From: Zychaea mexicana
Taxonomy: Eukaryota > Mucoromycota > Mucoromycetes > Mucorales > Lichtheimiaceae
Length of the DNA: 64,000 nucleotides
Reading direction: 5' to 3'
Assembly (NCBI RefSeq): GCF_025766255.1
Contig: NW_026516679.1
Span: 1 to 64,000, forward strand
The position numbers and the translations under genes are program-made. Each line of letters opens with the position of its first letter. Position 1 is the first letter of the stretch. The notes beneath the pieces are model-generated. The model saw only the letters and a list, made by a program, of their open reading frames with translations. It was not told where the DNA came from and did not search any database. Shown in pieces: positions 1 through 64,000 of this stretch.

Positions 1-153
1 CCTAATGGTTGAGAAACTTATAGTTTTTGAGAAATTATTTTTTTAATTAAAAAAATTAATTTCATCACTTATTATAAACACTTTAAAGTTATATTACCTA
101 TAGTTTTTTATATATTTATAATTCACTAAAATCATAACACTAAAGGTTGCCTG
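1..153 (+). repeat. Repeat family R4 fragment (3' part)
   Basis: AT-rich block matching the 3' half of the repeats at 2364-2682, 9691-9974, 26838-27171 and 34880-35540. Shared features are the GGTTGAGAAACTTATAG head, a TTTTTTTAA tract, and a tail of ACTAAAA, CATAA and a GGTTRCC run. The window edge cuts off the 5' half, so no target duplication can be checked. Non-coding. Confidence 0.7.
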
Positions 154-218
154 CCTTATGACTAATAGTGTCATGACACTAAGTCTCACTCCCCTACATG
201 ACCCTATCCTCGCTACAT

Positions 219-2177
219 GGGATGTACAGTACCAAATTGGCTATAAATTTACAATAGTTTTTGATAAATCTAATAAATTGCTTGCTGCTATATTAAATTA
301 TATCATCCATTTTGATATTTTATCAATTTTATGACATCATGTGACCAAAATCATATATTCAATGATTATAAAAATTGAAAATCCATAATATAAATAAAGA
401 ACGACCCAATAGATACAATAAACTATACACCACTGATTACAAATGAAGTAAACTCAATTATTGCAAATTATTGGTAATTCCTAGAATAGAATTGGCCTAC
501 TGTACATAATAAATATAAACATAGAACTGATTTAAGATATATTAAATTCATAGAAAAAATTAAGGATGAATTGTTACGTAAATTAGGTTATGTTGCTGTA
601 TTTTATTTTCTAGTAGTTTTATATACAAACAAGGAATATTCCGGACCTTACTTTGAAATTGAAAAAGGATTGTTTTTAATATATCATTTACTGGAGTATA
701 TGGTGAAAAAAATTTGAAAAATACTTACCACATAGCACATTTCATACATTTTATAAAAAGTTTTGGATGGATGAGGACAACTACAAACGAATCAACAAAA
801 TAGTAAATGATTCAATGAATAACATGTTTTCATCTATCAAATTACGTATTCTATCTGCTAGAAAGCATAATCCCGACTTATTTAAACATATAACACTTGT
901 ATTAGATGGCCATGATTCAAGAATCAACTATGTAGATACTGAAATTGACTACTTTCAAAGAATGTATTCTTATAAATTTAAGAAGAATGGAATACGTACC
1001 CAATTTGTTAGTGATATGAATGATATGATTATTTATACTTCTAAAAGTGACTTTTGTTCTGATAGCTCAGATGGCAGCATGTTTTTAAACATGAAATTAT
1101 TTAAATATATGCATGAGAATGATATAATGGCAGTTGATGGTGGATATCCTTTATTTATCACATAATTTACAGAGCTTGCTAATGAAAGAGGATATAACTT
1201 TAGCTATGATAATTTTGTATACCCTATACGTAAAAATGTAAATGAGCCCTTTACGATTACTGAAGATCATTTAAATAAGACATTTGGAAGTTTTAGGACA
1301 AAAGTTGAGAATCAATTTTTAGAAATTGGGAATAAATTCTGCCGATTCAATAATAACAAGTCAGTTGTTAAAATGGATAACATAAAATACTATAATCTGC
1401 AATTTCGTGTAGCTTGTTTATTAAAAAATTTTACAAAATTTGTAGAAATGTTCAATATTCCTATTTTACCACACTATAAACTATGGCACAGTAATGATTT
1501 TGATTTTCCAGTAGAGCATAAACTAATTGATATAGTGGTCAGCAATGATAAACAAAATAAAGATAAACTGGATAAAATGATCAGATTACAAAATGACCTG
1601 CTTAATATAGCTATATCAAATGAAGAAATGATTGTTGATAATGAATCTGATAATAATTCAAATCAGAGTAATAGTGATAATGATGATGTTCCAAGATTTA
1701 ATGAGCGTAGTAAAAAAAGAAAGCGAAATAAAGGGAAACAACGAGTAATGGCATCATATGAAATAGAAGAGATTATTAGGCATAAAACTGAAAATGGTAC
1801 ATATTTGTTTGAAGTAAAATGGGTTGGATATAGTGCTGATGATAACAGTTGGTTATCAATTGATAAATTTAATCAAAAGGATTTATTGAAGGAATATATC
1901 AATAAGCATAATCTTGGTATATTATAAAATTGCATACTCTGGGTAATATATCATTGATACCATATTATCTTGTTATAAATTCAGTACTATTTACAATATT
2001 TTCCTCAACTGGTATATAACATAATGTGAAGTCATACCTGGTATTCCTTTCTTACCAATTATTTTTATATATACACAAAATTCAATTTTTTGTACAATTT
2101 GGATTTTTGCAGCCAATAGATTTCTTACAGCCAATAGTTTTATCTAATATCTAATTGGAGTTGGATGTCCCCCTACT
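219..2177 (+). mobile_element. DDE-chromodomain transposon, copy A (decayed)
   Basis: Encloses a broken transposase-chromodomain gene. The left border resembles the termini of the copy at 56497-58829 (GGG...ACC followed by ATTGG). On the right, AGCCAATAG-type subterminal sequence ends near 2177. Both borders are diverged, so they are approximate and no target duplication is claimed. No antisense accessory gene remains between 1928 and 2177, unlike copy B. Confidence 0.55.
420..1927 (+). pseudogene. DDE transposase with C-terminal chromodomain, copy A
   Basis: Homologous along its length to the gene at 56596-58116. The first ~350 bp have lost the start codon and carry stops; one is TAG where copy B has TGG. 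From 767 a single frame runs to 1927, broken only by TAA at 1163-1165, where copy B reads CAA. It contains a DDE_Tnp_4-like (PIF/Harbinger-like) core: LDGHDSR as the first acidic site, a Y-K-F-K-K-N-G strand, MAVDGGYPLF as the second, and a VENQF segment as the likely catalytic Glu. An acidic linker with a basic KKRKRNKGK stretch follows, then a chromodomain (SYEIEEI, VKWVGY, NSWLSI) with the Tyr/Trp/Tyr aromatic-cage positions kept. Transposition role is inferred from the family; the copy is dead. Confidence 0.7.
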
Positions 2178-2363
2178 ACTGTGGGACCATATAAATAATT
2201 GAAACATAAATGTTTCATATTATTTTATATTAGGATAAATATAATTATAAGGAAAATAAATTTTCTCTTATAATTTATATTTAAAAAGGAAGCACCCCTA
2301 GGTAGTGTTGATGTAATGTTGACACCCCCACAACATTACCACCACCAGAGTATTAAATCATAG

Positions 2364-2682
2364 AAGTATAAACAATATCTATAATATTGTTATAAATAAC
2401 AATATTATGATATCTTATTATACTGTCAAGCGTTCAAATAAAAATCTAACTTCGTTGATTTTTAAATGAACTGGGCGTCATCGTACCTCTTAGCCTGGTT
2501 TTTCCCAAACATAATGGTTAAAAATAACCATAGGGGTTGAGAATTAATAGGGTTTGAGAAATTATTTTTTTAAACAAAATATTAATTTTATAATTTATTA
2601 TAATTACTTAAAAATTATATAACTTATAATTTTTTACATAATTATAATTTCACTAAAAACATAATACTAAGGGTTACCCCCC
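2364..2682 (+). repeat. Repeat family R4, copy 2
   Basis: Starts AAGTATAAACAATATC, contains a hairpin with 11-bp arms (AATATTGTTAT, loop AA, ATAACAATATT), then ACTGTCAAGC, AGCCTGG, and a tail ending GGTTACCCCCC. Same order as the copies at 26838 and 34880. Flanking 4-mers do not match (ATAG against TAAT), so the target duplication is lost or the borders have changed. Confidence 0.7.
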
Positions 2683-2805
2683 TAATGGCTCATTCCATTT
2701 GCCACCATATATAAAGTTACCCTTTCAGGGTTAAAAGCTTCCTTCGGGAGCTAACTTTATATATTATTCATATGAATAAGTGTGTATGTGTGTATATGTG
2801 ACACA

Positions 2806-3137
2806 TGTAACGGTGCATACCGTTACGACGATATCTAACCTGCATAGTTGACGATCGACAACGCATGGTTCAGACAATAGGATGACTTACGGTCAACCGT
2901 ATGGTTGAATATGGAGTAATAGGCATGGATATTCTAGATAGAAGTTATGATGTAGATCAATACGTAGACGATAGCTAACCCCCTATTACTCGACGTATAT
3001 ATAAAGACGGGATCCTGAGTTATATAGATCCCTATCGTTTTATCCTTTGATATATCCGAGTCTTACCTTATTCATTGATCCACACTGTCTACCCATTTAC
3101 ATTCCCGATTGTAAGTATCTGGGCCGACACTGTTACA
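2806..3137 (+). repeat. 5' LTR of Ty3-1
   Basis: 332 bp, starts TGTAACGG and ends GTTACA. It contains a TATATATAAAG box at about 2996-3006, a probable promoter for the genomic transcript. Hand alignment with the 3' LTR gives about 19 differences, of which about 18 are transitions. Confidence 0.95.
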
Positions 3138-3464
3138 TCTATCAGCGGAAGCAGTTTCGTAAAACCGTGCTCGACGTTCTGAGCAGAGACTATATCAAGA
3201 CGATATGCACACGACTTCTCTTGGTTGCACGATCATCAAGAATAAATTTTCTAACGAGTCTTCTCTTAGTCTCAGATGTATTAGAACTCTTTTTTCCAAA
3301 CTTACAAAAAAACTCAAGTTTCGTCGCACCTCTTTATGTACAAGCACTCAACCCGATTCTTCTGATACTGACCACTCGTATCCCGGAGCAAAAATGGCAG
3401 AAGACCACCCACTCCGCAACCTAAACCAGACAACTGGCCGTGCTTCGTCCTCGCCGGCCATTGG

Positions 3465-5219
3465 ATGTACCTCGGTCCGAGTGCCCGTGCAGCATATGCT
3501 GCAGACGATGCTGCATCTTCAGCGACGGCTACCTCAGGGGCAACCCTTGAGCACGAAGCAACTACGACCAGTGCAGGCACTGCCGATCAAGGGGCAGCCG
3601 CGGCGGCGACGACGCCTATTGTCGATCAGGGGCAGCCAGCCGCACCCCTTGGTGCAACCATCGCGACGACGGCCCCACCTATAGACACCAATATGGCGAC
3701 GGCCATTGACGAGCTGCAGCACCATATGGCAACGACGAACCAGAACGTCGAGGGCATCCGGTCCGGCCTGGACACAATCCATGGTCGTTTTAGTCACCTG
3801 GAGGAGGCTGCCACCCATACAACCGTGGCCGTCGACGATCTGACGACGCGGTTAGGCACCCTCTTTTCTGCTGGCGACGTCAACTTTGCGAACACTATAG
3901 ACGAGCTGCAGCAGACAGTTAGTGATCAGCAGCGTCTGATCACCGAGTTGTACCAGCGACATGAGACGCAGGCGGAAAACTTTGCCGGTATGTTTGAACG
4001 CATGTCTTCCCGCCTTGACGACATGCATGCCCTACCAGTGCAGCCACAGGTTTCGACCGCCACGCCCGGCCATGCGACGTCCAGCAATGCGCCACCTGCA
4101 GCACAGCCTGCGACGACAACTGCACCACCAGCCACCACGAAGGACAAGTTGCCCCAGGCCGGTAAACCACCAGTGGTTAACGACATCACCGGTACTTGGG
4201 CCTCGATCTATGTGGAGGCTCTGCGACGACATAGCGGCAGTGGCAGCAGTGGCAGCAGCAACGGCTCTGACTCCAGCGACGACGATCGCCACCCGCGACG
4301 ACGCAGCAGTCACTACTGCAGCGAGCGACGGGAGCACTCGAGCGTCAAGATCCCCACGCCAACAACGCCCTTCAATGGCAAGGGGAAACCAGAGGACGTC
4401 GAGGCCTGGCTTTTTGGTTTCGACCACTACTTAGCGTTGGCAGGTGTGCCAGCAAGCAAGCAAGTTCCCTACGCTGCCTTACTGCTGCGCGACTCAGCCC
4501 TGCTCTGGTTCCAGACAGAAACGACGAGGGGCAAAATGCCTTCGGGTTGGCAGTCCTTCTGCGACGTGTTCCGAACACAGTGGCTTCCAACAAACAGCCA
4601 GCTGTTGCGACGTCAAGCCTGGGCCAAGTGCCGTCAACACGGTACTGTGGCACAGTACACCCAGGCTTTCCTCGGTCTCCGAGATGGTGCGGGGTACATC
4701 CATGACACAGAGGCCTTGCACCGCTACATTGAAGGCCTGAAGCCAGCCGTAGCCGCCCATCTCACACATAGAAACCTGGCGACGCTCGATGAAGCCATCT
4801 CTTTGGCAGAGCACTTCGATGGCTCCTATAGTGAAGCAAGCCCGTTTCGCGGTCGCGGCCAAGTCCTCTCCGGCCCACACTCTTTGGCGACGTCGCCAGC
4901 CAGCAATTTACGAGCTGCTGACAGCCCAAGCTTGTCCCCCTCCGGCCCAACCCCTATGAAGGTCGAAGCAGCTGAGCAGCAACGGCACCCGCAGCAACAG
5001 TTTCGGCAGAAACGCAACGGCCAAGCAAGCGGCCTTTCTACCAAGCAGTGCATCGCCGAAGGTCGCTGTTTCCGCTGCTATGGGTTCGACTACATGGGCA
5101 AGGACTGCCCCAAGTTCCCAGATTCGCCCTCAAGAGGCAACGGCGGCAACAGTAAGGGCAGCGGCGGCAACGGCGGCGGCTCCTTCTTTTCGAAGAACAA
5201 AGGCCGTGGAAAAAGCTAG
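3465..5219 (+). CDS. gag: Ty3-1 Gag (capsid/nucleocapsid)
   Basis: 584 aa structural protein that packages the retrotransposon RNA. The N-terminus is Ala/Thr-rich. Two heptad-like stretches follow (residues ~85-125 and ~145-195) and probably form coiled coils. Residues ~305-450 match a retrotransposon Gag capsid domain (WLFGFDHYLALAG, LLRDSALLWF, YIEGLKPAVAAHL). The zinc knuckle near residues 535-548 reads C-x2-C-x4-Y-x4-C: the expected His is Tyr543 (TAC), one C-to-T change from CAC. The probable true start is ATG 3394 in another frame (MAEDHPLRNL...), which would mean a frameshift before 3480. Pol follows in the -1 frame, so Gag-Pol fusion by -1 frameshifting is possible. Confidence 0.85.
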   Translation: MYLGPSARAAYAADDAASSATATSGATLEHEATTTSAGTADQGAAAAATTPIVDQGQPAAPLGATIATTAPPIDTNMATAIDELQHHMATTNQNVEGIRSGLDTIHGRFSHLEEAATHTTVAVDDLTTRLGTLFSAGDVNFANTIDELQQTVSDQQRLITELYQRHETQAENFAGMFERMSSRLDDMHALPVQPQVSTATPGHATSSNAPPAAQPATTTAPPATTKDKLPQAGKPPVVNDITGTWASIYVEALRRHSGSGSSGSSNGSDSSDDDRHPRRRSSHYCSERREHSSVKIPTPTTPFNGKGKPEDVEAWLFGFDHYLALAGVPASKQVPYAALLLRDSALLWFQTETTRGKMPSGWQSFCDVFRTQWLPTNSQLLRRQAWAKCRQHGTVAQYTQAFLGLRDGAGYIHDTEALHRYIEGLKPAVAAHLTHRNLATLDEAISLAEHFDGSYSEASPFRGRGQVLSGPHSLATSPASNLRAADSPSLSPSGPTPMKVEAAEQQRHPQQQFRQKRNGQASGLSTKQCIAEGRCFRCYGFDYMGKDCPKFPDSPSRGNGGNSKGSGGNGGGSFFSKNKGRGKS

Positions 5220-5272
5220 TTCGACCAGCAGACGCGCCCACTCCTACTGGTGGCCTAGTTGGCGACGATTCT

Positions 5273-8200
5273 TTGGCATTAACTTCTTTAGTTAATCCCG
5301 CGGACGACCATTGCGACGAGGGTTCCTCTTTGGCTCCCGTCCCCCCTCCATCATCATATACTAGTATAGACGCTCTCTCCTCCTTACCTAGTAGCATTTT
5401 TGCAAATAAAGACGATCCTTTTACTTGTAATATTGCACCTTCACATGCTTTCTCTTTAACAGACGCTACTGTCCATATGGGAGAATTGGAGTTTGCTAGA
5501 CATATCTTGATCCAACGAAATGGCTTTATTAGTGGGCACAAAGCAAGGATTTTGATTGACAGTGGGGCAACACATGATTTTGTGACGGCTGAGTTCCTGA
5601 AACAAACAGGACTCATCTCCGTAACTCAATCAACACCTGGCTCTTTTGTAAAAGTTGCCGATGCAGGAACAACCGGTTTAACATGCTACTTGGACGCAAC
5701 AGTAGTAATGGACGACTTTTCAACACCTATTCGCCTTTTTTCGGGAATACGCAGCGACGACCATGACGTTATTTTGGGTAAAAGCTGGCTGTATGACGAA
5801 AACCCGGAAATTGACTGGCGTACGAATGACGTTCACCCACGACCACCACCTACACCAAAGGAAATACAATACGTTTCTCATTGTACTGGCAACAAACTCG
5901 TTAATGACGTTACTGATGACGGTTTTGTTGTATTATGTGCAGAGAAAATTATGGTGGACGGCGATCGTGTTTTTGTTCCTGGACTTGACGACGTATTGGA
6001 AAAATACGAAGATGTTTTCCCAGACGACGTTCCCAACGGTCTACCACCTAAGCGCAGTGTCGAACACGCCATACCTTTACTGCCAGACGCCAAAGTACCA
6101 GCTCATCATATGTATCGCCTTTCTACGCATGAGTTGGCTGAGCTCAAGAAAACACTCGACGACTTGCTGGCTAAGGGTTGGATTCGACCGTCGACGTCAC
6201 CTTACGGTGCTCCTGTCCTGTTCGTCGCAAAAAAGGACAAGACTCTGCGCATGGTGATCGATTATCGGTCCTTAAAGAAGACGAGTGTGCTATCCAAATG
6301 CGCTCTACCGGCGTGCGAAGATCTCATGAACCAGCTTTGTGGGGCGCGCTATTTGAGCAAGCTTGACCTCCGCTCCGGCTATATGCAACTCTGGGTCAAG
6401 GACGAGGATACACACAAGACGGCCTTCTTGACGAGATATGGGCTTTATGAGTACTTAGTAATGCCCTTTGGCCTATCATCGGCGCCCGCTACCTTTATGC
6501 GTTTAATGTTGGACGTGTTTTGGCCATATCTCGACGTATTCGTGATTCTCTACTTGGATGATGTCTTGCTTTACTCCAAGACGGCCGAGGATCACGTCAA
6601 GCACTTGAAGTTGGTGTTGGAAAAGTTGCGACACCACAAACTGTACGCGAAGCGGTCGGAATGCCAGTTTGGGATGCGCTCAGTCGAATTTCTTGGCCGC
6701 ATTGTTTCAGGCGACGGCATCAAATGCGACCCACATAAGCTCGACGCAATTTCCACCTGGCCACGACCAACGAAAATTGCTCATATCCAGAGCTTTTTAG
6801 GCCTGTGTAATTTCTATCGACGCTTTTGTGATGGATATGCTGGCCTCACTGCCCCTCTCAATCGCTTACTGCGTAAGGACGTTCCTTGGGAGTGGGATGA
6901 TGCTTGTGAAAGATCCTTTCAGGAACTCAAGCGACGTTTATGTTCCGCGCTGGTGCTTGCAATCCCGGATCCTGACCGCCACTTTTACGTACACACGGAC
7001 GCTTCATCAACGGTGTCAATTGGTGGTATCCTCTCACAGGAGCAGGACGACGGTTTATTGCATCCGGTTGCTTATGCTTCGAGGACGTTGAAGGGCGCAG
7101 AGATGAATTACCCGGTTCACGAACAAGAACTTTTATCAGTGTCGTACTGTTTAGAACAATGGCGACATCATCTGGACAGTCAAAAGTTCACAGTGTTCAC
7201 GGACAGCCGCGCCATCTCGACGTTACACGCCAACAACAAGAATCTCTCCAAGCGTCAGATCCGCTTGTTGGAAAAGCTGATGGCCTATCAGTTTGACGTG
7301 CATCATATTCCTCGAGAACAGAATACTGGTGCAGACGCTCTATCAAAACGACCGCCCAACGCTCCTTCTCACCCCAACGTCTCAATGGAACTTTGTGCTG
7401 TGGTCCTCACAGTGAGGGGGGAGACGCTTGGCAAGGAATGCACTCAGCACTACAAGGACGATTCTTTTTGGGCAGACGTTTTGACTCGGCTTCGGACGAA
7501 TGGCGACGACGAAGAGTTCGAACTAGCCAACAGCATCATCTATTGCAAAAAAGATGGACGACGGCAAATCTGTGTGCCGCGGATGCCAACGCTTCTCAAC
7601 ACCCTCTTGTATGACGCACATGACGCACCAATCGCCGGTCATCGCGGCATCGATGCAACGGTCGAACGACTTGGACGAACTTACTACTAGCCACATATGA
7701 ACAAAACAGTGCGACGTTATATTGCGACGTGTGACATGTGCCAGCGTACCAAGTTACTAAATGCCAAAAAAGCAGGCTTGTTGCAGCCATTGCAACTAGC
7801 TTCTGGACGATGGACCTCGATTTCGGTTGATTTTATCACACACTTGCCGAAGACGCTACATAAGTTCGATGCAATTGCCATTTTTGTAGATCGGTTTTCA
7901 AAGCGTGCACATTTTGCTCCATGCAAGACGACTGATACAGCAGAGGATTTTGCTCATCTGTTTTTGCGTGAGATATACTGACAGCACAGCTTACCATCAG
8001 ACGTAGTCTCGGATCGAGATGTCCGCTTTACTTCTAGATTCTGGAAGGCCTTGACGACGATGCTTGGGGTACAAAGAAATTTGTCCAGCAGTCTACACCC
8101 AGAATCAGACGGACAGACGGAACGCACGAATCGAACGCTTGAAGATATGCTTCGTCATTACATTGCATATAATCAATCGGATTGGGACGAATGGCTGCCG

Positions 8201-8893
8201 GTCCTCGAGCACACCTACAACGACGCCAAGCACGCTTCTACAGGGGTAACACCCTTTTACGCTGACTTTGGGACGACAAGTGTCACTCGCTTTGACCATG
8301 GGATCTGCCTCCTCCGATGTTGATTCAGCAGACGTTCTCGCTACACGTTTAGAGTCTATCCGTCTTCAAGTCACTGAGGCAACCAAGGAAGCAACGGATC
8401 ACCAAGCTAAGTATGCCAATATGAAGCAACGTAATCTGGAATTCGACGTGGATGACGACGTATTAGTCAAGACGACCCACTTGAATTCTGATGTTTATTC
8501 TAACGCTCCCACCAGAAAGTTACTTCCATGGTGGGCGGGTCCTTACAAAATCCTTGAACATATTGGATCCGTGGCATACAAGCTTGATTTGCTGTCTTCG
8601 ATCAGGGCTCACAACGTTTTCTATGTGAGCGCCCTCAAGAAATATTTGGAACCTGACGATGTGGGACGCAAGCCAGAACGGCCACCACCAGTGATCACTA
8701 ATGTTTCTGACGACGAAGACGAATGGGAAGTTGAAGTCATTCTCAACGAGCGCAAGCGACGAAACAAGCTACAATATTTGGTTAAGTGGAAAGGTTATCC
8801 CTTACACGAGGCGACGTAGGAACCCGCCGAACACCTTTCCAATGCGCCTGAGGCTCTTCAAGACCTCAAACAATCCAAGGAAGTGACGCCATA
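5273..8893 (+). pseudogene. pol: Ty3-1 Pol (protease-RT-RNase H-integrase-chromodomain), broken
   Basis: An 805-aa open stretch (5273-7690) carries the aspartic protease (LIDSGATHDF, Asp96), reverse transcriptase with YLDD at residues 427-430, RNase H (Asp576 in TDAS; FTDSRAIS) and the start of the integrase zinc-binding domain. Breaks are TAG 7688-7690 (family expects Trp, YYWPHM), TGA 7979-7981, a frameshift near 8290, and TAG 8817-8819 in the chromodomain (Trp expected). Integrase remnants include SVDFITHL, SDRDVRFT and DGQTERTNRTLED, the D-D-E positions. The chromodomain (WEVEVIL, LVKWKGYP) would steer integration to methylated-histone chromatin. Three of the stops are single G-to-A or C-to-T transitions. 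Not functional here. Confidence 0.9.
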
Positions 8894-9339
8894 AAAAGCT
8901 TCGGATACAAATTTACTTCCTCGACGCCGTGGTCGTCTGCCCAAACATAGACAAAACAGGTAACTGTATATGCAATGGGTTGTGGTGTATTTTTTTTATA
9001 TAATTCCTCTGGGTCTATTTCACCACAACGACTACCTTTTGGGATCTCTCGCGACGTTTTAATTTGCGGGGGGAGAACCCTAGACCAGGACGATTTTTAT
9101 CCAGACGACGCACAAAACGATCCGTCACTGCTGTAGAAGAGTTCCAGCATATGAACCCACTTAGACGCGCACAAGGACGGTGCATACTACTTGCAGATCG
9201 ACGTACAAACATTAATGAGCTACAAAGGACGGCGATTGAAACGACGCAAATCAAGAATTACTTTGGACGAGTCGACGGATCAATGGCGAGCACCTAACGT
9301 TTTACTTCAAGTTGACCTCTTGAAGTAGACGGGGGAGGA
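8894..9339 (+). other. Ty3-1 region between pol and 3' LTR
   Basis: Contains a 77-codon open frame at 9064-9297 without a recognised domain; it could be a leftover C-terminal pol extension. It ends in the purine tract at 9331-9339. I would not call a separate gene. Confidence 0.5.
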
Positions 9340-9671
9340 TGCAATAGTGCATACTGTTACGACGATATCCAACCTGCATAGTTGACGATCGACAATGCAT
9401 GGTTCAGACAATAGGATGACTTGCGGTCAACCGTATAGTTGAATATGGAGTAATAGGCGTGGATATTCTAGATAGAAGTTATGATGTAGATCAATACTTA
9501 GACGATAGCTAGCCCCCTATTACTCGACGTATATATAAAGACGGGATCCTGAGTTATATGGATCCCCATCGTTTTATCCTTTGATATATCCGAGTCTCAT
9601 CTTATTCATTGATCCATACTGTCTACCCATTCACGTTCCCGATTGTAAGTATCTGGGCCGACACTATTACA
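9340..9671 (+). repeat. 3' LTR of Ty3-1
   Basis: 332 bp, begins TGCAATAGTGC directly after the polypurine tract and ends ATTACA next to the ACACA target duplication. Same length as the 5' LTR and about 94% identical, with an extreme excess of transitions. Confidence 0.95.
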
Positions 9672-9690
9672 ACACACCACATCATACTAG

Positions 9691-9974
9691 GTGAATGAAC
9701 AATATCTATAATTTTTGTTATAAATAACAAAATTATAATATTATTCTATTCTAGTCAAGCTCCAGAATCAAAGATTCTGTCGGGCGTCAACCTAAAGGTC
9801 TAGCCTGGTTTTTCCAAAACATAATAGTTGAGATTAATCCTAGTGGTTGAGAAATTATTTTTTTAAACAAAAAATTAATTTCATGATTTATTATAATCAC
9901 TTAAAAATTATATTACTTATAATTTTTTACATAATTATAATTTCACTAAAGACATAATACTAAGGGCTACCCCC
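9691..9974 (+). repeat. Repeat family R4, copy 3
   Basis: Begins GTGAATGAACAATATC after CTAG and ends GGCTACCCCC. The hairpin is kept although both arms have changed (left arm AATTTTTGTTAT, right arm ATAACAAAATT). The left flank is the DNA just outside Ty3-1; the right flank is directly inside a transposase chromodomain fragment, so the 3' junction is rearranged. Confidence 0.65.
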
Positions 9975-10152
9975 ATAATAGTGGGTTATCTATTGATATG
10001 TTTAATCAAAAAGATTAATTAAAAGCATATATTGAAGAATATAGTCTAGGCATATTGTAAAAAGAGCACAGTATTTATTAGAATTATATAGAAATTTTAT
10101 GGAAGAATATTATTAAAGCATAGAAAAAAAGGATAACCTATATTTAATGTTA

Positions 10153-10583
10153 TAGGTTTTCTTTTTTTATTATTTTCTTTTCATTTCTTACAGGTATCTT
10201 TTTTATTTCTAGATCTTTACTATTATTATTAACTACTAAACGTTTTTTTAGAATATGTAGTTTACTATGTTTAGAGCATAAAAAATCTTTCTTACCTTCT
10301 GGTATATTAGTTTTAATTTTACATGAACAAAATTTACCTTCATTCTTTCCTTTTTATACTTATATATACAGAAATCATTGTTTATACTAAGATAAAGGAA
10401 ATGATCTGATGAAAATGTTTCATTTATTTTTTTATCTATTTTTTTTTATATTTTTTTGATTAATTTTTTTTCATTTTCTAAGAAATGCTCAAATTCATAT
10501 TCCATGAAAATATTTATTTCTTTACATAAATTATTACGAAGTTGGATATGATTAATTGGAAGATAATCATTAAGTGCAACCAT
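10153..10583 (-). pseudogene. Antisense Cys-rich accessory protein of the DDE-chromodomain element, copy E
   Basis: Reads MVALNDYLPINHIQLRNNLC from the start and follows the intact protein at 58199-58636, including the acidic/Lys-rich middle and the FSSDHFLYLS segment. It has an in-frame TAA in the lysine-rich region and a frameshift at the cysteine motif, so the C-terminal half is out of frame. Its position opposite the end of the transposase gene is the same as in copy B, so this gene pair belongs to the element. Function unknown. Confidence 0.65.
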
Positions 10584-10687
10584 TGTTAAATCTTTTGATG
10601 ATTTTATTGTTATATAAAAATAAAATTCAATTTATATTAAAAAAGTAATTGAGTTTTAAAAATTTAAATATAAATCTTTTATAGTAG

Positions 10688-11044
10688 CTATGTCCTAAAA
10701 ATCTTAACCAAATCAAACCAAAATTTATATTCATTCTTATTTACAACATATACTTTATTATCTTTAAAAAAGGCTTTCTTATCATCATCTGTATAGAATA
10801 TTTCCTTATCAGAAAGTAATTTTAGCATTTTATTCATAAACTCAATAATATTTTTAATCTGTATCACTTTTTTAATATGATTATACTGATATAACTTATT
10901 AATGAAAATGATTTTATCAATCCTTGAATCATCAGCAAAGTCATATTCATAATAATTAACCAATCCATATGTTTCTGGTTCAACTATTATAAAATGGATG
11001 GCTATTATTAATAACTTTATATATATCTGAATATAAATAATCAA
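10688..11044 (-). CDS. Unrecognised 118-aa ORF inside copy E
   Basis: AT-rich, Ile/Lys/Asn-rich open frame between the accessory gene and the element terminus. A hydrophobic N-terminus (about residues 1-20) is followed by charged sequence with no motif I recognise. Copy B has no matching ORF at this place. The minus-strand ORF at 29910-30143 near copy C has faintly similar IIxF...KI patterns, too weak to rely on. It may be a second accessory gene or chance. Confidence 0.3.
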   Translation of the reverse strand: MIIYIQIYIKLLIIAIHFIIVEPETYGLVNYYEYDFADDSRIDKIIFINKLYQYNHIKKVIQIKNIIEFMNKMLKLLSDKEIFYTDDDKKAFFKDNKVYVVNKNEYKFWFDLVKIFRT

Positions 11045-11812
11045 TAATTAATTCTTGATAGCTTATTTTTATATATATTACAAAATTTAATTTGTGAACA
11101 ATTTAAATTTTTATTACTAACAAAAAATTTGTTACCAATAGTTTTTATATGAAAATAGTTGGTAATTCATATGTACCAGGAATATTGTTCCTGTGGGTAC
11201 TGCATTACCTTATTGGTTACAAAAACATAATTGTTTTTAATAAAAGTAATTGCTTTTCAATATCTAAATAAAATAATTAAAAGATTTTAACAATTCTATA
11301 ATTAATATTTTATTTTTCTTATTCTATCTTTCTTAGGTCTTTTAAAAACTTTAATATTTTTCTTTTCTTGAATTTTCATTCATTCTTAATTTTATATAAT
11401 ATATAGATTAAATCATAATGAAATTGGTAGAAATCGAAATAAAAAAGAATTATATAAATTTAAATGAGGAAAAATATAAAAAAGTTATTATATGATAAAC
11501 TATTTATTCAAAAATTATTCTTATATCCTCCGATAATTTATTTAATAGTAGATTATCATCTGCTTTTTTATAATTATTATTTAGAGCATCCCCAGCGGAC
11601 TTGCTAAAAGCTATTTTAGCAACAAAATTAGTGAGTTTGATTTCCCAGCAGACTCGCTATCGCTGTCGCTATTTTGCAGACTGGCTTAATTTTTCGTCGA
11701 TCCTCACCAAAATAGTGAGTGAAACCGGACTCACGAAAAATTAAAATTCTTTCTATCTCAATCTACAATATCAATTACCAATTCTGCCACCCCTGCTACT
11801 GAATTGTGAGAA

Positions 11813-12700
11813 ATGCTGACGCTTACCCCAGCCCCACAGCAAAGCAAGCCCAAGGGATGAGGTGCATCGTGGACAGCTGAAGAAGAGTTGTTTCTTTGTG
11901 CTGCATGGGTTAAAGCCTACACAGATCCCCTGAGAGGCACTGACCAGAGTTTAATAGCTTTTTGGGATTGCATCTACACATACTGGAGCGATGCTGGCGG
12001 TGACACTGAGTAGCGAAGCAACGCCAGTGCACTCATGAACCACTGGACCGAGATCCAGAAGGATGTCACTCTGTCTGTTGGTTGTGTCGCAGAGTACGAA
12101 GCACGCAACCTAAGTAGGGAAAATGAAACACTGAAGGTGAAGAATATTCGTGAATGTTATTGCATTAAAACTCATAGATTGATCTTATAAATAAGTGGGT
12201 AAACATCGGTAAACTTTTCTCTGACAAGGTGAAAAGCTGAGGCAAGAAAGGGAAGGGCGCCGCGTTCAAATTTAAGCATTATTACGATGTGCTTAAACTC
12301 GAACAAAAGTTTCTGATGAAGTACGTCAATGCAAGCGAGGATGAAGAGCGCCCCATCGGTCGCAAAGCAGCAAAGGCGCTGCAAGTCAAGGAGAAGCTCG
12401 CGAACGAACTTAAATGCAAGCACAAGTTAGATGACGACCGTGTCCGATAGCTGGAAATTGAGGAGGAGCATTTGAAGTTGTCAAAGCGAAAGATTGCCAT
12501 TGCTGAAGCGGCTAAAGCCAGAGCTCGCTAAGATGCTGACCAAGTAGTGATGCTCACTGATCCTTTGTGGTTGACACCCATCGCCCGGCAATTCCTGGAG
12601 CTCCGTCAGTAGGAGATACTGATGAGATACCAGGACGAAGCGGCACAGACGCAGGCACAAGCCGACAAGGAAGAAGAAGAAGAGCAGGAATTGGAGTAAA
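11813..12700 (+). pseudogene. Harbinger Myb-like (ORF1) DNA-binding protein
   Basis: Translates to a GASWTAEEELFLCAAWVKAY segment typical of the Myb/trihelix domain of PIF/Harbinger ORF1. A NAM-associated C-terminal type region follows (ERPIGRKAAKALQVKEKL, charged coiled coil, PLWLTPIARQFLELR). In the family this partner binds the element ends and helps bring in the transposase. Several stops are present. The first (TGA near 11858, K-G-stop-G-A-S-W) is explained by CGA to TGA, and others fall in the basic coil. Not functional. Confidence 0.75.
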
Positions 12701-12829
12701 ACTTTATTCATAATTGCTATGCTGCTGCCAAAGGTGCTCCATCAAGTCATTTTTCAATTGCTTATGAGTCTCTTTACTTTTGATTCTAAGGAGTTGCTCT
12801 CTGTACTCGTCGAACGTATTACAGTTCCT

Positions 12830-14690
12830 TTAGACAGGCAGGAGTGATGCACGACCTATTTCTTGCAACTCTTCAAGATTTTCGCTTCTTTCATCTTCGA
12901 CAATCATGTTGTGCAAAATGATGCACACCCGCATAACCATTGTCAGGTCGACATGCTTCCACAGTCTTCCTGGTTGGCGGATGATGGCGAAGCGTTTCTG
13001 CAGCACACCGAACGCCCTTTCGACGTCCTTCCGTACAGCTTCTTGCTTTCTCGCAAAGTACTGTAGAATGTTGTTAAAGTAGTGTAACTTGAAACCTATA
13101 ATTCACACTTACCTTCTCTTTGTTGCCAACTGGCATCCAAACACTCTTCACCAAGTTGCCCACTCAGGGTAGATGCCATCTGCCAGATAGTAGCCTATGG
13201 TATATTCGTAGCCGTTGATGGTGAAGTTTGCGGGTAGTGCGACACCTGAGGCAAGGTTGGCGAAGAGGGTGGATCTTTGTAGAACGTTGATGTCGTTGAG
13301 CGACCCAGGGAAGCCAATTCCTACATGCCAGATCCATAGGTCGTGGGAAGCAACAGCTTCTAAAATTACTGTTGCTTTTTTCCCCTTTCCTTAGTAAGCC
13401 CCATACCAGGTAGTGGGACATATATCCCAGCTCCAATGCATGTAGTCTAGTGATCCAAGCAATTCCCTTATTCCGGCCCAGAAATAAGAGTTGGGTGTTC
13501 CCCCCCACAATTTTTTTGGGATTTCAAGGTCAGCCACTAGAGGCGCTGTACTAGGCAGCAATGCAGTATTTCAGAGAGGGAAAATTTCACCAAGCTCGCA
13601 AACAGAAATATTGCTACAAGATGTGTAATCGAATAACGTAAGCAAAAAGAAAATAGTGTCAAAGAAGTGTACTAATTATCAATCAGACCATGAAAACATG
13701 ATATATTAAGTAAACACCCATGATACAATAGTTATGGTCTTGATGTAATCGTACTATTGCAGCACTTTGATTTATAAGAAAATCGAAGATCACTTTAAAG
13801 AAAAACCGGTACTTTACTGATAGTTAACGAGTAGTCTAGTTACCTTGAACAATAACAGATAGACCCATTATAAAGATTTCATTGAAATACATGCCTCCTC
13901 TCACCACCCTTCATCGTTTCTCACCACCCGCCATGCCATTTCACCTCTAAAAAGCTAGTCACTACCCGAGGGGTGGTGTAGGTGGGGTGGTGCAAATAGC
14001 CGTTCCCGCCTCTAGTGGCTGACCTTGAAATCCCAAAAAAATTATGGGGGGAACACCCAACTCTTATTTCCGGGCCGGAATAAGGGAATTGTGATCCAAG
14101 CATGCCCGGAAACCTGCGTTCGCTGTACTCTGCAAGGAGTTTCCCGACAACTTTTTACGAAGGGCTTTGAAGGTACTCCTTGCCAAAGCACTAGTCGATA
14201 GTCTTGCAGAACATCTTGAGACACTCGACGGCAGTGCTCTCTCCCATCTGCAGATACTCGTCGATTGCATCACCGGAAATTCCATAAGCAATCATCCGTA
14301 TTGCAGCTGTTGCTTTGAGTTTGGGAGACAGGCCTTATTTACCAGCAGCATCCGTTCTCTGAGTGAAGTACTGGTTTTCCTGCCCCAAGCTTTGAACGAT
14401 TTTCAAGAACAGATTTCTGCGCATTTGGAACCGACGTTGAAAAAGATGTTCCGGATACACTGGATCTTCGGCAAAGTAGTGCATGTAAAGTTTCGCATCA
14501 GCAGAAACATGATCTCATCTAATGACGGCGCGTCCAGGTACAGATCCTCCTTGACATTGATGCTCTTCACTGTCGTCAGAATCTTCGAACATTTCTCTGA
14601 TGTGTGAGATGTGTCATCTACGAGCGCGGTCTTCGTCGTCATCAAAAAGAAGTTCGTGTATTTTGCGAATGGTGGACATTGAAAAAAGGA
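12830..14690 (-). pseudogene. PIF/Harbinger DDE transposase (HARBI1-like nuclease), split by a MULE
   Basis: Reads right to left. An N-terminal region (EDLYLDAPSLDEIMFLL...IQCIRNIFF) is followed by RRFPGMLGSLDYMHW with the first catalytic Asp, ATVILEAVASHDLWIWH, GSLNDINVL, then LADGIYPEWATW with the second Asp. A 52-bp intron (13061-13112, GTAAGT...CTACAG) precedes ARKQEAVRKDVERAFGVLQK with the catalytic Glu. The gene is interrupted exactly at the GMLGSLD codons by the element at 13460-14091. Further defects are a TAA in GAY-stop-GKGKK and frame breaks upstream. It matches DDE_Tnp_4 nucleases by motif order. Confidence 0.85.
13460..14091. mobile_element. MULE-type non-autonomous element (632 bp)
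   Basis: Long terminal inverted repeats of about 88 bp (CAATTCCCTTATTCCGGCCC... at the left, reverse complement at 14004-14091). Flanked by the perfect 9-bp duplication TGATCCAAG (13451-13459 and 14092-14100). Long TIRs with a 9-bp duplication are the Mutator hallmark. No coding capacity. Removing it with one duplication rejoins the Harbinger transposase at its first catalytic Asp. Confidence 0.9.
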
Positions 14691-15539
14691 AGTCGAAACT
14701 GTGAATGAAGAGAGAGCAACTATAGTTACTGCTATTATTTAATTTGGCGAGCAAAAAATAGCGAGTCTGCTAGGATTTTGTGTCATTTCTATGGTCTTAC
14801 TACATTGGCGGCTCTGAAAAATAGCAAGAAATTTCGCGAGTCTGCTGGGGATGCTGTTAGAGGTGGATTATTATCCACTATATTATTTAATAGTAGATTA
14901 TCATCTACTTTATAATTCAGAGATAATATAGAAAATGTGCTTAGAAATTATGTTATAACTTTCTCATTTGAGAAAATATTTAAATGTAATTACTATATAT
15001 GGTAATTACTATAAAAGGAAATAATTAAAACAAAGTATTTAAATTTTTATATAATTTCAGAATTAAGAATGCCCATTTTGATTTTTCTTTTTTAAATAAC
15101 TTATTCTTATATAAAAATTAAAATTAATTAGCATTAATCATATCATCAATTAATTTACAATTAATTCTAATAATAAATAATAATAAAATTATAAATTTAA
15201 AAAAAAAAACAACTTATATAACCCTCTGATATAATAATAAAGCGGATTTTATCCGCTATATATAAAACTCAGTATTAAAAATTCTTCAAACAATAGCTTT
15301 TCTTTGAAAAGTTTATAATCTGCTTTTAGCGGATGTATATCGGGAGATATAGAAAGTTAGTTTTTAAAAATATTAAATATTTTATTATTTTTATTAATAA
15401 TTGATAGAAATATCAACCATTTTATTTTTTTGTTACTAACAAAAAATTTGTTACTAATAGTTTTTATATGAAAACAGTTAGTAGTGCATATGCGCCTTTG
15501 GTCCTAGTACTGACGATCAGATCATTAACGTTATTGTTA

Positions 15540-18495
15540 TTTGACCCATTAGCCACACCAATAGAGCTCGATTCAAGCTTGAGTGAGAGCAGCAGCCAAG
15601 CTACAAGCACGATTGACTTACTGCAACTGCCACCATCAGTTTCGACATTTGATATTACTGCTGAGGGAGAAGAGGACGGAAACACCGATGGTAAATTTAT
15701 GTTCTCAAATAAACTTAAGATAGTAGCACGAAATTTAAATTCTTAGTTATCTTATACACTATGTTCTACACAGATATTACACAACCATCCAACTTCATTA
15801 TTATGTTCTACCTTTTCCTAGCCTTGTTCTAAGATCGCTATTTGAGCAGGGCTGGTGGTGAGCTGCTCCTCTATTTTCTATCTGTGAACACTGTTTATGA
15901 GGCATTTGTAGGCAAATGTTTGGAATGATTACCATCATTCTAGGGTTTCGACTACCGTCTCAATGACCAGCTAACCACATCATCGAAAATCAAAGATTTT
16001 CTCTGACCACCCCTAATTATATTGATCATTATTTATCATTTAAAAATAAAACTTAACAACTAAATATATAAAATAAATCAAAAATAAAAAAATTAATAAA
16101 GTATTGAACAGCCTGCTGTCGTTTTTGCCGGTCTCTACATTCCAATCAGTATCCCATGGTCAATGGCTACTGTACGCCGCTTATCTGGTCTTAACGAGCT
16201 CTTAGATTGCGGTCAAGTGATCGTTATATGTCCCAGCTGCCACTGCCTCTATCCCTTTGAACATATACCTACCGACTTGAAATGCTCGTTCCAGAAGTTC
16301 CTATACCATCCAATGACAGCATACCGAGCCCCATGTGGTATGAACTTGTTTCATTTGAGAAACAGAAACCTTGTACCTCCCAAAGTGTATGCGTATCAGC
16401 CTGTGTCAGCAAGCCTTGTAATTATGATGCATAGACCAGGATTCAGCGAAAAACTCGAGCACTGGAGGAAGCAAACCCCACGACCAAATTCTTTGGATGA
16501 TAAATACGCTGGTCGCAAATGGTGGTCGATGATGGCGCCAGAATCCACAGCAGAAAACCCTGTATCATTCGTTGGATGTGTAGGAAATCAACACTCACTT
16601 ATGTTGATGCTCAATGTCGACTGGTTCCAGTCATTCGATAAGCAGACTTCGTATTCTGTCGGTACACTGTATATGACAATCAATAACCTGCTACGATCTG
16701 AAAAATTCAAGTCATCAAATGTTATATTAGTCGGAATAGCACTGGGACTTTATGAAAGTTCTAAAGGTACCAATTTGATTATACTGTTGCTTATCTTGTT
16801 GCTCGTTGATACTGGAGTCTCGCATGTGTGGTTCTGATTTCCTTTCATTTTTTTATATTGATAGAGCAAATCAATAATTTCTTGCGTCCAATGGTCGACG
16901 ATCTGTTACATTTATATCATGGCAAAGATATGGTTATTGATGATGGCTCCTTGGTCAAAGTGCGAGCAGCTCTATTGTTCGTAGCATCGGACATACTGGC
17001 TTCAAGAAAGGTTTCTGGCTTTACAGGTCCAAACTCATTCTACGGATGTAACTATTGCGACATTTCCTGGCCATTGCAAGCAGAGAATCCAAGGCTGTGC
17101 AATTACTCTAACTTTGACTTTCCTTGGAGATTACGGACAAAGGCAAAGAACTTAGTAGACGCAAAAGCTTGGAAGGCAGCAAAAACGGCTACCGAAAGGA
17201 CACAGTTGGAGAAGTCAAATGGAACACACCGGTCTGAGTTGCATCGTCTTCTATACTTTGATCCTATTTCGCAGACAATAGTCAACTGTATGCACAACAT
17301 GTTCTGTGGGACAGCCGAGCGCATGGCCACCATATGGAAAGATGACGGAACCTTGACCAAGGAGCATTTGACCGATATGGAGAGCTGCCTTGAAACGATG
17401 GTGGTGCCCCCATCATACAGCATCGCTCGCGGCTGTATTACGACTGGATTTACTGGAATGACGTCAGATGAATGGAGGTCGTGGACTGTTGCACTCTCGC
17501 CGTCGTTGTTGAAGGGAAGATTGCTTGGAGAAAAGATGACACACTGGTTGCTCTTTATCACGGCAGCATGTCTCCTCTGTAAGCCATCCATCACCATTGC
17601 CGAAAACGAGGAAGCCTACCAACTGCTGCTCAAATTTGGCTGCAACTTTTCAAGATTGTACTCTAGAGATCAAGTCAAGCCAAATATGCACTTGCATGTT
17701 CACCTTTGTGACATGGTACTCAATTTTGGCAGCTGCTATAACGTGTGGGTATTCAGCTTTGAGCGGTTCAACAAGATCATCAAGAACCAGCACACTAACC
17801 AAAACGACCATTTCGAGCTTACGTACATGAAGAAGTTCTTGAGTGTCGTTTTCGCTGATGATATAGTCCGACGAGTCGTGGTCGAGTGGTGCGGCAACAG
17901 CACGATTGCCAGACAGATTGCTGAGCTGTTGCTGCTACAATCAGAAGCCATGTAAGAGCATTACGATTGTCAGCTGTTCTTGGATCAATCGGATTTCGAC
18001 TATGCCGCGGGAGTACGCGTAGTTTGTTGGGAGCTGCTGCCACCATCATGTCTTCCCCTTAAGACAGGCAAAAAAGTGTACATGAATACGCACCACTACC
18101 ACTGTCTTGTCGAGTATTACTAATCGATGTTTCCAGACATGAATTTTGTGTCACTCGCCAGCACTAGTGGTAATCAGGTCAGCGATCACCTCTACAAATT
18201 TACAAAAGTCGATCTCCTAGGCCAAACATTCATTTCCGAAATGTCTCGCCACATCAACACCAGCACCTATGTCCGAGTCGTTTGCCCAAGTACTCAGTTT
18301 CATACTGAAGCGATCGTTCATCCTAGGTGCATTTTATATTTCTTTGTCCACAACCTGCACAATCCCACCGACGGTAATTTCTGCCAGTTCGTTTTTGCTT
18401 TTGTTGAGTATCTACAACCAAATAAGCAAGTCGTTGAGTTGTTTAGGATGCTAGGCATAGACGTCTACTATTTAGAAATCGAACCATATATATAG
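15540..18495 (+). pseudogene. Tnp2 transposase of CACTA element 1
   Basis: N-terminal exons (15540-15885) read ...IDLLQLPPSVSTFDITAEG and FYLFLALF-stop-DRYLSRAGGELL, and the frame is then cut by the 232-bp MITE at 15886. It resumes as VVFAGLYIPISIPWSMATVRR, CPSCHCLYPFEH (zinc ribbon-like) and MLNVDWFQSFDKQTSYSVGT. A 98-bp intron (16767-16864) follows, then DILASRKVSGFTGPNSFYGC, LYFDPISQTIVNCMHNMF, GMTSDEWRSWTVALSP and NVWVFSFERFNKIIKN. These are Transposase_21/Tnp2 motifs. Stops are TAA at 17953 (shared with the copy at 48410) and TAA at 18121, where that copy keeps CAA. The C-terminal part (18127-18495) is open in the same reading sense. Confidence 0.85.
15886..16117. mobile_element. MITE-B copy 1 (232 bp, 3-bp duplication)
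   Basis: Starts GAACACTGTTTATGAGG and ends ATTGAACAGCCTGC. Imperfect inverted ends GAACACTGTT / GCAGGCTGTT. Flanked by TGT (15883-15885, 16118-16120). Excision with one TGT restores the Tnp2 frame (...YFLSVVFAGLY). Same length as copy 2 at 50887. An internal palindrome GAAAATCAAAGATTTTC lies in the middle. Confidence 0.85.
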
Positions 18496-18599
18496 CAATG
18501 TGTCGTTCCTTTGGGGAGGCTCCATTCTGGCGTTGTTGTTACCCCTATTCAAATAGACAATAGCTGTGCTCTTACATATTTACTATGTAAAATAAAAGT

Positions 18600-19094
18600 A
18601 ATCTACTCTTAAAAGCAAAATACCTTAGGTTAGGTCTTTTTCCTTTTTGGCTTCGCTGCTGTAGTTGTAATAAAGAATAAAATAAAAAACAAGTTTTGAA
18701 TTATAGAAATCGCTTTAGATTCAAAAAGCATTTTGAAGGAATCTAATGCGATGGCGAATTAAGAAACTTGTAGATGGTCAAATAAATAAAAATGTTGAAG
18801 AATTTGATTTAGTAATTGGCAAAAAAAACTAAAATAATAAAGGAGAAGAAAGCAAAGTAGTGGAGACAAGCATAGTGGCGGTAAAAGTCTTAGAGTGGGA
18901 AGAAGTACAGCAGTCCAGGTGGTGTAAAAAAGAGGTCATCCCAGATGGTTTTGGGGGAGAAGGATTCAAGTAGGGGAGCTAATTTTATCCATTTGCTGCA
19001 TCATGGCTCTGAAAGCGCACTGAAAGCGCTCTGAAAGAAAATTCTCACTGAAAGCACTCTGAAAGCACTCTGAAATCGGGTTTTAACTGCAGTG
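18600..19094 (+). repeat. CACTA 3' subterminal region
   Basis: About 490 bp that recur, inverted, at 47757-48245 next to the other Tnp2 copy, so the region is part of the element. The terminal 95 bp are built from degenerate 9-10 bp units (CTGAAAGCRCT), the array type to which CACTA DNA-binding proteins attach. An A-rich AAAATAAAA stretch near 18590 may carry the polyadenylation signal. Confidence 0.7.
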
Positions 19095-20117
19095 CTGTGA
19101 TTACATAAATGAGGCATCAAAACCTTACACATATAGTATCAGTGACACATGTGGTGTTTGGAAAAGGATAAAAGGTAGTATATAAAAAAAGGGAAAAGAT
19201 AATAAGGGTTCAGAAGAATAGGGTTGATATGCAGTAGAATACAAATAAACAGAATTCAGAAAATAAAAGGAGTCAGGGATACGATGAACGCGAAATACAA
19301 TTATACAGAAACACGATTACTATAACGGCAAGTTCCACTTCCGGTGTCAATTGTCAATCCACGAATATATATCTGAAAATGCTTCCTCTTTATTTTATCA
19401 TAGGGTTAATCCCCTTTTATACACCTTGTCAACTAGGCGCACTTGGCTGAGAACGACGCTAGGCACAGAGGACAATGATCTCTATTAGGTAGTTTGGACG
19501 GAGTAGAAGATGGAAAAATAGGGAAATAGATATAGCAATGTCTATACGATGGATGTAAACATAAGAGAGGGAGTACAACAGAAAATAAGAGGGGCTATGA
19601 AATTACAGGGTCATGGTAACAAGGTGAGGGTAACAAGGGAAAAGGACAATGGAGAATAGTATAAACTGCACAGGGCAGGTAGCATGAGAGAAACGGTTCA
19701 CCTTATATAAAATTTAAATTTTTTAAAAATCTATCTATATTTAAAGTTTAGAAAATTTTTTCAAATTTTTTTATATTTATTTTTAATTTAACCTTTAATG
19801 CTTTTTTTGGATTCTTAAAATTATATTATATTCCAAGATAATTTAAAATTTGAACTTTATAATATATTTAAAAAGATTAAATATAGCAAGTATTATTAAT
19901 TATCTAAATATGATGACATGTTTCTCTGAGTATGTAAGAGAGTATAATACGGAAAATGAGGATGGAAAGAAATATAAGGGACAGGTCCCATTAAAAGAAG
20001 CATAAAGAAGAAATAATATTCGGCGCCTATGGCTAGCATGATTTAGAGTTGAAGGAACATAAAATGACGCGAGAGGAAATGACAGAATTATTTACAGAAA
20101 AAGAGCTAAGGAAAATA
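19095..20117. other. Intergenic DNA without a recognisable gene
   Basis: AT-rich sequence between CACTA element 1 and the Tc1-like transposon. No open frame above about 60 codons shows family motifs. A purine-rich strand (GGAGAATAGTATAAACTG etc.) and several AGGG-rich stretches are visible, but I cannot assign a function. Confidence 0.6.
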
Positions 20118-20342
20118 CAGGATTTTTCCTAATGATTAGCGGGGCTTTTTTTCCCATCATGGCGGGGCTTTTTTTTCACTTTGTCGTTGGGGGTGTTTGT
20201 GATTGGTGGTGTGATTTTCGTGAATGGCAGGAGGAAAAAAATACAATAGCGGCCGAATTACAGGTTGATGGCAGAATAATAAATTCATAATGGCGGCCGT
20301 AATTTCAGGTTAATGGCAGAATAGTAAATTCATAATGGCGGT
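20118..20342 (+). repeat. Left TIR of the Tc1-like transposon
   Basis: 225 bp. Contains two tandem ~45-bp units (CAGGTTRATGGCAGAATA, then ATTCATAATGGCGG), giving an IR/DR layout like that of Tc1-family elements with two transposase sites per end. GGCGGGGCTTTTTTT occurs twice nearer the tip. Confidence 0.9.
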
Positions 20343-20674
20343 TTGAATTATATCATTAGCGGCATCATTTTTATAAAATGACATTAGATACTAAAGCAGT
20401 TCATCTCATTAAATACATCACAAACATGGGAAGATGTATGAGACATGATAATAGGAGTGGCAAGTTTCTACTAGATGATTAGCACATCACCCTTATATAG
20501 CAACATAGATGCTCTGAGAACCATAAAAGAATCGCAAAAAAAGATATCGCAAAACGAAAAATAATGATCATGTGTATGTAAAAGGTTTTATTTACAATAC
20601 AAGAGGTACTTCACATCACAAGAGAAACTTCAATCTTGCGAAAATTTCTTCAATCCACAAAAGCCGATCCTGCA

Positions 20675-20992
20675 TTAGAAGCAATGTCCAGCGGACTTCA
20701 TTCCATTCGGCCAAAACTCAGTGAACGGTTCTTTGGTCTTCACTGGCAGCTTGACTGGTCGTCGCCAGATTACATTCAGCAGCTCCTCTCCATCTATTTC
20801 ATCTAGTAGGAAATATAGTTCTTTGTCGAAGTATACGCGATATTCGAGATCTGTTTGATGGCGCTCTATAATAGAAGTATAAACAAAAGAAGAATAAATA
20901 AGATTAATAAGAATAGATGTAATACCTTTTATTTGCAGAGCTGTGACGATGTGATACGACGTAATGAAGTAACGCCAGAGATTAAGCGACAT
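20675..20992 (-). CDS. Accessory protein 1 of the Tc1-like transposon (85 aa, unknown)
   Basis: Two exons (20926-20992, 20675-20865) joined over a 60-bp intron with GTATTACATC donor and TATTATAG acceptor; joining keeps the frame. The start chosen is MSLNLWRYFI. The upstream ATG at 21022 is also in frame, but a GTAAGA donor-like site overlaps it. Protein: N-terminal MSLNLWRYFITSYHIVTALQ, an acidic centre (YFDKELYFLLDEIDGEELL), then IWRRPVKLPVKTKEPFTEFW. No domain recognised. No stops or frameshifts, so it seems under constraint or recent. First of three minus-strand genes in the element. Confidence 0.6.
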   Translation of the reverse strand: MSLNLWRYFITSYHIVTALQIKGITSILINLIYSSFVYTSIIERHQTDLEYRVYFDKELYFLLDEIDGEELLNVIWRRPVKLPVKTKEPFTEFWPNGMKSAGHCF

Positions 20993-21299
20993 CTTGAGAA
21001 TGAGTGAAACAATTCTTACCATTGCAGGTATGCTGCTTTATATGTTTTTAAAATGTAACCCAAGCTCAATCTCACATGTCACTCACACCCACACCCACAC
21101 TCATACCACAATATAAATCTATGGTTACAGGAATATATAAAAATAGTAAGACTAGATGTTATATCATATTTTTAATTGATCATTATTGCTATCTACAACC
21201 ATTTTGTCCCTGAATATTCCTATAGTCCTACTCACTCATACCACCACCATTTATCTATGACTCAAACCAGTCAAAGTAATTTTTTCCAAGAAAGCTTAT

Positions 21300-21840
21300 T
21301 TATTTATTTTTTTTATTTTTTTTATTTTTTATGTATCTTTGTGCTGTTGATTTTGGGATCTTTGCTTCCTCCGCTGCCTTTCGTATTGACCACCCCATAT
21401 TAAAGTAGAGGTGGATCAAGTATGCTTGTTTGGAGTCAGTATGAAAGGTTCTGTTAACCCCATAATTGTTGTTGCTGACCTGGTCTTCCTGGCTACCTTG
21501 ATTATGGACCAGTTGACCTAGACAGAAGATATGTTTTTGTTACATCAGTAAACTAAAAATTAACAAGTTGCACGCATCTTTTGAATAATGGTAAAATGTG
21601 TTTGGGACGTACTGGTTTCCATTTTGTCAACTACAAGGTAAACCAGGTTGCCCAGGTCTTCTTCCGGAAGAATATCCGTAGGTGTAGCTATATATAATGG
21701 AAATAGATGAGTAACGCGCTGTTTTTTGATAGTAATGTTTAGTTGAACTTACTCGGATCGAATGGTTCCAACATGGATTTATCCCACAATTCAAATTCCA
21801 GAAATTTTGTAAAGGAGATGTTGTTGTTGTTGTTGTTCAT
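21300..21840 (-). CDS. Accessory protein 2 of the Tc1-like transposon (126 aa, HTH)
   Basis: Three exons (21753-21840, 21613-21687, 21300-21517) with introns 21688-21752 (GTAAGT...TATATAG) and 21518-21612 (GTACGT...GTCTAG). Spliced length is 381 nt and the frame is continuous. It starts with an Asn run (MNNNNNN), then FTKFLEFELWDKSMLEPFDP, an acidic part (ILPEEDLGNLVYLVVDKM) and a C-terminal helix-turn-helix, YFNMGWSIRKAAEEAKIP then KSTAQRYIK, of the kind found at the N-terminus of Tc1/IS630 transposases. It is a stand-alone DNA-binding module, so it may bind the element ends or repress transposition (inference). Confidence 0.65.
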
Positions 21841-22140
21841 TGTTACGAAAAAGATAGAGTGATTTATACATTCGGAAAATAGACTTGTCTTTGGTTTAAA
21901 TAGTTTATGGTTTTCTCTTATGTAACCACATGCTTTCGGGATACAAAATAGTTACAAACGGCTTAGTTTTCTTACGCATATGCCGTTAAACTATATTGCT
22001 GGTTTGTGACACCACCAGAAAAGATCCAGTAATAGATGTTTGTAAGGTTATCTTATCCAGTATTTGTGATGATTCACAAAAATAAAGAGACAGACTACTG
22101 TATGAAGAAAAAAAATTATTTTTTGACAAAAGAAATGCAT

Positions 22141-22611
22141 TTATTTGGTTTTCAAATGATGCTCTCGCAAAACTGCTTGACCTTCCTCAGTATCGATAAA
22201 TTGCATAACCCAGCGATGCATTGTAGCTGCTGGAACTTTGGTTCTACCGTAGTCGCGTCTTTCAAGGGCACAATCTTTAATTGCTTTCTTGATTTCTTCA
22301 TCATCCTTGTTCCATTTAGTATATGTTCGTTTTTTGACAGTTGTCAGTGTTGTGATTTCTTCTTGGAGCTGTTCCACCAGTTGCACTAGATCTTGAACTG
22401 TCTTAACACAGGGGAGCTCGTCGACTGGTTCGTAATCTTCTTCCAGCCGCATTGCATCTAAGGTTCTTATAAATTCCTCTATTAAAGCATTAGAATAGTG
22501 GCCAAAGGATATAATCTTCGATTATATAAACATACCAATGTAAGGGTCTTCTCCCTCACTGACATTGACAGCTTCACGTATTTCTTTATGAGAAAGGACA
22601 ATGCTTGCCAT
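22141..22611 (-). CDS. Accessory protein 3 of the Tc1-like transposon (137 aa, unknown)
   Basis: Two exons (22536-22611, 22141-22478) with a 57-bp intron (GTATGTTTA...TTTAATAG). The joined frame starts MASIVLSHKEIREAVNVSEG. The middle is a heptad-like coiled coil (VQDLVQLVEQLQEEITTLTTV), followed by a basic K-K-R-T-Y-T-K-W stretch and a C-terminal part (ALERRDYGRTKVPAATMHRW) that could form a small DNA-binding fold. No family recognised. Intact. Transcribed away from the repeat cluster at 22755-23410, which it shares as 5' region with the divergent gene at 23582. Confidence 0.6.
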
Positions 22612-22754
22612 GCTGGAAAGGACTACGTAGTGAGAATTCAGACAGATAGAGTAAAAAGAAAGTTTATAATCAGAAATTTTCAGGTAGGAAATAAATAAAC
22701 TATAAGTAAGATATGATCCTTGCAAACCTACAGTACTGTAGAAGAATAGGGTAG

Positions 22755-23410
22755 AGTATCCACATGAAGATCTAGCAAGAAGCATAATGAAATGTTGCAC
22801 GAAATGGGGCGGCATAAAGTACGGAAGGTGATTTCATTCCATTATCTGTATATGAAAATAAAATATAACGAAGTGTTGCACGAAATGGGACAAAAAAAAT
22901 CACAGCAAAGTTTAATAGCTTGTATCCATATGAAGATCTAGCAAGAAGTATAATGAAGCGTTGCACGAAATGGGACAAAAAAAAACCACAGCGAGGATCT
23001 AGTAAGAAGTATAAAGCGTTGCACGAAATAGAATGCAATCACCCTCCGCTATTACTTTATGCCGTCCCAGTTCGTGCAACACTCCATTATACTTCTTACT
23101 AGATCCTCACACATACACATAATTATACTTTGCTGTCGGTTTTTTGTCCCACTTCGTGCAACGCTTCATTATACTTCTTGGTAGATCCTCACGTATACAC
23201 GCTACTATGCTTTGCTGTTATATTTTATTTTCTTATTCAAACAATGGAATGGAACCACATAAGATGGAATGGAATCACCCTCCGCTATTACTTTATGCCG
23301 TCCCAGTTCGTGCAACACTGCATTATACTTCTTACTAGATCTTCACACATACATGTAATTATGCTTTGCTGTGATTTTTTTGTCCCATCTGGTGTAGCAT
23401 TCATATATAC
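22755..23410. repeat. Direct/inverted repeat cluster between divergent transposon genes
   Basis: The unit is about 45-80 bp, centred on GTTGCACGAAATGGGACAAA and GATCTAGYAAGAAGTATAA. It occurs four times forward (near 22794, 22873, 22963, 23020) and three times inverted as TTCGTGCAAC (near 23070, 23152, 23306), with a decayed eighth near 23390 and a TTTTGTCCCATTTGGTGT echo at 24257. It lies in the shared upstream region of the genes at 22611(-) and 23582(+). Could be operator sites for one of the encoded HTH proteins (inference). Confidence 0.75.
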
Positions 23411-23581
23411 TCTATGTTGAAACTTCAAGTCTATGCGTTATAATGGAATGTTGTCATCTGTTGTAGATACCATTGTGGATTGCTTAATTATATATATCTG
23501 TAGGTACGGAACAAAAAAGTATATAAACCGATGATTCAAATCCATTGCTTGTAATAACTCATTCTAAATTTACTATTAATC

Positions 23582-24081
23582 ATGTCCGATATCATTTCTA
23601 CAAACGACTCCTCCCTCGACCTCATGCAGTTTGAATTAGACGTGGACATGCAAGGCAGTCTCGATGTATACAATACTCAGGAATTGAGCAAGGCTCTTCC
23701 TTTTGGTGACTTTGAAGAAGACACTACAACATCACCATCATCATCATCATCATCAGCATCGCGGTCTCCATCCTCCTCTGCCTCCTCTGCCTCCTCTGCC
23801 CCATCATCGCCATCACACCACGAAGACGGCAACGAGCACCCCGCCGCGGGTACAACCAAGACGAGGTCGTAGTGGTGCTGCGCGCCTATTTTTGGGATAG
23901 GCTTACAATCGAGCAAGCCGGCGCCAAGGTGAAGATGCCGAAGGGAACGGCATCAAGACTCATCTGCATCTACCGCCCCCACATGCCACCACCACCCAAA
24001 CGGCCCCGTGCTCCCAAGAGTAACCACTTCTTGACGAAGGTTAATGATGGTATTCTGGAGGCAGCTTTACAACATCCGTAG
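23582..24081 (+). pseudogene. Accessory protein 4 of the Tc1-like transposon (HTH), frameshifted
   Basis: The first frame starts MSDIISTNDSSLDLMQFELD, acidic, then a Ser/Pro/Ala low-complexity tract encoded by a CAT/TCC microsatellite, and stops at 23870. The second frame, one nucleotide off, continues through YNQDEVVVVLRAYFWDRL and TIEQAGAKVKMPKGTASRL, a helix-turn-helix resembling the one in accessory protein 2, ending QHP at 24081. Slippage in the repeat tract probably caused the break; a missed intron is the alternative. A second HTH protein in one element suggests a dedicated regulatory or end-binding role. Confidence 0.55.
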
Positions 24082-24394
24082 TTTTTTTTTATTAATAAAT
24101 ATTTTTTTCTCTGCTGGTTGTCTCTAAACAAATACTTGCTTTATGTAACAATGGTGGGATACTTTTTATAATTAGCTACAAACTGTATCTTGCTTAGTGG
24201 GTTTAACATGGGTGACATTATTGCGAGTTGATCTAATGGATTTAAAGAAACTACTGTTTTTTGTCCCATTTGGTGTTACCTTACAAGTTCTGTTCAATAA
24301 CAAATTCACAGAATTGAAAAGTATGAATCATTTTATTTATTGTACTTGTCCATACAGTATTATTATCACTCGATTTTTTACATCAACTATCACC

Positions 24395-25953
24395 ATGTTA
24401 TCCATCAAAAATTTAACGCTACTATACAATACTGACGTTGATATGCATGAAGAGGAGATAGAAGTAGACGACGTGTACCAAATCGTATCCGATGAATTTA
24501 GTGGCCATACTGGTGGTGTACACTCCCTTGTCTCGATGACCAAGATAAAAACTACATCGCAGGTACTTACAAAATATATTGGTCAATAATTCTGTAGAAC
24601 ATGATATGTATTCTATATATTTTATTAATTAATGGTTGGTAATTCACAGGAAATTTCTACATCCAAGGTAATCGATCCTCCAACGTCCACTTCGCCTGGT
24701 ACTGAAGCTGCAGAAAACCAAACGGAATCAGTGAAAAAGGGAAGGGGAAGACCTCGCAAAAACCCTCCAAAAGAGCCTGTCATCCCAAAAAGTATGCTAC
24801 TTACTATTACTAAACCTTACTTAATAACATTAAACCTCTAGTTGCTTCTGATATCTAATCCAAAACTCTTAATTCCTATAGGAGCTCATCGAGTGTATCG
24901 AGATCCAGAAATTATCCAATTGATCGATAGAATCCAAAATGTCACTTCAAACGCTGCAGAGGCTGGGCGCGACTTGTTGATCCCTGAACGAACCGTACAG
25001 CGATACTGGAAACGATTTGTCGACGGTGAGCCATATCTCCCAAGTACAATGGGCAAATCTCCCGGTCCTCCACCAACCTTGACACCCGAACACACAGCAT
25101 TTCTCCAGGCGTATTACGATACCAAGTCAGATGCGACCCTCAAAGAAGCACAGCAATCGCTTGTTGATCGATTCGGCATCAGCATCACTCAAAGTGGCCT
25201 CCAGAAGCACCTTGTTAGCAAATGCGGGCTTACTATGAAGAAGTTGGAACGGATCTCTGAGTACCGCAACTCCGATGAAACGATCGCTTCCCGGATCAAC
25301 TGGGCACACGCATTTGAAGCCAGTGGCATTAATTACCACAAATGCGTCTTTATTGATGAGGCTGGCTTCAACATGCACATCAAGCGTAACTTTGGTCGAT
25401 CGAGACGAGGTGAGCCCGCCAAGGCCTTGGTTTCTAAGTCGCGTGGGGTCAATATTACGATCTTGGGTGCCATCACTGGTGAGGGTGTAATCAACTTGAG
25501 TCTCCGGAGACCTCAAGCGGTTGTCGCTTCCAAGAAACGCAAGACGCGTGACGGTGAAGAAAGGTGATGGGCAAAATCGGCACTCGGGTGGAGCATTTTA
25601 TCGAATTTTTGGAAGTGATGATGAAGGTGCTCACCGAAAATGGTATGGGTGGAAGGACCTTGGTATTGGATAATGCCGCTATCCACAAGACTGATGAAGT
25701 TCGGGATGCCATTGCCAAGCAAGGATTCGAGATCCTCTTTCTCCCGCCCTATAGCCCATTCCTCAATCCAATTGAGGAATTTTGGTCAAAGCTCAAGGCA
25801 GGTGTCAAACACCATTTACTGACCACAGACGACACCTTGCTGCCGCGCATCATCAACTCCGCCCATGAAGTCACCGCCCAAGATTGCCAAGGATGGATTC
25901 GCCACTCCCTTACGTTTGTGCCTAGGTGTATAGAAGGAGAGAAGATGCTGTAG
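24395..25953 (+). pseudogene. DD34E transposase of the Tc1-like transposon, one frameshift
   Basis: Three exons (24395-24562, 24650-24791, 24882-25953) with introns of 87 and 90 bp; joining keeps the frame. Order: acidic N-terminus, AT-hook (KKGRGRPRKNPPK), HTH (NAAEAGRDLLIPERTVQRYW), a second HTH (LKEAQQSLVDRFGISITQSG), then the DDE_3/IS630 nuclease with FIDEAGFN, VLDNAAIHK and NPIEEFW. The spacing from second Asp to Glu is 34 residues. A single-base deletion near 25560 (the copy at 28519 has one more A in GAAAAGG) breaks the frame between the first and second Asp. It acts by cut-and-paste at TA (family knowledge). Confidence 0.85.
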
Positions 25954-26120
25954 TTTTTTTTCATATTTTATATGTTTTTTTACTGCCCTTCTATATTTTT
26001 TCCTTTTACTTTTTTTTTCATATATATATATATGTTTTTTTTAATAAAATATGGAGTTGTCGAAAATCATTAACTGTCATGCTGAGAAAAAGAAGGCAAA
26101 ACGATTACCATAATTACCCA

Positions 26121-26345
26121 ACCGCCATTATGGATTTACTATTCTGCCATCAACCTGAAATTACGGCCGCCATTATGAATTTATTATTCTGCCATCAACC
26201 TGTAACTCGGCTGCTATTGTATTTTTTTCCTCCTGCCATTCACGAAAATCACACCGCTAATCACAAATACCCCCAACGACAAAGTGAAAAAAAAGCCCCG
26301 CCATAATGGGAAAAAAAGCCCCGCCAATCATTAGGAAAAATCCTG
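26121..26345 (-). repeat. Right TIR of the Tc1-like transposon
   Basis: Reverse complement of 20118-20342 with about nine transition differences and no indels that I could find. It ends AAAAATCCTG next to TA. Confidence 0.9.
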
Positions 26346-26572
26346 TAAGAAGAATAAAGGGAACTAACAGAAAGGGAAAAAGAAGTATGATAATCCCCAG
26401 ATGGGGGGCAAGAAGAATTGTGGGAAGTTGGGGGAACCTGTGGATCAGATGGCCATCGCCGGTAGAAAGATCCGCCACCGAAATCGCCCATGATTAGCCA
26501 AAGCCAGAATTCATTCGTCGGAAATAGATAAATCCGAGAGGTGTTACACACTGCGTGTCATTAGGGCACACT

Positions 26573-26645
26573 GGGGATGTAGCTCAAATGGTAGAGCGCT
26601 CGCTTAGCATGCGAGAGGTACTGAGATCGATGCTCAGCTTCTCCA
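26573..26645 (+). tRNA. tRNA-Ala (AGC)
   Basis: 73 nt that fold as a cloverleaf: acceptor GGGGATG / CTTCTCC (one T-T mismatch, one G-U), D-arm GCTC/GAGC, anticodon stem CTCGC/GCGAG with loop TTAGCAT (AGC), T-arm CTGAG/CTCAG with loop ATCGATG, discriminator A. No CCA encoded, no intron. An LTR begins 21 bp downstream. Confidence 0.92.
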
Positions 26646-26666
26646 TTTCTACTGGTATAATACTAT

Positions 26667-27307
26667 TGTTGTAGCCTGATTTGGCTGGTCTTTCCTTTTT
26701 CCTTTTGTGATACCTGACCATCATTTAAACACGTAGTCACTTCTCGTTAACACATGATATTCAAGACGCGTAGTTGTCCATTGCTTGAACACATATTAGT
26801 CTCTCATCACAACACGTAGCCATCATAGCAGATCTAGGAGAATAAACAATATCTATAATTGTTGTTATAAATAACAATATTATGATATTTTATTATTCTG
26901 TCAAGCTAAGCTGCGTCCAGGTGTTCCTTGCTTAGAGGAGGGACTTGCTCACTACTGTTGCACTACTTAGAGTGTTTTTTTTCAAACCTAAGGGTTAAGA
27001 TTAACCCTATTGGTTAAGAATCTTATAGTGTTTGAGAAATTATTTTTTTAATTAAAAAAATTAATTTCATCACTTATTGTAAACACTTTAAAGTTATATT
27101 ACTTATAGTTTTTTACATATTTATAATTTCACTAAAAGCATAATACTAGGGGTTACCCTCCCTAGTAACAATAGAAAACATATAAATATCCCCTTCATCA
27201 TCAAGCAATAAACATTATCTTTTCAAGTTATCTTTTATTCTACTCTTACTCTTTTGTGATCTCTCTTTCTATTGGCTACGGTACCTATCCACTAAAAGGA
27301 CTCGACA
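26667..27307 (+). repeat. LTR-A of a third retroelement family, 21 bp after tRNA-Ala
   Basis: Begins TGTTGTAGC and ends CTCGACA, aligning along its length with 32262-32574 once the R4 insertion (26838-27171) is removed (303 against 313 bp). Followed two bases later by TGGTAGTAGAAG, a plausible tRNA primer site, then a gag fragment. Shared blocks include TTTGGCTGGTCTTTCCTTTT and ATAAATATCCCCTTC. Confidence 0.75.
26838..27171 (+). mobile_element. R4 element inserted in LTR-A (CTAG duplication)
   Basis: 334 bp, starts GAGAATAAACAATATC and ends GGTTACCCTCC, flanked by CTAG at 26834-26837 and 27172-27175. The related LTR-B has the empty site at 32428 (CACATCTAGTAACAA), which proves insertion with a 4-bp duplication. 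Contains the R4 hairpin and a GCTGCGTCCAGGTGTTCC block. No ORF. Confidence 0.92.
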
Positions 27308-27330
27308 ATTGGTAGTAGAAGAACGGTTTT

Positions 27331-27750
27331 ATGGACAATAAGGAACAACCAGCAAAGAAGTATTATAAAGACACCCCAAGTTTTCAAAAATTTTGTACAA
27401 GTCAAGACCCACTGTTGGACACCAAAGAAGAATTTACTATAAGACAAGAACTTACCCCAGAACTACCTGTACCAAAGATGAACGCTGAACAACAAGCCCT
27501 ACTTCTACAAGCAATCCAGAAGTTGTTTGAAAAAGACAACTTGGCTCCAATATTTCGTGTGCGTATACATGAACCAGATATGTACTATAGTGACTGCAGC
27601 TTAGATGCTGCATTGAACTAGGTCTCGGCGGTGGAGCAATATCTGATGATGGCCAAGTTAGGCGAACATGAATGGATCGGATACGTGGTAACTTTACTAT
27701 GTGGTGAGGCAGAAACATGGTGGCGACAAGGAGACCGGCTAAGGTTATAG
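27331..27750 (+). pseudogene. gag: Gag fragment behind LTR-A
   Basis: Starts MDNKEQPAKKYYKDTPSF and leads into a Ty3-type capsid start (Y-Y-S-D-C-S-L-D-A-A-L-N, stop, V-S-A-V-E-Q-Y-L, then TLLCGEAETWWRQGDRL). The in-frame TAG at 27619-27621 stands where this Gag domain usually has Trp, again TGG to TAG. The sequence stops resembling Gag at about 27750, where AT-rich DNA of another element begins, so the rest of the retroelement is lost. Confidence 0.7.
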
Positions 27751-28028
27751 TGATTATGCTTTAGTCTATTAGTACTAGTTGGTTATATAGCTAAGAAAAA
27801 TTGGGATAGCTAAAATTAATTTTATTCAATTAATTTATGCATGATAGTCTTGGCATGCATACTTTTAAGAATTTCAAAAAAATAAAAATTGAATTTTTTT
27901 TATTATATAAAATAACACCTCAAAATACCAAGCGTAATTTATCTGCTATATATCTTTTATATTAACAGCACTTTCACAACAATCAATACAACATAGATCA
28001 GATTAACTTACTAACATTTCTTACTATA

Positions 28029-28187
28029 ATGGCTGAATTCGTTCCTATTTTAGGAATAACCTTAATGCTCCTGATTGAAAGAGCTACACATCTTACTGAA
28101 CATCACCAACATATTAATGATGTTAACATTATCGTTGACCACCTAAAGGATGAACTAGAAAAAGACTTAAAAAAATACAAAAATTGA
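28029..28187 (+). CDS. Small ORF (52 aa) upstream of the Rep-like sequence
   Basis: Reads MAEFVPILGITLMLLIERAT, then a charged helical part (HLKDELEKDLKKYK). The spaced Leu residues suggest one amphipathic helix or coiled coil. Preceded by a TATA-like stretch and CAACA-rich leader. Same strand as the Rep-like ORF and in similar AT-rich sequence, so probably from the same element. No family recognised. Confidence 0.35.
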   Translation: MAEFVPILGITLMLLIERATHLTEHHQHINDVNIIVDHLKDELEKDLKKYKN

Positions 28188-28242
28188 CAAAAAAACAAAG
28201 GACCGAAGCTGATCAAAGATTATTAGTAGAATTAGGGCATAT

Positions 28243-28884
28243 GTGAGATTCCTCAAATCCTCAAATCGTCAATTTTCCGATACAATGTTAGATGGCAACA
28301 TTTCCAGTACGGGTACCTCACAAGGTGGGAAAGAACTCCGGTTCCAGAATACTAAAGGACTATTCACATATATCTGTAAGAATTTCCACCTAACTAAAGA
28401 ACAGGTATTAGAATGGTTTATAAAACATGAACATATTGGTTATCGAATTGAAAAGGCAATTGCATGTAATGAAGGTACCCCTGAAACAAGTGAGAAACAT
28501 GTACATATATAGATACAAATGGATGAACGATTTGACACAAAGACAGCACGTAAATTCTTTACTATAGATGGTGTGACACTAAATATAAAACCTGGTGGTA
28601 ATCCTGCAAAATCCATCAGTTATTGTATAAAAGGAATGAATTATATTACATACAATATAGATCCGAATTATGAAATTAAGACTAGAAAAATGCATCAACA
28701 ATTACTTGGGTATCAATTAATTACAAAACAGCTTAATATGCGAAAGGCTACAGAGATATATCCAGAGTTGCTATGGATACATGATACTGTAAAATCAAAT
28801 CTGAATAGTTACTTTCATGATGCTGATATAGAAAATAATCCAGGAAACAAACTATATATGTTGTCTATGTCTGGTATCGAAACT
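28243..28884 (+). pseudogene. Rep-like HUH endonuclease domain (CRESS-DNA type), truncated
   Basis: One frame carries the three rolling-circle Rep motifs in order: motif I as LFTY (about 28360), motif II as HVH with TAG at 28510-28512 just after it where an aromatic residue is usual, and motif III as YCIK (about 28620). Spacing fits the geminivirus/CRESS Rep catalytic domain, which nicks and rejoins DNA at an origin. The helicase (superfamily 3) half is absent; the frame runs straight into a DD34E transposase domain. AT-rich codons contrast with the GC-richer downstream half. I see no nonanucleotide stem-loop origin nearby. It may be an endogenised virus, plasmid or transposon. Confidence 0.65.
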
Positions 28885-29550
28885 ATGTGCATGAATTGGG
28901 CGCATGCGTTCGAAGCCAGTGGCATGGACTACTACAAGTGTATCTTTATTGACGAAGCTGGTTTTAATATGCACATTAAGCATAATTTGGGTCGTTCGCG
29001 TCGAGGTGCTCCAGCTAGGGCTTTGATTTCGAGGTCCCGTGGTGTGAATATGACGATCTTGGGAGCGATAACTGGTGAAGGCGTTGTCAACCTCAGCCTT
29101 AGAAGACCACAGGCAGATGTTGGCTCGAAAAAACGCAAACTCTGTGATGGCGAGGAAAAGGTTGTGGGCAAGATCAGTATGCGGGCAGAGCACTATATCA
29201 GGTTTTTGGAGGTGCTCATGGAAGTATTGAAGGAAAATAACATGGGAGGAAGAACTTTGGTAATGGATAATGCCACTATCCACAAGACAGCAGAAGTGAG
29301 GGATGCAGTGGCGAAGCAAGGATTTGATATCCTGTACCTTCCTCCATATTCCCCTTTCCTCAACCCGATCGAAGAATTTTGGTCGAAGCTGAAAGCCGGT
29401 GTCAAACACAATTTGTTGACAACGGATGATACGTTGCTGCCACGAATTGTTGACTCTGCTAATCAAGTCTCTGCGCAAGATTGCCAAGGTTGGATAAGAC
29501 ATTCACTTTCGTTTCTGCCTCGTTGTATCGATGGAGAGAAAATGCTGTAG
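28519..29550 (+). CDS. Chimeric ORF: Rep-like C-part fused in frame to a DD34E transposase domain
   Basis: 343 codons without a stop. Residues 1-~120 belong to the Rep-like sequence (motif III included). From about residue 125 (NWAHAFEASG) it is the IS630/Tc1 DDE_3 nuclease, closely similar to 25300-25953. All three catalytic residues are present: Asp145 (FIDEAGFN), Asp250 (VMDNATIHK) and Glu285 (NPIEEFW), a DD34E spacing. The transposase N-terminal HTH and AT-hook are missing. Whether it is expressed is unknown. It most likely arose when a 5'-truncated Tc1-like copy came to lie behind the Rep sequence, yet the join is in frame and no nonsense codon has accumulated. Confidence 0.6.
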   Translation: MDERFDTKTARKFFTIDGVTLNIKPGGNPAKSISYCIKGMNYITYNIDPNYEIKTRKMHQQLLGYQLITKQLNMRKATEIYPELLWIHDTVKSNLNSYFHDADIENNPGNKLYMLSMSGIETMCMNWAHAFEASGMDYYKCIFIDEAGFNMHIKHNLGRSRRGAPARALISRSRGVNMTILGAITGEGVVNLSLRRPQADVGSKKRKLCDGEEKVVGKISMRAEHYIRFLEVLMEVLKENNMGGRTLVMDNATIHKTAEVRDAVAKQGFDILYLPPYSPFLNPIEEFWSKLKAGVKHNLLTTDDTLLPRIVDSANQVSAQDCQGWIRHSLSFLPRCIDGEKML

Positions 29551-30283
29551 TTTTATCTTAGTTATCCATGTTTTTTTCATATTTATATGTTTTTTTTTAA
29601 AATAAATTTTCAAATTGCAAAGTAAAAAACCAACAATGGCGGCTAATTTGAACCATTATAATTTTTTTTAATCTATAATTTCTATTAATCAAATAAATAT
29701 ATTATTAATATTATTAAATAAGGAAATAGTCACTATAGCAGTTGACTAAAATGACATTATTTTGATAAAAAAATTATTGCCAAGTAATAAATAATTATTA
29801 ATTAATATAAATTATTGACTATTTCATCTCTATAAATAAATAGAGCTTTATTAGTACAATATATTCAGTTATTTCTAAAAAAGATATAATATGCATAATC
29901 TTTATAGTCCTAATTTATATATAAAATAGTTTGAATAATTTTTGAAAAAGCAATTATATCAGGAATTTTAAATATTTGATTTTCATTATTAAATTTTATT
30001 AAATTATCAGTTAATTTTATATAATAAGTTGGTAGAGCAATATTAACATTAATATAATAGAAATCACAATGATTTCTCATACCAATTTCTTCTATATATA
30101 TAATATCATTTAAAATTTTCAATCTTATTATTTTTATTTTCAATATATCTTCCTAATAAATTTCTACCAATATATTTTAAAATTTCAATAAGTATTAAGT
30201 TTATGAAAATGAAAATCATAATCTATATTGTAAGCAAAGTTATTAGGATCCATTATTACCTTTTTGATTTCTTTTTTTTATAT
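29551..30283. other. AT-rich DNA between Tc1-like fragment and DDE-chromodomain copy C
   Basis: The first ~90 bp match the 3' trailer of the Tc1-like transposase (TTTTTTTCATATTT, TATGTTTTTTT) and an AATGGCGGCTAATTTG piece of its TIR. The rest is very AT-rich. A 77-codon minus-strand ORF (29910-30143, MKIKIIRLKILNDIIYIEEI) has no recognised motif and may be a leftover of copy C. Confidence 0.5.
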
Positions 30284-31772
30284 TTATAAATTACTCAAAT
30301 TTTTATAATCAGTTATAATAGTTTTTGTATTAAGATTACTTTCTTTAATCCATGTATTATCTTCATCATTATAACCTAACCATTTAACATAAAATACAAA
30401 CTTTCCTCTCTCATCTATCACATAATCTATTATTTTTTCTACTTCATATATATTTTCTTCATTTGCTTTTTCTTTGTCTTAATTTTCTTTCTTTTTTTGG
30501 TTATTGTTTCTTCTCTATTTATAACTTCATCTTCTTCATATGTCATATTTGTATCTTCTATATTGATATTTAAAATTTTTTCTTGTATATCTAACATTTC
30601 ATTATATTCAGTATTAATTAACTGTTTATTCTTAAAAATATAATTTAATTTTGTTTCTTTAGTTGGAAATTCAAAACCATCATTATACCATAATATATGA
30701 TGTGGTTGAACTTCTATCTGATAATCATTTACCATTTTCTATATATTTTTTAATATACAACATACTCTTAATTGTAAATTATAATATTTTTATCAGATAT
30801 TTGAATTACTGCTCTATTATTATTAAAACGATCAAATTTAGATGCTAAAACTGAAAAATGATTTTCTATTCCTGATCTAAATGACCCAATTTTTTTATTA
30901 TAATCTAATTCTGTTACAGTTCTATATATATTTTGCTCTTTTCGTATAGGATACATAAAATTTCTATTATTAAATGTATTACTACTATTATAATTATCAG
31001 TATGATCAATAAATTTTTCAAAAAATAAATCATATCCTCCATCAAAACTAATACAATCTGCTTCTGATATCTTATTTTTATAGAGCTTCATATTCAAAAA
31101 CATTGTACCATCATTTCCTATAGCACATTTTTCACTATCTGATACATATATGATCATATTATTCATATCTGACTTAATTTATGTTCTAATTCCTTTTCCT
31201 TTTAATTTATATGAATATAATGTTTTGGATGATTCAGATGGATTATAATATTTAATTTTTGAATCATGTCCATCAAGAAATAATGTAACATTTTTAAATC
31301 CTTGTGGATTATTAACTTTTGCTGCTAAAATACGAATTTTAATATTTGAAAATAGTTCATCTAAATCTTTTTTTACAACTTTATTAATATTATTATAATT
31401 AGTAATCCAAAAACGTTTATATATATCATAAAAAGTAGAATATGGTATAAATTCATATATATCATTTCCAGATTTACCTGATACAATATAGTATAATAAA
31501 ATTAAACCCTTTTCAATTTCTTTATAAGGACCAGGATATTCTCTATTTCCATATAAAATATTTAAAAAGTAAAATACAGGAATGTAACCCAACTGTTTTA
31601 AAAGAATATCTTTTATAATATCAATTTTATTATTTTTAGTTTTTTTAATTTCTGTTCTGTAATTAAATTTATTTTGTATATATAGCCATTCTGTATTTAA
31701 AAACATCCATTTGTTTTCTACTAACTTATAAACTTCTGATTGTAATTGTTCTTGAAAATTAGTAGTATTCAT
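30284..31772 (-). pseudogene. DDE transposase with chromodomain, copy C (diverged subfamily)
   Basis: Reads from MNTTNFQEQLQSEVYKL through RNKFNYRTEIKK-type sequence and a FLDGHDSKIKYY first acidic site. A TAA at 31176-31178 stands where copies A and B have CAA. FDGGYDLFF is the second site and GIENHF the likely Glu segment. A stop near 30766 and a one-base shift near 30470 precede the chromodomain (YEVEKIIDYV, FYVKWLGYNDEDNTW). Aromatic-cage residues are kept. It is clearly less similar to A and B than they are to each other, so several lineages of this transposase-chromodomain fusion have been active. Confidence 0.75.
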
Positions 31773-32089
31773 TGTTTTGTTCGATCTTTTAACTCTAGTA
31801 GAGCAATCCGGGAAATCTAATAACCTTAGAATAATGTCAAAGTTTGATAATAATAATTATATATATATTTTGAGCACTACTCAATATAATAAATAAAAAC
31901 TCAATTTTTAAAAAAAAAGTAAAATTAATAAAAAATATTATTTCGGCTAAAAAGGATTACTTTGACTATAAGAAATTTATAATATTATAAAACAAAATAG
32001 TTATAAAGGCTTACCAGTTAGACCCCAATCATCTTTTATCCTAGTATGACACATAAATCTTATTACACCGTCATTGTAATTTTCACCTT

Positions 32090-32245
32090 ATACCAATCAC
32101 AAAAAGCAGGCCGCCATTGTAATTTTTAGCTTCTGCCAATTACAAAAAACATACTGCCAATCAATAGAACCCCGAACGCCATAGTAAGAAAAGAACCCTG
32201 CCATCATGAGAAAAAAAGCACCACCAATCATAAGGAAAAATCCTA
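32090..32245 (-). repeat. Right-end TIR fragment of a second Tc1-like copy
   Basis: Repeats the AAAAAAGC...CCGCCAATCAT..AGGAAAAATCCT layout of 26121-26345, diverged, ending AAATCCTA before TA at 32246-32247. With the transposase part at 28890-29550 it marks a second Tc1-like element into which copy C appears to have inserted. Confidence 0.6.
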
Positions 32246-32261
32246 TACGACACTATGGCTA

Positions 32262-32574
32262 TGTTGTAGCTAGATTTGGCTGGTCTTTCCTTTTTCCTTT
32301 TGTGATACCTCTCCATCATTTAAACACATAGTCGCTTCTTGTTAACACACGATTATCAAGACACGTAGTTGTCTATTGCATGAACACATATTAGTCTCTC
32401 ATCACAACATGTAGCCATTATAGCACATCTAGTAACAATAGAAATCATATAAATATCCCCTTCGTCATCAATCAATAAATATTATCTTCCAAGTCATCTT
32501 TTATTCTTTTCTTATCCTTCTGTTATCTCTCTTTCTATTGGCTACAGTATTGATCTGCCAAAAAGACTTCAACA
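32262..32574 (+). repeat. LTR-B, 39 bp from tRNA-Phe
   Basis: 313 bp, starts TGTTGTAGC and ends CTTCAACA. Same family as LTR-A and carries the empty R4 target. The adjacent 5-mers (GGCTA, CATAT) do not match each other or the one before LTR-A (ACTAT), so I cannot say whether LTR-A and LTR-B were one element. It may be a solo LTR. Confidence 0.75.
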
Positions 32575-32613
32575 CATATCGTGCAACAATCATATTAAAA
32601 AAACAAATGGTAC

Positions 32614-32686
32614 TGCTCGAGATGTGGATTGAACACATGACCTTTAGATCTTCAGTCTAACGCTCTCCCAACTGAGCTACTCAAGC
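32614..32686 (-). tRNA. tRNA-Phe (GAA)
   Basis: 73 nt cloverleaf on the minus strand: acceptor GCTTGAG / CTCGAGC, D-arm GCTC/GAGC, anticodon loop ACTGAAGAT (GAA), T-arm with loop TTCAATC, discriminator A, no CCA, no intron. LTR-B ends 39 bp beyond its 3' end. Confidence 0.93.
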
Positions 32687-32744
32687 TTTGGTCGAGTGAC
32701 ACGATGTGTGTGGTGCCTTGAGGCCTCATTTATTTTGGACAAGC

Positions 32745-32865
32745 CACGGTGGGAGAAGTGGTGTATAAGATGGTATAAGTATATCTTATACCATTGGTAT
32801 AAGAGTAGTATAAGACTAGTATAAGAGCGATATTGGTATAAGACTGGTATAAGAATAGTATAAGA
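32745..32865 (+). repeat. CACTA-L left terminus and subterminal array
   Basis: Terminal CACGGTGGGA, then about nine RGTATAAGA units, mostly in one orientation with one inverted TCTTATACC. Likely binding sites for an element-encoded DNA-binding protein. Confidence 0.8.
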
Positions 32866-32889
32866 TTTGAGGCTAGGTTGGTCCCCCGA

Positions 32890-33045
32890 TTTTTATCTCC
32901 TAAAATAAAATAAAAATTTTACAGCCTCTTCTCCTTCTTGTGAGGAGTGGCCCCCCTTCTTACTTTCAGTAGGATTATTCTCTTCAGGATGCACGGGGTT
33001 CAACTTAGCCTTCGCTTCCTGCTTCTCTGCTACATACTTCTTCCA
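32890..33045 (-). other. Possible C-terminal exon near the CACTA-L left end
   Basis: On minus the sequence translates without stops as KKYVAEKQEAKAKLNPVHPE, then ENNPTESKKGGHSSQEGEEA, and ends at a TAA after VKFLFYFRR. Codon pattern and charge look coding, but upstream exons cannot be traced because the hAT element at 33166 follows. Could be the last exon of a third CACTA-L gene. Confidence 0.3.
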
Positions 33046-33874
33046 AATTCATTATACAGTACCGACTGAGCGTAACAATGATGCTTTCATCAATAATTAT
33101 GCTCCATCTGTTAAATATAACGACACATCATTCACTCAACACAACGATGATGCTCTGCTGAAAACTAGGGATCCACACGTTTCGGTTCGGTTTGGTTCGG
33201 TTCTTAAAGGGAACCGAACCGAACCGTCCAAAGCAAGAACCTAACTGACTAGAACCAATGAGAACCGTAGAACCGAAGAATCGAACCCGTTATGTATATA
33301 AAAAAGGCAAAATCCAGTATCTTTGAATGAAAGCTGATGTATGTGTGTTCAAATATTGCAGTATACTTGATTACTGCAGTAAAAAAGAATAGCTTATTAT
33401 TATACATTGAACAGCGATTTCAAAATGAATAAGAGAAACAGAATGTAAACATTTAATATACAATATGGGTCATTGCATTAAAGCACAGTTTTCACAAAAA
33501 AAAGTAGAGCTTATAGTACTAGAGTAAGGTAGTATTACTAGTACAATACGTTATGGTAACATTGGAGGAATCAAACTACAACCAGTAGTACACACAGCTA
33601 CTGTGTCTCTACGCATATATAGTGTCGCATAAAAGGCAAAGTGTCAATGGGTAAGATAATTCTGTTATGGGCCCAGGATGTGCAATCTCAGACAGAATGC
33701 ACAAACTTGATTTGAGAATGGAAAGAGCCATGAAGCGTGAGAAGCAGATAATACGGGTGCGGCTGTGTTGGCTAGTCAGAAATAACTTTGAATAAAAAGT
33801 CCACTGTAAAAGCTGCATGACGCGATTTTCTCTTTACTGTTTCTTTCACAACAAAATCAGTTTAGACAATTGCT

Positions 33875-35997
33875 ATGGCAACTTCGCTTTCGGCCTCCTC
33901 GTCCCACACAGAGCCATCAAAACGGCTACTCGTTGAATTGATATACTGCTGTCATGTTTGCTCTATAAGAGTAAAAGATGCACCAAACTTACGTCGCCAT
34001 TTACTTCAAGTGCACCAACTGCATTTACCAGCAATACCTCGCAGAGAAAGACGTTTCGATACAAGAGAATACACTTTCGTCAAATTCACAGGGCTTTCAA
34101 CACATGAAAACATGAAGCAGCGCTTTGCATGTCTGTCCTGTCTCGACCATTTTGGTGAAAATGGTAACTATCTTCAACATATAGACACAAACCACTTGCC
34201 TCTGGAATCATCGGCAGCATAGGCAAATGATGGATCAAATTCAGTAGCGGATTCATCAGTAGCAAACAACACCAACTCTTCTAGAAAACAACTGTTTTCA
34301 TCGACTGTGAGTTTGTTGACAAACAAACGAATTAGTACGTTTTCATCAAAGAATTATCTTAATGTACCCAACACTCCCAAGATTCCCGAACACATGGTCA
34401 ACGAACTTAAACCAGTTGTAGACATTCAACGTGAAAGTTTACCGGAATCTCTATTGGAGAATCTCAAAAAGTTTCAATATGTGCATCGGTTTCTCTTGAG
34501 CGCATTGGATCAAGAGTCGCAAGCTTTACCAAAATGGCTATGGCAACAAACGCCCCCTGCAGAATTGAGCAATCAAGAACATAAGCTGTGGAAAATGATT
34601 TGTTTTTCGTTGACCAGCTTTGTGCACAACTGTACTAAGACAACATTGGGAACAACTTCAGCTGCAATGACGCATATAGGAAAAGATTACGAAAGAACAT
34701 AGTGGGTGTGTCAAATTGTTCTGGTATTTCAGACATTTGCCGATCAGACTGGCTTGCTTATGTTTGACTGGTGCGAGTGTGAAGTGAGGCACCACGCACT
34801 GGTAGACGTAGATCCGGAATATTGTCAAATAGGAACACCATGGTTTGCCAATGGTCTTAGATATGATTGGACCAGCATGAAGTATAAACAATATCTATAA
34901 TATTGTTATAAATAATAATATTATGATATTTTATTATACTGTCAAGCTAAGGGGATTAATCCTTAACTGTAAAACCTTAGAAGGTTTTATCATTTAAGGA
35001 TATATCATTGTTTAAAGATATATATGAAAAAATAAAAAATTAGATTATAATTTTTTTATTTTTGAAACTTTTAACTTTTTTTTTTTACTTTTTTTTTAAT
35101 TCTTTAAAAGGTTTAGGTTTTGCATAACCTTTTTAAACCTTTAAAAGAGTTATTTCTTTTTATAATTAAAGTAAAACAGGCTAGGAGGTACGACGACGCC
35201 CAGTTCATTTAAAAATCAATAAAGTTAGATTTTTATTTGAACGCTTGACAGTATAATGAATAATAAATAAATTAGTAGTTTACCACATAATTTATTATTA
35301 TGAATTAATACTCTAAGCTGCGTCCAGGTGTTCCTTGCTTAGAGGAGGGAAATGCTCACTACTGTTCCACCACCATAAGTGTTGAATTAAACATAATTGT
35401 TGAGATTAACCCTAATGGTTGAGAAACTTACTAAAAAAATTAATTTTATTATTTATTATAATCTCCTTAAAAGTGTATTCCCTATAGTTTTTTACCTATT
35501 TATTATTTCACTAAAAGCATAACACTAACGGTTACCCTCCCATGGAGCGATTAGTTATGGAAGGCTCCGTGGGACAACACAAGGAAAAATTACTGAAGAC
35601 GATTGATGATAGCGTCAAACAGGTTCATAACATGCTCACCATGGTCAAGGGGATTGCTAATACCCATTTGAACTCAAGTTTGCAAACGTTTTCACAAACG
35701 AGGGTATACAGTATTCAAACGATCAGAGCGACAATTGCTTTATTTGAGATGCAGATGAATGACTAAGGAAAATTCGTCCACAGGCAAGCTTTGACAGCAA
35801 CAATCCCAACTCATCACGAAGAACGAAACAAATGGCTTGGCGTCTTCAATATGGTTGCGTATTTGTTGATTGCTCTGGAAACACAGGTTGACAATTTGGC
35901 CATATTGGATGACGAACAGGAAGGAAAAATCAACATGGAAACAGAAGAAACAGTTCGGGTTAAGCTCTGCCCTGTTAACCCTGTTATGCAATAATGA
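33875..35997 (+). pseudogene. C2H2 zinc-finger gene inside the hAT element (captured gene?)
   Basis: One frame runs through the whole region once the R4 insert is removed. N-terminal finger C-C-H-V-C-...-R-R-H-L-L-Q-V-H (residues ~29-50) and a second, CLSCLDHFGENGNYLQHIDT-N-H. A Ser/Asn-rich linker leads to a large domain (ESLLENLKKFQYVHRFLLSA, WLWQQTPPAELSNQEHKLWK, FADQTGLLMFDWCECEVRHH, SMERLVMEGSV across the insert, MVAYLLIALETQVDNLAIL). I do not recognise this domain; it is not a hAT dimerisation domain. In-frame stops are TAG 34220, TAG 34700 and TAA 35763. Perhaps a host gene captured and then decayed. Confidence 0.55.
34880..35540 (+). mobile_element. R4 element in the hAT gene (CATG duplication, 661 bp)
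   Basis: Starts AAGTATAAACAATATC and ends GGTTACCCTCC, flanked by CATG (34876-34879, 35541-35544). Excision with one CATG rejoins D-W-T-S-M to E-R-L-V-M-E-G in frame. Longer than other copies because it contains an inverted second R4 piece (about 35165-35262, reverse complement of ~2420-2510). Confidence 0.9.
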
Positions 35998-36464
35998 TAC
36001 TTGATAAGAGGAATAAAAAAGATATATTGGTTTGCCTGAAGATATCATAAGAGTAAGCCATGCTGAATCTAGTAAAGTAGTATGTCATGGAGAAAATGCA
36101 TTGTGGGTAGCAAAATAGAGGATTAAGTAATGATGCATTTTATGGGCAGAGAAAGCAAGCTGCCATCAAAAGAAGTGTTTTTTTGTTCTTCTCTTCTTTA
36201 CTATTTTTCCCTCCCTTCTGCTTTTGCAGGTTTTGTTAAGTTTTTGAATAAAGTATGGCTTGCAAATACACTACTTCTTAGTCTTTAATAAGGAGTAGCA
36301 TTGTTTGTAACTTCCATTATAGCCTACTTTATACTAACTACCAAAATCGCCAAGTGCAATCTTCTGCCTCTCGGTTCTTCGGTTCTACGCATACAAAACC
36401 AGTTCGGTTTCGGTTTCGGTCTGGTTCCGGTTCTACGGTTCTGATATGGATCCCTACTGAAGAC

Positions 36465-37757
36465 TGCGCCCTTTGAAAAAAAATCGCAGCATTAATAATT
36501 TTTAATGGTCATGAGCAACACAAAAAAGGTAGAGGAGAGCACCGCGCGAAAAACCAAATGTCAAGTGGTTGGAAAACAGCTTCACATGTGGTAGCAAGCT
36601 ATTGGGGTATTAAGTAAAAAACTAACGAGGTTGCATAGACTAAATTCAGTAGATATGCACTATTTGCCTGATCTGCATTCAAGGCTATACCATACTGGTA
36701 AATGAAAAGCGCGCTAATGCATGAGTGTGTTAAGAGCAATGCTATGGTTTTTGGTTACTTTGCTTTTAGGAAATAGATGATGGGGGGGTCACATCCGCAC
36801 CTTTTTTTCACAATTTCATCTTACCCTATATAAACATCCCCTATAAACAGGGCTTACAGCAGCAACTCTGTCCCCGATTCTATGCAGAATGACACATCTT
36901 ACCGCTCTTCAGGTTGAAGAAAAGCTTGTATAATATTGTATGCCGTATATATATCTGCATTATATATATTTTTTAAAATGACGTTTATCTACGAGCACAA
37001 CGCAATAATGCGGTGGATGTATAAACATAATATATAACACAGTATATAAGGATTTCTTGTCCAGTAGTAACAGGAGCAAAGAAATGAAAACTGACCACTT
37101 CAGAAGCCATTAAGGGACAACTGCGGGGGTGACTTTTAAAGAAGAAAAAAAATAAAAAAAGGAATCATCTTAATTTGTTGTTCTTCGTCCAAATTGCATT
37201 CCCATCTTGGATTATAATCCAGAAAGAGTCGAATGCTTTTGTGTGGAATGTACCAGAATCAGCATTCTCGGTTTTCGCGAGGTTATCGTATACAATGAGA
37301 GCAGCATACCCAGCGTGCTGTAAATTTGGCTAGAGAAAGAATATCGCACAATGGTATATTAATTTTTAAGTGTTGATATTATTGTAGTAACCAGTTGATT
37401 CGTGAATATAGTAAGCACTATCTATCATAGCCACTTTTGAAGGCGAACAGCCTTTCCTGTCTGAAGCATCAGATAATATGGATATTGATGAAATGGATGT
37501 TGGTTATGACATTCTGAATGAGCCTTCAACTTCCTGTTCTCTTAGTATGTCGAGATAATTGATTGATAATAGCAAGAGGATAAGGTATTTTTTTATTGGG
37601 CGTATAGCTATTCATGATATTGATGCTGTTGAGTCGTCTCCTTCTTCCTCTCCTAGTATGCTGAGATAATTAAAGGATAGTGTCAAGGAAGTGGATATAT
37701 GATTTATTGTTGAATGGTTGGATGGTATATAGTAGCTGCTACTAGTCGTCGTTTGTC
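36465..37757. other. CACTA-L interior with possible small exons
   Basis: Mostly AT-rich. Two stretches look coding: minus 37165-37320 (QHAGYAALIVYDNLAKTENA then DSGTFHTKAFDSFWIIIQDG, ending KLR and TGA), and plus about 37437-37558 (EGEQPFLSEASDNMDIDEMD, ending SMSR and TAA), acidic. Neither can be joined confidently to other exons. The plus piece ends in a motif echoed at 37622-37670 (ESSPSSSPSMLR). Confidence 0.3.
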
Positions 37758-38621
37758 TAGGGGTCGCAATCTGACCCGTGGGTCAAAACCAACCCATGGG
37801 TTAAGGACAGGTCAACGGGTCAGGTTGATGCTTTTCTGACCCACGGATCGACCTGTCCAGCCCTTGACCCGGCCCGTTGACCCGTTGTGACCCGTGTATA
37901 CATATAATATGTATGAGGTACTTGTATTTAAGTAGTCAATCTTTTTGTTGGGAAGCATCATTAGTTGTCAATATGTCTGCTATAGAACTATTAACTATAG
38001 CATCAAACATACTTAATTCTTTTTATTATGGGATTATACTCTATATTCAACAGTATAGGATAAGTAAGCTATAAGCAATATATATGATAGGAGTAAAGAA
38101 GTAGCAATAGTGCAATGAGAAAATACAATAGAGGGTGGCAGTAAGAGACGCGATTTGACAAAAGACAGAAAAGGAATTGAGAAAAGAAAATCGAAGGAAG
38201 AAGAGAGAAGTGAAAAGAAAAGGGAAAAGGATTAGGGGCATATAGGGAAGTCGATTTTCAACCACACTTTAAATATTATGCTTTCTTTAAATCATATGAG
38301 CCCAAGCGATTTCTTTTGTGATGGCACAAAACCCTTTACCTTTAAGAATAATCACTCAAAATGTAGATGTTGCTAGCACTACTAGGAATTTGCGTGCCAT
38401 CATCTTAGAGAGCTATATATATATAGAGTTTTGCACTTCCAGCGCTCAAGTTCAGGTTGATTGATACTTTCTTCATCACTACATTGAAATCAGTCTTGAC
38501 CCATCAACCTGAGTTTTGACCCGTTGGGTTGAACAGGTCGGGTCGGATCAGCGTTTTCTTGACTCACGGGTCAACGGGTCAGACCCTTGACCCGACCCGA
38601 CCCATCCAATTGCGACCCCTA
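37758..38621. mobile_element. hAT MITE copy 1 (TAGGGGTCGCAA ends)
   Basis: 864 bp with ends TAGGGGTCGCAATCTGACCC and reverse complement TAGGGGTCGCAATTGGATGG. Inside each end are stacked GACCCGT/GGGTCAA units. Same family and length class as 45462-46322. The 8-bp flanks (CGTTTGTC, CGGTGGTG) match at only 5 of 8 positions, so the duplication is eroded. Small ORFs inside are not convincing. Confidence 0.75.
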
Positions 38622-39537
38622 CGGTGGTGGGAGCGTTTTCTTTTCTATATATATTTTTAAATGATAATTCTCTCATAAAAAGCAGCTTTATAAGAATAGA
38701 GCATCACTGTTGTCATAACGAACGTTTAAAAAAAGTGCTCCTGGTAAGATTTTCAATTGTTTCGTTATAAGCATCTTGTTTTACGTTGTGTCTGCTTCCA
38801 CAGTTTTTATATTTTTTTTTCCAAGTGCACGACAGTAATCTCACCAGATTTTACTTTTAAAACTAATAGAATGCTCGACGAATCTAGTACAACAAGTTAA
38901 TTCAAATGAAAAAAAAATAAAATCAATTGATCAAATTAGGTAAACCAGACAGCAATTGAGTAGAAATGGAAGGACAGCAACTCTGCACACACGCGTTCTT
39001 TAACCTTGGCCAAATGAATTCGTTGCAGCATTGCCTCCAGTAATCAACCTGTATATTGCAGAAAACACTGATACTAATGAACGTTCTCTGATGAACTTTC
39101 TTAGTAACAACACCGCACAAATATATGAAGAAGAAAAAACGACGTAATCAGTTCAGTACGTATTTACTCTTGTATCTGAAAGTTTTGACCACTAGTATGT
39201 TGTTTCCCTTTTATCTACAGATCTAACCCTTATTCACATTTTTTCTTATATAGAAGAAGACTTGCTAATATGTATACTTCTTCAAGCCTGGTATTTATTT
39301 TCAAAAGAGATTTAAAAAATATGTAATAAGATGTGGATAGGACAGATGCTGATGATGTTATATTTCTATATATCGATTAGGTGTAAGCAATTTTTGTTTT
39401 GCAAGGCAAATATACAAGAGTGCAGCTACAATCGAATGGAAGTGGGCAGACTGTGACACTGGAATGGAGCCTGTGTATGGGGACGATGCAATCCTTGCCG
39501 TACGAAAGGATTTCTAGGTAGTAAACCAGCAGATTTC
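38622..39537. other. CACTA-L interior, no firm gene
   Basis: Trailer of the minus-strand Tnp2 gene and further AT-rich DNA. A minus ORF at 38923-39120 has a splice-like TATACAG before VDYWRQCCNEFIWPRLKNAC but no recognisable domain. Confidence 0.4.
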
Positions 39538-42282
39538 TCAACCAGAACGACTCAAAATCTGTCTCATTCTTCTTAAAAACTCGACAAAAGCGAAGACGTG
39601 TTCCACATCTTGCTGGTCGATTAAAAGCTTATGCTTGAAAAAGTATAGGATGCAACCAGGCTGGGGCTCGCTGCCAGCAAAAACAACATGGATGTATGTG
39701 CTCACGCGCGTGTGACGAGTCATCTCCGAGATGAACTGCTGGCCTATGAGCTCGATCTTTGGGAGCTTGTAGATCACGTCGTACACAAGATTGTCTCCTT
39801 CTTGACCAAGCGGGAAATAATGGCCACCATAGATACTGTACTTTGATAATACTCGACCAATCAGCAGTAATGACGGAGGTCCATGTGTATATCCTTGCCT
39901 GTTTGTAAAGGGTAGCTTGATGGAGGCAGCAGCTCCGATCCATGCACCAACAGCCCTTGCCCACGACGATTATGCTCTAAATCAGAAGCGTCCAAGAACG
40001 ATTGCACATCAAACGTAGTCATTTGGGCCGAAACGTTCCTTTGCGGCGGTACAAGAAGACTGGTAATTGATGCAACCATGGGCTCATTGCAATATTGTCG
40101 CCGATAGTGATGCACAAGATCGTTGCTATACACATCCATCAAGAACTGCCTCATATACGTCACTTCAAAATGATCCTTGCGATTGGTATTCTGGTTCTTG
40201 ACGATACCATTATACCGTTCGAAACTGAAGAGCCAATATCCATAGCAAGGACCGAAATCGAGGACAGTATTGCGAATATGGCTATGGAGGTACATGTTCG
40301 GCGTGATAAACTCCAGACCGTACAGTTCGACGCACTTTTTGCAAAACTGCAGCAAGCGGATTTTAGCAATGTCGACATTGGGAATCTTGATTGAGGGTTG
40401 GCAAAGGATATGCGCAGCTTCGACAAACTTGAGCCAATTATCATAATGTTCCCCAAGTAGCTTGGACTTGAGCAGAACGGGGGAAAGCGCAACTGTCCAT
40501 GTTCGCCATTCATCCAATGTCATACCAGCGAATTGGGTAGAAATACAGCCAGATCCAACAGTATATCCCAGTGGCAGTACGACCTTTTTCAGTTCCGTCT
40601 CCATATCCACCAAATGCTCTTTTGTCAAAAGTCCTTGCTCAACCCAAGCTTTTGCCATTCGTGAAGCCGTACCAGAAAACAGATTGTGCATGGGGTCAAT
40701 GATAGTGGAGGTAACTAGATCGAAATATGGGAGGTGGTGCAACTCGGACCATCTTGTTCTATTGTTGTTTTCCAGCTCTTGTCTTCCCTTTTGCGTCGTT
40801 GCTGCTTTCCAGCGTCCGGTATCTATCCGGTTCTACTGTTGGTTTCTTGGTTCCCATAGTAGCTGAAAGTTGGAGTAGTCGTGCAGTCGCTGATTTGCTA
40901 TTTAGGATGGCCACTTGATGTTGCACTTGTGACAACCGTAGAACGAACCTGGACCGGTAAACCCAGAAACCTTCCTCGCCGCCAGTATATCACATGCAAC
41001 CATGAATAGAGCTGCCTGCACGCGAACTTCTAGCTCCATGTCGAGAGGATCATATCGCATCATTGGTATGCCTTGGTATAAGGTCAGGAGCTCATCAACT
41101 ATCCGGCGCAGGTAATTGTTTATCTGCTCTTTTGTTGCCTCGTGAGGACCTAGCATGAATCCAACTATAACGACGTTTTCTTTTTGGATCACTCGTCTCT
41201 CGGCAAGTTGTTGACAGTCAAATATATGGCACCACACGAGTAAGATACATCATTGTCGAAAGCTTGGAACCAGTCAACATTGAGGGTGAGCATCAATGAA
41301 TATGGGCTGGCGACGAACGGTATAAAGTCGGATTCAATAGATTCAGGATTGGGTACAGTGAACCATTGTCTGCCATCATAGACGTCATCCAAGCTACTAG
41401 GTCGCGACAGGCGATATCTCTAGTGCTCTACCTTGTTGGCAAATCCGGTCCTCCGCATCAAGCGCGCCAGACTTGCAGTAATCGGGTTGTATGCGTACAC
41501 TTTTCGTGCGACGTATTATTGGTTGAAGTAAACAAATAACTTCTCTTTGCATGGGTCTTGACGTGATGGCATCGCATGATGTGGGGACTTTTGGAAAGTG
41601 CAATGCGGTACTAGTTCATTGTATAGGCTATGACAGGAAGGACAGACGACAAAACCAGTACTGCTGTCCAAGAGGGGCTCGATTCTGGAATCACGACGCA
41701 AAGTTGCCATCGACTTGGGAAAATGGATGTTGGGCAAGATGATAGCAATGAACGCAAGCAAGATTTCACCAGCAGCTCTGGACAGGTAATGCTGTTGGAA
41801 CAAGGCAATGAAGAGGTAGATTATATTCAGAACAGGATTCTGTGGTGTGAAGGCATTTGGCGCGATTTTGGTGTTTGGTGGTGGATCTATTAATGTTACA
41901 CACAATATCATGAGATACTGATACCCAATTGATACTGACTTCCCCCCTTTTTTAGTTTTGTCTCTTTAGATCATACCTTATTGTTCAGCCAGTATATTAA
42001 AGTCTAATGGTACAGTAGGTAAATTTGAGAGATCAGGACTTATTGCATCCATGTCCTCCATTGGATCGTCGTCAACCTGAATTATTGAAACAGAATATAA
42101 AAATGACATTTACCAATTTCGCTCGGATTCGCCAGGTAAGGAATACTCGACGCATGTGGATAAACTCCTTGCCCTCGAGCGCTGCTATACTTGCTAAACC
42201 CATTGCGTGTTTTGTGATCGTTTTTTTGTTCGCACCGGTATTTCAGTTCCTTGGCCCGTTGTTGGATTGTAACAGACATCAC
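39538..42282 (-). pseudogene. Tnp2 transposase of CACTA-L
   Basis: Reads MSVTIQQRAKELKYRCEQKN (exon 1, ~42100-42282), VDDDPMEDMDAISPDLSNLP (exon 2, ~41980-42075) and DPPPNTKIAPNAFTPQNPVL with YLFIALFQQHYLSRAAGEIL. It continues with the cysteine motif VVCPSCHSLYNE, LTLNVDWFQAFDNDVSYSCG, DILAARKVSGFTGPGSFYGC, FDLVTSTIIDPMHNLFSGTA, GMTLDEWRTWTVALSP and YGYWLFSFERYNGIVKNQNT, to the C-terminus at 39538. Same family as 15540-18495 (Transposase_21/Tnp2) and longer at the N-terminus. Stops near 41519, 41420 and 40900 and frame breaks near 41190, 40800 and 39860 mark it as broken. It would cut and paste the CACTA element. Confidence 0.85.
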
Positions 42283-43438
42283 ATACGCACAAGGCTTTGT
42301 TGTATAAAGATATCATTATGGATGGAATAATAATGGTAAGGGTGGACGACGTATATGGAATGAAGAATTGTGGCTACTCTTATATATGGTTTTTTGGACC
42401 ATGATCAGGATTCATGAAGCATATGGCCATCGATGCAAGTATGCAATTGTGCATAAAGTACCTTGTCTTTCTCTTCGTGTCCGTTTATGTGCTTTTGGCC
42501 GCAAGCATACCATCGGATTATAGTAATGTCAATACATGCGCTTTGGGCACATAACGACAACACTAACATACGAATATATGCTACTGACAAGTCTCGTTAT
42601 GCATAAATGCACGCGCCTGATATTTCCTTTTATGGCGGAATCTCTACGACGCATACATCCCCGCTGTAAAGGTAAGTATATTGACTTTGGATTGTATAAC
42701 GGTGGTAACTAGTATAGTGAACACTATAACAGTATCTGGCTTTTTATCTTTGCTTAATAAACCCATCGTCGTATCGTTTACAAGCCAGTAGCAGCTGTTT
42801 CTACCCTTCTTTCTCTCATATTTGAAAAAGCGCATTGATGCACGTAAGTATCCATATATGGAACACTATCCGGGTACTCTGTGGATCAATGCATATATCA
42901 GCACCATTACAAGTGATGCATCAGCCATCATCTGCTTCGACCGTATGATTGCTTCTTACATGATCTATCGCTTGCTTTATTAGGTTTAGAATACGCGTTA
43001 AGCGATCCAAGGGGTTTTGTTTTCGATTTTAGATTAAAGGCATCATTACATGTACACTCCCAGATATAGAATGCACACCGAATCGTCCCTAGATCAATGT
43101 GTATACTGCATCAACATTGTTTGGAAATTGATACACCAAGTATTACTCAAGTTGATCATACATACTACCTTTATCATGGTCGGAACTCAGCACAGTGAAA
43201 CTATCTTCATCAATGCGTATTATCATTTAGATTTATGTACTCATCATCAAACCATCGACATCATTATTGTATAAACAGAAGTGACTATGAACATACATTG
43301 TAATTACTTCACATAGAAGCTTTTGCCAATGTGGTTACATCATCGAGTCGTCTGTAGTAGTATAAAACATGCAACTTTCTCCTAGAAAATATGACCGTAT
43401 TCTGCATTCTTATTGATCAATTTTCTTTTCATTTTATC
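42283..43438. other. Divergent promoter region of Tnp2 and X1 in CACTA-L
   Basis: Separates the minus-strand Tnp2 from plus-strand X1. No ORF with recognisable content. Repeated ATGCATAAATGC/ATACATCC motifs and several TATATG stretches are visible. It probably holds promoters for both genes. Confidence 0.45.
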
Positions 43439-44345
43439 ATGCAAAACAGCAGCCAACTTGGCCAACAACAGAGCCAATCTATAGCCATGAAGCAGCGGCT
43501 CAATGATATGGAGCAAAAACTTGATAGGTTGATCCCTGAAGACATGTATGCCAGAAAGGATATGATGGTACGCTATTGATTTTTGCTAGAAGGTGTTGAT
43601 TTCTCGCTACAGATTATTCACACGGGAAAGGTGGTTTTGTTGTTTCTCTTTTCTTCCCTCTTGAAAGGCTGCACTCAGAGGGGCATACTGTGTCTTGAAC
43701 AGGCATGACAGCACAATAGACTGGACTTTTTCTAGAACGTTGACAGAAGAGCCGAACGCCAGCATAGCAAGCAAAGTAATCAGCTATGTCCTAAACGGTG
43801 CTGACGGTCGTAGAAACCAATGGCGTGAGCCTACATTGAGGAGAGCGCTTGCGAAATCCTTTGTAAACAAGAAGGACGAAGTAAACGCCCCTCAAGAGGT
43901 TAAAGCGGAACGTCTGGATGAGAGGCGAAAGAATATGGCAAGACCTCGAGTAAGTATAATCATATTGTAAACTCTCGCAATGTCCTAATGACATATTATA
44001 TAGCTGGCAAACAGGCGCAGAAGATGGTATCAGCAGCACAAAAACGATCCCGCTTTGACCATTTATCAAGAGCCAGAGAGTCTTTTTTGTGCCGCGTTTA
44101 TGTCTGACGATGAAGGGTCGGATACCATGTCGCGTCCCTAACTGGCGCAGTGAGCAGGTAAACATAAAGTGCATGAGCATATTTACAATATGTACTGAAA
44201 GCTGTTCCAGGCAAATGCGCTTCTCAAGGCTGTCGACAGCACACAGGGGGGCGTGGTGCGTTCCACAAAGCGCGTCATTCAAAACAATAGAAAATTGCCA
44301 TACCAATTGAAACAGAAACTCCCTTCTTGGGCTTATACTGAATAA
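43439..44345 (+). pseudogene. CACTA-L gene X1 (MSDDE family)
   Basis: Multi-exon. Exon 1 is MQNSSQLGQQQSQSIAMKQR then LNDMEQKLDRLIPEDMYARK (coiled coil), with donor GTACGC. Later exons read HDSTIDWTFSRTLTEEPNAS, WREPTLRRALAKSFVNKKDE, RRKNMARPR with donor GTAAGTATAA, LANRRRRWYQQHKNDPALT, AAFMSDDEGSDTMS, NWRSEQ with donor GTAAAC, and ANALLKAVDST ending LKQKLPSWAYTE and TAA. A one-base shift between MSDDEGSDTMS and NWRS breaks the frame. Paralogue of X2. Function unknown; a basic, coiled-coil protein beside Tnp2 recalls the TnpA role of binding subterminal repeats (inference). Confidence 0.5.
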
Positions 44346-44877
44346 ATTTATTGTTCTTTTCTGTGGCTCACACTGTTCTCAATTATTTCGCCATCTCGAC
44401 GATTCCAAATTCCATATTGACATATGCAAGTGTACAGCTCAATTCCTATTGGTAACTAGTCGCCGATACATTACTTTGGGCTGCTTTTTTTCAAAACAGT
44501 CGGCAATCGAGAAAGAACGTGGGCAGTGATGCATAATGCACTTTGCCAGATATGGTACCATGACCGAGTTCCTCTCAAATCAACGCGTCTGTAACCAGTA
44601 CCTACGTTTTCTCTTTTCCTTTCGAACAGAAGGCAGGGATGCCATTTATGCTGTGCATAAATATATTAGTGTGCTCTATCGTTAGCATCAGTGCAGTGAA
44701 CAACATAGGCTACTCAGCATGCGTACAGCAATGACGTTGGTGTACGTGGATGAGGGATGAACGGGTTGTTTTCTTTTGATGAATATATTTGTTTATGCAG
44801 CTGTTCATATATAAATATGAGATTTCCCCACCTACTCATGAAGCATAACCTTTCATTTTTCACGTCACTTATAAAAC
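44346..44877. other. Spacer between X1 and X2
   Basis: No gene seen. Contains TATATAAATATGAG near 44809-44822, a possible TATA box for X2, about 60 bp before its ATG. Confidence 0.4.
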
Positions 44878-46603
44878 ATGCCAGCCAACGGACAACTTCC
44901 CTTCATTGATAGCATGCACAATGCGCAAGATCAATCCAGATTGCACGGTCGTCACTGTAAAGTGATGATGGTATGTGTTGGCTTCAATTTTTTGATTTTT
45001 CACACAGTTTATTTGCTCAGTATTTTAGAGTGCTTTACGTGAGGATATGACGAGCTTTGGCATCAAGGCAAGTTTGAATCGTGCTGGGATTTTGGTGAAA
45101 GTCCGTTACAGCAGCCAAACCTGACTATCGGCTATGAAGTGATGCATCATGTTTTGCGCCAACCCGAGTACTAGCATTGCGAATGGAGCCTGGACAAAAT
45201 GAAGGCCGCACTGACCACAGCTTTATCGTGCAAGTCCGAAATGAAAACTGTGGCACCCGAAACAAGGGCAAAAGCTCGAGCAATACGAAGAAGGGCCTTA
45301 GTACGGGAACGTGTAAGTATACTATTCTCTAAAGTTTTCTCTCGCCAAATTATTCGATACTCAATAATCAAAGAACTCACTTTTCAAAATGATTTTTAGT
45401 TGGCTATGGAGCGTCTCCAATGCTTTTGGGAACACCGATGTACTGATCCTGTGCTTGCTGTTAGGGGTCGCAATCTGACCCACGGGTTGAGGACGGGTCA
45501 ACAGGTCGGGTTGATGCTTTTCTGACCCATGGGTCAACCCGTCTAACCCTTGACCCGACCCGTTGACCCGTTGTAACCTGTGTGTACATATGATATCTAT
45601 GAGGTACTTGTATTCAAGTAGTCAATCTTCTTGTTGGGAAGGATCATTATATTAAAGATGTAGTTGTCAATATGTCTGCTATAGAACTGTAACATAAAAC
45701 GTACTTATATTCTTTTTCATTGTGGGATCATATTTTATATTCAAAAGTGTAAGATAAGTAAGCTATAAGCAATATATGTAATAGTAGTAAAGAAGTAGCA
45801 ATAGTACAATGAGAATAGACAATAGAGAGTGGCAGTGAGAGACGAGATTTGACAAAAGACGTAGAAGGAATTAAGAAAAGAAAAGTGGAAGACGAAGGAA
45901 GAAATGAAAAGAAAAGGGAAAAGGGAAAAGGATTAGGGGCATTTAAAGGAAGTCGATTTTTAACCACACTTTAACCATTATGCTTTCTTTAATGCATGTG
46001 AGCGCAAACGGTTTCTTTTGTTATGGCACAAATCCCTTTACCTTTAAGAATAATCACACAAAACGTAGATATTGCTAGCACTGCTAGTAATTTGCGTGCC
46101 ATCATCTTAGAGAGCTGTGTATACATGTAGTTTTGCACTTCCAGTGCTCAAGCTCAGGTTGATTGACACCTCCTTTGTCACCAAATCAAAATCAGTAGTG
46201 ACCTGTCAACCTGAGTTTTGACCCATCGGGTTGAACGGGTCGGGTCGGGTCAGTGTTTTCTTGACCCGTGGGTCAACGGTCAGACCCTTGACCCGTCCTG
46301 ACCCGTCCAATTGCGACCCCTACTTGCTGTTTTTCGGGAGTCCTCAGAAGCCCTTCTTTGTGGGGACTACATGTCAGACGACGAAGAATCTGGTACTATT
46401 TCTCGGCCTGTCTGGCGTAGTGCTCTTGTAATATATGTCGTACAGAACCGCATCACAGCTGTTGATTTTATACTCATTGTTGGATTTTCTATTTCTTTCA
46501 GGCAAACAATTTTCTTGCTGCTCTGGATAAGAAAATCTCTCAAGGTAGCAGAGCGGCTCGCTTTGATGGAACAATGTGTGTTTTGATAGCAAGACGAAGT
46601 TAG
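44878..46603 (+). CDS. CACTA-L gene X2 (MSDDE family), interrupted by a hAT MITE
   Basis: Starts MPANGQLPFIDSMHNAQDQS. The first intron has a GTATGTGTTG donor. Later exons read WSLDKMKAALTTALSCKSEM, RAKARAIRRRALVRER with donor GTAAGTATAC and acceptor TTTTTAG, and LAMERLQCFWEHRCTDPVLA. The MITE sits here; after it come RESSEALLCGDYMSDDEESG, TISRPVWRSAL, an intron, ANNFLAALDKKISQGSRAAR and the end at LIARRS. Aligns with X1 across DP-L, MSDDE, WRS and AN-FL-A-D. A stretch around 45063-45180 has stops I could not resolve into exons. The basic middle suggests nucleic-acid binding. Role inferred from context only. Confidence 0.45.
45462..46322. mobile_element. hAT MITE copy 2 with perfect 8-bp duplication
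   Basis: 861 bp, TAGGGGTCGCAATCTGACCC at the left and reverse complement TAGGGGTCGCAATTGGACGG at the right, flanked by CTTGCTGT (45454-45461, 46323-46330). Removing it with one duplication restores T-D-P-V-L-A-V-F-R-E-S-S in X2. Non-coding. Confidence 0.92.
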
Positions 46604-47611
46604 ATAGCAAAGCAAAGAGCAAGCTCCCAAGTTAAGCTTATAACAAATAGCAATAAAATTATTTTTGTTCCTGTCTGCGTCTGCTTACAAATTCGTTGGT
46701 ATTAGAAATATATTGCATGTAAAAGTGCTCCAAGACAACGCACTACTCTTTTCTTCCCGTTTTCCTTATTTTTTTCCTTTCATGTTGCTTTCACTAATTC
46801 CGTCTACTTGAGCACACCTTTGCAATCTCACCACAATCTTCCCATCTGAGCTTTATCTTTGAGCTTCGACACTTCAAGAACAGTATACTTTGATGGGCGC
46901 GCTTGAGAGCTTGAGAGCCTGAGAATCTGAGATCTTTTATTTTTGAAATTGAGTCTTCAGTTCCTCACGGTAGTTCATAATTATATCTTCTTTTCTTTTG
47001 TAGATATAGGTTTTACTAACATTTGTATTATGCTACTAACTTTTACTATTAACTCTTTCTTTTCTTCTCTTTTCATGTATTACTAGGTCATCTTGTCTAG
47101 GCATTGCTCAAGACATCCGGTTCTCAAGACACCTGGTTCTCAAGATATCCATGCAATCAAGTCTACAAGTTTCTCTTTTTTACTCTGTAGTATTCCCATT
47201 TTCTATTTCCATGACTATTTCTCTACTAGCTTTACTATATTCCGGTCACCCCTAGTGTTATGTTTTCGCACATCCCAGTATTATATCTTTATTTTGTATG
47301 GTTGGTTGTGTGGGGAACATCATTCTGCTGCTGACATGGCAGTAGTATCCTACAAACGTATCGAAATAAAGAGTACTATTGGCTATATGCAAGTATGAGC
47401 AATACATATATTAACCAGTGTCTGCAAATCAGATGTTGTGTATTATTCATGATCTATGCTACGTCAGATGAATACTCGCCAATAAATATGCTGGATCCAT
47501 CATAAAATGTGTGCTCAACAGCCAATACCACCACAGGATATCAGCCAACCATAGGCCGTAGCCCCTGATGCACAGAGCTGCAGGAGCATGCATAAGAAAG
47601 GTAAACAAATG
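46604..47611. other. CACTA-L interior downstream of X2
   Basis: No recognisable gene. Pyrimidine-rich stretches and an AGCTTGAGAGCCTGAGAATC direct repeat near 46900. The open frame at 47093-47398 has no motif and poor codon structure. Confidence 0.45.
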
Positions 47612-47754
47612 GCAACTTATACCATTCTTATACCACTCTTATACCACTTCTTATACCACTCTTATACCACTTCTTATACCATCCTTATACTACTCTTATA
47701 CCACTGGTATAAGAATGGTATAAGATGTTCTTATATCGCTTGCTTCCCGCCGTG
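47612..47754 (-). repeat. CACTA-L right terminus and subterminal array
   Basis: About eleven CTTATACCA units ending TTCCCGCCGTG, then AGC. Mirrors the left array. Confidence 0.8.
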
Positions 47755-48409
47755 AGCACTAGAGTTAAAACCTGATTTCAGAGTGCTTTCAGTGTACTCT
47801 GAATTTTTTTTCAGTGTGCTTTCAGTGATAATTTTCTTTCAGAGTGCTTTCAGTGCGCTTTCAGAGCTGTGATGCAGCAAATGGATAAAATTGGCTCCCC
47901 TACTTAAATCCTTCTTCCTCAAGACCATCTGGGATGACCCCTTTTTTACACCACCTGAGCTGCTATGCTTCTTCCCACTCAGAGACTTTTACCCGTCACT
48001 ATGCTTTTCTCCACCACTTTGCTTTCTTCTCCTTTTTTTTTGCCAATTACTAAATCAAATTCTTCAACATTTTTATTTATTTGACCATCTACAAGTTTCT
48101 TGATTCACCATCGCATTAAATTCCTTCAAAATGCTTTTTAAATCTGAAGCGATTTCTATAATTCAGAACTTCTTTTTTATTTTATTCTTTATTACAACTA
48201 CAGCAGCGTGAAGCCAAAAAAGAAAAAGACCTGACCTGAGGTATTTTGCTTTTAAGAGTAGATTACTTTTATTTTACGTGGTAAATATGTAAGAGCACAG
48301 CTATTGTCTATTTATATAGGGGTAACAACTACGCCAGAATGGAGCCTCCCCAAAGGAACAACACACTGCCACATATATGGTACGATTTCTAAATGGTAGA
48401 CGTCTATGC

Positions 48410-48979
48410 CTAGCATCGTAAACAACTCAAAGACTTGCGTAATTGGTCATAGGTACTCAACAAAAGCAAAAACGAACTGGTAGAAATTACCATTGGTGGG
48501 ATTGCACAGGTTGTAGACAAAGAAATATAGAATGCACCCAGGACGAACGATCGCTTCAGTATGAAACTGAGTACTTGGGCAAACGACTCAGACATAGGTG
48601 CTGGTATTGATGTGGCGAGACATTGTGGAAATGAACGTTTGACCCAGGAGATCGACTTTTGCAAATTTGTAGAGGTGATCGCTGACCTGATTACCACTAG
48701 TGCTGGCGAGTGACACAAAATTCATGTCTGGAAACATCGATTGGTAATACTCGACAAGACAGTGGTAGTGGTGCGTAATCATGTACACCTTTTTGCCCAT
48801 CTTGAGGGGAAGATATGATGGTGGCAGCGGCTCCCAACCAACTACGCTTACTCCCGTAGCATAGTCAAAATCCGATTGATCCAAGAACAGCTGACAATCA
48901 TAATGCCCTTACATGGCTTCTGATAGTGGCACCAATAGCTCAGCAATCTGTCTGGCGATTGTGCTGTTACTACACCACT
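48410..48979 (-). pseudogene. Tnp2 C-terminal fragment of CACTA element 3
   Basis: Aligns with 17890-18480 of the first CACTA gene (SDFDYATGVSVVGWEPLPPS, MFPDMNFVSLASTSGNQVSD, LYKFAKVDLLGQTFIS). It keeps CAA (YYQSMFP) at the site where the other copy has a stop, but shares TAA after SEAM. The remainder of the gene continues beyond Ty3-2 at 55655. Confidence 0.8.
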
Positions 48980-49404
48980 TGTGGTAAATCGAAATAAACA
49001 AAGACAAATAAATCATTTGAAAATGGATTATATTCAAAAGATTGAATGAAGTACAATATCAGCTATAGAAACTATCTTCTTTTATATCTAACTTTCAAAC
49101 AATGTTTGAGAACTCGGTCTTAACAGAGAAACAGATCTGAAAGTGGAAAGCTTATCAACTTCATTGTCAGCAAGGACCTTATTTGTGCTTTGCTGTGAGA
49201 ACGAATTAAAAACTTTTATGATGGTTTGAGATGTGTTCTTGGACGCTTGTTTCATACTTGGTTTCTTTACTGAGTTACATGAAGAATTCACATTTCAATC
49301 CAGCTAGGTGCATGTGCGCAACCGTGTCCCTTATTGGATCCCGGTGCGGTAAAGAGAAACTTTCTATCAAGACAACTGTCTGTACCGGATTTTAGTTTAC
49401 CACA
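48980..49404 (-). repeat. 3' LTR of Ty3-2
   Basis: 425 bp, TGTGGTAAATCG...TTTACCACA. The uninterrupted site GTGTCCCTTATTGG here defines the insertion in the other LTR. Confidence 0.92.
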
Positions 49405-49533
49405 TTACCCCCTTCTAGGTTGCACTCAGGGGCTGCTTTTGCCTGGTATATTGTATTATGGGAGATATTTGTAATTGTGGTATTAGGTAAGATATATTCA
49501 GTAGGTGTAATACCTATATAAGTTTACTTATTT

Positions 49534-50886
49534 TTATAGCCGAACAGATTTGTGCTTGACAAAACGTGTCTTTTCACCACTGTGGTTTCTTTTAAGAGAC
49601 TGTGTGGTTTTGCTGTTATTTTTGTGCTGGATTTGTTTCTGTACCTGTTTTTGCTTGGGTTGTTCTCCAAGCCGTTTCCAATAATTGTTTATTGTGGCAC
49701 GTTGGGTGAATGCTTCATTAGATTCCCAAATATTTTCATCTGGTTTGTAACCCTTCCAGCGTACTTTATACTCATATGTGCCGGGTGCCGTTCCTCTATG
49801 AGCCACTATAAACTCCACCTCAAATAGTTCATCACAAGGTATAATTTCATCTTGAGAAATTAATCTTAGCTGTGATGATGCATATTCGCGTGCCATTATC
49901 TCGTTTTGTTCATTCTTAATTATGTATGCGCCACCTCTATTGCGTCTTACTACTGTGTATGGACCTTTATATTCTGGGTTTAGTTTTCCTGCCTTTTCTC
50001 TCTCTTTAATCATTACATGACTGTTAGGTGGGAAATCAATTAAGTGATGTTTTTTATCGAACTTGTTTTGCTGTGCCTTATTAAGAGATTGTACGCGTTC
50101 ACTTATTGCAAGAAAAACTATATTCTCCATATTCTTGATGCGTTCCATGAGCATTTTTTCTGATGCAGGTGTTAATTGACCATCTTTTGTATAGTCATTG
50201 AAGCCATTCAACTTTCGTGCAAACATTAATGTGTATGGAGCGGATCCAGGTCTTTTTGCTATTTTTGCATTTTTTGTAAGCTGTACACTAGGAACAAATA
50301 AGTCCCAATCCTTTACTGCTCCTCTAATGCTCTTTTTCAATGCATCAGCTGTTGTGGAGACCCAACGCTCAGAAACTCTGTTTCCACGCAGGTGATATGG
50401 TGTACTAAGTCTATGATCCAGTATAGTGACTGTTGTTAGCTTCTTTATGATGGAATTGACGAGCTCAGCTCCATTATCTGATTGTAAGTAACGGGGAAAA
50501 CCGAAATCACAAAACACTTCAACTAACTTTTTCGCAATGGTATCATATTGCTCATTTGGTATGGGGCGTAAAATGCAAAAGCGTGTGCAAACATCCACTA
50601 TGACCATTAGATAATTATTACCAGTGAAAGTTGTTTTGAATGGTCCTGCTAGGTCTATGGCCCAATGATCACATGGTAAATATGCATGTATGGGATGTAG
50701 AGGATGTATCCTGCTTTTGTAATATTAAACTTTTGACACTCAGGGCATTTCTTTACGATCAATGCTGCATCTTGATAGTTGGTGCTCCAATGTATACTGT
50801 CACTATGCAGGGCTTTTGCTATTGCCTCTGCTCTGAAGTGTCTGAATACATGTGTTTTTTCTAATAGATTTGTTCTTTCTTCAATT
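49534..50886 (-). pseudogene. pol: Ty3-2 integrase and chromodomain
   Basis: Zinc-binding part: EKTHVFRHFRAEAIAKALHS, KKCPECQKF (His-His-Cys-Cys). After a break near 50640 a 357-aa frame (50607-49534) carries the core with the VDVCTRFCILRP Asp, QSDNGAELVN Asp and the region where the catalytic Glu would be (HLRGNRVSERWV), then GPYTVVRRNRGGAYIIKNEQ and a chromodomain (FEVEFIVAHR, YKVRWKGYKPDENIWESNEA) followed by a Gln/Lys tail. The usual Ty3 H-x-N-G-x-x-E context is altered to LRGNRVSE. MITE-B copy 2 separates it from the RNase H part; excision gives L-E-P-P-I-E-E-R-T-N in frame. Confidence 0.85.
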
Positions 50887-51118
50887 GAACACTGTTCATG
50901 AGGCACTTGTAGGCAAGTGTTTAGAATAACTACCATTATTCTAGGGTTTCGACTACCGTCTCAATGACCAGCTACCCACGTCATCGAAAATCAAAGATTT
51001 TCTCTGACCACCCCTAATTATATTGATCATTTTTTATTATTTAAAAGTAAAACTTAAAACTTAAATATATAAAATAATATTAAAAATTAAAAAATCAATA
51101 AAGTATTAAACAGCCTTC
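50887..51118. mobile_element. MITE-B copy 2 (232 bp)
   Basis: GAACACTGTTCATGAGG...AAACAGCCTTC, flanked by ATT (50884-50886, 51119-51121). Same length as copy 1 and frame-restoring on excision. Confidence 0.88.
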
Positions 51119-51129
51119 ATTGGCGGTTC

Positions 51130-52440
51130 TAACATATCTTTGTATAGTGATTCTCTGTTGGTTAAAACCTTTTTAGCAGTTGTTTTATCCAGCATTCTTT
51201 TTAACGTATAGTTCTGTTTCTGTTGTGCTTTGTAATCAGTTCTAGCAGCTACAGCTCTAGTTACTGCTCGTTGTAGTACTGTTGCTGGCTTAGATTGTTC
51301 TAAGCTTAGCTGATCCTCATCACCCCTTCCAGCTCTTTATCCATCGGAAAAAGGCGTGACAACTGGTCAGGTAAGATGTTGGCTAAACCAAGTAGATGTA
51401 CAATATCGAAGTCATATTCGAGAAGTGTGTCAAACCAACCAATCATCATTGCATTGGCTATTTTTTGTGTATGCAAAAAAGTGAGGGTGCAATGGTCTGT
51501 TAATAGGGTAAATTTGGAGCCCCAGGTCTATTTATGCCATCGATGTAAAGCTACAACGCAAGCTAGCAGTTTTCTACGTGTTATGCTATAGTTTCTTTCT
51601 GATTTAGAAAGTGTTCGTGCAGCAAACCCAATATGACGAGTTTCGCCATCAATTATTTGATATAAAGCGCTGCCAATACCCATATTGGAAGCATCAGTGG
51701 CTAGATAAAATGGCTAGCTCATGTCTGGATAACGTAAAATGGGTGCTTGTAAAAGTATTTTGCGTAAGGTACCAAACGCATTTTGATGCTTATTATTCTA
51801 TAGACGTACAATGGATCCAGCATTACGAAGTGCATCCAAAGGTGCAGTTATATGTGATATATTAGGGATATGGTCCCTAAAATAATTCACAACACCTAGA
51901 AACTGTTGTATATTTTTGCCTGTTCTAGGTATAGGCCATTCGTGCATATTTGATACTTTGCGCGTGTTTAGGGTAATACTTAATCGGAAACGCAAAATCC
52001 CAAAAGATATACAGATCTTTGAGCAAAATGGCACTTGTAAGGGTTTAAGATGAGATTGACCTAAAATAATTCACAACACCTAGAAACTGTTGTATATTTC
52101 TGCATGTTCTAGGTATAGGCCATTCGTGCATATTTGATACTTTGCGCGTGTTTAGGGTAACACCTTAATCGGAAACGCAAAATCCCAAAAGATATACAGA
52201 TCTTTGAGCAAAATGGCACTTGTAAGGGTTTAATATGAGATTGACCTTGGTCAATGCTTCAATAGCTTGTGCTACATGTTCGCGATGTTCTTCCAAGCTC
52301 TTGGAGAAGACAACAACATCATCCACAAAGCAGTTCACGTGCTCTTGCTGCTGGCTATACACCAGATGCATCACGCGCTGGTACTTATTGCTCAAGGGCT
52401 TTAATCTAAACGGAGCTCCGGCAAAAGACCATTGACGGTT
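51130..52440 (-). pseudogene. pol: Ty3-2 RT (part) and RNase H, with internal tandem duplication
   Basis: Carries FAGAPFRLKPL, HVNCFVDDVVVFSKSLEEHR (FVDD active site), LNPYKCHFAQRSVYLLGF, then RKVSNMHEWPIPRT-type connection, FYLATDASNMGIGSALYQ and LLTDHCTLTFLHTQ of RNase H. Frames change several times. The segment 51877-52245 is a tandem duplication of about 184 bp that repeats the RT thumb/connection region. Confidence 0.8.
51877..52245. repeat. 184-bp tandem duplication in Ty3-2 RT
   Basis: CTAAAATAATTCACAACACC starts at 51877 and again at 52061. The two units differ by a few substitutions and one single-base indel (GGTAATACTT / GGTAACACCTT). It duplicates coding sequence, so it followed or caused loss of function. 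Confidence 0.9.
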
Positions 52441-54270
52441 TTAGAAAGTAAAAGAAGTCTTATGACGATCATCAGGATGTATCTGAAATCGGTGAAATGC
52501 ATTTTTCAAATCGAGCGTTGTAAATACAGTTGCTCCTTTCATTTTATGGAATATATTTCGGATGAGAGGTAGAGGATAACGATCATCCGGTAGTAGCTTT
52601 TTTATATGCCTTAGATCAAAGCAAGGTCGCTTGCCAGTGTATTTGCCATTGGCATCTTTTTTTGGAGCTAAAGTTAAAGGACTATTCCATGCAGTATTTA
52701 CCGGTGCTGGCTCAATAGTGCCATCCTCTGCCCACTTTCGAATTTGCCCTTCTATTATTTTTTCTGAAGCCACAGGTAGATCATATTGTCTTCTGTAGGA
52801 AGTAATACCTGGTGGTATTGGTAATTCAACAATGGTTTCTGGCACTGTGCAGAATAATGTTTTCAGAATTGCCGTATTGGCATCCAAATAGCGTTGGATG
52901 GAGTTAAAAAAAGCTTTGTGTTCACTTGGTGATCCTGCTGGAGAATCATTGGGTTTGATTTCGTCGAAAATACTGAAATCAGACTCTTCATTACTTATGG
53001 GCTTGTTCCAATAAGGGATCAGACCTGTAATACCAATGCCTAGCTTCGTCATCAAGTCTAAACCAATAGTCACTTGTATATCTTCAGAAAGAGACATGAC
53101 TTCAAAGGTATGTATAGCCGTTTTGTTATTGTATTGGATTTTTATGTTGTTAACACTACCTTTTCGAGGTATGGTTATATCTTTTATAGCAAGAATAATA
53201 TGACCATCATTTTCAGGTGCTACACTTTTTAAGTTTATTTTGTTTACTAAACTTTTGTCTATGAATGATTTGTCTGCTCCAGTATCGAGGAGTGCCATCA
53301 CTGGTCTATTTTGCAAGACAATGGGTACCATAATAGACAATTGATTATTATCTTGCTGTGAATTAGTATGCTGCAGTTTTTTCTGCTTACCCTTTTTATC
53401 TTTGGGATCAAGTTCATTTTCATTTATCGAAAGATATCTTGTTTGTTTTTCAATACGACTCATTCGAGCACGCATTGTTCTGGTGGCTCTGGCCTCACGC
53501 ATTTCGGGGCACTTGTGACCAAATTTGAATTGCACTTTCTTGCAAAATTTACAAGGATTGGTCATAGGGGCGCGTGTTTCACCAGTATAACGAGTTTTCT
53601 TGGAAACAAAATTGCTGGGTTTGTTTTTCTTCCTCTTTTTGTTGTAATCTTCATTTTCTTCAGAGTCTTGGTCTGAAGCAGTTGCAGGTTCGCCCTCAGC
53701 CAAAGTCAAGACTGCTTGTATAACAGCGTCCAGTGTACTGGGAAACTGTAAACCAAAGTGGTTTGCAGCAACGTTCCACGCACATTGGCAGTACTTCTTA
53801 TTCAAAGATGATAAGAAACCATATCCTAACTCTTCGTTGTCAGGTATTCCAGACGAGCAGGCAAGCTCCAAGTACCGGTTTGCAGATTCTCACAGCGCCT
53901 CATTGCTGTTCTGGGTCAATGTGCGCATCTTATAGCATTGGTAGTAAACTTGGTATAGAGAAGAAAACGCACGACAAAACTCTTCTCGAAGCTTGGTTCA
54001 GTTCATGTCATGCCGTTGCATGGTTTTAACTAACCAAGCACGTCTTGTGGCATTATAAGTCAGTGGCATCAACCTCTTCCAGTAATTTTTGACATTGATC
54101 GAATGTGCTTCTAGCACATACGCAAAGTCATCGAAGAACTGCTCAGGTGAGTCATATGACTTCCCTTTGGCAAACGTGGTGTGTCCTCGAAGGTTGAACA
54201 CAGGTAAGTTCTTGGGAACTAAATGTGCAACTTTGGCATCATCTAGTGTCTTGTCGGAAAGAGATTTCAT
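52441..54270 (-). pseudogene. gag-pol: Ty3-2 Gag, protease and RT N-terminus
   Basis: Gag pieces (54270-53998, MKSLSDKTLDDAKVAHLVPK, FDDFAYVLEAHSINVKNYWK) with TGA/TAG breaks near 53998 and 53890, then a 476-aa frame (53871-52441). That frame contains the end of Gag with a knuckle-like C-x2-C-x8-H-x-C (CKFCKKVQFKFGHKC), an aspartic protease (ALLDTGADKSFID) and RT starting IEGQIRKWAEDGTIEPAPVN, then FDLRHIKKLLPDDRYPLPLI and FTTLDLKNAFHRFQIHPDDR. It ends at TAA in S-F-T-F-stop-N-R-Q-W. Gag and pol seem to share one frame here. Confidence 0.85.
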
Positions 54271-54654
54271 TGTGTTAAGCCTTTCTTTCCAGTTTTCATA
54301 GTTGCTTTTAGTGGCTAAGAAAGCTTGTTGGTCAGGGCAAGTAACCAGGCTTTGTAGGTATGCCTCTTTCAGGTGAACTTGCTGTTCTAAGTAGGTACGA
54401 ACTACTTGTGGGTCAGTGTCTGGACCCAGTTGGTCAGGCTTGATAAGGTCAGCACTGTCCTATTGGTTGGGTGTCCATGGGTTACTGCTTGGGTTTTCCT
54501 TAAGCTGTTCCTATTGTTGAACTTGGTCAACATCCATAGAAACAGAAGACTGGGCTTCTGAATAAGGCATAATAGGATCTGAATGATTCCTGGTGTTCGG
54601 TTAGAAAGTAGTGTCTATAGTGATGATTGCTGTTCCGTAATTCAAACGAAAAAA

Positions 54655-55649
54655 TGTGGTAAATCGAAATAAACAAACACAAATAAGTCGTTTGAAAATG
54701 GATTATATTCAAAAGATTGAACGAAGTACAATATCAGCTATAGAAACTATCTTCTTTTATATCTAATTTTCAAACATTGTTTGAGAACTCGGTCTTAATA
54801 GAGAAACAGATCTGAAGGTAGAAAGCTTATCAACTTCTTTGTCAGCAAGGACCTTATTAGTGCTTTGCTGCAAGAACGAATTAAAAACTTTTATGATGGT
54901 TTGAGATGTGTTCTTAGACAGTTGTTTCATACTTAGTTTCTTTACTGTATTATATGAAGGATTCACATTTCAATCTAGCTAGGTGCATGTCCGCAACTAT
55001 GTCCCTTAGGGTTCTAAATAGTAATAATTAATTTTGCTATAAACAGTAAATTAATTTATTATTTTATTAGAGGTCAAGCTCCGAATCTTCGATTCTCCAG
55101 GCTATGTTGGTTCCTCCTTGTCTACTGATTAATAACATTTATAATAATTATATTTAGATTTACAAAGAGAAACATATGGGAATTAATAAATTTAGCTATA
55201 TATTATAATATATTAAGTACTATAAATAGATTGCGGAGTTATAATTTTTAATAATAAAATAATATTAATTAAAAATTATTATTTGTATAACATTTGAAAA
55301 TATAGTAAAAAAAGAAATTAATATAATCTTTTAAAATAAAATAAAAATAATTAAAAAAATTATTATAAAATAACTTTTTAGATTCAAAATTTATAATAAA
55401 GAATGAAAAATTAAAAATCAATATATAATGTAACATTTCTCAAAATTAAAAAAAAAGTCTAAAAAATTAAAAAAAAATTTATTTTTATTTTTTATAATTC
55501 ACTGTTAATTTTAATTAATTAAAGTTCTAACAAATCAAGATTTGTTGAACATTTAATTATTAATGATTAACTCCCTTATTGGATCCCAGTGCAGTAAAAA
55601 GAAACTTTCTATCAAGACATCTGTTTGTACCGGATCTTAGTTTACTATA
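54655..55649 (-). repeat. 5' LTR of Ty3-2 with insertion
   Basis: 995 bp. Subtracting the 563-bp insert plus the 7-bp repeat TCCCTTA leaves exactly 425 bp, equal to the other LTR. Confidence 0.9.
55009..55571. mobile_element. R4-related insertion in the Ty3-2 LTR
   Basis: 563 bp of AT-rich DNA with the R4 core words GGTCAAGCTCCGAATC and CCAGGCTATGTTGG. It starts GGGTTCTAAATAG and ends ATTAACTCC. Flanked by TCCCTTA on both sides; a 4-bp duplication CTTA with an element ending CTCC fits the other R4 copies. Long A/T runs, no ORF. Confidence 0.7.
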
Positions 55650-55654
55650 CTACT

Positions 55655-56312
55655 CAGCCACGACTCACTAGACTATGTCATCAGCAAACACAACACTCAA
55701 GAACTTCGTCATATAAGTGAGCTTGAAACGGTCTTTTTGATTAGTGTACTAGTTCTTGATGATCTTATTGAACCACTCAAAGCTGAATTTTCACATGTTA
55801 TAGCAGCTGCCAAAATTGAGTACTATATTGCAGAGGTGAATATACAAATGCATATTTAGCATGACTCTATCTCTAGAGTACAATCTTGAAAAGTCGCAGC
55901 CAAATTTGAGCAGCAGTTGGTAGGCTTCCTCGTTTTGACAATAGTGATGGATAGCTTATACAGGAGACATGCTGCCGTGACAAAGAGCAACCAGTATGTC
56001 ATCTTTTCTTCAGATAATCTTCCCTTCAACAATGACAGCGAGAGTGCAATAGTCCATGACTCTATTCATCTGATATCATTCTAGCAGATCCAGTCGCAAT
56101 ACAGCTGTGGGCAATGTTGTATAGTAGGTGCACCACTATCTTTTTGAGGCAACTCTCTATGTTGGTCAAATGCTCCTTAGTCAAGGTTCCATCATCTTTC
56201 CATATGGTAGCCACACACTCGGCTGTCCTATAGAGCATATTGTACATACAGTACACTCGACTATTGTCTGTGAAACGGGATCAAAGTATAGAAGACAGTG
56301 CAATACAGAAGA
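55655..56312 (-). pseudogene. Tnp2 middle fragment of CACTA element 3
   Basis: Aligns in reverse with about 17250-17880 of the first CACTA gene (YRTAECVATIWKDDGTLTKE, HLTNIESCLKKIVV). Many stops and substitutions. Homology ends abruptly at 56312, where AT-rich DNA begins. Confidence 0.75.
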
Positions 56313-56595
56313 TTAATCCTTAATTATCTATTTATTAAAATCCTTCAGTTTTACGATTTATAACTCATAAAAAAGGAAATCTTTTCAATCTCCTCCTCCT
56401 TTCTTTCCTTCACAGTCTCTTTACGCGTTCGATATGTCCATCTGTCCATAACGCTTTTTCGTTGCCATGGCGACCGTGTAACCATTACAGCATTATGGGT
56501 TCTGCATTACCTTATTGGTTACAAAAACATAATTATTTTTAATAAAAATAATTATTTTTTTATATATAAATTGAATTTTATGATATAAATAAAAA

Positions 56596-58116
56596 ATGGA
56601 GCAAATAGATTATACACCATTAATTACAATAGAAGTAAATACTATTATTGCTAATTATTGGACATTTCTTGAATGGAATTGGCCTATTATACATAATAAA
56701 TTTAAACATAGAACACAAATTAAACATATTAAATTTATTGAAAAAATTAAAAATATATTATCACAAAAATTAGGTTATACTACTGTCTTTTTTTTCTTAG
56801 TTATATTATATACAAGTAAAGAGTATCCAGCTCCTTATTTTGAGGTAGAAAAAGGTTTATTTTTACTATATCATTTGGTTTCAGGTATTTCTAGAGATGA
56901 AATTGAAAAATATTTACCTCAAAGCACATTTCATACATTTTATAAAAAATTTTGGATGAATAAAGAGAATTATAAAAGAATTAATAAAATAGTAAATGAT
57001 TCATTGATGTATATCTTTTCGAATATAAAGTTATGTATTTTATCTGCTAGAAAATATAATCCAGATTTGTTTAAACATGTAACACTTATTTTAGATGGTC
57101 ATGATTCACGAATTAATTATACAGATACAGATTTAGATAGGTCACGCTTATATTCATATAAATTTAAAAAAAATGGTTTACGTACACAATTTGCTGCTGA
57201 TGTTAATGATATGATAATTTTTATATCAAAAAGTGATTTTTGTATAGATAGTTCTGATGGTAGCATGTTTTTAAATATGAAACTTTATAATAAAATAAAT
57301 TAAAATGATACTTTAGCAGTTGATGGTGGGTATACCTTATTTATAACACAATTTACTGAAATTGCTACAGAAAAAGGATATGATTTTAACAATAATAACT
57401 TTGTTTATCCAATATGTAAAAATATAAATGAAAATCTAACTATTACTGAAGAACATTTTAATAATACATTTGGAAGCTTTAGAAGTAAAATTGAAAATCA
57501 GTTTTCTGAAATTGGCAATAAATTTTATTGATTTAATAATAATAAATCAATTGTAAAAATAGATAATATTAAATTTTATAACCTCCAATTTCGTGTAGCT
57601 TGTTTATTAAAGAATATTACAAAATTCGTTGAATTATTTAATATACCTGTTTTACCTCACCACAAATTATGGCATAGTCATGATTTTGATTTTCCTATTG
57701 AAAAAAAATTAATTGATATAGTTGTTAGTAATAATAAACAAAATAAAGATAAACTTGATAGAATGGTACAACTACAAAATGATTTATTAAATATGACAAT
57801 ATCAAATAATACAATGGATATAGATAATGATAGTGAATCAGATGAATTAGAAAATAGTGAAAATGATAATGATATTCCTAATTTTAATGAGCGTACTAGA
57901 AAAAGAAGAAGAAATATAAAAGGTAAACAGCGTGCAACTGCATCATATGAAATAGAAAGTATTGTTGGACATAAAAAGGAAAATAACATATATTTATTTC
58001 ATGTAAAATGGGTTGGATATAGTGATAATGATAATAGCTGGTTATCTATTGATATATTTAATCAAAAAGAATTATTAAAAGCATATATTAAAAAACATAG
58101 TCTAGGTATATTATAA
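56596..58116 (+). pseudogene. DDE transposase with chromodomain, copy B
   Basis: 506 codons in one frame with two stops: TAA 57301-57303 and TGA 57529-57531, where copy A has CGA. Domains: N-terminal helical region (residues 1-~120, including STFHTFYKKFW, possibly HTH); DDE core with Asp167 in LDGHDSR, FKKNGLRTQF, SSDGSMFLNM, AVDGGYTLF and KIENQF; an acidic Asn/Asp/Glu linker with a KRRRNIKGKQR basic patch; and a chromodomain at the C-terminus (SYEIESIV, FHVKWVGYSDNDNSW). The core order fits DDE_Tnp_4, but the sequence is far from ordinary PIF nucleases. The chromodomain could direct insertion into heterochromatin (inference). Confidence 0.75.
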
Positions 58117-58198
58117 AAAACATTATATAATATTATATAAAACATTTATGGAAGAATATTATTAAAGCATAGAAAAAAAGGATTACCTATACTTATTT

Positions 58199-58636
58199 TT
58201 ATAGGTTTTCTTTTTTTTTTTGATTTTTTTTTTCAATTTTTATAGGTAGCTTTTTAATTTCTATATCTTTACTATTATTTAATACTGTCCGTTTTTTAGG
58301 AATATGTAATTTACTATATTTGCAACAAAGAAAATCTTTTTTAGTACCTTCAGGTATATTAGTTTTAATCTTACGGGAACAGAATCTACCCTTATGTTTT
58401 CCTTTTTTGAACTTATGCGTACAGAAATCATTATTCATACTAAGGTATAGAAAATAATCTGACGAAAATGTTTCTTTTATTTTTTTATCTAATTTTTTTT
58501 GAATTTGTTTTATTAATTTTTTTTCGTTTTCTAAGAAATGATCAAATTCAGATTCCATAAAAATATTTATTTCTTCACATAAATTTTTTTGAATTTGAAT
58601 ATGATTAAGTGGGAGATAATCATTAAGTGCAACCAT
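58199..58636 (-). CDS. Cys-rich accessory protein of the DDE-chromodomain element (145 aa)
   Basis: Intact ORF, convergent with the transposase. N-terminus MVALNDYLPLNHIQIQKNLC, an acidic part (FMESEFDHFLENEK), a Lys-rich helix (KLIKQIQKKLDKKIKETFSS), then a probable zinc-binding module C-T-H-K-F-x3-K-H-K-G-R-F-C, followed by F-L-C-C-K-Y-S-K-L-H. The tail is strongly basic. The C...G-x-x-C...C...H arrangement resembles small zinc domains written C-x11-C-x(n)-C-x-H. It could be a DNA-binding partner, as Myb-like ORF1 is for PIF/Harbinger. A decayed homologue sits at 10153-10583 in the same relative place. No family name assigned. Confidence 0.6.
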   Translation of the reverse strand: MVALNDYLPLNHIQIQKNLCEEINIFMESEFDHFLENEKKLIKQIQKKLDKKIKETFSSDYFLYLSMNNDFCTHKFKKGKHKGRFCSRKIKTNIPEGTKKDFLCCKYSKLHIPKKRTVLNNSKDIEIKKLPIKIEKKNQKKKENL

Positions 58637-58977
58637 TATTAAACCTTTGGATGATTTTATTTTTATTTAAAAATAAAATTCAATTTTATAAATAATTTAA
58701 ATCTTTGGATGATTTTGTTTTTATTTAAAAATAAAATTCAATTTTATAATTAATTTAAATTTTTGTTACCAACAAAAAATTTGTTACTAATAGTTTTTAT
58801 ATAAAAACAGTTGGTAATGCATATGCACCATTGTCTTCTAGCATTCAAACGATCAAAATGTGGCTTCACTGTTTACCTCCGACGTAGAATAAAGCTGTAA
58901 GTACAACAGAGTGTATAAATATTAAATGCTACACAAAACTTTTTCTCTCTCTCTTTATCACAAAACATTCATCTCCA

Positions 58978-59207
58978 TGTCAGTAAGCCACACAGAATTC
59001 TCTCCACACCCATCCGATGAAGAAATCTTGGCAAAAGTTGAGCAGTACAGGGCGATGTGTAAGGCTTACCCAGGCAAGATTAAGGAAGGCTTAATAGACG
59101 ACTACAAGTACTTATACTTATATCTAAGAGACGTCATGGATGAGATAGATGAAGCAATGGCAGAATTTCACGAAAACCAATGTACTTCAAAGCAAACCGA
59201 AAAGTAA
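58978..59207 (+). CDS. Small protein (76 aa) of unknown function
   Basis: ATG 58978 chosen over an upstream in-frame ATG at 58926 because a TATAAATATT box (58914-58923) and pyrimidine-rich leader place it well. Protein MSVSHTEFSPHPSDEEILAK, then VEQYRAMCKAYPGKIKEGL, ending TSKQTEK. Acidic and probably all-helical, with spaced Leu/Tyr and no transmembrane segment. TAA is followed by AATAAATAAA, a likely polyadenylation signal. Clean codon structure and no defects, in contrast with its surroundings, so it may be a real host gene or an accessory gene of an unrecognised element. Confidence 0.5.
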
Positions 59208-59786
59208 CTTTCTGTTGATACAATAAATAAACAGTCCAAAATCGTATATATTATATATTGTTTTAAGAAAACAAGCGATACAAGTGTATTTTGGACTTAG
59301 AGAGGTAGTGTTCGGAGGGGATAGAACAGACACACCATCACATATAATTTAAAGACAGCAGTAGCTGGTCGATTCGAAGTGCGGATGCTACTAAATGCCT
59401 GTCATACATGAACAATATCAAAAAGGAAGTTGACATTGTACTATTCTTTCTCTTACTCTTTTTTCTCAGCCATCTCTACTGCAGTACCTCTATTTACTTT
59501 GACTTTATTACACATAATTTTACACAGTGTACAGTAATCCTTACTTTTTTAGGCATATATCATTGTTAGACACGCCATCTCAATCTTCTAATCCTGACAT
59601 TTTGACTTGCTGACATGACCTTGAGCGTTGAGAATATAAGCAAAAAGTGCTTTTCAAAGAGAGTTTTGCTGCTGAGATCATAATAGTTATTGTGTGTAAC
59701 AAAGAAACAAGAGCTGCACTGTATACTGCTCTTCTCTCTTCTCGCATTTCAAAACTCACTTCTAATCTTCACTTCAATCAACAAAC
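59208..59786. other. Intergenic region before the Helitron
   Basis: No gene seen. An imperfect inverted repeat, CAGTCCAAAATCGTATA and TGTATTTTGGACTTAG (59232-59300), could form a hairpin behind the small gene. The Helitron 5' tip (expected TC) is probably here but I cannot place it. Confidence 0.45.
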
Positions 59787-62735
59787 ATGTCAACTCCAAT
59801 TTGCCCTTCATGCGGCTTGCCCGGCCATCAACGCATTTCGCACCGCAACTGTCTTCATAATCCCGCTCAGTTGTAAATGCGTCAGCAAAATTAACATGAA
59901 GCTGGAATTGAAACCGAAGAACGCGTTCCTGTGTGTTCAAGCTGTGGGCAAGAGGGTCATCATCGCTCCACCAACCGATTGTGCCCAAACAATCCTGCAA
60001 ACCAGGCTGCTCAAAACGTTAGTGACCATATCTATACCAGCTATACTTGCTATTCGTTGATATATAGTCATCGGCTGTCAGAAGCTTGAGCATTCAGTAT
60101 ATCATTTAATGATCCTTTACTTCATGTAGATGCATAATATCGCCCGTGCTGTTGCAGCTGTGATTCCTCCCCAGCACTATTTTGGTCGCATGGACAGGGA
60201 ATGCTCTAATTGCCATGCACGTCTTTGGATTCAAGAGCGCATCTCAAACTCTTCCCAAGTACGACCTGCATTTAGCCTATGCTGTGACCAAGGAAGTGTC
60301 CGATTGCCACCCCTTTCCCCCACCCCTCCTGAAATTTCCCGTTTGTTGCGTGGCACGGATGAGGCCTCCACCCAATTCCGCACAAACATCCGCGCATACA
60401 ACAACTCCCTCAGTTTTACTTCGCTTGGTGTCCACGTTGATCAGACAGTAGCCAACTCCATCGGTGGTGCGTACAACTTCCGCATCCACGGTAGTGTCCA
60501 CCATTGAATCGGGTCTATTTTGCCTGCCAACAATACAAAAAGGCCTGCTTTCGCGCAAATGTACAGTACGTTCATGACCCGTCGACCGAGCTGCAAACCC
60601 GACAGTTTGTTACAAACGCTACGTTGATCAATGAAACGCTACAGACCTTGCAGGATATGATGCACTGCATCAGCCCATTCGCGACATCATTTCGCAACAT
60701 GGCTGAAATTGCTTGCAATGAAGGCATGGCGGATGTGAGAATGGTTATCAGGGCTGAAGGGGTACCCAATGCTCACCGCTACAACCGCCCCACTACTGGC
60801 GTAATCGGCATTCTGATCGTCGATGATAATGGTACGGATGTTGGCAATCGCGATATCGTTCTAAGAACGAGATCCAATCAGCTACAAAACATCAGTGAAA
60901 TGCATCGCTTTTATGATGCTATGCATTATGTTCTCCTTTTCCCCCAAGGTATACTTACAGAAAATGATTTTGTCCTGAGTTCCATCATGAGTTATTTCTA
61001 TTGCATATTAAGTGTTCGTAATAGGAGATGAAGGCTGGACGATTGAAGCTCGCACTGACGCCGGCAGCAAAATCACTGTCATGGATTGGTACAAGTTCTG
61101 GCTCATGATACGCAGCAATGACAGTGATGCAAACAGACATGATCTTCATCGTTTCGGCAACCTGTATCAGCAATATATCACTGATGTTTATGCAAAGATG
61201 GAGTCCAATCGTTTGAGCTTCATCCGCCGTAACCAAGACCGTTTGCGTTCGGACCTGTATCGCAATGTGGTAGACGCTGTGCATCTTGGAGACAATGATA
61301 TGACCAGTGTTGGACGGCGCGTTATCCTGCCATCATCCTTCATTGGTTCCCCTCGGCATATGCAGCAGCTGTACCAAGAGGCAATGAGTATTGTTCGTCG
61401 TTTCGGCAAACCGGACATATTCGTCACCTTTACTTGCAATCCTCGCTGGCCTGAGGTTCAAGAAAATCTTCTTCCCGGTCAATCAGCATCTGATCGCCCT
61501 GATCTGTCAGCACGAGTTTTCAGATTGAAACTTAAGCAGCTTATGAACGATCTTACCAAGGATAAGATTCTGGGCACTGTTGTCGGACATGTCCATACAG
61601 TAGAGTTTCAGAAGCGTGGTCTCCCACATGCCCATATATTACTTATTCTTGCTGGAGAAGATAAGCCTACTAGCCTAGCCCACTGTGATGCAATTGTTTC
61701 TGCCCAACTTCCCGACAGCAATCATCCTACACGCGCGACAGTTGAACGGCATATGATGCATGGACCTTGCGGGCTTCTCAACCCACGCTCACCATGCATG
61801 GTCGATGGTAGATGCTCGAAGCGCTACCTAAACAGTTTTCTGACGAGACACAATGGAACGACGACAGTTACCCGCTTTATATGAGACCTAATAATGGTGA
61901 CTATGTCACCAAAAATCGCGTTAATCTCAACAATCGCTGGGTTGTACTGCACAACATATACCTATGTGCCAAATATGATGCTCACATCAACGTCGAAATC
62001 TGCTCCTCCATACAGTCCATCAAATACGTTTATAAGGGCCACGATCATGCATCTGCCGTAGTGTCACAGCGTCAAGTGACAAACAACAATGGTGATGATG
62101 GTCAACCAATAGACGAGATCTGCACCCACCTCGACGCCTGCTATGTCTCCACTTCAGAGTGTTGCTGGCGTTTGTTTTCGTTCTCCCTTCACCAAGAATT
62201 TCCTGTGCACCAGCGTTTGGCCATCCACTTGGTAGATGAACAAACTGCTCATTTCGATGAGGATGATACTCCGGGGAACGTAATCGAAGGCCGTGCACAT
62301 GAAACAACTTTGACAGCATGGTTTCAGTACAACCAAGAGAACCCAGACGACGCCATTGCCTCTGACCTTCTTTACGTCAATTTCCCGGAGCACTTTGTAT
62401 TTGTTCAGCGCACACGTCGCTGGAAAATACGTGAACGAGGTTTTGGTGGTACAATCGGTCGTGTCTATGTTGTTTCCCCCTGCGAAGTTGAGAAATTTCA
62501 TCTTCGACTTTTGCTGTATCATGTTGCCGGTGCCACCAGCTTTGAATTTTTGCGGACAGTAGATGGTGTACTGATGCCATCATTCCAGGCAGCAGCACGA
62601 AGACGTGGCCTGTTGACGGGGCAAGAAGAATGGCATCAATGCCTTGATCAAGCTCAAACGTATCAACGCCCCCATGCTCTTCGTCAGCTATTTGCAGTAT
62701 TGTGGCTTTCTGTCAACCTGAGATCCACATGATTT
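59787..62735 (+). pseudogene. Helitron Rep (zinc knuckles and HUH nuclease), broken
   Basis: Starts MSTPICPSCGLPGHQ with two CCHC-like knuckles (CPSCGLPGH, CSSCGQEGHH) broken by TAA. Next are CSNCHARLWIQERISNSSQ, FRTNIRAYNNSLSFTSLGVH and an intron 60949-61024. The Helitron_like_N part follows: MDWYKFWLMI, the motif FVTFTCNPRWPE and the HUH motif GLPHAHILLIL at about 61620. A one-base deletion near 61830 shifts the frame before PKQFSDETQWNDDSYPLY and KYDAHINVEICSSIQSIKYV. Where Helitrons usually show two Tyr in K-Y-x-x-K-Y-x-x-K-G, this copy has only IKYVYKG. It would nick and transfer one strand for rolling-circle transposition. Defective. Confidence 0.85.
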
Positions 62736-62757
62736 ATGGCTTCGTCACCGCGATAGC

Positions 62758-64000
62758 ATGGTTGAAGACTTTCTGTACATAGCCCGCCAAGATTTAAACG
62801 ATCCAAATTTGCCCATCACGGATGCCATTTATGACCAAGGCCTTTTGGATATTGAATTGGTGCTCTTGGATTGTCAAGATCGCTTCTTGAATTTGATGGG
62901 TTTGTGCTTCCAGCCAACCCAAACAATTATGCCAACAATGAGCCTTTGTTGATTCGTGAGCACCGTCGACTTGTGGAACGACTTGCCCTGATGCCTGCTC
63001 CTCAACAAGAATTTAACGAGCATCAGCAATCTGTCTTAATGCAGTCAATGCATCTTTACGCCAAGCGGAAATCAGCCAAAGGTGCATTTTGTGATGGCCC
63101 TGGTGGTACTGGAAAGACATATCTTTTCAATGCACTCCTCCAACATGTTCGTCGTGGCGGAGATATTGCGCTCGCTGTAGCTACAAGTGGTACTGCCGCC
63201 TTGTTACTCGATGGTGGACGAACTGCACACTCAACGTTCAAAATACCTTTAGAGGTCAACGAAACAACAGTGTATAGCTTTACCCCACCTCTATACCGCG
63301 CAGCTTATACGTTTGGCAAGATTGATCATCTGGGATGAAGCATCCATGATCAGTAAAAGCGTCATTGAGACTGTAAACAGGAGTATCCAGGATCTCATGA
63401 GACATGACGATCCCGCGCTTGCGATGTTCCGTTTGGTGGAAAGATATGGTCTTTGGTAGTGACTTTCGCCAGGTATCCAACATTGTATCCTCTCTTCTAC
63501 TTTGCATGTTTTTTACTATTAAGCGATAGTACTCACAGTAAAGTATATGTAATAGGCCCTTCCAGTGATACCAAATGCGTCGCGCTCGCAGATCGTACAG
63601 CAGTGCTTAAATCGTTCATCCATTTGGCCCAGCGTCACCATCCACCACCTTGAAACCAACATGCGTGTCCAGCAAGCTGCCAACACTAATGATGCAAATA
63701 AGCTTCGCGAGTTTGCTCAGTATTTACTTCACATTGGTGATGGTGCTGAGCTGTTGGTGCCAACCACTGATGATAGAGTCCGGCTTCCAGAACGAATGCT
63801 CATGCCACGTTACAACCCGTACGAGCTCATCGAAGCCATTTACGACAGCCTTGACGCACCACACGTGGATCGCGATTACCTCATCAGTCGCTCCATTCTA
63901 ACTCCAAAAAATGTCGACGTTTCAGCAATCAACGATCTGATACTCGACCATTTCCCAGGCACTATCCACGAATTCCCAAGCGCAGATACTGTGGATGATC
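62758..64000 (+). pseudogene. Helitron Pif1-like helicase (partial, runs off window)
   Basis: Continues from Rep. Linker RQDLNDPNLPITDAIYDQGL, then HQQSVLMQSMHLYAKRK, Walker A DGPGGTGKTYLFNALL, VATSGTAALLLDGGRTAHST, a frameshift near 63325, Walker B IIWDEASMIS and FGSDFRQ. An 83-bp intron (63473-63555, GTATCC...GTAATAG) separates this from ALPVIPNASRSQIVQQCLNR, NTNDANKLREFAQYLLHIGD and PKNVDVSAINDLILDHFPG. The order is that of the Pif1 family fused to Helitron Rep, a 5'-3' helicase. The last ~1/4 and the 3' CTRR end lie beyond the window. Confidence 0.85.

Follow-up and report, generated by a model that had tools for sequence, protein, structure and literature searches.

A chromodomain-bearing, PHIS-like transposon family of Mucorales with lineage-specific convergent partner genes

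Results

The elements in the window

The window (C68:1-64000) is a stretch of 64,000 nucleotides from the 50.3-Mb genome of Zychaea mexicana, which is assembled in 305 contigs. It contains a whole element, here called A-type, in which a transposase frame with a C-terminal chromodomain faces a convergent small gene, together with further copies of A-type and one element of a second lineage, B (Table 1). Ty3-type elements with chromodomains are also present in the window.

Table 1. Coordinates of the chromodomain-transposase elements and their parts in the window
Feature	Position	Strand	Remarks
A-type copy	217..2173	+	TSD TAC; ends read by eye; without room for the partner gene
Broken transposase match of copy 217-2173	409-1924	+	Sequence match
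A-type remnant	9976..10583	+	Chromodomain end and decayed partner
Chromodomain end in A-type remnant	9977-10057	+	81% identity to L010 over 27 residues
Decayed small partner in A-type remnant	10153-10583	-	
B-type element	27730..32025	-	TSD CAA (probable); disrupted by a Tc1/mariner-type insertion
CRESS-type Rep gene remnant	27966..28887	+	N-terminal and HUH part; convergent with transposase
B-type transposase with chromodomain	30284..31772	-	Broken frame
Target-site duplication (TSD) ATT, left	56492..56494	.	Precedes the whole A-type element
Whole A-type element	56495..58829	+	Homology to sister copies stops here; empty site matches; termini ATGGGTTCTGCATTACC (left) and GGTAATGCATATGCACC (right)
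Transposase frame, DDE_Tnp_4 nuclease and C-terminal chromodomain	56596..58116	+	Two in-frame stops
Chromodomain	57946..58095	+	Pfam Chromo E 1.2e-8
Small Cys/His protein, A-lineage partner	58199..58636	-	145 aa; convergent
TSD ATT, right	58830..58832	.	Single ATT in 8 full-length empty sites

The transposase of the whole A-type element is a single frame of 507 codons, interrupted before its last codon by TAA (57301-57303) and TGA (57529-57531), and shares 96% identity with that of the intact copy L010 over its entire length of 506 residues. Pfam gave a DDE_Tnp_4 match to a 75-residue middle piece that stayed under the cut-off (E 0.0033); the genome-scale DDE_Tnp_4 profile search matched the nuclease core at C68:57094-57615 (E 3.1e-8, 38.1 bits), in agreement with the nuclease assignment of the first-pass annotation. 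Two sister copies, L010 and L012, share 2.33 kb with this element at 96-97% identity. When its two flanks were joined with one ATT, the joined sequence had 19 matches in the genome, of which 8 covered the whole query (1-162) without a break at the joint, with 92-98% identity, demonstrating that the element was inserted in repeated sequence and that its borders are exact. The borders originally proposed, 56497..58829, were accordingly moved to those in Table 1, with a 3-bp TSD.

The first-pass annotation had placed a DDE_Tnp_4-like nuclease with a chromodomain at three loci and in one fragment of the window, and both the Chromo matches and the alignments to L010 or L070 agreed with it. The copy at 420-1927 matched Chromo (E 2.4e-9) and, under the cut-off, DDE_Tnp_4 (E 0.0003), and was 73% identical to L010 across the last 406 aligned positions. 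The copy at 30284-31772 matched Chromo (E 7.9e-14), its nuclease pieces being below detection with Pfam DDE_Tnp_4, and its identity of 58% to L070 over 366 positions makes it a distant member of the B lineage. This copy had been grouped with the other two; it shares the fusion with them and belongs to a lineage with another partner, a CRESS-type Rep. The Rep remnant matched at C68:28144-28887 with 76% identity (E 5e-128) and 5 stops. The 27730 end of the B-type element is clear, whereas the 32025 end is diverged and probable, having been picked visually with knowledge of the TSD.

Target-site duplications and mobility

An exact 3-bp TSD was found in 8/9 A-type copies compared to 6/72 mismatched pairs; this count is not independent, because the offset had been noticed by eye on 11 loci before counting, whereas the empty sites provide independent evidence. 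B-type units have imperfect ends (GGCGTCCT and GGGGACCGG), which were defined on C57, C115, C90 and C224 before the other copies were fetched. Loci were chosen from matches retaining both outer parts; of 18 examined, 4 lacked one end and were excluded, and C303 was left out of the count as its ends did not show. The result showed that 8 of the 14 two-ended B copies (7/13 without C57) had an exact 3-bp TSD compared to 6/182 mismatched pairs, with no 4-bp matches, and that 6/14 had no matching TSD. The 16 matched TSDs comprised ATT, ATA, AAT, CCA, AGA, GCT, GAG, CAT, ATG and CTT, together with TTA at C46. The B unit at C46 also had one uninterrupted empty site (C46:83463-83575, 93%). Taken together, the TSDs and the C46 empty site show that the Rep gene lies inside the mobile unit and is mobilized together with the B transposase, between the same terminal repeats.

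Breadth and history of the fusion

The genome profile search returned 159 DDE_Tnp_4 matches. Among the 150 listed, which also include other DDE_Tnp_4 families, at least 32 had a chromodomain tail on the same strand within 1.5 kb downstream, a count that is a lower bound; the chromodomain tail itself had at least 150 matches in the genome. Eight intact copies of 494-541 aa from several lineages (L010, L015, L071, L077, L072, L074, L070 and L076) all carried the fusion, with D167, D243 and E300 invariant throughout. The five of these proteins that were scanned were all above both Pfam cut-offs (DDE_Tnp_4 E 7.5e-12 to 1.5e-6). A further copy, L073, had other sequence where the chromodomain would stand.

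In public sequence, 199 proteins among 7999 candidates scored matched the transposase profile. Named relatives among the best 120 of the 199 came from Circinella minor (up to 85% identity), Lichtheimia, Mucor hiemalis and Apophysomyces, that is, from Mucorales genera. Some records among the relatives are named 'Chromo domain-containing protein' or 'hypothetical protein', indicating that the architecture is visible in databases, though undescribed within the literature searched. The presence of chromodomain-bearing Ty3-type elements in the same window could be taken to mean that a transposase and a chromoviral neighbour had been juxtaposed by chance or by an assembly artefact. This explanation was refuted by single frames that encode the fusion in different lineages and species, Apophysomyces at 38% identity being one example. 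The recurrence of the fusion in many lineages and several genera upholds the initial view that it is not a chance join.

Catalytic columns alone were used to build a tree with 103 rows (8 own and 95 public); the public rows came from the best 120 of the 199 relatives, 25 rows shorter than 420 aa being left out. The D/D/E residues were retained in 103, 103 and 102 rows, respectively. A chromodomain was present in 73/103 rows (8 own and 65/95 public), including 13 rows that the first chromodomain pattern had missed and that were re-labelled by eye. This distribution needed 8 changes and placed the chromodomain on either side of the midpoint root, which no outgroup fixes. With midpoint rooting only, the tree reads best as a fusion that would be ancestral and repeatedly lost. 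Copies elsewhere without a chromodomain had been named in advance as evidence against the fusion; such relatives do occur (30/95 public rows in the sequence available, some of them cut gene models or contig ends), yet the tree favours repeated loss.

Simple Nei-Gojobori estimates, with domain limits set by hand, gave dN/dS values of 0.14, 0.26, 0.26 and 0.21 for the transposase in four A pairs. For the B transposase the values were 1.37 (L070/L082, 24 differences), 0.51 (L070/L076) and 0.26 (L070/L075), showing that constraint on recent B transposase pairs is weak or none.

The chromodomain

The closest solved relatives by sequence of the L010 tail were Chp1 (1.4e-4), MPP8, Swi6 and HP1/CBX proteins. 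Chp1, MPP8, Swi6 and HP1 are H3K9me readers. In 8/8 intact copies, three positions that align with Chp1 and MPP8 were occupied by Tyr (Phe in L072), Trp and Tyr, and the three window copies had Tyr, Trp and Tyr there. We take these to be the aromatic cage residues, whose retention had been noticed from the window alone. Judged from the Pfam match above the cut-off and from the cage residues, the chromodomain is of the HP1 type. A single Pre-SET match was found in the genome; Pre-SET is typical of H3K9 methyltransferases, making an H3K9 mark plausible in the host.

In the four A pairs, dN/dS was 0.29, 0.25, 0.41 and 0.54 for the chromodomain and, in the same order, 0.07, 0.24, 0.16 and 0.16 for the DDE core, the chromodomain being clearly above the core in three pairs and equal to it in the fourth. 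Targeting to heterochromatin, as put forward in the first-pass annotation, was not borne out by the four insertion sites, of which one was clearly repeated, one was locally duplicated and two (C57 and C48) had single-copy flanks. The weaker constraint on the chromodomain, its absence from the available sequence of the 30 public relatives and the two single-copy flanks would all suit a domain that no longer reads histones and has become a structural or protein-interaction tail. Given the conserved cage positions, the identity of the best solved relatives and the Pre-SET match, however, we consider such a loss of function improbable.

The small convergent partner of the A lineages

The small partner had at least 150 matches in the genome. 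The same convergent gene had been recognized at 58199 and 10153, which was corroborated by 94%-identical copies of the 58199-58636 gene elsewhere in the genome and by the decayed partner in the A-type remnant. Sixty public relatives were found, one of them from Circinella umbellata. In an alignment of 55 rows, 46 of which were drawn from these relatives, Cys72, His107 and His111 (L010 numbering) were invariant and Cys86 and Cys104 nearly so, and structure prediction gave a helical hairpin with an irregular loop bearing the conserved Cys/His residues. Neither Pfam nor the fold search returned a notable family or fold match for the partner, and Pfam gave no Myb/SANT match for the partner or for Rep at E values up to 1. 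The partner is convergent and conserved, as first noted, and the proposal that it is the counterpart of the Myb-like ORF1 of PIF has position as its basis. The partner is not universal, as the copy at 217-2173 lacks it and Rep takes its place in the lineage to which the copy at 30284-31772 belongs. Linkage of transposase and partner outside this genome is suggested by two pairs, P0034 with P0130 (both longest contig 9425) and P0062 with P0170 (both 5420).

The Rep gene of the B lineage

In the B lineage, the Rep gene lies downstream of the transposase, tail to tail, and overlaps the transposase end; C57 and C135 have 3.9 kb in common at 95%, spanning both genes. In L085, Rep is one open frame of 772 codons (278-2596, +), whereas in L083, the C57 unit, it is split into 735-2321 (-; 528 aa) and a tail in another frame (176-778, -). 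The L085 protein contains the HUH motifs FTYICKDF, HVHIWIQ and YCMKG and the SF3 motifs GPSNVGKT, DFMYNEE and ILNSN. The SF3 pattern GPxxVGKT, DFxYxEE and NSN was kept in 10/10 aligned Rep rows, with relatives at 31-49% identity. Two of the ten rows were without HUH motif I and one without motifs II-III, these being cut sequences, and in P0122 the second His of the HUH motif is replaced (HYY). Pfam matches were all under the cut-off (Gemini_AL1, 0.0011, and Viral_Rep, 0.012, for L083; RNA_helicase, E 0.22). A Rep profile matched solved Rep nuclease domains (9pqf, 5.3e-11; 7vg8, 6.3e-8; 1l2m, 1.3e-7), and a Foldseek search with the Rep model found Vientovirus FB Rep (1.6e-9) as well as the Reps of TYLCV and wheat dwarf virus. 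Alignments running across both Rep domains were obtained by Foldseek with the Reps of Vientovirus and AAV; their TM-scores were low because the model places the domains poorly. From these motifs, profiles and models, the B partner is identified as a CRESS-type Rep composed of an HUH endonuclease and an SF3 helicase. A named relative comes from Rhizopus stolonifer, and pairing in another fungus is suggested by transposase P0059, in which no chromodomain was seen, and Rep P0122 (both on a contig of 4459).

At least 85 Rep matches were found in the genome, which merged into 68 loci. Of these, 39 were convergent with a transposase within 3 kb, 2 were divergent and 1 was on the same strand, and 26 had no transposase within 3 kb among the matches listed; the count includes five hand-added B-type transposase places (four from the chromodomain-tail matches, and the window copy). 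Random Rep strands gave a mean of 20.6 convergent loci and a maximum of 30 in 1000 draws. The corresponding numbers for the 85 raw matches were 45 convergent, 4 divergent, 1 on the same strand and 35 without a transposase.

Rep might be a passenger, that is, a virus gene captured between the transposon ends that has no role in movement. Consistent with this, a 3-bp TSD is likewise seen in the A lineages, which lack Rep, no exact canonical CRESS origin (TARTATTAC) was found in C57 or C135, and L070 has a short frame in place of Rep that, by eye, looks like the N- and C-terminal parts of Rep fused through a deletion. One-mismatch matches to the origin in C57 and C135 numbered three, all in the Rep gene region, and the hairpins of the non-coding ends had AT-rich stems except for one 7-bp ATGCATG stem. 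On the other hand, 8 of the 35 Rep matches longer than 1300 bp had no internal stop, 39 of the 42 Rep loci lying no more than 3 kb from a transposase were convergent with it, dN/dS for the one pair L083/L085 was 0.31 overall (0.21 for HUH and 0.14 for SF3), and the SF3 motifs have persisted in every aligned row despite the divergence of the relatives. A passenger Rep is therefore doubtful in our view, though it is the strongest of the competing explanations.

Head-to-tail junctions of right and left ends were found at C115 and C51, with similar 15-nt spacers. They are compatible with concatemers, but both may stem from a single event. These junctions, like the Rep fold and a domain order as in CRESS viruses, would agree with the B unit being a single-stranded DNA virus or plasmid which integrated into the genome by means of a captured transposase. 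However, the B transposase is a branch within a larger family, no gene beyond transposase and Rep was noticed when the frames of the C57 unit were listed and read, and a pattern-limited scan of viral contigs yielded 11 stretches that fit the pattern, none of which was confirmed as a Rep relative. We regard a viral or plasmid identity of the whole unit as very unlikely.

Discussion

The chromodomain-bearing PHIS-like family is real, general, multicopy and, within the literature searched, new as a variant. Our preferred reading, to which we give a probability of roughly 70%, is that these are PHIS-like transposons of Mucorales that combine DDE-mediated insertion, chromodomain-guided targeting and a convergent partner specific to each lineage, a zinc-type protein in A and Rep in B. 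Weighing against this reading are the two single-copy flanks, the missing canonical origin, the weak constraint on recent B transposase pairs, the higher dN/dS of the chromodomain, the 26 Rep loci with no transposase among the matches listed, the six B copies that lack a matching TSD and the public relatives that show no chromodomain. Insertion of the unit by the DDE transposase with a 3-bp target duplication is seen in the borders and TSDs, and excision would be of the cut-and-paste kind, as expected of the DDE family. The HP1-type chromodomain would most likely bind methylated histone H3 and bias or tether integration, and the small zinc-type protein of A would most likely act as a cofactor that binds DNA or a complex. 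Rep may nick the excised or integrated element and copy it by rolling circle, thereby raising copy number; among the roles considered for Rep this is the likeliest, at somewhat less than even odds. More tentatively still, the B unit as a whole could be a hybrid replicon-transposon of 4 kb and two genes, in which entry by the transposase and histone-guided targeting are joined to rolling-circle copying by Rep, either extrachromosomally or in place.

Chromodomain integrases were previously known from retrotransposons and Mavericks, and a chromodomain on a PIF/Harbinger-like transposase in several fungal genera provides an independent case for testing histone-steered integration. The B lineage adds TSD-bounded, open-frame evidence for a CRESS-type Rep as part of a DDE transposon, so that the long-standing question of exchange between single-stranded DNA viruses and eukaryotic transposons can be put to a direct test in a fungus. 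In the B combination, transposition, chromatin targeting and copying in the manner of a virus might be coupled, and this Rep-bearing branch deserves separate study.

Comparison with known systems

In the literature searched, chiefly open-licence, neither a chromodomain on a PIF/Harbinger-type transposase nor a Rep in a PIF/Harbinger-type element was found; the repeat content of Mucorales is treated in a source available in part (PMC7928374). According to the available part of PMC4482050, PHIS elements are those alignable to the DDE_Tnp_4 catalytic region with E below 1e-4, and all five intact proteins scanned here align at such values. The superfamily has TSDs of 0, 2 or 3 bp (PMC12730594, available part), and the TSDs of A and B are exactly 3 bp. 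The PHIS groups include PIF/Harbinger, Pangu, Nuwa, Spy and ISL2EU, with TSDs of TWA in PIF/Harbinger, ANT in Pangu and CWG or TNA in Nuwa (PMC4482050, available part). Like PIF/Harbinger and other PHIS elements as portrayed there, the present family has a DDE_Tnp_4-type transposase, two genes, short TIRs and a 3-bp TSD. Unlike PIF/Harbinger proper, its TSD is mostly not TWA (1 of 16, the TTA at C46) and its second gene has no Myb/SANT match; unlike Pangu and Nuwa, it has mixed 3-mers (6/16 ANT, 1 TNA and 0 CWG). The C-terminal chromodomain, and Rep in one lineage, also distinguish it from the PHIS groups, and 'chromo' has no occurrence in the available text of PMC4482050.

The available part of PMC10799480 describes chromovirus and Maverick/Polinton integrases with a C-terminal chromodomain. 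These likewise join a DDE recombinase to such a domain, but their recombinase is a retroviral-type integrase and here it is of the DDE_Tnp_4 type. HarbingerS carries SET and PHISTA carries TET/JBP (PMC12730594, available part); they too are PHIS-type transposons that acquired a chromatin or DNA-mark function, in their case as a separate enzyme gene, whereas here a reader is fused to the transposase.

For the B lineage, the joining of an HUH nickase to an SF3 helicase recalls the Rep of CRESS-DNA viruses, and the use of Rep as a mobile-element gene recalls Helitrons and the rotifer Terminons, which encode Rep (PMC6431247, available part). Unlike in all of these, Rep here stands beside a DDE transposase within its TIRs, and unlike in a CRESS-DNA virus, the canonical origin was not found and no capsid gene was noticed in the L083 frames. 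In the available part of its description, the geminivirus-like transposon of Tuber melanosporum has Rep-like and transposase genes between TIRs in many copies, with TIRs of 37 bp and no obvious TSD, and with Rep and one transposase interrupted and the other transposase truncated (Liu 2011, PMC3198968); 'chromodomain' does not occur in that part of the text. The B lineage differs from it in its 3-bp TSD, empty site, open frames, convergent layout and short, imperfect terminal similarity. Both are fungal elements that hold Rep and transposase between terminal repeats in many copies, and, on the available part of its description, the Tuber melanosporum element is the closest precedent found for the Rep-bearing lineage.

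Partner genes, neighbouring frames and B-lineage junctions

The B-lineage transposase (DDE_Tnp_4 with a C-terminal chromodomain) is partnered by a CRESS-type Rep gene on contigs C57, C303, C12, C179 and others of the whole genome (G000), and the window copy of this gene is listed in the table. The Tc1/mariner-type transposase inside the window's B element shows an in-frame junction with a Rep remnant. The two head-to-tail B junctions have similar 15-nt spacers; on the left-end side of the C51 junction, no match to the element was found outside the pattern itself.

At a locus of the A-type lineage (L071, G000:C303:51000-54600), one transposase has two different small-partner genes nearby, on opposite strands. 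At locus L074, a frame at 2664-3401 adjoining a D-lineage transposase is tyrosine-recombinase-like, a name given by eye only.

Features located in the window and at B junctions in the genome (G000)
Feature	Position	Strand	Remarks
Ty3-type retrotransposon	3465-8819		chromodomain at end of integrase region
DDE_Tnp_4 remnant	12908-13399	-	four stops; E 2.9e-10
ORF pair	16891-17955; 39861-40691		mutual similarity by eye
DDE_3 (Tc1/mariner-type) transposase	25049-25953
CRESS-type Rep gene	27966-28887	+	partner of B-lineage transposase
DDE_3 (Tc1/mariner-type) transposase	28519-29550		inside B element
Ty3-type retrotransposon	49534-53565		chromodomain at end of integrase region
Helitron-type region	60130-63338		Helitron_like_N at 61081-61884
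Head-to-tail B junction	G000:C115:38311-38348		B right end, 15 nt, B left end
Head-to-tail B junction	G000:C51:10305-10342		B right end, 15 nt, B left end

Other elements and public relatives

The DDE_Tnp_4 remnant had no tblastn match to the chromodomain transposases at 1e-3, indicating that it belongs to a different family. Searching the ORF pair against Pfam at E 0.01 gave no match.

In the public relatives P0039, P0043, P0048-P0051, P0053, P0059 and others, a short tail of comparable composition stands where the chromodomain would be. P0059 and a Rep may lie on a common contig. The two Ty3-type retrotransposons are possible candidate donors of the transposases' chromodomain.
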